Assembly (NCBI GenBank): GCA_033239005.1 | Contig: BSQZ01000010.1 | Location: 6,927,001 to 6,991,000 of the forward strand | Source of the DNA: Lamellibrachia satsuma | Lineage: Eukaryota > Annelida > Polychaeta > Sabellida > Siboglinidae | Reading direction: 5' to 3' | DNA: 64,000 nt | In this document: positions 1 through 64,000 of the stretch, in pieces | How positions within the stretch are numbered: position 1 is the stretch's first letter | How the letters are laid out: each line of letters starts with the position of its first letter | Program-made: the position numbers and the translations under genes | The notes under the pieces: generated by a model | Seen by the model: only the letters and a program-made list of their open reading frames with translations | The model's database searches: none | Told to the model about the DNA's origin: nothing

Positions 1-2141
1 TGAACAACATCTGCCATTTCTCAGATCATTTCACTAATCTGTCTAGATCATTTTGTAAATGTTGCTTATCACCATCAGTATTAACGTTTCTAAACAGTTT
101 CGTGTCATCCGCAAATTTCAGTACGTTACTTGTTATACTGTCATCCAAGTCATTGATATAAATTAAGAATAATATAGGTCCTAATACTGATCCTTGAGGT
201 ACCCCACTCAAAACCGATTTCCAATTTGAAACTTCTCCATCTACTACAACTCGTTGTCTTCTGTCAGTCAGCCATTGTTCTATCCAGTCAGTTATGCTAT
301 CCCCGATACCATGGGCTTTTAATTTAAGTAGTAATCTTTGATGTGGCACTTTGTCAAAAGCTTTCTGAAAATCTAAGTAGATAATATCTACTGGCGATCC
401 CACGTCTATCCACTTAGTGATTTCTTCCAAAAAAACATAACATATTTGTTAAGCATGACCTCGCTTTAAGGAATCCATGTTGAGATGAATTTAATAATTT
501 ATGCTTAACGAGGAAGTCCACCATGTGGTCTTTAATTAACCTTTCTAATAATTTACAAATCACTGACGTTAAACTCACTGGTCTGTAATTCTCTGACTTA
601 TTTCTCGAACCCTTTTTAAATAATGGTATGATGTTTGCTTCTTTCCATTCAAACGGAACAACTCCATCTTTTAATGACAAGTTGAATACTCTTGCAAGTG
701 GTATACTGATTTGTTCTACTGTTTCCATTAGTAATTTTGGAGGAATCCCATCCACTCCCGGTGATTTGTTATCCTTCATTGCCTTTATTTTCTTAGCTAC
801 CAATTCTGGGGTTACAACTAACGGACCTAAATAGTCAGATTTAGCCCCCTGAAATTTAGCGTCAGCAACTGGTAATGAACTAATATCTTCTTTGGTAAAC
901 ACTGAACTGAAGTAACCATTTAGGTCTTCTGCCATTAAAAACCCCTGTGATATTATATTTCCAGCACTGTCTTCTAGAGGTCCAACCTTGTCTTGTACAT
1001 TTTGTTTACTCCTGACATATGCATAAAAACTGTTGCTGTCATTTTTTATGTTACATGCTAGTTTTTGCTCATAGCTTCTTTTAGATTGTCTGATTTCAGT
1101 TGTAGCTGCATTAAGTGCCTCTTTGTATTTTGCATAGTCTTCGTCCTTTCTGGTACACCTATAAACCCTCCACATAGTTTGTTTTAGCATTATTTTTCTA
1201 ATAGCCTCTTTTGACAAGTGTTTCTTTCTACACCGTTTTCCTTGTTTTTGGAAGGGAACAAATTTATCGATGATACTCTCAATTTCATATTTTAGAATAT
1301 TCCGACATTCAATTGCGGTCTTATTCATCAGCATGTTATTCCAATCTAGCTTTGCTAAGTATTTTCTCATATCTTTGTAGTTACCTTTGTGGAAGGTTCT
1401 CTTGTACGTTTTCTTATTTTTACTTTCTGATTTCACATTGATGTCAAAATGTATTTGATTATGGTCACTATTACCCAATGGTTGAAATATTTTTACATTG
1501 TCCACTAATTCTTTTTGTGATGACAAAACTATATCTAATACATTTTCTCCCCTGGTTGGTTCTAGTACGTGCTGAGTAAGAAAGCTATCCTGGATTAAAA
1601 ATAGAAATTGTTGGTCCTCAATCCCTGTGCTCTCTAGAGAATTCCATTGTATGTGTCCATGGTTAAAATCTCCCATTATGATACATTCCCCTTTACTAAC
1701 TTCCTTTATAGCGTTTTTTATTTTTGGGTTGTCCTCTTCGTTTATGTTTGGACTTCGGTAAACTAATCCAATAGTTGATTTTGAATTTCCTGAAACAATT
1801 TTGCACCAAACAGCTTCATCGCAATCTGCTTCCCTTTCTAGTTTTATTTCATAAGCCTGAATAGATTCTTTAACATATAAAATAACTCCCCCGCCCCTTC
1901 TTCCTATTTGATCTTTCCTAAACATTACATATCCTGTCAGTCCTAATTCAGCATCTGTTATATCTATGTTGACCCATGATTCAGTTATACCAATTATGTG
2001 AGGGTCAATATCTTCTACCATAATGTTTAATTCGTTTTTCTTATTTACTATGCTCCTTGCATTTAAACATACGCATCTATAACCTTTTTCAGAGATGTTG
2101 TTCGGATCACTTGATATTGGTTTATCTGTGCTAGTGGCCTC
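1..2141 (-). pseudogene. CR1 ORF2: endonuclease and reverse transcriptase, disrupted
   Basis: The reading starts after an in-frame stop at 2142-2144. LNARSIVNKKNEL and IIGITESWVN open the endonuclease domain; catalytic-type motifs GDFNHGHIQWN and GNSDHNQI follow. The RT part shows KSPGVDGIPPKLL, ENYRPVSLTSVICKLLE, the catalytic aspartate in YLDFQKAFDKVPH, SGVPQGSVLGPILF and the FADD box (KFADDTKLF). Two lesions are visible: a run of seven A (plus strand 429-435) shifts the frame between the 2021-414 and 430-26 segments, and codon 28-26 is TGA where family members usually have Trp (the following residues SEKWQM remain readable). There is no plausible first Met before 2021, so the true start is unclear. 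In an intact element this is the retrotransposition enzyme. Confidence 0.88.
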
Positions 2142-2182
2142 TTATTCTGATTGAGACACCTCTAGGTAACCCCCCTGCACTT

Positions 2183-3271
2183 CTAGTTTAAAGAATGTTT
2201 ACTTCCAAAAATATTTGTCATTGTACCCAAGTCACTATCTACTGCTGCTGAAAGTTTGTCTGCGAATACTGCCGCCCCCTTTCCACTTAAATGAAGCCCA
2301 TCCTTCATGTACATATCAGCCCTCCCAACAAAACTTCCCCATAAATCCAACTTCCTCTTCCCTACATAGCTTCTGGACTAACATGTTAATTGCCATCCCC
2401 CGACAATTTCTATATTTGTGACCCCTCCTGCCCATTACAGGTAAAATCCCTGACAGTATTACCTGCTCAATCCGCGTCTGTTTTAGTGTTCTGACCAACT
2501 GCCTATATTTCCTAACTATGGCAGTTGTACCCTCCCTCTCTACGTTATTTGTCCCTACGTGTACTAAAACAGATCCACCCTTACCCGAGCCTACGATGTT
2601 TTTACCCTCTCAGTTATTGCCTCTATTTTGGCTCCAGGCAAGCAGACCACCACATCATCTCCCTTGTTTAAGACTCTGTCGGTCTTCCTAACTATCGAAT
2701 CCGCCACAAACACCCTTGCTCTCTTCCTCACCCCCTCTATCACTGCTGCAGAATAACTGTTCCGTTCGATCCCCTCCATCACATTCTGTCCTGACCCCTT
2801 CCCTTCTGTCTCCTTTGCTCCTGTCTCCCCCACTTCCCACTCCTTTGCTCTTGTCTCTCCCACTCCCCTCTCCTTCACTCCGGTTGTTTTCCCTCCCGTC
2901 TCCCCCACTCCCTTCTCCTTCCCTCCTGTCTCCCCTACTCCCCTCTCCTTTACTCCGGTTGTTTTCCCTCCCGTCTCCCCCACTCCCTTCTCCTTCCCTC
3001 CTGTCTCCCCTACTCCCCTCTCCTTCCCTCCCGTTCCTTTCCTTCCCGTCTCCTTACGTCCTGTTTCCCTACGACCTGTCACCTTCCCTCCTCTCAGCTT
3101 CCTCCCAGGCTGCGGTGAGCTCTCCCTAGCATCTCTTGTGTCTTTCCACACTTTATCATCTACTGTTCCCCCACCGGAACTACTGGCACAACCCCCCTGT
3201 TCCCTTCCCACCATTGCCACAATGAGCAGCCTCAGCTCTTCTAACTCCACCTCTAGTTCCTTCATCTTCAT
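2183..3271 (-). pseudogene. CR1 ORF1 (basic repeat region plus esterase-like domain), frameshifted
   Basis: The N-terminal segment (3271-2591) starts with a short leucine/glutamate-rich helix (MKMKELEVELEELRLL), then a low-complexity basic stretch built from repeats like GVGETGGKEK, then DSIVRKTDRVLNKGDDVVV and PGAKIEAI. A frame change near 2592 is needed to continue into VHVGTNNVE and ILSGILPV, and a second one near 2316-2330 into KDGLHLSGKGAAVFAD, ending at a TAG at 2183. The block order (DSI..., GTNN, DGLHLS) matches the SGNH hydrolase/esterase domain known from CR1 ORF1 proteins. In the element family the protein is an RNP/accessory component; here it cannot be made intact. Confidence 0.8.
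2800..3060 (-). repeat. Imperfect tandem repeat inside CR1 ORF1
   Basis: On the plus strand this is a pyrimidine-rich stretch of repeated 'ctcctgtctccccactccc'-like units. On the coding (minus) strand it reads as reiterated E-T-G-G-K / G-V-G-E-T motifs. It explains the open plus-strand frame over the same bases, which is not a gene. Confidence 0.75.
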
Positions 3272-3320
3272 ACATCCCTACACTCAAAACTAAAACTATC
3301 TGCCTGGACCTTAGTCAGAT

Positions 3321-3477
3321 CATGCACCGGTAATTGAACTACAATGTATTTTAGGCAGAGAATTTGTAAGATCTTGAAAGCCACTATTCTATTTCTTCCA
3401 CGGCACTGGTAATTCTTCTCCAAATAAACTATTTCTCTCTGATCGGATCAGATTTATATGCAAATACACGCTTGTGA
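3321..3477. repeat. 155-bp direct repeat, copy 1
   Basis: Begins with catgcaccggtaattgaac and ends after gatcggatcagatttatatg. It is nearly identical, in the same orientation, to 4963-5115. It abuts the 5' side of the CR1 element. Together the copies bracket the LAMTOR1 promoter and first exon. Confidence 0.85.
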
Positions 3478-4066
3478 GATGTCATCATACAATGATATAG
3501 TCAGAACCTAGAATTGCATAAAACACATACAAATACTAAAAATACAATAATACATTCAACAACATAAATGAAATAGTAGCTAGCCTAAGCTAAGTAGGCG
3601 TGTTACTAAAATCCCCACATATTCCCGTATTTTCGCCCACGAATCACAGCGCCTAATCTATACCTGAACCGTTACTGGGGTATCGGTTTCAAGAGGAGTG
3701 CGAAGTAATGATTGTATCGATTGATTCTGGATCTTGTTATGTATCTGTGAACCTGCAGTCCGATGTATCACACCCGATTTAGTACGCATGGCCCTTAGGC
3801 CGGCTGTCAAACCTTGAAACATGTTTACAGTGTCACAGCGAAAGATGATACCTGCAAATTACAAGTGGCTTGATTAATATAATTTTATCATCATTCACTG
3901 TTTGTCATATTTATAATTTACCAAAATAAATGTTTATTATGAACTGTTTACCTTCATCGCATGTTTCTTGATGTAGAAAATGCGCATAAACGAATGCTAC
4001 AAATACGGTTTTAAAATTATTTCGGGGGGAGTTAGAATTGAGCGACACAGCTGCAGGCGCTTCGCG

Positions 4067-4074
4067 TCATGTGA
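4067..4074 (+). promoter_or_regulatory. Candidate MiT/TFE-type E-box (M-box) upstream of LAMTOR1
   Basis: The octamer TCATGTGA sits 52 bp before the LAMTOR1 start codon in a locally GC-richer stretch (4021-4100) that looks like a core promoter; no TATA box is evident. TCAYGTGA is the recognition type of MITF/TFEB/TFE factors, which regulate lysosomal genes in vertebrates. Function here is inferred from sequence and context only. Confidence 0.35.
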
Positions 4075-4125
4075 TTTTGCAGAGGCGCTGGCGATCGTTT
4101 ATGACTAAACTAGTTTGATATAATA

Positions 4126-7100
4126 ATGGGTTGTTGCTTTAGTAGCAACGAAGATGACGATGATCAGGTACTATGGCATGGTGTTTGCAAACTTGATGTC
4201 TGCAAACGTGTGGTCATATGGCAAATATCTTGCCTGACATTGCTAAAAATGTGGTGTCACTGACACTGTCACTGATGACGATTTGACGCCGATGTCGATG
4301 AGTGCGATACCCTCAAATGCAATACCAATCATCGAGGACTGGGGGGGGGGGCATTGGCCTTATAGGAAAAAAGTAACTACGAACGCACAATCGGAACTGT
4401 AATAAATATGACATCAGAATTAAACTTGTCGTCCGTACACGTACTGCTACTGGCATAGAAACAACGCCAACGGCAAAAAAAATGGTTAGGCCTAAACACT
4501 AAAGTAAAGGCCAGGCTAGGGCTAGGCAGGCTGGCCTTTATTCGTAGACATACCCAGTGACAGGTACCTCACCCCAGTGACCTGACAAGGCCTCCGTTAT
4601 GGTAACCACAGTAATTATCAAGTGCCATTCAGACGTCTCAATAATAATTACAAAAGCTCTGGTTTCCCATGTACAGTTATTTATTATTAAGTAATAGAAT
4701 AATTTAACAGAAACAGCCACTCAAGCTGCCAGCAGTGACTGCTTAGCCTTAAATTATGAGAGCTTAGCTAACTTATGAGAGCTTAGCCAGAAACCGAACA
4801 GAACTAGACGGTATATGACCAGCATTTAGCTCAGAATATCTACTAGAACCCTTTATACACCCATTCATGATAAAAAACAACACAAAAGTTGAAAAACCCT
4901 TTAATTATTGCCAATTTATTTCATACCACACAATTATTCACAAACACATGTAAACTGTAATTCATGCACCGGTAACTGAACTACAATGTATTTTAGGCAA
5001 AGAATTTGGTAAGATCTTGAGAGCCACTATTCTGTTTGTTCCACTGGTAATTCTTCTACAAATAAACTATTTCTCTCTGATCGGATCAGATTTATATGCA
5101 AATACATTCTTGTGTTCAGCTATGACTGTATCCATGCATTCTCCTACAACCTGATGGTTTCCGTCAACATCAGTCCCTGGTGAATACCCCTGGCACTATC
5201 TATATTTTAAATCACTACCCAGCATAACCATTCACACACTGAGAATGATACAAAGTTTTAGTTTTACATCAAATCAACTACATTTTGCCGATATAAACAA
5301 GTAGAAATCAGATATATTGTGTTGATTAAAAATATTCCATACATTTGTTATTTGAAATATCAACTATCATAGAGAAACATTTGCAGAATCAAGTGATTTC
5401 TAAGCAATACATCTGATTGGTTTATGTTACAAGTGGGACAAAGTTCAGAGCCACGTTTTGGGTTTACAGGGGAAATAACAGTATCACCACAAGTAAACAA
5501 GGATGCATGTTTTGTTACAGCGTAAAATCAACGATTATTGAAGAATGTTCAATATGTACAGCACTTTATAAAATGTAATTATTATTTTGAAATGCAGTCG
5601 TCTGATATTAATGAGAGAAGTCGACTACTCAACAACCCTGTGGGAGACGGCTCTGCCACGCGGCCTGTCAACAGGTTAGTATATTCTGCTCTACAGTATT
5701 TTAGGCGAGCAATTGCTCTAGTTGCCTATCTCTCACGGTAATCACAAGGGAACAATTTTTCGCTTGCGCTTATTGCTAGAATGGCTCATCCACTCACTGG
5801 ATATGCATGGTTATTTAATAGAAGGTCACTTGGGTATAATCTTCATTAAGGAGTCCTGAATTTATTGAAGAACAATATACTGCTGAAATCTATTGAAGAA
5901 CAATATACTGGAATCTTATATATGTATATATATATATATAGATGTGTGTAAATTTGTTTGAATACGCGGTGATGGACAGTGTTGTTAAACTACTTTCCAC
6001 AGCTGTGGGTCAACCATGCCGCCACAACAGAAGGGAAACGAACAGTCTGCATTGAACCAGATCTTGCAACAGACGGCCAGGTAGGCAGCAAACAGGGGCA
6101 CCACTTACAGTGGGATACCCCACTTGAAATACATAACTTAGGTTATGCAGCGCTGGGTAGCAGTACTGTGTGCTTAAGTATTGCTACTGCACTTTATGTG
6201 TTTAACAAGAAGTTGATTTCGTTGAACTGCCAGGCACTGTCCGCTCAAGTATAATTGAGATTTGACCAGAATGTGATAGCATGATATTCTTGATTGTAGC
6301 TGGAACTGGTTAGTTTTTGTTTGCTTTTTAAGGGGCATTGTCCGAAAACCTTGACTTGTTTCGCCTTAAGCTGTGTTGTTTACCTGGAGTAACACAAACA
6401 GCTTGTTAAATACCAACATATGTTATCATTGAAATTATATTTCTTTGCAGTACTTATGTGTCATTTGTAAATGTGCATGTTAAGAAGTGTTTAAAGATGG
6501 CTAATGTATGTTTTGTCGACAGTGACATCATAGATGTTGCCGCCCTTGATTCCCAGTCGTTAGAACACAGTGACTACGTAGACAGAGCCAGGCAGTACAG
6601 GTATGGTACCTTTGTGTAGTGTTACCTGTGTATACATGAGTCATACGTGTTATATCATGCCTGGCATGCTAAATACCATAAATAAATTTCATACCGTCTG
6701 TAAAAAAATGGCCTTTGCCATTGGCCCATTCTTTGAAACCCGACTGTTTGTGATCACAAGGTTGAAGCTTTTCTCCCTTGGATTAGAAGCATTCTCATGA
6801 TGTATAATTACTGGTATGCCATAATTGTCATTTATTTCTGTCATGTTTTTACAACAGTTATGATTAATTACAATATATTTTCATATCACAAACTTTTAAT
6901 AAACTATTTGTACTACACGTGTTCTGGTATTTTATTTGAAAGGCAAGTATCCTAAAATCAGCTTCTAATTTAAGATTTTTTTTCATACAACAATTTTATG
7001 TTTTCAACTTATTTTTAGTTTACATGAAAGGAATGCAATTGATTATTTTTTTTATTTCTAATATTTCAGCAATCGTCTGAAAGTAATGTGCAACAGCGGT

Positions 7101-8296
7101 CAACCTCGGAGTCGCAGCTGGATGCCAGCAGGTGTCGCTGCACCCCAGGTCATCCTCGCTTCACAAACTGTTTCCCCGCTTGACGTTCAACTGGTGAGTG
7201 TCTCAATGTCGCAGGTAAAAACGTGAAGGGATTTAGTAATACTCGCATTCCAGACCACTGGACCACTCAATTTTCATCACACACGACCCACTGGCTTTAG
7301 CAGACATGTTTGTTACAACTTGACTTCTTTGGAAAGAATTCAGCTACACTGCAATTACTGCACAGACTTCGTTCACATATGCACCAATGTTAGATGCTTG
7401 ATTATCCAGTTGAGTGAACTGAGGCAACGTGGGATGAACAAAATTCTCCATATTTTGAAACTGATTGATTCGATAGTCTGACATTCTACAGCATCCCAAC
7501 TATATTGAAAGTGAAAACAAATTGTAAATAAGGGAGGCATAAAATTTACTTTTCACATCATAGTGCAGTATTTATGTCTAGATATTAGCAGGGATATGTG
7601 TTAAATTGTCGCAATGACTACAAGGACAAGAAAACATGCATGCATGCACTGATTCATACACACATGCACGCACACTCTCACACACACGTGTGATAGTTGG
7701 ACCGAGACATTTTTCTTTTGATATTTTATTCTCCTGTGTATGTTCTGAGTGTAATGTATGCTATAAATTTCCTACATGTGTGGGTCAAATGGCTATAAAA
7801 TATCTGCTATGTGGCTCTTTTTGCATAATTAGTCCTACCATAGTGGCACATTGCACAGACACGTAAAATGCAATTATTAAAATCTAAAATTTTTCTAAAA
7901 TATCAGTTTATACATACGTCTAATGCTAAGTGTACATTGGCGTACATTGCCAAACTTTTGTTGTGAGTCACGTGTACTTGCAACTGGGTCAGCTGACATT
8001 AAACAACATTTGTTACAGCGATTCAATTTTTTAATCCGTTCAACAACTATTGCGCCTTCCAAATCAATATGCGACTTGAGTGTGGACCAGTAAACATTGC
8101 ACGACTGATCAATTTTATGTCAAATAAACACACAATTCACACCAAGAGTTTAGCATTGGACAACTAGCATAAACTGTATTCGAAATTTGCCTTCTGCCTA
8201 CAGGTGACGACCATTGCAGAGCACGCATCTCAGGCTGTCAAAGAGATGAAGGTGAAACACAAGGAGGACCTGGTGGTGCCATTCACGGTGCCCTGA
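4126..8296 (+). CDS. LAMTOR1: LAMTOR1 (p18), Ragulator complex scaffold
   Basis: Six coding exons: 4126-4167, 5598-5674, 6003-6080, 6523-6600, 7070-7193 and 8204-8296 (TGA). All are bounded by GT/AG and the phases agree, giving 163 residues against about 161 in human. The N-terminus is MGCCFSSNEDDDD: Gly2 is a myristoylation site and Cys3/Cys4 are palmitoylation sites that anchor the protein to late endosome/lysosome membranes. Further landmarks: INERSRLLNNP, NEQSALNQILQQTA, then IIDVAALDSQ and YVDRARQYS, the best conserved block, and the C-terminal KHKEDLVVPF. In characterised animals this protein wraps the LAMTOR2-5 roadblock dimers and, with Rag GTPases, recruits mTORC1. Its 3' end converges on LRRC51. 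A possible poly(A) signal AATAAA is at 9748-9753, which would imply a long 3' UTR. I see no lesions. Confidence 0.93.
4963..5115. repeat. 155-bp direct repeat, copy 2
   Basis: Same sequence and orientation as 3321-3477 with scattered substitutions and a few single-base indels. It lies in LAMTOR1 intron 1 with no CR1 body attached. Confidence 0.85.
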
Positions 8297-10800
8297 TAGT
8301 GCCACGTGGTGTCAGCAGTGATTGTGATAGGACTGTTTATTTTCGTGTGTAGACAACAGCTCATGGGGTGGTACAAAACCTCTCACTTAAATTTATATGA
8401 GATTTGAAACATACTTGTAGCCTCCAAATCTAAATTACCACTTTTTAAACTTCCATTTTTCATTCTCATACATCAACTCAAATCAACTTGTAGACACCAT
8501 TTCAAAGCAAGTATGTTTGCTTCGAAACTCACCAATGCTAAGAGTATCCATGAAATGCAATCAGTGAAGTTCAAACGAAACAGCCATTTGAAATCCTTAC
8601 TTGTCTCAAACACTAACGCCAATATGCTAAGCCATTTCATAGCAAATCTACTCACAAAATGTAATCACTAATAACTCGTACTAGCACATTAGTTATGTTC
8701 ACATAAAGTGCCAAAGAGCAAATTTGAGGGTGTTTTGTTCTACCCCCTCTAAAAAGGTGAGGGGTTATGTATATTGGGGCTTATATTACTTTGTTCCATG
8801 AAGGTATTAGTGTAACGGTCAGACTGCCCTACGTCAGTCACTTTTCATTCCATCCAATTTAGAAGCCAAAGGACTGTCTTTAACATTTTCCAGTACAGCA
8901 ACGTACTGCAAAACATGCACATTAGCTTTAGGCCTGAAATGGTAAAAGTTGTTGAAACAGGATGAATATGACTGAGCTTTTTTCTGAACTTCTGAGTATT
9001 ATGTGGAATTTCTTTTCCTCATGGTGAACTTGGTTCAACAATCTGTCACTACTAGTCAATCTTCCAAAAGTACCTGTCTGACAAACCACTGCCAGATATA
9101 TACCTTTTGTGACATTGTTCAGAGGTGCTAAGAAATATACTGTGCATGACTCAGTGTATCGTTCTCAGTTAGAATATTAATAGCGAAAACCTTGTAAAGT
9201 ACTGGAAATATTGGTGGTAAATTTCCATACCATTTCATAATACAGTTGAAATTGTGCCGTTTTTTGTTTAGTATATAAGTTGTAATTTTTTTCTGCACAT
9301 GTGTGTGGCAACACAAATACACATGAGCAGTGCACACATACACACACAATTATAATTTTGTCATAAGAATGTGTCAGGGTGGGGGGGGGTTTGCAAGTGA
9401 TCTATAAGGTGCATATGAATGGATACCAGGTTTTTTCAGGGTAATTTTAAACACATTAGTGTTGTACGCAGGCGAAATTCCTCATTGACTTTTCTATGTT
9501 AAACGAATCTTCGGCACTGTCAAAGTGGGAAAGATTTTACATAATGTAATTATGTACTTCATGCAATTGTGACCATGTAGTGATGGCAATGCCAGTTAGA
9601 ATGTTTTTTCTTTCAAACCTAGAATTGCTAACAGTTTGTATGTCATATTTGCGGTTGTCAATGAAATTGTGAATGAAATTAGGAAAGTCATAAGAGAATG
9701 AGGCTAGCCTTGTGTTATATGAAAGTCAGGTGTCTGTGACTTATTTAAATAAAATAATAGGTATGGTTACATGTTATGCATTGATTTATAGATCTTGTCT
9801 ATATTTTCTGGGTGTTTTTGACATAAATCTTTTTTTGTTGGCCATTGCACAAAGAGCAACTGGCATACATGTCACTTGCTTTGAAAACATGGACGAAACT
9901 GATGAATCAAAGCATCAACAACAACATAAATAACATATATTTTGTATTTTCAAATTTCAACATTTTACTCCACATATACACACAACAATAATATTAACAA
10001 ATTCATCTCTCACTAGAGCAGTATCAATACTGAAGTTGATTCCATTTCTGTGTTAATATAAACGCCAATGCAAATGCTATGACTACAGCCATGTACTGTA
10101 TATATACAGCTGAGCGCTCCAAATATAGCTGTGTAATATGGATTTTCATATTTACTGCAACACATGGCACCAACACTCCGTGACAACATTTGTTTAGGCT
10201 CTGAATGTTTTTGGCAAAATTATCATGGTTTTTGTCTAAATAAATGACAGATGTTACCCACATCTTTGTCATTCAGTGTTGTGTAAATTCTTCAGTATGT
10301 TTCCTAGGCTGGTGAAACTTATATTGTAACAATCAACCCCTATAATTACTCTTTTATATAGCATTTATATAAAACAAAAAAACATCAATATAAATTTGGA
10401 ATATATCAATAAAACTAATGGTTAAAATGCATAGCTAGTATGAAGGTGACATTTCATCATAGTAGCATGGGAACTCATGCTGTCAGCTAAAGCTCAGAGG
10501 ACGATAAGACTCTTTAACTTGTGTACCTTGTAAAATGCCATAGAATTAATTAGCTGGGCATCCCTCTCAAATGGCATGGATGAAAGGAGACATTTATCAC
10601 AGACAAAACTCAGGGGCTTTGTAGACTTAAAAATCCAATAACCCCCCAAAACTGATATCGGTGGTTTGGTTAAGGTATCACTAAAAAAAATTGGAAAGGT
10701 GTATTTTTTTTTATTTCCAGGAAAAAATTAAGCAATAATTGGATTTCCATTTACTGCATTAACATTGCATGTACAATGCCTAATTTTTTCCCTAAAGAAA
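8297..10800. other. Convergent intergenic region LAMTOR1 / LRRC51
   Basis: This stretch holds the LAMTOR1 3' UTR and spacer. The short open frames in it have no recognisable motifs and no splice-consistent partners. AATAAA at 9748-9753 (+) is a candidate poly(A) signal. On the other strand TTTATT at 10801-10806 is a minus-strand AATAAA 113 bp past the LRRC51 stop. There is nothing else I can support. Confidence 0.5.
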
Positions 10801-10806
10801 TTTATT
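10801..10806 (-). terminator. Poly(A) signal of LRRC51
   Basis: The minus-strand hexamer AATAAA lies 113 bases beyond the LRRC51 stop codon, a typical distance for a short 3' UTR. Confidence 0.55.
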
Positions 10807-10918
10807 GAGGGGTGGCTGGGTGGGGTCATTCCTATCCAATTAATTTTGGATTGTTGGACTTTTTTTTACATAGCTCCCTGGTAAGGCAATGCTGAATCCC
10901 AGAGTCTGCATTACACAT

Positions 10919-11361
10919 TTACATATCAGTGCTGTGTCGAGATTTCTTCTTCTTGATTGGCATGTTTCGCTGCCAGATGTCGGCCGTGAGACGGTCCCCG
11001 CGTGTGATCCCCGTCATGTCGAAATTGCGTAGACGAGGTATTCGCGTGAGAACGTACAGTCGGTAACTCTGATGGATAAAACAAAAAATGCGTTAAATAG
11101 GTTTGAGACAGTGATGATGATTAATATAACCCACGATTCATGACAACTTGATTTTAATCCCTGTTTTAGTCAGGTAAATAACATGAACAGATATTTGTTT
11201 AGGGGAACAAACTGTTGGTTTTTGATTCTTATTAATTTTTATATATCACAAAAAATTCACAATAATTCATGTCTGCCAACTAGGGCTATAATCAGGAACG
11301 ATCAAACACCTAAATAAAAAATTGTGCTTACCCACAAATTTTTGCAAGAATTTTACACACA

Positions 11362-11421
<60 letters not shown>

Positions 11422-13551
11422 TAATATATAAACTATATATACTATTGCATTCAAATAATGTTTGCTGGTGATTATAATTTATAACATCATAGATAAAAGT
11501 TGGCATGCATTACAATTTAGTGATGTAAAATGCCATACAAACCTTATCATTTTCAATCGGGTTTCCGTGCAGAGTTAGCTTTGTGAGATGTTGAAGCTCA
11601 ATGAGTTTGTCCACTTCATTCAGCTTCATAATTGTGTTGCCATGGAGATACAGTATTTGTAGACCTTGGAACTGGCACAGTACCTTTAGGAACAGGATGT
11701 ATGGCTATACATGCACGCACGCATGAATGCACATCGTCAGCTGGGTGACAGGTATGTCAAGGGGATTTATATTTGCTGTTTTAAAGTGGTAGTTGTATGG
11801 CTGATAGCAGAGCAGACAAAATGAAACAAACATTACAAACATGTAAATGGCTCTAAACAATAACTGAGAAAAACAAGTGCTTGGTATTCCAGCAATCACT
11901 ATGCAAATACTTACAACTATGTCATTATTTTAATTCTAACGGCAACATTGCCATTTTTGTCACACCACCTGTTAAATGTCTACCAGTTCTATTTTAAATA
12001 TCCATGCTCTGTGGTTAGCATATCTACATAGTGGGGAGGCAATTTCTTGCAGCAGTGGCTCTGTGAGAATGAATACTTGGTTACATTGCTGCTACACTGG
12101 CCTTCATGTACTGTGTGCTCACTTGGTGTTTGCTAGAACCCACTTGTCAAATGATTTAGCCCATCATGAATCAGGTTTGCTGATGTTCTAATGTGTGTTA
12201 ACAGTTTTAAGTAATATGCTCTATCGGTTTAGTAAGGGTGCACACTTCTGCTAAAATTATCTGAAGAATTGACTTTGATTGTTAGATCAGGTAACTTACT
12301 ATAGTATATTGAGCTGGACTACTTTTGCCATTTTTTTCCCAATTTGGACTGGACCTGGTCAGAAATAATTTAAGTTTGTCCGATGACCTCACGAAAACTA
12401 AATAAAGAATTTGTTATAGTGGATGCTATATATCCAATTTGTCTTGAAATTATACTGAAACAAGACATGGAAAATCAAATTGAGGAGGGACCTTTAAGTT
12501 TGAAGAAAAACACTGGTATTGATGGACTGGACTGTTGTAAACATCCTGGCATTACTGTTGTCAGCCCATATTTTTAGGCATTTCTAAAATATTTAAAGGC
12601 AAACAAATAATGCCATTATGTGGCTCCAACAAACATAAGCGAATGGATAGGTGTTACAGTTACATTTTATATATAATATAATGTTGTGGTTAGCATACAG
12701 ATGGCCTCGACACTTACGTCATCTACTTTTGTCAAACTGTTGAAGGAGAGATCCAACCAGGAGAGGAGCAATGGATCCACAATAAGTGAATCCATTATGC
12801 CACGGAATTTTGTCAGATCAGAAAAGAAATTATTGTTGAACCGAACAATCCGTGTCAAAAACTTTTCCTCTTCATTTTTTGGTGGCGTCTTAGACTTACT
12901 ACCAACTGGGCGTGGCTCTGATATCGTTAGCAAATCTGAAAGACATAAACACATAGGTAAGATATCAATGTTTGGAACTGCATGGATCCTGAAATAATGT
13001 TAGTATGATTAACCTTTTCTATGCAAAAGCACGTTGCACTTTTGTATATTTTTGCATTCAAAATGGCTTTGTCCAAAACATGTTCTGTCTATCTAACTTT
13101 TGATCAACTAGCTGTTTTGCACACAATATTTATTTGCAAGTATTCATATATGGGTAAACACTAGCAACATTAAATGGTATTATTCAAATTCGTCATTTAA
13201 AGTTTATCTTGAGAAAGTAATTTTGGAAAACAAAAACAGTATTGGCAACTTATATAATGTTGGGTGAATGCATATATGCATGCATTATTTCAACAATAAA
13301 TAATTTATAATCTCCTGCATGTTTTATGATCCCCACGTGAACAGTGATTTTGGCATTCATATGATGCTGATTCATACACATGTAAGGCTGTAGAATGCAA
13401 GAGAAATCTGGCACATGCTATTTGGCTGACCTTCAACGGCTGACAGATTCATGAAAGACATGTCGAGGGGCAGGTCAACTGGTTTGTTTCGGATGTAAGA
13501 TGTGCTGGATGCATCTTCCGCTAGACCCATGCTGACCGAAACGTCCACCAT
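10919..13551 (-). CDS. LRRC51: LRRC51, small leucine-rich repeat protein
   Basis: Four coding exons on the minus strand: 13551-13431 (exon begins at an acceptor at 13569, with the ATG at 13551-13549), 12935-12718, 11683-11543 and 11068-10919 (TAA). The phases join (1, 0, 0) and give 209 residues; human LRRC51 (LRTOMT1) is about 192. Exon 1 has KPVDLPLDMSF. Exon 2 has RFNNNFFSDL and LSWLDLSFNSLTKV. Exon 3 has LQILYLHGNTIMKL and LTKLTLHGNPIEND, canonical LxxLxLxxN repeats. Exon 4 has YRLYVLTRIPRLRNFD and the LRR-capping GITRGDRLTADIW, followed by a lysine-rich tail. Exon 1 is preceded by a splice acceptor, so an untranslated 5' exon must lie farther up. The molecular role of LRRC51 is poorly established; in human it is fused at transcript level to TOMT, which I do not see here. 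Confidence 0.9.
11354..11422. repeat. (ACGC)n/(AC)n microsatellite
   Basis: About 14 uninterrupted ACGC units followed by a short AC run, within the last LRRC51 intron. Confidence 0.95.
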
Positions 13552-13569
13552 TTTTTAGTCTTGATTCAC

Positions 13570-14127
13570 CTGTAAAAAAGATGTGGCAATGGTGAAATAT
13601 AACAAACACTTTGTATTCCCAGAAAACCATATAAAACATGCACTTTATTTTCCCTATGTTTGTGAAATTAAATATTGTCAATACATAATATCGTTTTAAT
13701 TTGTAAATCAGTCCACTGTAAAACATGATAATATAGACATGGTACAAAATGCATACAATTAAACAAAGCACATTACGACTTTGTCACTTATAAACATCAA
13801 CTTTTACTGATATGGTTTTGTTTCAGCGTGTAAGTTGATTCCATATTCTGTTACATTTATAATGAAAATAAGTTAGATCCCTGGTAGTGCTCTATGGAGC
13901 TGTCAGAACCTTTGCAGTTCCTTCATCAGTGTTTGAATGAGCTGTTGTCTGGTGTCAGGAACCATGAATGTTCTGAAAGCTCCGTACAGCATTACTAGTA
14001 TTCTCACATGGTTTTGTTTCTTATGTAGGGCCTACTAGTTGAGAGATATGTAAAAAAAAGCACGCTGCCTGTATAAAAATAGTATGGATCTAAAATAGAT
14101 AGTGTTAATTTAAGTAGCCTTACAAAG
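13570..14127. other. LRRC51 5' intron, no further feature seen
   Basis: AT-rich sequence above the LRRC51 start exon. It is probably intron between an unseen 5' noncoding exon and the ATG exon. I recognise no coding or repeat signal. Confidence 0.4.
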
Positions 14128-16420
14128 TTACAAGTAATGGGCACTTGCAAGGCTACTGATTAGCATTTTATAATTCGCCCATATCTTAAACCAGGCTTTA
14201 CCGATTCTATTTTTTAATGTTCGTAGAGCTTGCAGATATATCTTTAGCATAATAAGGTAACCATGCTTGTACACAATATTCAAGATGTGGTCTAATATCT
14301 GAATTATAAACAATGTTGAACACTTCTCTGTCAAAGTAAATAATATGCTCTCTACTGAATGCAGAACCACCGTAGCTTGTTGGCGACAACTTGTTTCTCA
14401 CATTTCAAATTATTTTAAATCCAAACACCTAGATCCTTCTCTTGAACAGTTTCCGTTAAAACCGTATTATTATTTTCGGTTGTCATGGTGTACTGGCATT
14501 TTGGATTGTCTTTGCCTTTTACATTTACTTGTGTTGAAAGCTACACACCATTTATTACTTCACTCATTTAAATTATCTAAATCAGCTTGTAAGACTTCAG
14601 TCAGATTTCATTTTTAATGTTCTGAATAATTTGGTGTCATCAGCAAACATTTTTACATTACTATTTACTCTCTGTGATGTATAATTTATACAAATTTAAA
14701 AGAGAATAGAACTCAATACTGATCCTTGCAGAACCCCACTGATGACATCAAACCATTCAGAATATAATAATAATAATTGACTTCTATGGCACCCATATCC
14801 TCAGGAACCTGAGCTCAGAGGCGCAACAAAACAGAATCAGTAGGCGTAATCGTAAACAAGGACGCGCAAAAGTCAGTATCAGAACCTCTTACCATAATTT
14901 GCATTTTTCTATTCGACAGAAAATCAGCTATCCACTCTAAAACTTTACATTTTATTCCATAGCAGATAGTTTCTGCAACAACCTCTTTTTCGGGACTTCG
15001 TAAAATGCTTTTTGAAAAGAAAAAAATAACATCAACACTATGTCCCTGATCCACATCTTCTGTCTTTCAAAGGTTTCTAACAAATTTATTAGAGAAGAAA
15101 GACCCTTTGTAAAACTGTGTTGGTCTGGGGTATTTAAATTATTTTCTAATAAATCTTTTAAAATTGCATCCCTCACACAATATTCCATCAGTTTACTGGC
15201 TAGACAAGTTAAACTCACTTGTCTATAATTACTAGCCATAGACCGGGATACTTTGTTATAAATTGGAGAAATATTTGCCACTAGACAATGATTCAGTGAA
15301 TATTAGAAACAACGGTTTAGCTTAGTTAAGTTTCAGCACCATCCTTCAATGTCTTTGGATGTGTACCATCTGGGTCATAACACTGGTAGTTGTTAATAAA
15401 TGTCAGAAAGAAATTCTGGCATTTTTCAATCAATCTGGTGTTGTGTTGTTGCATCGTGTGTATTTATCGGCTAACGCATTTTGACACAAGAGCAGACCAC
15501 GCCGTCCAACAGGATTTTCAAGTTAGAATTTTTTAGTTGTTTCGGCCCATGGAGCCCACTTATCTTCTGTTAACTTCTGTAGCTTTATCAATATATTTAG
15601 CTCAGTAAATGTTATCTCATTTAAAGCCTTGTTTTCTGGAATCCTGTTTTCAAATTCTGGTAAAATATTTTCACCATCATCTTCCATTGTAAATATTAAT
15701 TCAAAGAACTTCCCTGGAACATCAGCTATTTCTAGGTAATTTGTTGTGGTTTTATTGTCCTCCGTACTTAAATGTGGTATTACTGGTTTTACCTTTTGCT
15801 TCTTACACAGCTAAATAAAAGTTTTGGTTTGTCTTTAAACCTCTTCAAAAGCTTATTTTTTTACTCCCTTTGTGCTTTTTTTCTGGATATTATTGTTTTT
15901 ATTTTGTTGCCTCTATCTTTAAGCTTCTTCAAAAGCTTCCTTTTTCTTTATTTCTTTGCCTCTTATGTTCTTCATACCCTTTGTTTCTATCAGTTCTTTC
16001 ATGCCTTTTCCAAAGTTGATCCTATTTCTTTACCAATCTGTAGACTCTTAGTTTGCCAGGGGGCTTTAGGATTTGTTTTTTTTCCTTTCTCTGAAAGGCA
16101 AATTTTTTTCAGTTCCTCTTCAGTTTTTGACTTTAATTTCACCTCTCGTTTACCCTTTTTTCAATTTCTTCTTCCCACTTAACATTATCAAAGCGGCCAT
16201 ACATTTTCCCACCATATACTCTTGTATCTACAGCCAAGTATGTAATGAATGTTCACACCAGTCCAACATGATCACTTTTCTCCAGTGAAGCAATAAATGT
16301 TAGGTTCTCAATCACATAGTCCGTGTTTGTGGAAATTAAATCTAACACTGATGGTTCATTTCTTTCCCTAAATCTTGTCTTAAAATCAACATGTTGCTTC
16401 AGGAATTAATCCTGTAGGTC
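14128..16420 (-). mobile_element. Strongly decayed CR1/Jockey-type LINE remnant
   Basis: Read on the minus strand, fragments appear in the expected LINE order with many stops and shifts. An endonuclease end (RFRERNEPSVLDLISTN then ENLTFIASLEKSDHVGLV, about 16390-16250) comes first. It is followed by a basic linker, FTMEDDGENILPEF near 15690, then RT pieces NYRQVSLTCLASKLME (about 15230), FQKAFYEVPKKRLLQKL, VLEWIADFLSNRKMQIMVRG, and SGVLQGSVLSSILF (about 14740). The downstream tail reads LDHILNIVYKHGYL. The family usually has NYRPVSLT, FxKAFDxVPH and GVPQGSVLGP, so key residues are already lost. A repeat shared with 17506-17674 interrupts it at 15381-15562, and a short ATAATAATTGACTT-type insertion lies at about 14762-14835. 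Confidence 0.8.
15381..15562 (+). repeat. Dispersed repeat, copy 1 (in LINE remnant)
   Basis: Begins cactggtagttgttaataaa and ends near gtttcggcccatggagccca. A second copy in the same orientation is at 17506-17674. It breaks the decayed LINE reading frame, so it was inserted later than that LINE. Confidence 0.75.
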
Positions 16421-16556
16421 GGCCTAATTAATCCATCATTTTGTCGTAGTTAGTATTGTAGTCTTTTTTAGTTATGTCCAACATTCAGCAACATTCTATT
16501 AACTGACTAGTCTGTATGTTGTGGTTACTATTGTGTTTCGAGGTCCCATTCAACTA

Positions 16557-16840
16557 ACCAGCCTTTTTCAGAACGTTATCGCCAAGTCGACCTTTCTACG
16601 CTGGCACTGAGGGTGGTCATTGCCAGGGTGCACGTCATCCTCAATGATTGTTTTTACGTCCCCAATTAAACGAGATGGGACCAACATTAACGCGATTATC
16701 TGACGCATGAGAGATACACAGTTTCAGATGTTGAGAGCCAGGTTTTTACACCAAACCTACCCATGCCCGGTCCTGGTCTTGAACTCAGAACTTTGTCATG
16801 TAACGCGGATGTGCTAACCACTACACTACCGCGCATCTCC
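16557..16840 (-). mobile_element. tRNA-derived SINE (minus strand)
   Basis: On the minus strand the 5' end from 16840 reads like a tRNA-type RNA polymerase III promoter: an A-box region TAGTGTAGTGGTTAGCAC and, about 35 bases later, a B-box GAGTTCAAGACC. A non-tRNA body follows to about 16557. It is a degenerate retroposon, not a functional tRNA. Confidence 0.65.
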
Positions 16841-18940
16841 TAATATTAAAGAAAAACTTTATATATAATTAACTATGAGTGTATGGCTATTTCAGCTAAG
16901 ATGTGTACTTGTTAGATAATTATAATTTCACCGAAAGCAGAACATTTCTTTCAAATATATAATAATTTATATAGATTATTTATTATAATTGTTCAGCATA
17001 CAGGGCCTACCTGGCTATTCTGCCATTATTTTGTTGACATTAATCGCAATTATTCGAAAACAACTTTTACAAGCATGTGTTTGCATTGGCTCCCGAATGG
17101 TTTGACCCATGAAGGGTTCGGCCCACACTGACGGATGGCTTTTGGCCCACGCAGCTGTGTTGCTATTAAATTCAGCTATGGTCGATTCAGCCCATGCTAG
17201 TTGTGGAATTATAAGCGGCGGAATTCTAAGAATTGTAGGTTCGGCCCATGACTTGGTCGATAAAAAAGGAAATTATAATTGCACACAGAAACATATATGC
17301 ACATGCTCACATGATAATAAAATAATAATATCTAATTATTATAGAGCAAAATCAATATAATAACAGAAAACGTTTGACATAATAAAATAATATGGTGGGT
17401 AGGTAGGTAGGTATATATATTGTGTACGTGTGTGTGATGTTATTGGCTTACCCATATAATACACGTGTATCATGATTTTGTTTGTAGAAGTGTTGGCAAA
17501 TCACGCACTGGTAGTTGTTAATAAATGTCAGAAAGATATTCTACCGTATTTTAATCAATCTGGTATTGTGTTGTTGCACTGTGTGTGTTTATCGGCTAAC
17601 GCGTTTTGACACAAGAGCAGACATGATTTCCCAGTTAGAAACGGTTAGTTGTTTCGGCCCACGGAGCCCATTATCACTGGTTGCATACACGGATGACCCA
17701 TGCAAGCGAAAACACTTCACGGTTCACTGGTCGCGACGTTGGTTCGGCCAAACACGTTATTGGCCGAAGCATCCAACACCCATTCCATTTGCATGCAGTC
17801 GATATGACACACTGTCGCTGCCACTGGCACTGGTCTCAAATATTGCATCACAGGCACGGCTAGACACAGTAACAGCCAAAGAATAAAAGCTACAGCCTAG
17901 CATGTCATGGCGTAGGCCATTGGCAATAGCACACTGGCATTACTGCCATACCCTAGGCGTAGGCATAGGCCATAGCCTGCTTAACCTAGGCTTAGCCTTA
18001 GCCTTAGCCCATACTACACTTTCACAACCACTAATGGCACTATACTTATATTCACATCGGTTGTTTGTGACATTACTTACGTGACGTATTTACATGACCG
18101 CTCCTGCCAATTACAGCAATGACAAAAGACAGCGTACTTAATCGCTAAAAACAGCAAATGGGACAGTTATTAACTATTGATTTTACTCTTCTCCGTCTTA
18201 CGCAGCAGATGATTTACGTCGCCATATTAGAGTTACCAAGGGAACAAAAATGAACCCGGATGTAATCAGTTTCAAAACGAGGCTACAACCGGTAGTTTTT
18301 AAATTTCAAAACATCGGGAGTGCGGCTTCGATAGGGAGTTCTTTAGATTTTAAAGATAATCAGGTTAAGAAATGCCGCACATTATGTCAATGTAATATGT
18401 AAGTATGTTGTGAAATGCGTTTTAGCTTACTTTAAAAATGTGTCATATTCTGAATGTAATTGTTTGGTGCTTCCACAAAAAGGCGGGCACCTGCTAGCAA
18501 TACGAGCGGGCGAAAATTGGAGTCGATAACAAGACAACAATAGCACCATAAACTGACCGTTACGATTTGCCAATGTTTGACATTCAGATAAAGTTAAACT
18601 AACCAGTCTCATTTGTGAACAGGTGATTACAAATGCATTTCATCCAAACCATGTCACGTTATCTCAAAAAGTAATGTGTATATGATGCTTTTTTCGCATT
18701 TCAGTTTAACGGCAATATTGACAAGAATTATTAGATGGAAATATATTAAAAATTTTGAGAGTAAATCGCTCGTCAAGATCTTCTTTAAGTAATGATAGCT
18801 ATGTCTGAATGTGGAAAAACATTTATGTAAGATCAGGTCGATATCTAGTTAATTTTTATGAGTGATTATTTCTAAGACTAAGTAGCCTTCACCTTGTATA
18901 TTTTCACGATGTAGTCATCGAACATTTTATAATAATTAGA
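16841..18940. other. Intergenic segment between LRRC51 and NUMA1, possible promoter region
   Basis: No gene is recognised. It contains the second dispersed repeat copy (17506-17674), a GGTA microsatellite near 17398-17412 and TAGGC/TTAGCC-rich sequence at 17895-18020. A locally GC-richer stretch at 18180-18370 has a donor-like AATCAG/gttaag at 18363 and could be a 5' noncoding exon of NUMA1 or a shared promoter. The open frames here are repeat-derived. Confidence 0.35.
17506..17674 (+). repeat. Dispersed repeat, copy 2
   Basis: Same sequence and orientation as 15381-15562 (shared cactggtagttgttaataaa, ggctaacgc, gacacaagagcagac, gtttcggccca), with about 10-15% visible differences and small gaps. 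Open frames over it are accidental. Confidence 0.75.
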
Positions 18941-20334
18941 TTAACCCATTAGACCCCACACATTGAATTAAGTGTGTGCTGCTTTTCCCCAGGCAACTGA
19001 AGCAGATTTTGAAAATTATGGGTGCTTGTACTTTTTACGAAGGCCTAGTTTTTAAGCTGTAGCTTCAAAAGTATTGATATCTTATAATTGCAAGTTATGT
19101 TTATTTTGAAGCAAATTGAATTATTTACGCAGTGGTGTAACTGGTGTATTGTTATAAGTTGTCATTCTGAGGTGTGGAACTTCGGAAATAAATTTTGTGA
19201 ACAAATATTGAGAGTGAAGTTTGACATGATAGTCATATTTTATTACAATAACATCACCAACTGCTGGCTCCACACAAGGAAATGTTCTTCCTATGCACGG
19301 CACTGCACAAAGAATCCAATTTTGCGCAAATGCACATTGCATGCCAGCCATCCAAAGCATATCTCAATGGCACGTCCAGATGGCCGTTTTCGCGACACAA
19401 CTGACAAGCTCATTTTGATGACAATGAGTTAGAGTTCTATTCAGGGATGTCATCACTGCGATTACTTGCCACCTGAAACAAACAAACAAACAGCTACAGA
19501 CCTACAGTAATGAAAACAGAATAAGAATGTTGATGCATTTGCCACATGTCATAACCAACACAACAAAGTCAAATTGTCGTTTTTACAAGCAACCAATAAT
19601 GACATGATTTTTTTTTAAAGTTTATTAATATATGAAATATAGATAAATATAATTAATTACAAAGACCACTGACACCGTCAATATAATGAAATTGTCAACA
19701 ATGTCAAAAGGCAAATCAATAACACCACCTATCCAGGCCAGGGCTTGACTGTTTATATGCTCGTCGGGCCAGATTTTTCTGTTTTAATTACTCATTTGCT
19801 TTATAATTCATTCTATAACAACATGCACAACCAACCACGTAATCGAAGCCTAGTAAATGGCACAAAACACACAATGTCAGTGTTGAAACATTCGACAAGC
19901 TGAATAAGACAGTGACCAGGCTACTCATGGACGAAGAAAACCAACTGACACCATCTTCAATTTATCGCTCACTCGTTGAAAGATTGAGCCACATATAAAT
20001 CTTACTTCCACAATCTTACCTCCACATCCATCTCAGCACTTTCATCTGAAGGTTCAACCCTAAAATCGCGCATACTTCATCTGTAGTGAACGCATCTGTT
20101 CTACGAGAAACGGCCATTTTTAAAACCCACCAGTGCTCGACTTATCTTCGAAACTTTCTATACGATCATATGTTAATTTTACCCATAATTCATAGCTAAG
20201 ATATGTAGAATTATGTAGTTTTAGTTTCATATCAATCCACCCGATGACGTCACCGCCACAAGCCTTCTTCCCCAGCGGACGCTTGAGGGCGCCGTGGGGA
20301 AAACAAAGTCGGGTGCACAGGTCTAATGGGTTAA
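18941..20334 (-). mobile_element. piggyBac-like DNA transposon remnant with TTAA ends
   Basis: The left edge reads TTAA-CCCATTAGACC and the right edge is its exact inverse (GGTCTAATGGG-TTAA): an 11-bp terminal inverted repeat starting CCC, flanked by TTAA on both sides, about 1.39 kb apart. TTAA target sites with CCC-starting ends are the hallmark of piggyBac elements. Remnants of a transposase may be present on the minus strand: a basic then acidic N-terminus from 20117 (MAVSRRTDAFTTDEV, then in another frame VEPSDESAEMDVE before a donor-like gtaag), and near 19390-19250 RKRPSGRAIEICFG, HLRKIGFFVQC and, shifted, FPCVEPAV, resembling the Cys-rich tail. The catalytic Asp region is missing, so this is a deleted copy. 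A perfect TGACGTCA sits at 20245-20252. Confidence 0.65.
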
Positions 20335-21329
20335 AGAAGGGGTTTTATATAGTCTTCAGTATTTACAACTATTTTGTAAAGTTGGTCAGAATCACAAAGA
20401 AATTATCCAATAAGTTGTATATATACAAGCTCAGCCCGGACATGCCTTGTTTTCACCATTATAAAGATGCACTATGTACAACAACCGTGCATAATGATTG
20501 ATGCACAGTTATCTCTGGAAGGCGTGAATATTTGTTGTGTACTTGTGTTAACATCTTGTGGTGATATGGTTGTACGGCGTGTACTGCGTTGCATTAATAT
20601 GCAACAAAACGTGCTTAGTAACACAAATGCACATAACTTTTGCAGTCGCATAGTTGCCGAGTGACATTAAGTTACGCAGGCGTTTGTTATGATCGCAAGC
20701 TTTTTCTCACATTACATTAAAATTTTATGCATTCCCATGTAGCAATACTGTTAAAATTTCAAAATGTATAATGTCAGAAGTGTGACTATGTACGGGGGCA
20801 GTTAAATAAGGAACGGTGACAGCGCGTTCGTGTTTTCAACCGAACATCTTTGCTGTCCTAGTGAGTAAGCTAGTTTCTAAAATACTACATGCATCTGGTG
20901 ACTACATTAGCCGTAGTCGCATGGCAGAAAGAAAGCGCTAAAACGTGCAACATCGAACATAATTATAGATTTCATTAAACGTTATTTATTTTGGTTGTCT
21001 ACAAGTAAAAACATTTCAGCCTTTTTATTAAAATGAACATTACATGTTTTATATTGCAACAGCATGAACTTGTCCGGTGGGACTAGTGTCCAGGATTATG
21101 TGCTTGTCCTACACTGGTAGCTACTTTTCTAGGACAAGCAAACAAGCATTAATGTAGAGCCCTGGACTGAACTAAAATATATTTTGGTTTCTATTTTGTA
21201 GAATACCATATTATATTAGTGTGTACGTCACTTGGCATCAATGCCAGTATTGTCCTATTGATAAATTGTCATGTTACCATTGTGATGTTGAACGTTGACA
21301 TTTTTTATAAATTAGTCAAACTGTTTCAG
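20335..21329. promoter_or_regulatory. NUMA1 5' flank / probable promoter and 5' UTR intron
   Basis: Lies between the piggyBac remnant and the first coding NUMA1 exon. A splice acceptor (ctgtttcag) ends at 21329, so the ATG exon starts at 21330 and at least one noncoding exon is upstream. A donor-like CTA/gtgagt at about 20859 could close such an exon (about 20.80-20.86 kb). No core promoter motif is obvious. Confidence 0.35.
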
Positions 21330-21364
21330 CTTTATCAAGTTTGCAAGTAACTGCTGTTAGAAAT

Positions 21365-23438
21365 ATGGACTCCAGAAAGCGGAAAGCTTTAATTGATTGG
21401 GTAAGTTCACATTTTCCAATTTGGCAGCATAGTCAGAACTATAGAACTATCTACATTCAACTTGCCAGATTTCTAGAAATTTTATAAACCAAACTCTTTG
21501 TTGAATAATGTAAGCTATTTTTTGCTGAATAAGCTAGTATCAGTTTATGTATTGTGAGACATGTTTATAAATATTGTTTGTGAAAATTGGTAATGTTGCA
21601 TGTGATGATAACATGTTCTGCACAGCTAAGTTAAGGTAGTTCATTAACTGCAATGTTGTTTCAGTGTATCATTCTCCTGCTTCGCAAACTTATTTAGCCA
21701 ATATCTATCCCATCAGCCCACTCTGATACGTTTTTTTCTGCATGCTTTCTGTATTCAGGTGAATTCTCTTTCTGTTGGGGACTGTATTGAGTCCTTACAC
21801 CAACTACATGACGGAAAACATCTTGTCCACATCACGGCCCTCATGTGAGTTATATATCTGCCATCTCCACACGAATAGTTTGTCTAATAACTGTTTGATG
21901 ATGTTTTGTTGCTAACTATTAAAACTGCAGCATCTGGTTTGATTAACTAATACAGAACACTGCAGACTTGTGGTAGTATTTTCATGTACAGCTACATAGA
22001 CGTTAACATTATCACAGATGCGTGAATGAAAAGTTTTAAGTAGTGTAGAAAATTAGTAGTTCAGTTTCACAGAATCATTAATTTTTTACATATGCTGATT
22101 ACTCTTGTGTGACAGAGATGAAGAGAGATATTGCAGCGTGGAAGACCTAGAGAGTGTGGACGCAAGATATGATTGCATTGCTGAATGTCTGGCCGGTGAG
22201 TGTCAGGAATAGTACAGTCACATGAGTCCCATCACTTGTGGTAATGCCCAAGTTTTTATATTCCCGGAACCACAAATCCTGGTGAAGATGAACAAAGTTC
22301 TATGTTGGTGTCCCTGAAGTCCGGGTTGGGGCTGGCATCGATACTGTTCGTTGGTTTTTGTTTTCTCCTCCTTCCGTCACTGTCAATCTTTTAGGGTCTC
22401 ATTTCCTGTCAATCAAGTCTTGTCCCAGTGTATTGTTCTGTGAGATTCTCTGTCTGAAGATGCATTTAGGGGAACATAGTCTGCTCTTGAAGGTTAAATA
22501 GTGTATTCTTGCACTTTTCGATAAACTTGTACAACTAAACAGAGCAGAATCCTTTACAAAAGATAACAATGAGGGATAAACTGTATTTGGCAGAAAGTGA
22601 AATACTCTGTGTATGCAATGGCTTCCGTTTCCTGCTTTTGTCACATATTGTTGCAAGTCTGCACACAATGTAATGGTGTTCTAACTGGGCCTTGTTTAAC
22701 TTGCCAGTGTTGGTGCACGTAGAGATTACAGTTCTGCCCATAGAGCACACCTGCATGTTTTCAGGCCAATACCACACCAGTATGCAGGGTCTCGTTGACT
22801 TTGCAGCCATCTCGACAAGTAATGAGCTTGAGATCGCCAAGGTTTGTGTCATGCTTGATCTATTAACGTTATATTAACGTGGAATGGAAGTTTTTAGGAT
22901 AAACTAACAGTTTTCCCCAGACTGTAAAATATGACATTTGTGCCATGTGATTATTTATGCCATGGAAGTAGGTATTAGGAAAATTAATTGATTAACATTA
23001 ACTGACACATCTCCAAAATGTTTAGTAATATTAAAAATATGGTTTCGTTCAATAATTATACAAGTTTTTGTAATGTGCTGTGCTGGGAAACTGCTCAAAG
23101 GTGTACAGTATAAATATAAGTAAATAAATAAAATAGTAGTTGTTTTGATTTAGGAGAAATGGTGTATGCAATGCTTTAATTTCTGTGTCGACATAATACA
23201 GTACACAGAAAAAAAAACACTGTTGAAGTCTACATGCTGTCATCCAATCAGGTGTGTCTGCTACTGTTGTCTGCGAGCCTGCTGTGCGAGAAGAACTCGA
23301 TGTTTGTTGAGTGTGCAATGAAGTTGGATGTGTCAACGCAGCGAGAGGTGCATGACATGGTGCAGCATGTCCTTCAGCCGGACAACCGACTTCACGGGCT
23401 TGATACGACTTACCACATTGTGCTGTGCAAGACTCTAG
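21365..23438 (+). CDS. NUMA1: NUMA1 exons 1-5: N-terminal hook domain
   Basis: Exons 1-5 encode residues 1 to about 155. The start ATG (21365-21367) follows a splice acceptor at 21329. LIDWVNSLSVGD aligns with LLSWVNSLHVAD at the start of human NuMA, and the block ISTSNELEIAK followed by a Leu-rich helix aligns with LEGSELELAK plus MLLLYH. This globular head is the part that in human NuMA contacts dynein/dynactin. An alternative in-frame acceptor for exon 4 (22694 region) would add about 24 residues; the one chosen (exon start 22765) fits the homologue better. Confidence 0.9.
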
Positions 23439-26400
23439 GTGGGTGTTCCTAGCAGACTGACAAATAGAGCTTCATTGGAGTGTCATTCTGTGATCAATTA
23501 GGCAGTCTCAAGTTGGGGGTCATTGACCCCTGGGCAGCCCCAGTGTTGTTCCTGGGTTCCATGACAATCACAAAAATTATGTGTGAAAAACAAAGCTTGG
23601 GGACTTGAGCAAAATGCAGACATTTTGGTGGGGCATTGGGTTCAGCTAGTTGGAAGTTTGTCTAAAGGCTTTTGTCGTTGACATTCAGGGGTTTTCTGTA
23701 GGGTGGGGTAGTCAACATTTCTCAGCAGCTGCAATAAAGAAACCTCAAATTTATGGTATCCTATGATGTAGGGCTCAGCAGTGTTAATGTTGCTCTCCTC
23801 TTCATCCCTGATGCTGGCACCGATACCTGTCGTTGATTTTTTTTCCACTTCTCCGCTCCCCCATCCCTTGCTGTTCTCCCATTCCTGCCAAATCTCCATG
23901 TAGTCAATGGTACAGTATGAAGGTAGTAGGATACAAGTCAACATGTCTGTATGGGTACCTGCCCTCTGACTTTATAATAAAATACAATAAAAATACTTCT
24001 ATTGCACAAAAATCCTTGGGAGGCCCAAGTTCAGTGGTTCACAAAACAAAGGGGTTAAGCAGTTTCTAATTGGTTAGCATTCCAGTTGTGAACAGTTGGA
24101 TTGGTAGTATTTTCGGTAGATATTAACATGTGGGTGAAGGTTCCCAATGATATTAGTCCCTGGTCCTGTCTTTCTGTGATAATCTTGTTAGACTGGGTAT
24201 AAGGCAGTCTTCAGTCTCTTTATGTTCATACACTTGTAACAATCTATTGCACTTTTCCTTCTAACCTCTAAAAGCTACACTTGTCTCAAAGTTGACCGCA
24301 ATCACTAAATTTTATTTGTTAATTATGACAGTTATAATGTCTTATGTAAATGTTGGGTTTGTTTATGTATGTGAATACCCGCTTGTACAACGTTTGTGTA
24401 GTTTATTATGTTCCTGATGTGTCACAATCATAATTGACTTATGGTGATGTGGGTTAAGGAATAAAGTTATGGTTATGAAGTGTAGCAAATTAGCAAGGTC
24501 GTACTTGTTACTGGCAAAAAATATACATATTTGGATGTTGCAACCAGCCTTTCATACACAACCAAATAGCTGGGATCATGTGAACACTATGCCAGCACAT
24601 CAAGTTCTAAATACAAAATGTCCTCATGAACGCCGATGTTGGGTTTTTAATTTTGCAATATGTTCACAGACAACTCAATTGTTTTGTTGACATAGCAATA
24701 GCATTTATCTTGTGTGCTTTGAAACAAGAATAGCTTTAGTCAAATAGAGTGAGTATGCCTAGTTGTACCGTCACTCAGCTAACAAATATTTGCTCTACGT
24801 ATCTAACCCTCTGTCTGTCATGCACGGCTTTCACAGACGATTCGCTCAGAATGTCAGGAGATGGTCACAAGACGTCAACACCAATGGCATCGAACACTTC
24901 AACTTTGCTGCAAAATCCCCCCAACGGCATTATGGGAAATCTGTCATTCTGCAGCATGAAAGGTGGCCAATCTATCGGTCTTTGTTCATTGTTGTCGTGT
25001 TGTGTTCCAGGAGTCTTGTCACTGCCCGTCTGGTCGTTTGGCTTTTGTTTACATTAATGAATATACAAAATGTAACAATATTCCTATTGTGACACAATTG
25101 GGATTTCTCCTTGCTTATGTTGCACATTGTGACAATTATCCCTACCATCAGAGGGCAGCAGTGGCAACTCCATTTGATGTGTTCTTCTCACCCAATCCAA
25201 GATGTTTGTTGGGCAGGATACGTGGCATGGAATGTTGGTGTAACTGAAATTCTGAGCTTTCTAAAAACAAAATGGGCAACTGTAATATTGTATTCCAATC
25301 TGGTGAGGTTGTCCTCTATCACTGACTCTTGCTCATTGCTACAGCTATCTTGGTTTGGGTGTTTGTTAGTTCAAGTAGGGTGTAAACTTTGCTGACTGGC
25401 ATTGAAAGAGAACCGAGGGTTATTAGGGATTTACCAAATATACGTGGGACAATAATACACAGAAAGTGGCAGGTGAAATGGGTTAAACAAATCATTCGGC
25501 CTGTCAGTTTAGTCTGTTTGAGATTGTCTCATACCGAGTCTCGTACATCTTACCCAAAACAATGTTAGCGTTTGTTTGGAATGTTTTCATGAATCGTAAA
25601 AAGACGAGGAATTTGACAGTTAACTGATTGTGAGAATTTACAAGGCCTGCCTTCAATGCGTGATTTGTTTCTGTAGATAGTTATCCATCAAACCAAGACT
25701 ATCAGTAGAATGTGCAGTTTTGTACGTGCATGTTTATATTTTATTATTTATATGACATTTTCGGAGAAACCATTTGATGCGAAAAAAATATCCTGGCTGA
25801 ATCTGCCATTTTGAGCTTGTAAAGGTTTGCTTGCGTTGTTTTGTGGACATACACAATGTCAAAACTGCACGTGTTATTTTGAGCACTGCCACATGAGCCA
25901 CCAACATTCTAGCTGCATTCCTGTTCCATGTCAACCCTCGATCCAGAACCGTTGGTACGAAGTGTTAATGTTATAATATATTGTCACCAGGTGGCAGTGA
26001 TGTCAATGATTCGCCGATTGTGTTCTCAACGAGTATGTTCCACAGTGGCATGCGACCGTTCATGTCACCCCAGGGGGCAGGGTCAATGCCTGGGTCACCT
26101 CGGGGTTTTTCGCCCGTCCAGCAGCTGATGCACAGCCCCAGCATGGCAAAGAAGGTGGGTATATCTTCATGGAGCCAGTGGATTTATTACATGTCATAAT
26201 CTAGTGGAAAATTAGCTACATCGCAAGATGCTGACATTTGGGGTTAAAACATCGGGTTCAAAACCGGGTTCTTGCTGCCGTTTTGGAGCTTGGGCAATTT
26301 TGTTTTCTCCACCTTGCCTTAGTTCACTCAGCTGTAGCAATGAGTACCTGGATATAGGCAGTAGTGCATATGTGAACGAATAATTTTTACGCAGTAATTG

Positions 26401-29400
26401 CGGTGTGGCTGAATGCTTCCCAGAGAAGTTGAGTTAGTGTTGGAAATCGAATAAACGGGTTTCTGGGTGGGGGGTAAAGCGCTCGTAAGAACTTGCCTTT
26501 ACATTTTACCTTTGTGTTTATGTGACCACACCCATGACAACATATAATCTATTTTGCAGGTTTATCCATGGCGAGGGTAATAATTTAACAAGTTTCATTG
26601 AAACATTTCTTTATTTGCTGCTCCTTGTCGTGTTTGTTTGCTCGACTGACTGATGGTGCTGCCCCCTAGGTTCTGCTGCAACAGAGCGAGCAACAGAAGA
26701 GACGTTTGCAGCGAGAACTCAATTCAGAGCGCTACCTACGTTCAGAGTTTGAGGCCGAGGTGAAACAGCGGGAGGAGGACCTCAAGAAGAAAGGTACGTT
26801 TAGTCTCCTTGTGTAGTGTTTCTCAAACCTTATTCATTTCAGCAGAATAAACCTAAACGAAGCGGTTTATTCAACTTTATTCCAGCATTAACTTTTGAAA
26901 TATTGATATGATATATCAGCCATTGCCATTTCTTGAAACGGAGCAGTTATATCATTCTATTTTGGATGTGTTTATGTATATATTGCTCGTTGAATTTCAA
27001 TATCGCTGTGATATACAGTTAGTGTACTTTGCTAGTTACAACGAATTATAAATCAATCATAACTTTTCCGATAATAATTTCATCGGTTTTAGGTCATTAT
27101 TAATTTCACTACAAAATATGTCATCTGTTCATGATTTATCACACTGGGAACACATGACGTTTACTTAAAATGATAAATAATGCGTTAGATATGTCCAAGA
27201 GTTATGTTATAATGAAAGGGTAGGAACCCCCATCACTGTGTGTGTGTTTGACAGAGGAGCAGGTTCAGGAGTTGCGAGGTGAGCTGCAGCAATGTCGCAG
27301 GCAGGTTTGGCAGTCCCAGGAGGAGATGGACGCCCTCAAAACTCTCCAGAACCCCACCCTCAGTCTCCAGGAGCAGGGCACCAGGTAGGCAGGAAGGGAG
27401 GGGAAGTTAGTTTTAACAAGATTGCCATACAGAGCAAAACACCCAGATGGACAAGGAAGCCATTGGCTTATCGAGGTCCAACAATTTTTCATGTATGTGT
27501 AACCCACCCTTCTGAGATGTCAGTTTTGTTTTTAGACATGTTCATGCTGCTAGCATATGCACTATCTGTAGATAATTTGTTCAGTTCATTTATTGTCCTC
27601 TGTGAGAACGAGTACTTTCTGATATTCAATATTACTTTAATAGCACCTTTGATTTTGTCCGCCACAGAATCCAGGAACTTGTGAAACAACTGAAAGATAT
27701 GAAAGAAAACAATCAGCACCTGGAGAATGAAACTGCCTCACTGTATGAGCAGAACGAAAGTCTGCAAAACGAGGTTTGTTGGTGGCGCTGTCTGTATTAT
27801 TTGTATCAAATGCTTGTATCAAAGTGCATTGATGACAATTATGTAATGTTTTGTTTCTATTAAAAGCTTTCTTTTTTTCAATCATGTCCTGAGACAGAAT
27901 TAACTGAGGTGCATGATGCACGCATCTGGCATGACTTGTATGGTTGAAAGATGGAGTCCACGACAGGTTACACATTTACCCCCTGTGTGGGATCTTTTAC
28001 TTCCCCTGGTAGAAGGGCCCAGCAGCTTTTAGTGTCTTATCCGAAAGGCACAGGCAAAGTTTTGAAACAGCAGTATGTGAACTCAAACCGCGGTTCTCTT
28101 GATTGTCACTCAGAATATGTTAGAATAAATATAAGTTTACTACATGGCATGATTTTTACAATAAATACAATCAGACTTTGTTGCTTTAATGTACCCATTT
28201 GTTCAACAGCTGCGCAAGTTGAAGTCGTTTGCTGACAGTAAGCACAAGTCTGAATGCCAGCAGCTCATTCAGTTGAATGCAGATCTCAAGGCTGCAGTTC
28301 AGGAGCGTGACGACCGTCTGGCTGCACTGACACATCAGAATGAGTCACTACAGAGCGACATTCTGCGACAGACAGAGCAGCGACAACAGAAGCTCGACGA
28401 GTCACTGCGACGCAGACTCGACGCGAGTAAGTGTTACTCTGAGCGTGGTCATGCTACATTACAGCATCGATAGCGCCTAAGGGAACCTGGCTCAAAACCG
28501 CAACAAACCAGAATTGTTAAAACCCCCTCCTTTATTGATATTGCCCATCATGTTGCAGGTTAGTTGAAGTTCAGATCTCTAGTGCATGAATAGTTGTAAC
28601 TATCAGTCAGTTTAATGAAATTGTTTGAACTGTTGGAAGAATTTATCATTAGCTTTGGTAACTTATGAAAGTGTCAATAGTCTTTTATGTCATAGTGTAT
28701 AGAGCCCCAATTGAGCTTTTTTGCTGAACTTCAAAACTGGACCCAGCAGAAAATAATTTAATTGTTTGTCCAATGATTTAATCAATACTAAATAACACAT
28801 TTGCACAAACAAGCTAGCATGTCGTAGTGGATACTAGATGTAATACAAGACAAGCAAAACAATTTAATTGAAGAGAACATTTTTATAATTAAGTTTATTT
28901 GTTTGTTTGTTTTGAGCTATTTCATTAGCTCTGTTTCTGATAATTTGTTTCTGTTATAAATGGCTGGTATCTCTACCCTCAGGCATCGACAGTATGTCGT
29001 TTGAGAACATGGCTGGTGTCATGGAGCTGCAGCTTAGAGAAGAGCTGGCTAAGCTGCAGGTTAGTACAAGCACACAGCTAATCTACAGCTAATCATGTGA
29101 TTCCAGAGTTTGTGCTAGTCACGATACATGTAGCTGTATGGTTCATCATGACATCCCTGACTTGTAAAATAATTATACTTGCTAAAATGCCATAAACAAC
29201 CTGAACCAAGATGCCCATGGATGCTTATGTGTGACTCGAAAGCTAAACGTTATTAATCCCATTACTTTCTGCACAGGGTTACAGCAAGGTGTTCTTCAAA
29301 GTTAAGATTAAATGCACATACAGCTGATTAAAAGTGGTATCATAAAACTTTGGGATGATCCCTTCAGTGAGTTCTTGTTTATTTAACCTGTTTAATGTGA

Positions 29401-32400
29401 CCACTGGTTATTCCCCAGGCTGAGCTGCAAGAGAAGTCTACTACAAGGTCCGCAGAGTTCAGCAGATTGACTGCGGAAATCGGTGACCTACAAAAGGTGG
29501 GCATTGCCCTGTGCTGCTCTTGTGTCAAGTAATTTAAACTAACTTACGGGAGCGTTTGTGTAGTTAGGTAGTTATATTAATTCTAAAGACAACGCCAAAA
29601 CTTGCACTGATCAGAAAAGTTGAAAATTCATGATCTTGCACTTTGAGCTACGTCAAGCCGCTGGGCGTAATGCTTTACTCAGTTCCTGCATCTTTAATCC
29701 CTGCTATCAGCCATATCTTCCGCATGTATCCCTTCCCTGTCTTTACCTTCCACCCTCTATCCACCACTACCCATACTAAAATCTCCCAATTATCTGTCCA
29801 TCTTGATTCCCATCTTCCCTGCCTCCTCTTCTCACTTACACCTACTTTGCATGTTCCCTTAGTTAGCCTCAACCTTGTTTTCCCACATTTCCTTTTTTGT
29901 TGTGTTTCCTCCACCCTATAATTCATCATCCCTTTGGTTATTCTTGTGTTATTTCATAAATTCTCCAAACCCATCTCTGCTAACTTTCAACTGCTAACCA
30001 ATCTAAACCGTTCGTGGTGGTTATACTTAGCCTCTCACTACTTACTTTTCAATCTGCAAGAATCTTTTTTGATACTTCTGTGATAAAATGACCAGATGAT
30101 CAAAGAGGTGCCGTATTTTGTGTCGATTGTGTGCTGGTTTTGAAAAGTTGCTTGTTTATTTCCTGTTGAAAGCACTGCATGTTAGGTTCTTTCATCTGAT
30201 TGTATGTAATAGGTGTTCAGATGGCCAACCCTCAGTAGTTCTGTCATAATAAGTAATAAACAGTTCCAATGTACTTGATCATATCAACACAAGAATAGTC
30301 CATGTCACTGTTATCCACAGTCTCCAGAAATAGATTTGGGCCATTTGATTGGCACTTCAAAATTTATGAAATTACAACCCTGTGTCTTGCCCAGATCTGA
30401 ATCATGTTTGGCTCCGAAACATTTCCCATTTCCTCTGAAATCTATCCATGAAGGGTCACGAAAAAGCTGGAATTTTACAGCTGTGTATGGGCTCAGTAGT
30501 TACGTAAGTCCTTCCTAGCTTCCCCCCCCAAGGCAGACCTAGGTTCTTCAGGATATGCGATTTGCTTTCTCTTTCAGCAACTTGACGAGTCAAAGTCTGA
30601 GACTCTCACTTGGCGGCAGACGTCAAAAGAGCTGGAGTCTCGCTGCAGAGACATCGAGTCACAACTCCTGTACATGGAGTCAGCTCGCTCCGAGCTTGAA
30701 TCGTCTCTTGTGGAATCCAAGTCCCAGTTCTCAAATTTACAGGTGGAGCTGAAAGAGGTGGAGTCACGTAGTGGTTCGCTGGAGGGGGAGCTAGCCGACT
30801 CTAGAGCCTGCTGTGATGCTTTGGAGGAGGACATGGAGGGTTTGAAGTTGCGTGTGTCCACCCTGGACAGCGAACTACAGGAGTCGAGGTCAAGTTGTAT
30901 TACCCTGGAGGATGAATTGGGGTTGACAAATTCACGGTGCAGCAGCTTGGAAGAGAGACTGGAGGACTCCCGGTCACATTGCTCCGCTGTGGCAGGTGAA
31001 CTGGAGCAGGTGAAGTTACAGTGCTCCGGTCTGAAGAGCGACCTTGGTGTGTCTGTCATGAAGTGCTCCTCCCTGGAGAGCGAGATAGAGGGCCTGAAGT
31101 CACGTTGTGGTGCCACGGAGGGTGAGTTAGAGGGAGCGAAATCTCATTGTTGCATGTTGGAGGGAGAGCTACTAGAGATGAAGATGTGCTGCAGTGGACT
31201 GGATGGCGAGATGCAGGAGAAGGCACGGTCTTGTGTCGCGTTGGAGTCTGAGCTCCTGGAAGCAAGGTCACAGTGCTCTACCTTGGCGGAGGAGCTGCAT
31301 GGATTGAAGAATCGGTACTCCACCCTTGAGGAAGAACTGCATGTGTTACAGACATATTGCGCCACCTTACAGGAAGATTTGCAAGTGTCAAAGACTCACT
31401 GCTCCAGCCTGAAAAAAGAGTTCCAAGCATCAAAGATGACTTGCTCCAGTCTGGATGAAGAGTTGCAAGCCACAAAAACGATTTGTTCCAGTCTGGAAGA
31501 AGAGTTGCAAGCCTCAAAGATGAATTGCTCCAGTCTGGAAGAAGGTTTGGAAGCCTCAAAGTTGCATTTTTCCAGCCTGGAAGAAGATTTGCAAGTCTCA
31601 AAGACACACTGCTCCAGCCTGGAAGAAGAGTTGCAAGCATCAAAGATCAATTGCTCCAGTCTGGATGAAAAGTTGCAAGCTTCAAAGATGCATTGTTCCA
31701 GCCTGGAAGAAGGTGTGCAAGCCTCAAAAATGCATTGCTCCAGTCTGGAAGAAGAGTTGCAAGCCTCAAAGATGCATTGCTTCAGTATGGAAGAAGGTTT
31801 GCAAACCACAAAGGCAATTTGTTCTAACCTGGAAGAAGAATTGCAAGCTTCAAACGCGCATCGCTCCACCCTAGTAGAAGAGTTGCAAGCTTCAAAGTTG
31901 CAATGCTCCAATCTGGACGAATTTTTGCAAACCTCAAAGATGCATTGCTCCAGTATGGAAGAAAGTTTGCAAACCACAAAGGCGATTTGTTCCAGTCTGG
32001 AAGAAGAATTGCAAGCTTCAAAGACGCATTGCTCCAGCCTAGTAGAAGAGTTGCAAGCTTCAAAGTCAGAATGCTCCAGCCTGGAAGAATGTTTGCAAGT
32101 GTCAAATACACATTGCTCCAGCCTGGAAGAAGAGTTGCAAGTATCGAAGGCGAATTGTTCCAGTGTGGAAGAAGAGTTGCAAGCGTCAGAGATTAATTGT
32201 GCGAGTCTGGAAGAAGAGTTGCAAGCATCAAAGGTGAAGAGCTCCAGCCTGGAAGAAGAGTTGCAAGCATCAAAGACAACTTGTTTAACCCAGAAAGAAG
32301 AGTTGCAAGTTTTGAACAGCCAGTGTTCTGTTCTGGAGTTGCGGCTCCAAGAATCAGTAACATCCAGCTCTGTAACACACGAGGAGCTGGTGGTAAAATG

Positions 32401-35400
32401 CTCTGACTTTAAGCAAAACTTGCAAGAGTTGGCTCAGCACTGCTCATGTGTTGAGGAGCAATTGCTTGAATCAAAGTCAAACTGCTCCAGTCTACAGGAA
32501 GCGTTGGATACTGCAAAGACCCAGTGCTCCACCTCAAAGGCTTGGTGCTCCACCCTGGAGGAAGAGTTGCAAGGGTCAAAAGCTCAGTGCTCCACCCTGG
32601 AAGAAGAGTTGCAGGGATCAAAGGCTCAGTGCTCCACCTTGGAGGAAGCGTTGCAAGGGTCAAAGCTTCAGAGCTCCATCCTGGAGGAAGAGTTGCAAGG
32701 GTCAAAGGCTCAGTGCTCCACCCTGGAGGAAGAGTTGCAGGGGTCAAAAGCTCAGCGATCCTCCCTGGAGGAAGAGTTGCAGGGATCAAATGCTCAGTGC
32801 TCCACCCTGGAGGAAGAGTTGCAGGGATCAAAGGCTCAGTGCTCCACCCTGGAGGAAGAGTTGCAGGGGTCAAAGCTTCAGAGCTCCACCCTGGAGGAAG
32901 AGTTGCAGGGATCAAAGGCTCAGTGCTCCACCCTGGAGGAAGAGTTGCAGGGATCAAAGGCTCAGTGCTCCACCCTGGAGGAAGAGCTGCAGGGATCAAA
33001 GGCTCAGTGCTCCACCCTGGAGGAAGAGTTGCAGGGATCAATGGCGCAGTGCTCCATCCTGGAGGAAGAGCTGCAGGGATCAAAGGCTCAGTGCTCCACC
33101 CTGGAGGAAGAGTTGCAGGGATCAAAGGCTCAGTGCTCCACCCTGGAGGAAGAGCTGCAGGGATCAAAGGCTCAGTGCTCCACCCTGGAGGAAGAGTTGC
33201 AGGGATCAAAGGCTCAGTGCTCCACCCTGGAGGAAGAGTTGCAGGGATCAAAGGCTCAGTGCTCCATCCTGGAGGAAGAGCTGCAGGGATCAAAGGCTCA
33301 GTGCTCCACCCTGGAGGAAGAGTTGCAGGGATCAAAGGCTCAGTGCTCCACTCTGGAGGAAGAGTTGCAGGGATCAAAGGCTCAGTGCTCCACCCTGGAA
33401 GAAGAGTTGCAGGGATCAAAGGCTCAGTGCTCCACCCTTGAGGAAGAGTTGCAGGGATCAAAGGCTCAGTGCTCCACCCTGGAGGAAGAGCTGCAGGGAT
33501 CAAAGGCTCAGTGCTCCAACCTGGAGGAAGAGTTGCAGGGATCAAAGGCTCAGTGCTCCACCCTGGAGGAAGAGTTGCAGGGATCAAAGGCTCAGTGCTC
33601 CACCCTGGAGGAAGAGCTGCAGGGATCAAAGGCTCAGTGCTCCACCCTGGAGGAAGAGTTGCAGGGATCAAAGGCTCAGTGCTCCACTCTGGAGGAAGAG
33701 TTGCAGGGATCAAAGGCTCAGTGCTCCACCCTGGAAGAAGAGTTGCAGGGATCAAAGGCTCAGTGCTCCACCCTGGAGGAAGAGTTGCAGGGGTCAAAGC
33801 TTCAGAGCTCCACCCTGGAGGAAGAGTTGCAGGGATCAAAGGCTCAGTGCTCCACCCTGGAGGAAGAGCTGCAGTGTTCAGCATCACTCTGCTCTACCTT
33901 AGAGAGTCGGCTACGGGGGAGTTCAGAGGAGTCCGGTGAGCACATTGTGGCTCTGGAGTCTGAGTTGCAGAAAGCTCAGCAGCAGAACTCACAGCTCCAG
34001 AGAACTGTGGCCAACTATGAGAGTCAGGTGTCAAGTCTTGCGAGACAACTGGCTAGCAGTGACTGTTGCGCATCATCAGAGTCTGAAGGTGGTCATGAGA
34101 TGCACGGTCTTACCACCCTCAAGTCGAACATTGCGGCGTACTGCAACAAGATGTCTGAGCTGCAGAATGCAATTGCTGCTGCTGACGTGGAGTACGCTGC
34201 CTTGAACACAAAGTTTGTGGAAATGGAGCGAAGTGAGAAAGAACTTGTTGCCACTCTCCATGCGGAACGTGTTGAGTGGAGCCAACAGGAACAGCTGCTC
34301 CAGGAAACACTTGTCTCCCTAGAGGCCAGTGTGACAGAGGCCAAGTCTCTCGAAGAGGAACTGCAGAAGTCGGTGGAACTTCTAGAGGCAGATCTGGGAG
34401 AGCAACGCAAAAACGTTCTGGTTTTGTCAGAGGAGCTTAGCTGCGCTCGTGTGAAGATCACCGAACATGGCATTGAACTCGAGTCCATGAGCAAGCAGCA
34501 CGAATATGTCTGCTCAGAGCTTGAGTTGGCTGAAAGCGCAGTCGAGAAGTTCAAAGGTCAAGTGGATGAACTTCAACTGGAGGTCACCACTCAGATGGCC
34601 AGGCTTGACGAGACAGCAGAGGAGGGGAAAGCTGCAGAGGAATTGACATCGTTGAAAAACCGGGTGTCGGTTCTGGAGGAGAAGCTCGCCATGTCTCGTC
34701 GCGAAGTTGCCTTGCTTGAGGAAAATGGAGTCATTGCTCGCAATCGGTTGACCAAGCTCGAGGAGGATTTGACAGTGGCACACTCTGAGAAGCTGGTGGC
34801 AGAGGGACAAACTCGCGAGGAACTCAACTGTGCAGATGAGCGAGAACAGTCGCTCGAGCGCGACCTTGACAGCGCTCATCTTCACATCAGTGAACTCGAG
34901 GAGCAACTCGAAAAGATGCGTTCGGAGTTGGAGTCCATGTGTACAGTAAGTTTGTTGCTGTTTCACAGAAAGTGTTTCTTCTGTGTCATCGTTTGCATGT
35001 AGCATCTAAACATGTCAAGTATCAACAGTTTGATTATAATAACTGCAGTATCCAGATTTGGGAAAATTTTATACCTCTATCTTGATCGTACACCTGCATG
35101 CATCCCTGTTTCCGTGCCTCTCTACCTTGTGTTATGCTTCAAGTGTCTTTACTGTCCTTGCCTCTTGTCCTCCCTCCTCACCCTACCTCTATTTCATCTC
35201 CTTCCCCCCAGCCTCTCCCCTTTGCTTCCAACCCAGCCTATCCTTCCTTCCCAGCCTCTCCCCTTTGCTTCCAACCCAGACTCTATCCTCTCCTTCCCTC
35301 CCAGCCTCTTCACTCTTTCCAACTCAGCCTCTCTCCTCCCCCCAGCCTCTCCCCTTTCTCCCCCAGCCTCTCTCCCTTCTTCCCATTGCTTCAGAAGTTG

Positions 35401-38400
35401 TGTAGTTATTATGCCAATTATTAAACCGGAAAATATCGGCGCAAAAGTAGTTTGTGTCAATATTAGAAATAACCAAAATATTTACCATTATGTTTTGTCA
35501 ATAATATGTAAAACGCCAGTGAAAATCATCACATTTCAAACATGATACGCATATCTACCAACATTTCTGTTGTAACTGACAAACAGGAAACGTTACTTAA
35601 TTCAGTTGTTTATAAAAACTACAACACTTACGTTGCTGCAATTTGGTGCGTCTTACATGTAGGCAACGAATGGTAGGTTTGCGTTAAAAATACACTGCCA
35701 CTTTAGGCGATCATTCAACTTTTGCTTAATCCATTCAGGGTGGTGTAGCAGTAACCTTAAAGTTATCAGTGACACTATCATACTTATATGTATGTCATTT
35801 TAGTCTTTGATGACTTTCTCAAAACTATAATTTTGTGGCTATTTTTTCACATTTACAAATTTTTTTAAAAATCTTATGATAAAACATTAAAAAAAAATTA
35901 ACTAAGTAAATGAAAAACTCCAAATTTTATTCATCTGGAATATTATATAAAATGTTAACTACAATCTGTGAAGAAATGGTTCATTTACCTTTAAAATGTC
36001 TTCTGAAACCACTCGGTTCAAGACAAGCATATAATACTAGCCACCGTAATGACCACGTGATATGCCCCTCCCCAAAAAAATTGCAGAATCTGATCAGGAA
36101 TTTTAAAAACAAGTACTCCCAACCCACACACTTCTTTCACTGCCTTGATAAGCTAGGATTAATTAAAATGTAATTAGTGTGATGTGATTTTATTTATTAT
36201 CACTCAGTTGACAGTACTCTTTAATTAATTGTTGTTTGCAGAAAATATTAGCCTAAAATGAAGATCATAGTGCAGTTACATTTGTTTTGTATACAGTGGA
36301 ACCTTGTTAACCTAGACGCTGATAATCCAGAGACCTCGGCTCCATGGCATCATTTCATGGGAACAGAATTTCCAAAAATATATACCTCGTTAATTGCATG
36401 ATTTGTTTATTCGGAAAAAATTTTAATCCTGAGACATTCACTGTGGTATCCAGATTAATAAGGTTCCACTGGACATGATCAAAATCAACATTTAAAAAAA
36501 ATGATGTATCAAAAAGGGGTTGTTTAATATAATAATAAACTTAAAACAAAATTAGTTGAACCAGAATATATGTAATATAGTTGTATTTCAGCCAATCATT
36601 GCTACTGTAAACCAAAATGTATATTTGTTCGCTGTGATTGACCACCAACCCTACTTCTGTAGAAAGTGGCGTCGCAGGAACAAGAGAGGTTGGAATGGCA
36701 GCAAACAGCCACAGAGGCAGAGTCACGCTGCTCTGGTCTGGAGTCAGAACTCCAGTCTGTGTCTGCTGATGCCGCACAGCGTATCTCGTCCTTCAAGGCA
36801 GAGCTGGATGTGGCTCGTCAGAACAATAACGAACTCCAGGTGAGAGATGCAGTAATTGTACTCAGTCATTGTGATTGTGTGTAATCGACAACAGTTCTTG
36901 AATAATCATACTCAGTTACATTGCGAAAGTAATCATGATTACGATTTTCTTGTGCATATTTATGTTGCCCTGGTCCAAACTACAATGCAAGCAGGCTTTT
37001 CTCTTCATTTTGTATCTAATGCAGGTGCAGTGATAATTTTTTTTTTTTGTCTTCAATAACATTCGCAACAGTAATATAATTTTTTTTATTATAAACTATA
37101 TTCATAAATGTAATAATTATTACAAAAGTAATCATAATCGATAAGTAATTGTAAGTTTAAGCATACTCATAAACTTTAGCACTAACCGTAATGTTTTTAG
37201 TGGCAAAATCTATTACATTTGTGATGTAATAAATTTCACGTGTGGTGTAATCGATTACATTCCACTCCAGATCACGGTGGACAAGTTTGAGAAACGCATT
37301 GCAGCTCTGGCCACAGAGCTCGGAGCCCATCTGGAGCAGACAAACTGCACAAAGCAGGAGCTGCACACAGAGCTGGCCGCCGCCAAGGTGAAGCACTGCC
37401 ATCTGCAGGGAACGCTCGAGGACTCGCGCAAGAGCATCATAACGCTTGAGGCCAGCTTCGATTTGTACTACACAAAGGTTTGCATTTATCTTTATTTATT
37501 ATTATCATTATATATTATTATTTGCACGATCAGCTACTGATTGTCTGTGGGACAGAACTATGCAACTCATTGAGTGTCAGCATTACTAATGTTCGGTTGT
37601 TCAACAATTTTAAATCATGCTATAGAAGACAGTTGTTGGAAAGGTTATATGCTGACGACATGTAATGGTCATCACATGATATATGTAATCATACATCATT
37701 TCATTTCTGTTCTTATTGTTGTTTGTAACCATTGATGAAATTTGATGCAGATATATTTAACTGTGTGGCGTAGTGGTTGGAACATCGGACTCTCAATCGA
37801 GAGAACCCAGGTTCGAATCCTCTCGCTGCTGTTTCGAAGCTTTGGCAGTTTCGTTCATTCCACGTTGCCTCAGTTCATTCAGCTGTAAATGAGCACCTGA
37901 GATAGAGGTAGATATGTATAGGAAAATTCAGTAAATGCAGCATGGCTGAATATTTCCCAGAGAAGTCGAGATGGCGTTGGAATGAACAGGTCTGCCATGG
38001 ATGAAGTGTAAAGCACTTTGAACAGTCCCAAGGATTGGATACCGCGCTATATAAGAATGTACTTTTATTATATGTGCAGTGGGTCACATTGCTATTTTTA
38101 ACTGCTTTGAGTATTGTAGTGAGGAATTAACGCGACATCATAAGTATGTTCCAGTCTTACGCCTTTTAATTTATTTTAAATTGTATTATAAACTGATTTA
38201 TTTCAATAAACATTCTTTAATTGAAGGTCTTGAAGCTGGAGGAGGCATTGAAGTTGTCACATCAGGAGTTCTCTGAGATGCGTTCTCACATGGAGGAAAC
38301 AACGGCCAGGTTGACGGAAAAGGAGGCTTTGGAGCGCGAGTTTGTTGAACGGCTCGAGTCAAAGCATTTAGAGCTAAAGGAAACAGAGGATCGACATCGG

Positions 38401-41400
38401 CAACTGGATGAATCACTTGCGGTTGTGCGTGCCCAGTTGGAGGAAAAAGAGAATCGGCAGCAAGCAGTGGAACAGACGCTAGAGGCGATCCATGTACAGA
38501 TGATTGAGAAAGAACAACAGGAGAAGGAGATATCTCGCACATTAGAGACGGCACACGCCCGGTTGGAAGAAAAAGAGAATGTGGTCTCGGAACTGAGCAC
38601 AACCTTGGAAACTGTCCAGAAGGAAGTAGCGTGTTTGGAGGAACAACGGGAGGCTGGAGAGAAAGAGAACGCCTATCTGAAGTCCGAACTGGATTTAGCA
38701 CAGAGCTTCATTGGTGAAGTGAAGGTTCAGATGAAGGAGCTGGAAGTGAGGATTAACGTCATGGCAGCGGAGATAGAACAGGAGAGTGCGCAGCTGGTCA
38801 AGGCGATGGCGGAGTTAGCGGCAGAGAAAGAGAAGGTGGAAGCACTGGAGGCGGAGTTGGTGACAGCTCGTCGCAACTACGGCCAGCTCGAAGAAGACGC
38901 ACGGCTCCAAATCAACGAAATCGAGGTGCATGTGGGCTCTTTGGAAATGTCCATAGAGAAGAAGTCACAAGAAGTGGAGTTTGCACAAGAGAGCAGTACA
39001 CGGTACAAGAAGCAGGCTGCAGATGCACAACAGGCAGTGAAGCAACTACGTCAACAGTTACAGGACCTGCAGGTCGAGACGAACAGCGACGTCGCTGCGG
39101 TCAAGGCAGCGCAAGAAAAAAAGGCATTGGAACTGCAAGCGGCAATGGAATCGGCCATGGAGACGAGCGAAATGTTCCGGATGAAGTCAGAGAAGTGTGA
39201 GGAGACGATCCGCTCCCTCAAGACCCAGGTTGGTCGGCTTCAACGAGAGGTCGAGGACGAGGTGGAAAATGCCGCTGCAGCTATGCAGCAGCTGGAGGAA
39301 GAAAAGGGTAGATATGAACATAGGCTGGAAGAAAAAGTGGAACGGCTGCAACAGGTGGAACAAAGGCGAGATGAGTTGGAGGAAAAGTTACGTGAAAATG
39401 GGGAGTTGGAGGAAATGAAGGCACGGCTAGGGCAAGCGGAAGAAGAACGTGAGAAGTTGAAGGTTTGTGCCTTTGGCATGTTAATGACAGTATATAAAAA
39501 CTCAACAAATGGGATTTGAAAATGTTAGTGTACTCTGAATCTGGGATATCTGGTAGTGTTGCAAAAAATATAAAACAAATATTTATTTATCGTTTTTATT
39601 TGTAACTTTTCGACTTATCCAGGTTTATTTTTCACCAAGTGTTTTGTTGATGTATATATACCATGTGTTTGACCATATACCATGTGTTTGACCATATAGC
39701 ATGTGTTTGACCATATACCATGTGTTTGACCATATACCATTACGACTATGTATATACCACATAATAGATAACTGTGAGACTATTGTCTTGAATTAATTTA
39801 TAAAAAAATGGGATTTGAGGAAAAGCGTGTTGATCATGTGTCAGAGATGATAATATTGAATCATGTGGCAAACGCTATTTACTGAGGAACCCACAGATGG
39901 TAGGCAATCTGTAACCGTATTCATGCATTCTTGGGGTGTCTGAAAGCACAATTACAAATGTCCATCCACTGATAAACCGATTTCTTGAATACTTTCTGAT
40001 TCACAGGTTCGCCACGAGAGGGAGCTGTTGGGCATCTCTGAGCGCTTGACACAGTGCGAGCGATTGAAGACGAAGTTGGAGCGAAGTGTGCAGTCACACA
40101 TGGAGCGCGAGCAGAAGTTGCTGACAACGCACGAGGTCGACATGGCACAGGCGGCGCAGTTGAACGAGAGGCTACGGACACAACTAGAGGAACGGGAGGC
40201 AGAGCTAACACACCACCGGGATGATTTAAAGAAAAAGGTATTTGTGTTGAAATTAGTATTGGAAATATTTTTTTAGTTATTGCAATTTTGTGAGTTATGC
40301 CTTTGTTTCTGTAGTACAGCCATAATTGCAATTTTTTTAAACACTGCATCCACATGCACCCGGGAACAGTTACACTTTAGTGGATGTATTTCTTAATTGG
40401 TTCATTTGTCACCAGATGGAAACTCTGTCAGAGAAGAAGACCGAGATGAGTGCTTCGTACGAGAGTCAACTGAACGACCTTGAGCAGCGATTCCAGGCCC
40501 GATTGGACAAGGAGGCAGCCAAATCTAAGAGGAAATGTGACGCGCTAACAGCAAGTGTGACCAAGGTGTGCAGTTGTCACTTTTGACTTTTGTTGAATTG
40601 TCACGGTAACACCAGTGGCATCCAGTATCTTTCCGTGTGTTATACCTTAGATATACTTTGATACGAGTGCAACTTTGGAATACGCTTGTTATATTTGCTC
40701 TGGGACATGCCATCTTGTCTTTGATTTACATTTCGCTGCCTATGCAAACATGTTTGTGTGTGTATATATATATATAAATATATATTTATATTACAACTGC
40801 TTGCTGTGCATTTATTGGAATTGTTCCTGTGACACCTAACCCTGTTATGAACTTTTACCGTGCAGGCTCAGCAACAGACAGCTGACACGAGGCAGCGTCT
40901 CGAACAGTGGAAGGAGGCGGCCAATCAGGATGCATCACAGGTGGCAGCGCTGTCGGAGCAATTGGAGCAGACACGCTCAAAGTTGGTGCAGACAGAGGCG
41001 CGATGTCACGACCTCGAAGCCGAGATTACCTATCTCAAGACAAAGCTGAACGACAGGGAGAAACGATTAAGTGAGTCTTTAGTAGTCGTTGCTGTTGTTG
41101 ATTGCTATAGTAAATGACTACCTTTTATTTAGAAAAAAAATATAAGATACAAAATGTTGTCTGCACGAGTTCAGAAAATATTTATGCGAGATTTATTTTG
41201 CCAATTCATCAACAGTATCAGGGATGAGTTTTGTCTGCTCGTCATGGATGGGAGTTTGTGGTGGTAAACTTTGTGTACATGTGCATCCAGCTTTGGATTA
41301 TGTACGATACAGTTGGATCTTGCCTTTTCTTAATGGAAAAAATTCTGTACAATTTGAACTGTTCCATAGTCAAAATTCTCAAATCGTATGGTTTTGATTC

Positions 41401-44400
41401 TGTTGTTGACATGTCAGCTTTTTTAAAAGGAGTATGAGACATATTTGATCAAGAATTTCCCCTCAAAAATTTTCTATGATTTTGGTGAAATGCCACTGAC
41501 TCTGATATTGGCAATGCAGTGTTAATATCGGGATGCTGAGGTGGAAGATTCTGACACTGTTGCCGTGCTCTAGGTGCCCAGATACGTAGCCTGGAGGTAC
41601 AACTTGCACATGCCAGTGCTCAGCTCAGGAACGGCTCACAGAAGGTTCCTGATCGCCGCCAAACTATGGCGCCACCTACCACCACTGCTGTGCGAAACCG
41701 GAGGAAAGAGACGACTTTCGAAGCCGCTGGTATGATTATTATTTTTTGGCATGACTGACAAAATGGTACATTTGGAGTCTGAACATCCAGAAGAATTTTG
41801 CAAACGATCATTTCAAGATTTCTTCATTGTGAAACTGTTTTAATGTTTTTGTGACTTGCTAAGGTAATGTCACTGAAAACTCCAGACCTGTGCACCTAAT
41901 GCCATAGCTTTCAGTATTCTCAGCCAATTTCAGTAATTTTAACTGACTTTCAGTAACACTTTTGTCGTACAAAAACTACACCAGTGTTCACACACAAACT
42001 ATACTATGCTACTCATTATTTTTAAACGCATCATAATTAAGAAAACTCGAAATACGATTTTTTTTAATATATTCCTTTTTTTTAAACTGCTCGGGTTACA
42101 CCAACTATCCTCCCATCAGCAGGCCATGTAAATTTTTTTTCTGCCCATTAGCCTCATGTTTGTTTGACTCAACATGTCGGCGAATGTCATTTCCACTGCC
42201 ATGACCAATCGAAAAATCTTTGTTGCAAAATATACAGTGAGCATAACATGACAATCGTTCGACGCCTGTACAACACATGACCATTGCGTTGTGTACGACG
42301 TCCGAAAAATCTGCGTATGGGCACGTTTTCTAGGTGGCACTTCGTCATGTTTTGATGTTGATACCCGGGTCGTTGGCAGACAGTGTGCGCAACTCTAGCG
42401 GAGACATTGTATTCGTAATTTTAATATGCGCGATTCCATAACAAAATGAATGAAGGCAGATGGGTCTAGTTAATCTAGGGTGCTCTGAATAATAGATTAC
42501 TGTATCAAGCCCTGGATGGTAACGTGAGAATATGTAACTCCTAGACGTTAGACATCTGAACAACCAGTAGATACAACACAGACAGTCTTGTCTTAGTCCT
42601 GTAACTGGTATATTGAACTACATGTTGGCGTATCAAACTACTATATTGTTATGCAGTTACAGTTAACCTGTGAAATGTTCTGTTAGGGGCTGAGGACTCG
42701 TTTGAAGTTGATCCAATCGCTGCATATCACCTGCATTCACATCCGTCAGAAGAACAGGTCAAAGCGAGGCTGTCGATGTCCACGTTCTCTCTCGCTAGCA
42801 CGTAGGTGGCACCACTCTTGAGCAGTTTATGTGCAGACAAGTATTGAGCAGTTGTAAAAGTATGATCTGTGTCATGTTAGTTACTTTGATTGGAAGAGAA
42901 TTTGGCGTTTTGCTGGTGTGGTCACTGATCATGTGTATTTACGGGAACTGTTGCCGAGGGTTAGACCAGTCAAGAGGACCATGATTCAAATCCACTTTCA
43001 TTCACTGCACATTGCTTCAGTTCACTCGGCTGTATAAATGAGTACCTGGCGAATAGTCTTTGCACAGTAATTGCAGCATGGCTGAATGCTTCTCAGATAA
43101 GTCGAGTTGGTGTTGGAATAAAAACGGGTTTTCACAGGTGAATGGTTTGAGCAGTCCTAAGGACTGGATACAGCGTTATACAAGAACATATCTTTTACTG
43201 CCAGTAACTGTGTTTAGAAACATGTTATTAATTTAGTTTCAGACACAGAACAAATGTACACAATAACTCTGAAACAGTCTTTATTTCAATTTTGGTTAAA
43301 TGCAGAACTATTAAAAAAAGTTGAATGCTTGCCATCAGGAATGTAATCTCGTTTGCAGCGTGAGCCCTGCGGAGAGCCTAGAGAGTGTTGATAGCAACAG
43401 CAGTAGGAAACCCGACGCGAATGGAGTGGTTACACGATCGCGGGGGTCTGCCATCGAACCTTTAAGATCTGTGAACATTCCTGGTAGGTTCCTGTCTCTG
43501 TATCAGAACTCTTGCTTAGTGGTGTGTTTTCAGAACTTTAAACGGTCTCCTCCATTAATTTATCCCAACACGAATCACATTCATAGTGCATGAAAAGTGA
43601 TATGCACAGTCAGTTTAATAAAAGAAGAGTGTGCGTTTTACATATATGGTAATTATGACTAAAAAAAGTTATTTAAGAAAAACCATACAAGCAATGCTTT
43701 TTCTTAAAGGGAAACAAAAGTCAAGGTTTTGGGCCTATGCACCTGTAAAAGTTACTAAAACATAATCATTTGCAACTACAATTAAGAATATCATGCCAGT
43801 GGTTTACTAGGAAAACCGTGTTGAACACACAACATCTTAATTTCATAGGGCGCCGTCCTGTTAGATAACCCTATATCACGAGTGTCATAGTCTGGAAATA
43901 TTCGCTTGCCAAATGAAAATATATTTGCATACACCTATTGCTATACTTGCCAATAGGTTGTGGCCATGCTGTTTGTGTCCAAACTTATGTAACATATTTT
44001 GGCCTTTGTTTATTTAGCTGTTTAGGGGGGCAGCCGTGGCCTAGTGGTTAAAGTGTTGGACTCTAAATCCAAGGGTTGTGAGTTCAAGACCAACACTGGG
44101 CACGGTTCGTTTTCGAAGCTTAGGCAGTTTCGTTTACCCTATTTTGCGTCAGTCTACTCAGCTGCAAATGAGTACAAACACTGTTTGGAAGGTACCTGCG
44201 ATGGACTAGTGTCCCGTCCAGGAGAGTCAGTATAACTGCACTCTAAGTTGCTTCGCACTACAGAAACCAGGTTTAAGCACTGCCTTCATGGCTTCCTAAG
44301 GCGTAATGCCTGGGGGATGACTTTACCTTACCTACTACCTTACTTAGCTGTTTACTTGTTTGAGACTGCGTTGGTTCTGTGTATGCCGGCATCACATAAT

Positions 44401-47400
44401 ATGTCACAAGTAATGTAGGTTACCCCGATTTCATAGAACAGTGCTTGTCGGTCGTACTGGCTCGTGTCAGCCCTCATTCAGCCAGAGAAATGACAGGGTT
44501 CTCCCACTTTTAGGACACGTTCTGAGTAAACCACTGGCATGATATTCTTGATTTTAGTTTTTATTATCTTTTAGGTGTAAATCTCCAAAACCATTACTTT
44601 TGTTTTGCTTTAAATATAAACCATGAAAAAATTTATAAAAGTTGTCCTACCATAAACAGTATGTAATAAAAACTGTATAGATATATAGTACTAATATATG
44701 CATTACAAGTAAGCATTTTGGTTGTGTCTATTCGTAATAAAATGTGAAGCTTATCGTTCCACTACAGCCGGCATGAGGGCACTGCTGTCTTCCGAGGATG
44801 AACCTGAGGAGTTAGAGTGGGGACGATTGAGCGAATTACAACGCCGAAACACCCTGTGCCTTCCACACATGCGATCTTGCTATCCCGTCGAACTACAGAC
44901 CGCCAGCCATACTGAAGACGAAGTTCTAGATACGGGCGCAACTCTCGACGACTCTATCGAGGTCAGAGGTTGTGGCCAAAAGAGGGCGCTGTCAGCATCA
45001 AGCGACACAGTGGCCGACGAGAATGTTGAATCGTGTGGCAGGAAGCGAAAGGTAATCATATTAGTCAAATAACTGTTGACAAGTCGGAATAATATTTCAG
45101 TTGCCATGCTTATGTTGACCAAAGCTAGTAATGTCTCATTTAATTTTGAAGATATACAGAGATAATACATTGTTAGTCTGGCAACCAAAAATATTGATAT
45201 ATTTTGTCTGAAAAGTGATTACTGCTGAAGACTGGCAATACGCATGCACATTTTGCATGCAACTATTTCATGGTATAGCTGTTGTATTGTTTTTAATGGA
45301 ACTGCAATATATAATATTTTTGCATGTGAAATTATGAAGCACCCACCTACCCATTCCTAGCATGTCTTGTGCTCCCTGCCTTTACGTGATCAACATTGTT
45401 GATCATATGTTTCCTGTTACTTCTATTTTAAGGCATGCAGTTTCACTCTAATCTACGTTCTAAATACTTTCATGATATTGACATGGTTTGGTGAGTGAGT
45501 TTACAAGACCAGTGAGGGTTTATTTTTAGCCGGAACACGTTTATAAATTATCAACACCTGGTGTGAAGTTGTATCGACGATACGATCTCCGTCAGATCGC
45601 TGAGGATGAGACATGTCCAGATGGCAGCACTTGTGCTAAATCAGCGCAGAAAGTAAGATGGCGACCAGAGTGTCTTGTAGGGTTAGGTGGGATGTGCCTT
45701 CTGCCATTGTAGAAATTTATGAATATGTAAATATGCATGCTTTCGTAGCTATGTGATCCCTCTCTGAGTACCGTTGACGTGATTTTTGCTGTCAGGATAC
45801 AGGTTTTGATGGTGTATGTTTCTTTCAGTGTTCAGCATGCTCCCTACTGCACGTGTGTGTGTGCATGCATGCACCCTCACTGCATGCTTCTACTGCTTGT
45901 CTCGCATTCCTTGCACGTTTCTTGTACATTTGCTGGAGGAGTCACATGTCACTAAAGTGATGGGCTCGTTAGCAGTTCTCTTCACAATGTCATAAAGTTT
46001 CTGTAAATGTTAGTCTTCATCCTTGCATTAATGAGGCATATTTTATGTTGTAATCTATGAGAACAATTTCCATCAGAAAGTAAATATGTATGACAATGTA
46101 TTGTATTAAATACATTTTTTCAGAGCATTTTTGTTTTGATAAAGAACATCCCCTGTTATAGAAGTTTTCTGAGTATTTTTTTAATGGGGTTGCAATTTGT
46201 CAGGGGATGAACAGAATTGTAATGATTGTGTTTCACTAATATTTTCCTGTGCACATACTGCTCTTCAGCAGAACTGGCAAAACTGAATGATCCACTTTGC
46301 TCTTTGATCAAGCTTTAAAAAACATTGCCTTCTCTATTCAGTTAATACTTGGGTGGCCAGTTTTTTTTCAGTTGTGATTGCTATTTACTGTAGAAGGCTA
46401 TATAATTTATAGTTTTAAATAAAATATGGCCCAGAGTCACTTTTTGACCTGAAGCTGCTGCAGGGTGAAGCTAAAGTCATAACCCTGCACTATTGTTTCA
46501 ATTCTTCTGTAAGTTCTCTTCTAATACCACAAAAAGGAAACAATATTTATCCTTAACACAAGTTATGGCGAAATCGTAATCCTAATGCTTGGTGATCATA
46601 TTTAGTTCTTGCTGTGGAGATGGCAACCCTTCTCTGTGGTGTCAAACTATAACAGAAACATTTTATTCATATAATTAATTTGCAAATATGACGTTTCTTA
46701 TGATATAGGAACAAATACAAAGGAAAATAAACAACTTGTATAGTGCACAGTGGTAAATTCTGATAACATGAACATTTCCATCTCCAGACTACGAGTTACC
46801 AGCGACCTGGCCCACCAACTCCAAGGATGAAGATGTTTGGTTCGACAAGCACCCTGTCGGTGGAGGGCACCCCACATAAGACGCCCCGCCACAAGGCCTC
46901 AGGGAAGTCTACCCCAAAGAGTATGTGGCGGCTACGCAGGTTCGGTCTCAAGACACCGAAGAAAGGAACGCCAAAGAAGGGAACTCCAAAGAGGACCGTC
47001 TCGCACGAGAACGATGTACCTAAGGTGGGTCCGCAAGACAATGTTCGTGAATAAGGAATTTTGGCATCTTATACTTGTCGAAGGCACATGTCTATGAAAA
47101 AAGCAAATTTTATCAACCCAGATTGTGTGACTGATTATTGAAGTAGCTGGGGCAGCTAACGTGTCAGTTGATTTTTTATTTTCCCTCAACATGCTAGGAC
47201 ATATGGAACTGAACGTCGACACAAAAAATAATCACCCGGCACTAATGTCGTATTTCGCCAATCCATCCTTTAAAAAACCAGTCCTTTTGGAAATCCCCCT
47301 GACTTCTTAGAAACGCTTACGATGTTTCCATAGTTACGACCGCGTGTGCATTGAACCGCAAATTCTTTACCCATGAACGTGGGACATATCGTCTGGTTAG

Positions 47401-50400
47401 TGTGATTCCAGTACACATTGGCATTATATCTGCCTAAATCAATCATGTTCTTCAACCGGAAAATATCAACTCTAAAGTATGTCAGTATTAGAAATGACCG
47501 TTATGTTTTATCAACAATATTTAAAACGCCAGTGAAAAACATCACATTTCAAGCATGATACGCATATCTATTGATATTTCTTTTATCGTTAACAACCAGG
47601 AAACGTTACCTAATTAATTGTTTTATAAAAACTACAACACTTACAGTGCTGAAATGCAGCATATGAAATGAACGAGCAAAATCACATAGGTGTCTGGAAC
47701 AAATGATAGAGCGGTTGTCTAAAAATTGTTGTGTAACTTTTGGCGGTCATTCAAAATTCTGCTTAAATCTTCCAGATCTTTAGCAGCTGTAATTCATTCA
47801 TGTTAACCAAAATAACTTGTTGGATCATCAGTGACACTGTCATACTTATATGTATGAAATAACCAACACAAGGCCAATGTAAATGTTATAGAGAATTTAA
47901 ATTGGCCAAATGATGACATTTAGTATTGGTAAGTGGACTACTTATCCTGCAGCCACCTTGGGGACAACAATAATAGGAATGTGAGCTCTACAATGCTAGC
48001 CAGATACGATGCTGAACCCATGATATACAGCCTCGTCCGAAACTTGAGGTTTCTTAGAGCCCACATTCCTACATGCACAACATAGTAAGACATATTCGTA
48101 TACATGCACCATACCTAAATCGTCCCTATGTGGTAATGGAAGTAAAGCCACACATAACCATAAATAAATATGCACAAAATACACTCTTATAAGATGTAAC
48201 CCGTACTTGCTAACATTCAACCACAAACAGGTGGGGTCATTTCACAATCCCCACACTGACTTGTATAAACATAACTCCAAAATACAGAAGGAGGGGTGGT
48301 AAGCCTGTCACCGCATTAAAACCCCGCGAACACTTGACTGGGGGATAAACCTGATATTTTCCAACTTTCCTTCCTACCAACGATTTACAATAGTTCTTTA
48401 ACTAATAGCAGCAACACAAAGAAGAAAGCTGGGAAAGGAGGCAGATTTAAAGTGAAATTAATTAGTAAGTTGTAGGCAATCTAGAGAGTACTTCATCGCT
48501 TTTAACCATTTCAATATGAAAGGCCGAATTTCCAGCCACATGGTGTGTGATGCTACAGTATGACAGGTCGAATCTTTGGCATTGGCTATGTTCACTATTT
48601 AAATCGCTTTTACTCATAATTATTCATAGTTATATACGGTTATCATGGCGAATGAATTAGCTATTCAGCAGAGGCAGATTATCGCTCAGTATCATTTTAC
48701 AGAGATTTACGCAGTTTTTAATGATGGATTATCAAAATCTATGATGGCCGCAATGGCGGACGGCATTACTTCAACTGGCAATTTACTACCATATGTTTGG
48801 ACAGATTATTTGATAGTTTTAGTGACAAATCTTTGTCGGATATTGATGATCGAAACAACGATGATGTTGGCGAACTTAGCGACCAAGCCAGAGGCGAAAC
48901 AGACACTGCCAGTGGGAGTATTTTCAATCGCTACTCGGACGTCAGTGATAATATAGTGATGGTGTAAACACTGAGGATGAGTTGCGCACTGTACTGTCAA
49001 TGCTGTATGATGTGTCATTGCTGGAGAAGGAAAAGGTGTCTGTGAATCCGTCAACATGCAAAGTTTGATTGGAATCGGTCCAGTGGTGATTAAATATGTA
49101 CATTGGTATACAACTGTGTTCAGCAACTGCAAAAACTTTCAAAATCGTAGCGGCCATCTTGGATTGCTGGTTACCATGATGACGATATGTAAAATGATAT
49201 GGCTCATTTTACTTGCAGATTATTGTACTTTTAGAATACATATATATAATATTCCTGTTCATAAAATGCATTTTTGTAGCTGAAATCTTTACTTGAAGTG
49301 ATGCAGTCTATTTTCTTGCATATTCACTGGGAATGAATGTTACAGATTTAAACTGAACGCACCTGCAGGAGTGACAAACCTGCCTATGGGTAATGCTGCA
49401 TCAATGGTGCGGAGTGATATTGTTTAGGCTAACAAAATAGTTCCCAGGCCATGTATTGCTGATCTCATAAAAAAAAACAGTATGCAATCGTTTGCAACTT
49501 GGCATACCTTCACGTATGTCATTTATTTGTTTGGGGGTTCCTCAAAATTATATAAGATGGCATTTTGTGGGTATTTTTTATTTACAGAAAAGTTGCAATG
49601 GATGACGAAAAATAATATGTCTTTATTTTATTCTTCCAGGTGCAGGAGAATGTGTCGTTCAGTATTGGGTTCACCCCAAAGAAGAAGTTCCGTCTCGGTG
49701 GCGGCAGCAGAACCAAGAAGTTGGTGACAGATGACGCCAAGTCTACCTCTCAGGTTAGTCGACTGATCAACATGTTTGAGCGTAACAGCGCCAAAGTGCA
49801 CCCAGTTGGGAGCATTTCAACAGGAGCCACTGGGAGTTTAACGAGACCGAACTTGTTGCTGCAGCAACCACGGGGTAGTATAGCTCTCGCGAAGAGACAC
49901 CTGAAACGCAGTATAAATCGATTGTTGACCCCAAAAGCCAGTCTTAAGGCATACCGGGGCGTGGGTGATGTCATGGGCAGTGACGATGTCTTTGAAAAGA
50001 ACAATAATGACACGGGCAGTCCGACTTCAGTTATTCCAACGCCGAAACTGCGTCTTTGGTCAGAGATCAAAAACAATGTCAACGACGGTGGTCACATGTT
50101 TAAGTTTTGAGTTGCGTGTTTGGAAATTTTATCCTGTTTGTTTGTGGGTGTGTATCTGTACAGGAGGTTTATGTTGTATCAAGTATTTATACTTGCCCAG
50201 ATGCCATATGTACAGGCAAGATAATTCAAATTCATGGAAATTGTAACTGATCTACGTCCTGGTTCTTGATACTCTCAATAATATAACAATTCTGATTGCC
50301 AATCGCACTTGAGGTAATGTAACTTTCATACCTTTTACGGTCACTTATTCACCAATAATGCCGAGACTTAAACATTTGAAGTGTTAAATGAAACATTTAA

Positions 50401-53318
50401 ATGCAACGTTTAAATGCATCTGTCAACCACAATAACTATAATGTGCCAAGTGCAATTTAAACAGTGGCATGATTTCATGGAAATGACAAGATAAATTATT
50501 TAGAAAAAACCTTATGGAAGGTAATGCTTTTTTAGTATTTGTTTTGATGGTGATAACTTACGTGTTGTCATGTGACATTTGCATGACGATGCTATTACTG
50601 TGCATGGTTTGGCATCTGAGTTTGTTGCAGTTCCGTTTCTTGTCGTGATAAGATGCAGAGACCACTATACCATTATATGGCCAGCTTTCCCACTTCTTGT
50701 GTGGTCGGATACTGTGTTTCGTGACACCGGAGGCGGCTCCTCAGCTTACAATGTGGCAGGCCTGGGATGAGTGGGAGATAATGATGCCACTCGATCTTTG
50801 CTCTTGTATCACAATCCCTACTTCAATGTTAAATGACGCAGTTATGTAAACATAAATTGTGTGATTTTTTTTCACTACATGCAGGAATTCAACCCAGTAA
50901 AAACCAGGTACACATTTTGGGATCGCCCCTCATTTACATCCCTATTTCCCCCCTCCTGGGAACGGGAACCTTTGGGCAAGTCACAGTGGCAGCTTTCTAA
51001 GGATATCGCCAATTCCTTTGGTCACGACATGGTGCCTCTGTCACAGTTACTGACGCTAATCACAAATGCTCTAGTCGTAGCAGTAACAACCTTCTCTCGC
51101 TAGTCGTCAGTGCTCTAGTCGTAGCAGTAACAACCTTCTCTCGCTAGTCGTCAGTGCTCTAGTCGTAGCAGTAACAACCTTCTCTCGCTAGTCGTCAGTG
51201 CTCTAGTCGTAGCAGTAACAACCTTCTCTCGCTAGTCGTCAGTGCTCTAGTCGTAGCAGTAACAACCTTCTCTCGCTAGTCGTCAGTGCTCTAGTCGTAG
51301 CAGTAACAACCTTCTCTCGCTAGTCGTCAGTGCTCTAGTCGTAGCAGTAACAACCTTCCCTCGCTAGTCGTCAGTGCTCTAGTCGTAGCAGTAACAACCT
51401 TCTCTCGCTAGTCGTCAGTGCTCTAGTCGCAGCAGTAACAACCTTCTCTCGCTAGTCGTCAGTGCTCTAGTCGTAGCAGTAACAACCTTCTCTCGCTAGT
51501 CGTCAGTGCTCTAGTCGTAGCAGTAACAACCTTCTCTCGCTAGTCGTCAGTGCTCTAGTTGTAGTTTGTCTACTGGCCACCAAGCTGCAGCACTAGTGGC
51601 ATATCCTTGGAAACGCTGCAGGTAACTATGTTTGGCTTGCCACCCACATTTCTCATGCACCCCTTTCACTTCCCCTGGGCACCGAACTGGGAATGTGGTT
51701 CTTTGTTTCCACTACATTTTTGGGTTGTTCACCATCGAGTCATGGACTGGTGTTGAGTTGACCTTAGGTAAAATGCAACAATAATTGTGTTGATTTTTCC
51801 TCATTAAATAACAATAAGTTAAAATGTACTTTTTTATTGCAATATGTTACATATTAAAGTTTCAAATACGTGGTTAAATTCAAAAATACACATCAAAAGG
51901 CAATACAATCAGTTACATATTCTGTTCTTTTAATATTTTATGTTAATAAAGTACAGTTGGTGTGTACGTTTGAAGTGATGTTTGTATTTTAGGTGCACAC
52001 AATTTTGAGAATGTACAAAGATTATATAAATGGTGAAGAAGCGAGTTAGGTTAGGTAGGTATGCATTTACCAACACTGAATGCGTGCTCAAGCAAGTCAT
52101 ATACACCGAATAAAAATCGCTGTATTTGGCCGGCATTCGACTGAATTCATCAAATAAAAATACCGGTTTCTGGAAAAGTCAAATACAAATACGCAAAATC
52201 AGCGTATTTTAATACAAATGTGTATTTGACCCTAATTCTGTTCACAATTTTATGGCAATGTTTTCTGCATGTTATTGTCAATCCAAACCAAAATTCATTT
52301 AGCCTACAGCTAATCTTGTTCGTCGATATTCAAATATGCAGTCGGTTTATTTTTCAGTCTTCAAGAGAGCTGGCATTGATCGTTAGATCTTGGCAGTAAC
52401 TTGCTAAAGTGTGAACAGCCTTTCTTATAGTATGTAGAGGGGGAACTAGTTTTGCTGTTTTTCGCCAAATTTCAACTGTGCCCAGTTAAAAATTATTTAA
52501 TAGTTTGATGATTTCATCAAAACTAAATAACACATTTGCCAAAATGAAGTTGGATGTTGTGGTTTTTTCAACAAAAAAGCTTTCAAAGTTGGATTCTTTA
52601 GTACCTAATAGTACTGGATTACACTTAAAATAATTTTTTTAGACAAATAATCTAGGCAAGTTCATTTTAAGTTTATATATTGTGAGGGATGGTTGGCAAA
52701 TTTGTAAGTTATTTTATGCAAATGGAAAGATCATGACCTTTCAATGTGATGGGGATGGATGTGGTTGAATGTCTGTTGTTTTGTTCCTTGTTGGTTGGTT
52801 TGTGCCAGTGTTCCTTCTTGGTGTGAGATTGTTGCATGCAATCCTTCCTTTGTCATTATCCCACATTGCCTGCTCCAGTATCAATTGTGGTTCTGATAAT
52901 GTGCTTACAGTATTTTATTTATATTGACTCTTCGCTTATGAACTGGTAATTCACTTTTGCTTTCACTTTATGCGCAACGTGCTTGTTGACTGGAGGTTGT
53001 TTATGGTTATTATGCATAGTTAATAAACAATTTACTCATTCACTTGCCACCTGTTTGTACAGGCTGGATTACCGGAAGTATGCATACTTTTGGTTTTTTC
53101 TAAACAGGCATATCTAATGGATGACTCAAGTTATTAAAACATAATCATGAATAATCTAAGTTATGTAATTTTTTATTGAAAATAAACCCTCGTGCCTGCA
53201 TATATCATATTGGTTTGTTCAGTTGGTTTTGACTTCTTGGTTTACCGATTGCGTTGTTTATTTTCAGTCAAGAAAGACAGTGTTTAAAGACAATAACAGC
53301 CTGACGAAGCGTCGTTAA
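21365..53318 (+). CDS. NUMA1: NUMA1, nuclear mitotic apparatus protein, with greatly expanded rod
   Basis: I assemble 28 coding exons with matching phases: 21365-21400, 21759-21844, 22116-22195, 22765-22841, 23252-23438, 24837-24962, 25991-26154, 26670-26793, 27255-27384, 27668-27773, 28210-28426, 28983-29059, 29419-29496, 30578-34945, 36663-36839, 37271-37477, 38227-39462, 40007-40237, 40416-40565, 40866-41070, 41574-41729, 42687-42801, 43359-43483, 44768-45051, 45530-45652, 46788-47024, 49640-49753, 53268-53318 (TAA). Total 9,267 bp, about 3,088 residues; human is 2,115. Residues 1-155 form the hook-like head (LIDWVNSLSVGDCIESL, NELEIAKVCLLLL). Residues about 220-2760 are coiled coil, including a 14-residue repeat tract at 536-1603. 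The tail has the LGN-binding motif and a TPKK CDK site. NuMA focuses microtubule minus ends and, with LGN/Galpha, recruits dynein to the cortex. Exon-internal Cys-rich repeats are the oddity. Exon 6 and the 3' end may be alternative. Confidence 0.93.
24837..24962 (+). CDS. NUMA1: NUMA1 exon 6, predicted symmetrical cassette exon
   Basis: Flanked by ttcacag and /gtggcc, 126 bp, phase 1 on both sides, encoding a Ser/Thr/Asn-rich 42-residue linker (SLRMSGDGHKTSTPM, STLLQNPPNGIMG) between the hook and the coiled coil. The flanking exons 5 and 7 also join in frame without it, so it could be skipped. It is low complexity, so homology cannot confirm it. Confidence 0.6.
26228..26490 (+). mobile_element. 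SINE copy in NUMA1 intron 7
   Basis: B-box-like GGGTTCAAAACC, then the family body: ttagttcactcagctgtagc, aatgagtacctgg, gcagtaattgcggtgtggct, gaatgcttcccagagaagt, ending around taaagcgctcg. Shares this order with 37761-38072 and 42955-43196. Confidence 0.65.
30578..34945 (+). CDS. NUMA1: NUMA1 exon 14: giant 4.4-kb coiled-coil exon
   Basis: A single open exon of 4,368 bp (1,456 codons, phase 0 at both ends) between ctctttcag and /gtaagt, encoding about residues 497-1952. Residues 536-1603 are tandem 14-residue units. The rest (LESELQKAQQQNSQLQ, SLEEELQKSVELLEADLGEQ, LEEQLEKMRSELESM) is ordinary heptad coiled coil. Other frames and the opposite strand also stay open for hundreds of codons through the repeats, but only this frame has correct splice phases and a coiled-coil pattern. 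Confidence 0.92.
30695..33898 (+). repeat. Tract of about 76 tandem two-heptad (42-bp/14-aa) units in NUMA1
   Basis: From LESSLVESKSQFSN to LEEELQCSASLCST the protein keeps an exact 14-residue period, broken only by one 11-residue and one 7-residue unit near 32350-32550. Consensus L-E-E-E-L-Q-x-S-K-x-x-C-S-S/T. Leu1, Leu5, Ser8 and Cys12 fall at alternating d and a core positions (spacing 4,3,4,3), so two heptads equal one unit and the coiled coil is preserved on copy-number change. Units 1-16 are highly diverged, units 17-38 (LEEELQASKMHCSS type) moderately, and the last 32 nearly identical. Confidence 0.95.
32555..33898 (+). repeat. Homogeneous 42-bp minisatellite block, 32 copies, coding
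   Basis: Thirty-two head-to-tail copies encoding LEEELQGSKAQCST with rare variants (KLQSST three times, and single or few MAQ, NAQ, CSI, CSN, QRSS). A marker pair (ctctgg plus ggaagaagag variants) recurs exactly 336 bp apart (33351 and 33687), that is 8 units, showing a recent block duplication. Confidence 0.95.
35170..35395. repeat. Pyrimidine-rich imperfect tandem repeat
   Basis: Repeated cagcctctcccctttgcttc and caacccag blocks in the intron after NUMA1 exon 14. Explains the overlapping open frames here. Confidence 0.7.
35425..35800 (+). repeat. Long dispersed repeat, copy 1
   Basis: From accggaaaatatc through aaaacgccagtgaaaa, catgatacgcatatct, caggaaacgttac and atcagtgacact to catacttatatgtatg. 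Matches 47455-47860 in order and orientation. Confidence 0.75.
36294..36471. mobile_element. pogo/Tigger-like MITE
   Basis: Ends are inverted: CAGTGGAACCTTGTTAA on the left and its near complement TTAATAAGGTTCCACTG on the right, 178 bp apart, preceded by TA. CAGTNGAACCTC-type ends are typical of pogo/Tigger family MITEs. No coding sequence. Confidence 0.6.
37761..38072 (+). mobile_element. tRNA-derived SINE, best-preserved copy of the family
   Basis: A tRNA-like head with A-box region TGTGGCGTAGTGGTTGG and a perfect B-box GGTTCGAATCC, then the body (cagttcattcagctgtaaatg, agcacctg, gcagcatggctgaatatttc, ccagagaagtcgag, gttggaatgaacaggtctgc, gtaaagcactttgaacagtc) and a 3' tail ggattggataccgcgctata taagaatgta. 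Length about 310 bp. Lies in the NUMA1 intron just before exon 17. Confidence 0.8.
38227..39462 (+). CDS. NUMA1: NUMA1 exon 17: second large coiled-coil exon
   Basis: A 1,236-bp exon (412 codons, phase 0/0; acceptor aattgaag, donor /gtttgt) encoding about residues 2081-2492. Continuous heptads such as LEEALKLSHQEFSEM, LEEKENRQQAVEQTLEAI and LEEKVERLQQVEQRRDELEE, rich in Glu, Lys and Gln, without the 14-residue periodicity of exon 14. It continues the NuMA rod. Confidence 0.9.
39661..39736. repeat. 19-bp tandem repeat, four copies
   Basis: Four consecutive copies of ccatgtgtttgaccatata (third copy begins gcatg), in the intron after NUMA1 exon 17. Confidence 0.9.
42955..43196 (+). mobile_element. 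SINE copy in NUMA1 intron 22
   Basis: Degraded head (atgattcaaatcc as B-box), followed by ttcagttcactcggctgtat, aatgagtacctggc, gcagtaattgcagcatggct, gaatgcttctcagataagtc and the tail gcagtcctaaggactggata cagcgttatacaagaaca. Confidence 0.7.
43359..47024 (+). CDS. NUMA1: NUMA1 exons 23-26: tail with LGN-binding motif and TPK repeats
   Basis: Exon 23 (43359-43483) has SPAESLESVDSNSSRK, like the SSLDSLGD...SGRK region of human NuMA. Exon 24 (44768-45051) has EEPEELEW-type acidic lead-in, then WGRLSELQRRNTLCLPHM and RSCYPVE, matching human WNRIAELQQRNRVCPPHL / KTCYPLE, the LGN (Pins)-binding segment; it ends in a basic GRKRK, a possible NLS. Exon 26 (46788-47024) is Pro/Thr/Lys-rich with GTPHKTPRHK and the tandem TPKKGTPKKGTPKR, likely CDK-type sites and microtubule/DNA-binding basic sequence. 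Exon 25 (45530-45652) has no motif I recognise. Confidence 0.88.
44026..44345 (+). mobile_element. tRNA-derived SINE, second family
   Basis: Head GGCAGCCGTGGCCTAGTGG with B-box GAGTTCAAGACC, then a related middle (ttcgaagcttaggcagtttc, cagtctactcagctgcaaat gagtac) but a different 3' part (tgcgatggactagtgtcccg) ending in TTACC/TACC repeats. The shared middle with the 37761 family suggests a common module joined to different tails. Confidence 0.75.
47455..47860 (+). repeat. Long dispersed repeat, copy 2
   Basis: Same motif order as 35425-35800, with about 30 extra bases in the second half. Both copies are in NUMA1 introns. Family unknown; no terminal structure seen. Confidence 0.75.
48645..48956 (+). 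other. Unrecognised 103-codon open frame in NUMA1 intron, possibly transposon-derived
   Basis: MANELAIQQRQIIAQYHF opens the frame, and a frame change near 48805 would continue into an acidic run SDKSLSDIDDRNNDDVGEL ending near 48950. A short N-terminus followed by an acidic Ser/Asp stretch is reminiscent of some DNA transposase N-termini, but no catalytic domain, inverted repeats or target site were found. It may equally be chance. Confidence 0.25.
49640..50110 (+). CDS. NUMA1: NUMA1 exon 27 with CDK-site motif and possible read-through C-terminus
   Basis: Starts at acceptor ttcttccag. VSFSIGFTPKKKFRLGG aligns with human MAFSILNTPKKLGNS; the Thr corresponds to human Thr2055, the CDK1 site that restrains cortical NuMA in metaphase. 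A good donor (TCTCAG/gttagt) at 49753 allows splicing to 53268. Without splicing the frame stays open for 118 more codons to TGA at 50108-50110, with basic, Ser/Thr-Pro-rich content (KRHLKRSINRLLTPKASLK, SVIPTPKLRLW), so a retained-intron isoform is plausible. Confidence 0.75.
   Translation: MQENVSFSIGFTPKKKFRLGGGSRTKKLVTDDAKSTSQVSRLINMFERNSAKVHPVGSISTGATGSLTRPNLLLQQPRGSIALAKRHLKRSINRLLTPKASLKAYRGVGDVMGSDDVFEKNNNDTGSPTSVIPTPKLRLWSEIKNNVNDGGHMFKF
50885..51103 (+). CDS. Possible alternative NUMA1 terminal exon running into minisatellite
   Basis: Acceptor-like ctacatgcag at 50884, then EFNPVKTRYTFWDRPSF in the phase required by exon 27, open for 72 codons to a TAG inside the first copies of the 44-bp minisatellite. 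There is no homology support. It could be an unused cryptic exon or noise. Confidence 0.25.
   Translation, partial: EFNPVKTRYTFWDRPSFTSLFPPSWEREPLGKSQWQLSKDIANSFGHDMVPLSQLLTLITNALVVAVTTFSR
51067..51560 (+). repeat. 44-bp minisatellite, about 11 copies
   Basis: Unit contains tgctctagtcgtagcagtaa then caaccttctctcgctagtcg tcag. Spacing is exactly 44 bp from 51067 to 51551, with single-base variants near 51356 and 51429 and decay after 51558. It lies in the last NUMA1 intron. Confidence 0.95.
52081..52235. repeat. AATAC-rich repeat, possible hAT-type MITE fragment
   Basis: Contains repeated caaataaaaataccg, tcaaatacaaatacg and aatacaaatgtgtatttgac words. Such words are common in non-autonomous hAT elements. 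No clean ends. Confidence 0.3.
53268..53318 (+). CDS. NUMA1: NUMA1 terminal coding exon
   Basis: Acceptor tttattttcag, then 16 codons SRKTVFKDNNSLTKRR and TAA, in the phase set by exon 27. The basic ending is in keeping with the basic C-terminus of NuMA. A poly(A) signal follows at 53951, giving a 3' UTR of about 650 bp. The shortness makes homology weak, but the acceptor, phase, stop and poly(A) signal agree. Confidence 0.65.
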   Translation, partial: SRKTVFKDNNSLTKRR

Positions 53319-53950
53319 ACGCAGCAGCTTCGTGGTCAACGGTGTGTGGCTGTGGGCCACGGTGTCCTCCATTGGACAGAACTGTCAACACAACATATAC
53401 ATATCATATGCCACTGTACAGGCAAGGCAAGAGACATTCCGCCAAGTCACAAGAAACCCATTTGGAGTATCACCATTTGGACGATTTCTTGTGGATAAGA
53501 ACTGCCATTGCATTGGCTCACAAACTGTCAAATTTGAGTTACGATTGTGAAGATTTTTTTAACGTATACTTTACTGCATTTATTCCTTCGTTTAGTATGT
53601 TGTAAGTAGATTTTAACTGTCTGACTTTAAATCATGCTGCTTTACGTTAATATGGCTTCAAGCTACATGATTATATACCACAACTCATACAAACACAACA
53701 TAAAGATAATCATTTTAGATAGTGTTGTAACATAGGTAAGTACCATGCGTATGTATAGTTGTAGAGAACCACAAGCTGGTGAACTGATATAAGAAGTTTA
53801 CACACAATTCGAATACACAAATTAATGTTTTGCCACAATCTCAAAGATAGAGGGAATGTTTTGTCACTGCTATTTGTGAAACATAACTGTTCTTGTACAT
53901 AGCTTGTAGACTTTTTAATTCTTAATATAACCATTATTAGTATTATATGT

Positions 53951-53956
53951 AATAAA
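53951..53956 (+). terminator. Poly(A) signal for NUMA1
   Basis: AATAAA on the plus strand about 630 bases after the TAA of the terminal exon; the sequence from 53319 to here has no other gene signal. Confidence 0.55.
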
Positions 53957-54294
53957 GTAAAAATGAGTACAAAGTTGGTGTTGCTTATTTCAGTTCAATT
54001 ATGACAACTTCTGATCTGCCACATTGTGTGGTTGCCAATATGTAATACAGATTTTGGGAGGAATATGGCCGTATCCTATATAGAGCTCGCATACACAGTT
54101 GCTGCAAACAAAATAGTTCATATTTTGTTTTTCATCAGACAAGCATCAAATTGAATGGAAAACTTAGAATTGTCGAAGAGCAAGTATGCTATATTTCTCC
54201 TAAAATACTTTTGATGCTAGGCAGATTTCTGACAAAAAGCAGATTTTGTTTGATATAGGTAGATATCGTAGACTGATAGATGGTGACACCTACT

Positions 54295-54348
54295 GGCAGA
54301 CCTGTTCATTCTAACGCCACCTCAACTTCTCTGGGAAGCATTGCATGT
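54295..54348 (-). mobile_element. Short SINE fragment, minus strand
   Basis: The reverse complement reads gaagttgaggtggcgttaga atgaacaggtctgcc, matching the middle of the 37761-38072 SINE. Confidence 0.55.
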
Positions 54349-54407
54349 TTTTGAAATTCACCTGCTTTTAAATGAATTGTAAACTGGTTAGTTCAAACAT
54401 TGGGTCA

Positions 54408-54672
54408 TTCAGCTGTTATACCATCATTTACTATGGTAACTGTGACGGAAACCAACAAGGACACTCAGCTGTTATCCCATCATTTACTATAGTAACTGGT
54501 AACTGTGACGGAAACCAACAAGGACACTCGGCTGTTATCCCATCATTTACTATAGTAACTGGTAACTGTGACGGAAACCAACAAGGACACTTGGCTGTTA
54601 TCCCATCATTTACTATAGTAACTGGTAACTGTGACGGAAACCAACAAGGACACTCGGCTGTTATCCCATCAT
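54408..54672 (+). repeat. 63-bp minisatellite, about 4 copies
   Basis: Unit ggtaactgtgacggaaacca acaaggacac... repeated at 63-bp spacing with few changes. Because 63 is divisible by 3 it keeps frames open on both strands; these are not genes. Confidence 0.9.
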
Positions 54673-55683
54673 TAATTTTATTACGGTAATGCTTGGAGAA
54701 TTTGTTTTCTTCCACATTTACACACAACATGAACAATTGCCTAACTGTGGAGTCTATTGAACTTAAATGTTTGAAGAAGGAACATAAGACCCATATCTGC
54801 TGTTCTTTGCTTTGTACAATGAAGTAAACGTTAAACACGAACAGCTGCAGTACTGCAACAACACAAACAGGATGTTATCTTTCCCTAAACAAAAATGTTT
54901 ATGGTGATACATACCAGGTCGGTAGGATTTTTTATTTGTTTAGTGCATGTTTTTCTGCCAGCTCCCCAACCCATTTCCATGGTAATTAATGGCCAACATT
55001 TAAAAAATATATTGGCAAACTGAGAATCAATGCCTTTCTTTATTGAACATTATAATTCCTGCTGAACCATCTTCAATAAACACTGTTACACGTAAAAAAC
55101 TTTTGCGGCAAATATTTATGTCACTTTCAAACTTTATTATTTTGTGTTGTGTCAAACGAGAAAATGGCCATCAAAGATTGAAAAATGGGCTTTATTACAC
55201 GAAAGAGGCATGCTTTATGACTAAAACTGATTTAGAGGTATGCAATCGTTATAAAAAGTGAACTTTATGGATAAGAAATATACAAAGCTACTAGAATACA
55301 GTGGGAACACATTCTAGGTAATTTTAAAAAAAATAAAATGCCATTCCTGTTGGTGTGTCTTACCTTAATCCAACATTGATTTGATTTCTTTTCATTGTTC
55401 TCTCAAGCCTGTGGCTATCTTCTTGGGCCAATCTTTGTTCATACAATATCAACAAATGATGATGCCACTGCAAGTTGGTTTCACGAGTTGCATGCAGTCT
55501 GCGTGTAACAAGTGGATGGATAACACCACAATTTGCACTGCAAATTGAGGTGTTATCCGCAAAACAGATTATATCCATTTTGGGCATTTCGAGATATATA
55601 ACATTTTCTGTTGCACGTTGTGAAGTGATAGACAAAATTCATCAGTGTGGCGCATAATGTGTTTTGTTGCTAAATTTATCCTT

Positions 55684-55836
55684 CCCATTACCACCACACT
55701 ACCTGGTGGATTATAATGGAACTGAAAGCAAAGACTTGGGTAACTCCGAGAACAGCATACTGCTTAATCTGTGGTTCTCTTATGCAAATCTTTATGTGGC
55801 ATTATAATCCACCAGGTAGCTTGGTGGTATAATGGG
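55684..55836. mobile_element. Hairpin MITE with long inverted ends
   Basis: The left arm ctacctggtggattataatg and right arm cattataatccaccaggtag are perfect inverse complements over 20 bp and stay similar outward to about 35 bp (CCATTA..CCACCA). The whole is about 153 bp. Confidence 0.7.
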
Positions 55837-56532
55837 GTCTATTATTTTACATCAACCACTACCAGGTAGTAGCACAGAACCATACAGAGCAAATAATTCT
55901 AACTGCAGAGGCACATTTAAACTACTAGTGAATGTGAACTCTGAAACAGTGAAGCTTGTCCTGTTCATGTCATAAATTCAGACCACCTTAGCAGCCTTGG
56001 TGCTGCCAAATATTCGTGTATAAAACAAAGCAAAAACATTCACTATTTACACAATCTGAATAAATAGATCAATTGCTGTGTGCACTATGCACTATCAGTG
56101 TTTGACACAGTTTGGGTGGCTGGGACAATCCAGGATGGGGTTAAAACACCCCTGGAAAGTGTGCAGAGGTTGAAGATTCAAGACTCGCATCGACCAGAAA
56201 TGAATTGGCCATGTCATAAAAGCTTTACAAAAAGACCATTTCTGCATGAATATAAATCATACGACAACACTTATTGCAGGCCGCAGAATAAAAGGGAATT
56301 TGCTCCTCAAGACCATTTCAGTGTTACTGATGTGAATTAGAAATTCTTCAAAAATATATACCTAAACTTGTGATGCCCCTAGAGAAAACACTGATCGATG
56401 TATTTAGATTTGCTAACACCCAATTTCAAGCGTTCCACATGGTGTTTGCTATATTCTTCCACACTGACATGACTGCCACACACCAAGCCTCAATCCTGGT
56501 TGCCGTCTTTAAGCTATGTTTAAGTCTTCTCG

Positions 56533-62403
<5,871 letters not shown>

Positions 62404-63480
62404 CTGTGAAAATAAAAGATGCTTGTTAATGAAAAATTGATCAAATTTTAAAGCAATTAAGTTGTTGACACATCTAAAGCTACAAAATGACCAAAGCACA
62501 ATTAGGTTTATGGGAGGTTCCTGATCACAAGTTAACACAAACAAACTGCTGAACGGAGTCTGAGCTACCACGTCTGTATGTCTCCCCAAATCACATACAA
62601 TAGGCTAGAACACTCGAGAGTAATTGTTAAGTGTGATTCTGTAAATTTAAGGGCATGTGTGACCTCTGAAAATTCTCGTCTGGTGGATGTATTCTCAATA
62701 GTTCGGTGTGGCTATATCCACGAAACTATACCGGTATATAAGTTGCAACTAAATTCAATTGTTAAAGCAATTTTAAGAAGGTTTGACAAACACAAGGAGT
62801 ACATCACGCAAAAACAAGTGCAAGTTATGAAATAGATCAGTGCAGTGACCATAGCATAGGCACACGAAAGCCCCTGAAAAATAGGTCCGTTTGGCATTTC
62901 CCATGGCAGGGTTGGTTGGGGTCCACGACTGACAGCATTTTATCCGAATCCATGTTATAATGGGTGCGACTGTACTAATAGAATATGCGATTTTCACACA
63001 AAAACTTCAAAAAGTATTGAGCAAGAGATTGATATTCTAATTCACAAATAATAGTCCCAACTTTAATATTTCATTGATTGAATCAAATGTTAGAAAACAA
63101 ATTGTTAGAAACTTGTTTTGAGTGAAATACTTACGATTATTCATAAATTTTATGCATTCAATACGCTTATTGCTTAAAACTGAATTAATGTTCAAAATTT
63201 TAACATTTCATTGATTGAAACAATGAATGAAAAGAAACTGTTAGAAAAGTTTTTTGTGTGAAATACTTCTGCAAATTTTTTCTTCAAAACAATTAACTTT
63301 GTTGGACATTTACACTCCAATTCAATGGACCGATATATCCAACTAGTGCCGTTTGTTATTTGTAATGCTGTATTACCCAATATCAAGCGAGATCTCAAAC
63401 AGGTCAGCCATATGGGACATACGGGTTGTTTTTTAAACAAACATTGCACTACTAGATATATGTGACGGTTCCGATGCTAC
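62404..63480. other. RNF121 upstream intron, first exon not found
   Basis: AT-rich sequence above the first visible RNF121 exon. I found no short Met-starting exon with a phase-0 donor. The missing exon is probably beyond the window, or too short to recognise. Confidence 0.4.
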
Positions 63481-63498
63481 TGGGGTATTGTTTAGCAG

Positions 63499-63640
63499 AC
63501 CTGGGGTGGAAGTACTCCATACTTGTGTACTCAAGTACATATTTAAAGTACTCATACTCATATAACTTATGGGTCATGTACTCGAACTTGTACTCATACT
63601 CAATGTACTCAGATTTTATGAGTACATCTGAGTACTTTCG
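63499..63640. repeat. TACTC-rich repeat, possible hAT MITE
   Basis: Reiterated agtactc/gtactca words (ggaagtactccatacttgtg, gtactcatactcatataac, gtactcatactcaatgtact). This type of sequence is common in non-autonomous hAT elements; no target duplication identified. Confidence 0.4.
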
Positions 63641-64000
63641 CAAAATATATGCTGTAAAAATTTATTTATAGCTAACAAAGCAAAACTTTTTTAATACTTT
63701 TTTTATTTCTGATTGATATGACTACAGCTGTACAATGCCACCGAGTCCCTAGACAGTTATCCCCCTTACCATCCCTACAACCCCATGGTGATATTCTCCC
63801 AAGACTATGAAGCCCAAAAAAGCAACAGGCAGCATCTTTTCCCAGTCAAAAACACCCAGTTAAGCAAACGATTGTAGGCTGCCAGTTCAGGCCATAATCT
63901 CTGTTTGTTTAATTAAGCCACCAGGATGTCCACAAAGGGACATTCATCAGTTAACCCATCAGTTAACAATGGAATGCCTTCTAAGCAGTCAGGAGACCAT

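Follow-up and report, generated by a model that had tools for sequence, protein, structure and literature searches.

The window (the whole 64,000-nucleotide stretch of Lamellibrachia satsuma DNA that was analysed) contains, on its forward strand, a gene for NuMA with a tandem array of 76 fourteen-residue units in its rod. The identity of the gene, the array, its coiled-coil register, its gradient of age and its open frame were observed directly, and it is quite probable that the product is an expanded NuMA, in which in-frame amplification of a two-heptad unit, with head and tail kept, has lengthened a dimeric rod acting as a spacer.

The gene model comprises 22 exons encoding 2,993 residues, two of which are placeholders; some head exons between 21844 and 25991 were not located and, judged against relatives, may contribute very roughly 100–170 residues, which makes the total of 3,088 residues given in the original prediction about right. 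Exon h1 (21365–21400; donor GT, phase 0) encodes the start codon and the first 12 residues of the Hook domain, which continues in exon h2 (21759–21844). A search with the joined h1 and h2 matched PF21670 HOOK_N_NuMA (E 2.1e-7, 31.3 bits, cut-off 27) over 33 of the 152 profile positions only, h2 being significant only in this joined form and scoring under the Pfam cut-off alone (20.5 and 26.4 bits). Exons A–G (25991–29496; GT–AG borders, continuous phase) encode a linker, which includes a conserved stretch containing SP, and the first part of the coil; a block of exon F (28983–29059), a candidate for the CC1-box-like or Spindly-like dynein-binding motifs, aligns with NuMA relatives and more poorly with two fish proteins. 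Behind the array-bearing exon H, exons I–O (36663–41729) encode the remaining coiled-coil rod to the end of the coil, and exons P–T (42687–50110) encode the tail, the stop codon ending exon T. The tail motif EDEPEELEWGRLSELQRRNTLCLPHMRSCYPVE, located in exon R (44768–45051), resembles the LGN-binding motif in 11 relatives (pattern search, 18 tried), and its match to the human NuMA peptides in 6hc2 and 3ro2 is weak by score alone (E 0.25 and 0.36). Among 7,979 scored candidates, 12 matched residues 1470–1960 of the array-less model at E ≤ 1e-3; the best was from Solemya velum (4.5e-20), and several of the 12 are named NuMA by their source. The assignment to NuMA is thus borne out by the Hook domain, the LGN-binding motif and the homology of the tail and the coil end. 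A different coiled-coil gene was ruled out, since the Pfam matches of exon H (ATG16, PUMA_CC, Crescentin, CENP-F and others) look generic and the ends identify NuMA. In a tail tree of 12 rows the protein groups weakly with that of the annelid Paralvinella (74/90, long branch); seven of 19 proteins were dropped from it because the motif pattern missed them, with P0010, P0015 and P0017 left out. The flanking ORFs could not be named from Pfam, and a search of the assembly for COX1 (PF00115) gave no match.

Exon H (30578–34945) has 1,456 codons, AG/GT borders and phase 0/0, is open throughout and contains the whole of the in-frame 42-bp array (30686–33931). A manual count from the in-frame listing gave 76 units of 14 residues, one of 11 (exon H residues 597–607) and one of seven (residues 650–656), 1,082 residues altogether, so the array is slightly wider than the single-exon tract of about 76 units and 1,068 residues at 30695–33898 that had been predicted. 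The oldest part consists of 16 units (30686–31357; mean pairwise nucleotide identity 0.476) and is followed by a middle part of 23 units with the consensus CSSLEEELQASKTH (31358–32323; mean pairwise nucleotide difference 0.253), a junction of four full units and the two short ones (32324–32545), which introduces a coil-compatible phase shift, and the youngest part of 32 units with the consensus CSTLEEELQGSKAQ (32546–33889; mean pairwise nucleotide difference 0.074). The in-frame listing ends with a degenerate unit, CSTLESRLRGSSEE (33890–33931), where the 14-residue register stops. TRF reported 42-bp arrays at 31373–32309 (22.3 copies, 76% matches) and 32534–33874 (31.9 copies, 93% matches), and gave no call in the 5′ part (exon H residues 37–260). 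This part is still a decayed tandem array: its self-identity is 0.47 at a lag of 14 residues versus 0.22–0.29 at lags of 7, 10, 11, 13, 15, 17 and 21, and the mean pairwise identity of its units compares with 0.29 and 0.32 in two other NuMA coil stretches cut alike. Both signals are far beyond chance, which rules out chance periodicity. A DNA search of the assembly with the array (very common words skipped) reported four matches, all at the NuMA locus.

As the original prediction held, each 42-bp unit is exactly two heptads, and in every unit register the coiled-coil core is coherent, so gain or loss of units keeps the coiled coil in register; the two short units are the only deviations in unit length, and both are coil-compatible. 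Core leucines at d and a are present in 32 and 32 of the 32 young units, 19 and 21 of the 23 middle units and 14 and 13 of the 16 oldest units. The g–e′ pairs Glu-Lys and Gln-Glu would fit a parallel in-register dimer. AF2 modelling of single chains without alignment yielded long helices in two 280-residue array samples, each broken once (residues 2–64 and 69–279, mean pLDDT 88.7; residues 2–109 and 114–279, mean pLDDT 92.0). The heptad register and these helices indicate a long central coiled coil, the remaining rod having been judged by eye; a search of solved structures with exon H found a streptococcal M-like coil and nothing else.

The array ages in one direction, old at the 5′ side and young at the 3′ side: mean unit identity rises from 48% in the first 16 units through 75% in the middle 23 to 93% in the last 32, and the identity of neighbouring units is 0.33–0.62 in the oldest part, 0.60–0.86 in the middle and 0.83–1.00 in the young part, except for the last pair (0.74). 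Of the tract, more than half is old and decayed, and the rapid change originally proposed could apply to no more than the 3′ two fifths, which are young. The reading frame of exon H contains no stop, while the five other frames of the older array part contain 23, 13, 38, 2 and 8; since 5.4% and 6.0% of all single changes in the two older consensus units give a stop, about nine stops would be expected among the 159 distinct variants of the older parts. The young part comprises 16 distinct nucleotide versions among its 32 units, and exact repeats of up to 171 bp occur at a 336-bp offset. As between slippage and unequal exchange, the unit pattern favours, not decisively, multi-unit blocks.

The rod without the array has about 1,373 residues (borders set in this analysis) versus 1,487 in human, where it spans residues 213–1699 (PMC6297085); it is near human size, and therefore the tract is an addition to the rod, estimated from residue count at roughly 150–160 nm, in line with the 160 nm predicted. 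With the array the rod would reach about 2,455 residues, 1.65 times the human residue count, and its predicted length is roughly 340–365 nm, compared with the measured rod of about 207 nm formed by the human homodimer (PMC8047419; PMC6037482).

The array probably arose when a two-heptad segment directly following the presumed dynein-adaptor part of NuMA underwent in-frame tandem amplification within one exon; the 5′ copies would then have decayed while newer rounds, probably by unequal exchange of several-unit blocks, added copies at the 3′ side. The product, if a full-length mRNA is made and the coil is dimeric, would be a NuMA dimer with both ends kept, whose extra length may serve as a spacer and make the arm from the membrane/LGN-bound tail to the dynein-bound head longer.

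Comparison with orthologues, also proposed with the original prediction, found the array and its unit in none of the 21 NuMA relatives examined, and with exon H as a query none of 7,989 scored candidates (about 800–2,548 residues) reached E ≤ 1e-10. Rod repeats of other kinds stood well above all 40 shuffles in nine of the 21 relatives by a lenient test; six of the 21 passed a stricter one. The spiralian NuMAs of Sinanodonta, two scallops, Babylonia, Aplysia, Tubulanus, Lingula and Lineus, encoded by the same gene, have rod repeats with periods of, e.g., 11, 22, 25, 32 and 35, but the units are different and the repeats shorter, the longest covering 335 residues (Mizuhopecten) versus 1,082 here. 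The suggestion that the periods of the relatives always have the form 7a + 11b was rejected as weak, because every number above 59 has that form, which makes 64 a trivial case, and because most non-significant best lags fit it too. Vertebrate NuMA (NUMA1) has in common with this protein the Hook head, the long coil and the LGN-binding tail motif; neither of the two fish proteins examined yielded a tandem array, the seahorse protein being slightly above its shuffles.

The strongest competing explanation, with a chance only somewhat short of even, accepts a real and expressed array and denies just its function: the rod would tolerate in-register length and unit number would drift neutrally. The unrelated, shorter rod repeats of other spiralian NuMAs speak for such drift, and so does the ratio of non-synonymous to synonymous changes, which is near the neutral expectation when each distinct variant is counted once (synonymous excess, p = 0.5 in the oldest, 0.20 in the middle and 0.09 in the young part); the two leucine positions alone, in the middle set, have six non-synonymous and four synonymous changes, without synonymous excess. 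Purifying selection on the unit sequence was dropped as a conclusion and is not established, because the excess is not significant per distinct variant. Drift is opposed by the decayed units without any stop, by the core leucines being mostly retained, by the dependence of cortical pulling on the human coil (PMC6037482) and by the near-invariant length of vertebrate NuMA, from which a 2016 review inferred that the length of the coil is critical (PMC5082667).

It is improbable that the tract is spliced out, or exon H skipped, in the main transcript, leaving a rod of ordinary length. Either event would keep the frame, because 42 is divisible by three and exon H is of phase 0/0; splice-like sites in the older array part at 31121–32122 (donor-like 31712, 31796 and 31121; acceptor-like 31576 and 31408) score within the range of the gene's own sites, and a human isoform 2 without 14 rod residues is described (PMC8047419). 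However, with exon H skipped the protein would lose about 374 residues from outside the array as well, the eight top-scoring internal donors and the eight top-scoring internal acceptors all lie outside the young array (32546–33889), and the frame is open in decayed units, as expected for translated sequence.

Slightly less probable still is that the units are repeated binding or modification sites, such as a ladder of core cysteines, with the added length a by-product. Cysteine occupies a core a position in 28 of the 32 young units, 20 of the 23 middle ones and 11 of the 16 oldest, giving 53 cysteine pairs at a distance of 14 in the model compared with 0–6 in the 21 relatives, and Ser/Thr followed by Glu is a possible kinase site. 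Against this, both the young and the oldest sets retain the two core leucines at least as well as cysteine, which would be expected of a plain coil, and we know of no partner of the units. An assembly artefact is very improbable: the exact repeats could mislead short-read assembly, and the exact copy number may be off, but the assembly is contiguous (735 Mb in 279 contigs), and 16 unit versions with graded age are unlike assembler stutter.

The expanded NuMA with a spacer rod would be a ready natural test of arm length against pulling force, capture distance and lattice spacing, its rod being longer and its ends kept, and its 42-bp unit might supply length alleles in nature. In human, the coil is needed for cortical pulling (PMC6037482), and additions to or deletions from it change nuclear lattice spacing (PMC8047419; PMC6037482). 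NuMA length is almost invariant among vertebrates (PMC5082667); the rod repeats of the relatives hint that this may be a feature of vertebrates and not of NuMA. A bolder extension, which we regard as doubtful, is that the rod of spiralian NuMA is a ruler whose length can evolve, through register-keeping tandem coil units that arise independently in many lineages. On this view the 76 units described here would make the dynein arm about two thirds longer than the human one and so tune the distance of cortical capture or the spindle-pole/nuclear lattice spacing. No title among the open-licence literature matches listed concerned repeat expansion in NuMA, and the accessible portions of PMC5725810, PMC4350178 and PMC11812572 contain nothing on NuMA rod repeats.

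The cortical dynein anchor Num1 of budding yeast likewise has a central array, thirteen 64-residue repeats between functional ends (PMC6297085), but its units are of another length and it has no sequence homology to NuMA; clustering and the number of binucleate cells stayed normal when the repeats were deleted, and the region is still called pertinent to anchoring (PMC6297085). Varying tandem arrays are also found in other spindle proteins, namely the MELT arrays of KNL1/Spc105 and the IQ repeats of ASPM, where the repeats are binding motifs, unlike the register-keeping coil units of this NuMA.

Exon H (30578–34945), with 1,456 open codons, is bounded by AG and GT, has phase 0 at either end and contains a tandem array of 14-residue (42-bp) units. 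Counted from the unit listing, in-register units span 30686–33931 and comprise 76 units of the full 14-residue length together with an 11-residue and a 7-residue unit (1,082 residues in total), which confirms the original prediction of a NuMA rod extended by about 76 two-heptad units within one exon. The observation is real; the placement and size of the array in NuMA are unusual, and the mechanism is ordinary. The rapid change of spindle/cortex reach proposed along with it is a possible consequence. TRF detects only the better-preserved parts, and the oldest part (30686–31357, 16 units) resembles ordinary coil by eye; nucleotide identity between its neighbouring stretches is 0.47 at a lag of 14 residues versus 0.22–0.29 at seven tested non-multiples of 14, and the mean pairwise identity of its units is 0.476 versus 0.29 and 0.32 when two coil stretches elsewhere in this gene are divided identically.

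The gene model includes 22 exons (21365–50110) with GT-AG introns, and the phase is unbroken between exon A and the stop codon. Head exon h2 is linked to exon A by a placeholder, as some head exons between them were not located. The joint product of head exons h1 and h2 exceeds the cut-off for PF21670 (HOOK_N_NuMA; E 2.1e-7) over only 33 of its 152 positions; h2 alone is below the cut-off. A search with the tail (residues 1470–1960 of the array-less model) gave 12 hits with E ≤ 1e-3 among 7,979 scored candidates, led by Solemya velum (4.5e-20). When the Solemya tail served as the query, 17 of 7,980 had E ≤ 1e-4 (query itself counted), extending to zebrafish and seahorse NuMA. The LGN-binding motif is similar in 11 relatives matching a pattern (18 tried), and the match to human NuMA peptides of solved LGN complexes is collinear, if weak taken alone (E 0.25 and 0.36). 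A block in exon F (28983–29059), around IDSMSFENMAGVMELQLREELAKLQ, aligns with the GExM... block of spiralian relatives, and less well with two fish proteins; it could be the dynein-binding motif. The array begins 84 residues after the first methionine of this block and thus apparently lies directly behind the segment presumed to correspond to the dynein-binding part of human NuMA, whose motif positions were taken from excerpts of PMC8047419 and PMC6297085.

With rod borders set by us, the model rod comprises residues 97–2551 (2,455 residues; 1,373 without the array); for human NuMA, the same excerpts (PMC8047419, PMC6297085) give a rod of residues 213–1699, measured at 207 nm. At 0.139–0.1485 nm per residue, the array would contribute about 150–160 nm to a predicted total of about 340–365 nm. 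The model protein of 2,993 residues, missing head exons not counted, is near the predicted 3,088.

In our own register assignment of the unit CSTLEEELQGSKAQ, with Cys as a, the a/d core consists of Cys, Leu, Leu and Ser, and the g–e' pairs are Glu-Lys and Gln-Glu. The two core Leu are retained in 32/32 and 32/32 young units (32546–33889), 19/23 and 21/23 middle units (31358–32323), and 14/16 and 13/16 oldest units; positions 13 (f) and 14 (g) are the most variable in the middle set. The two length deviations correspond to a hendecad (11 residues) and a heptad (7 residues), and therefore neither of them interrupts the coil within the 1,082 residues. AlphaFold2 modelling of single chains predicted long helices with one break each in samples 32678–33517 (mean pLDDT 88.7) and 31376–32215 (92.0).

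Exon H contains no stops in frame, while the five other frames of the older part contain 23, 13, 38, 2 and 8. In the consensus units of the two older parts, 5.4% and 6.0% of single changes create a stop, and about nine stops are expected from the 100 and 59 distinct variants of the older parts, with none observed. N/S comparisons counting every difference suggest constraint (p 0.002, 0.001 and 1.6e-5 for the oldest, middle and young parts), but such differences are not independent because the units share descent; when every variant enters a single time, the values become 0.5, 0.20 and 0.09, respectively. Translation of the array is thus well supported by the reading frame, whereas selection on the fine unit sequence is not well supported.

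The human coil is reported to be necessary for pulling at the cortex, and its lengthening or shortening to alter the spacing of the nuclear lattice (PMC6037482, PMC8047419); in a 2016 review, the near-invariant length of vertebrate NuMA is read as a sign of critical length (PMC5082667). A longer arm would therefore presumably matter most at the cortex or for lattice spacing. Neutral tolerance of extra rod length is a serious rival to such a role. Internal splicing may occur in the older part, where donor-like sequences (31712, 31796, 31121) and acceptor-like ones (31576, 31408) have scores comparable to those spanned by the 21 donors and 21 acceptors that the gene itself uses. As for an artefact of the assembly (735 Mb, 279 contigs), we take the array as real, since differences among the young units suffice to position them, and its copy number as uncertain.

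Identity between neighbouring units climbs from 0.33–0.62 (oldest) through 0.60–0.86 (middle) to 0.83–1.00 (young, except the last pair, 0.74), so that the most recent growth was at the 3' side and over half of the units date from earlier rounds. The 32 young units include 16 distinct nucleotide versions; identical versions are scattered over many offsets instead of lying next to each other (1/31 adjacent neighbours, 5/24 at offset 8). Exact repeats reach 171, 154 and 152 bp at most, at offsets of 8, 11 and 15 units, respectively. Both features favour, though not decisively, growth by exchange of blocks of several units over slippage of one unit at a time.

The Cys-every-14 pattern is absent at comparable strength from all 21 database relatives (0–6 pairs each versus 53 in the window), one of which (P0010), labelled golgin by its source, is possibly not NuMA. 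A scan of these gene models for internal repeats, each against 40 block shuffles, placed 10 of 21 well above the shuffles (z at least 8): Sinanodonta, two Lingula records, two scallops, Lineus, Babylonia, Aplysia, Tubulanus and Elysia marginata. The Elysia repeat is located in the tail, leaving rod repeats in nine; six others, including seahorse, are slightly above the shuffles, and five, including zebrafish and a crinoid, are within them. A stricter scan was positive in six (Sinanodonta, both scallops, Babylonia, Aplysia, Tubulanus), the longest stretch being 335 residues. The rod repeats of these other spiralians (P0002, P0004, P0005, P0006, P0008, P0009, P0016, P0017, P0018) are shorter and have other units, with best lags of 22, 25, 32, 35, 50, 53 and 64; the Babylonia rod has an 11-residue unit.

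Rod parts 33932–34945 and 38227–39462 show weak nucleotide autocorrelation (0.30–0.37) at 14, 21 and 42 residues, possibly the decayed remnants of much more ancient duplications of units, or simply a bias due to the heptads. ORFs at 12670–12999 and 59585–60523 (both minus strand) may resemble LRRC51/LRTOMT and RNF121, which are neighbours of human NUMA1; Pfam support for either assignment was not found. No COX1 match was found in the 735-Mb assembly, so the mitochondrial genome may be absent from it. Fragments of non-LTR retrotransposons, with endonuclease and reverse transcriptase matches (PF14529, PF03372, PF00078), occupy 29–2141 on the minus strand, and TRF detected two tandem arrays beyond the gene, at 51067–51564 (44 bp × 11.3, 98%) and 54434–54673 (63 bp × 3.8, 98%).
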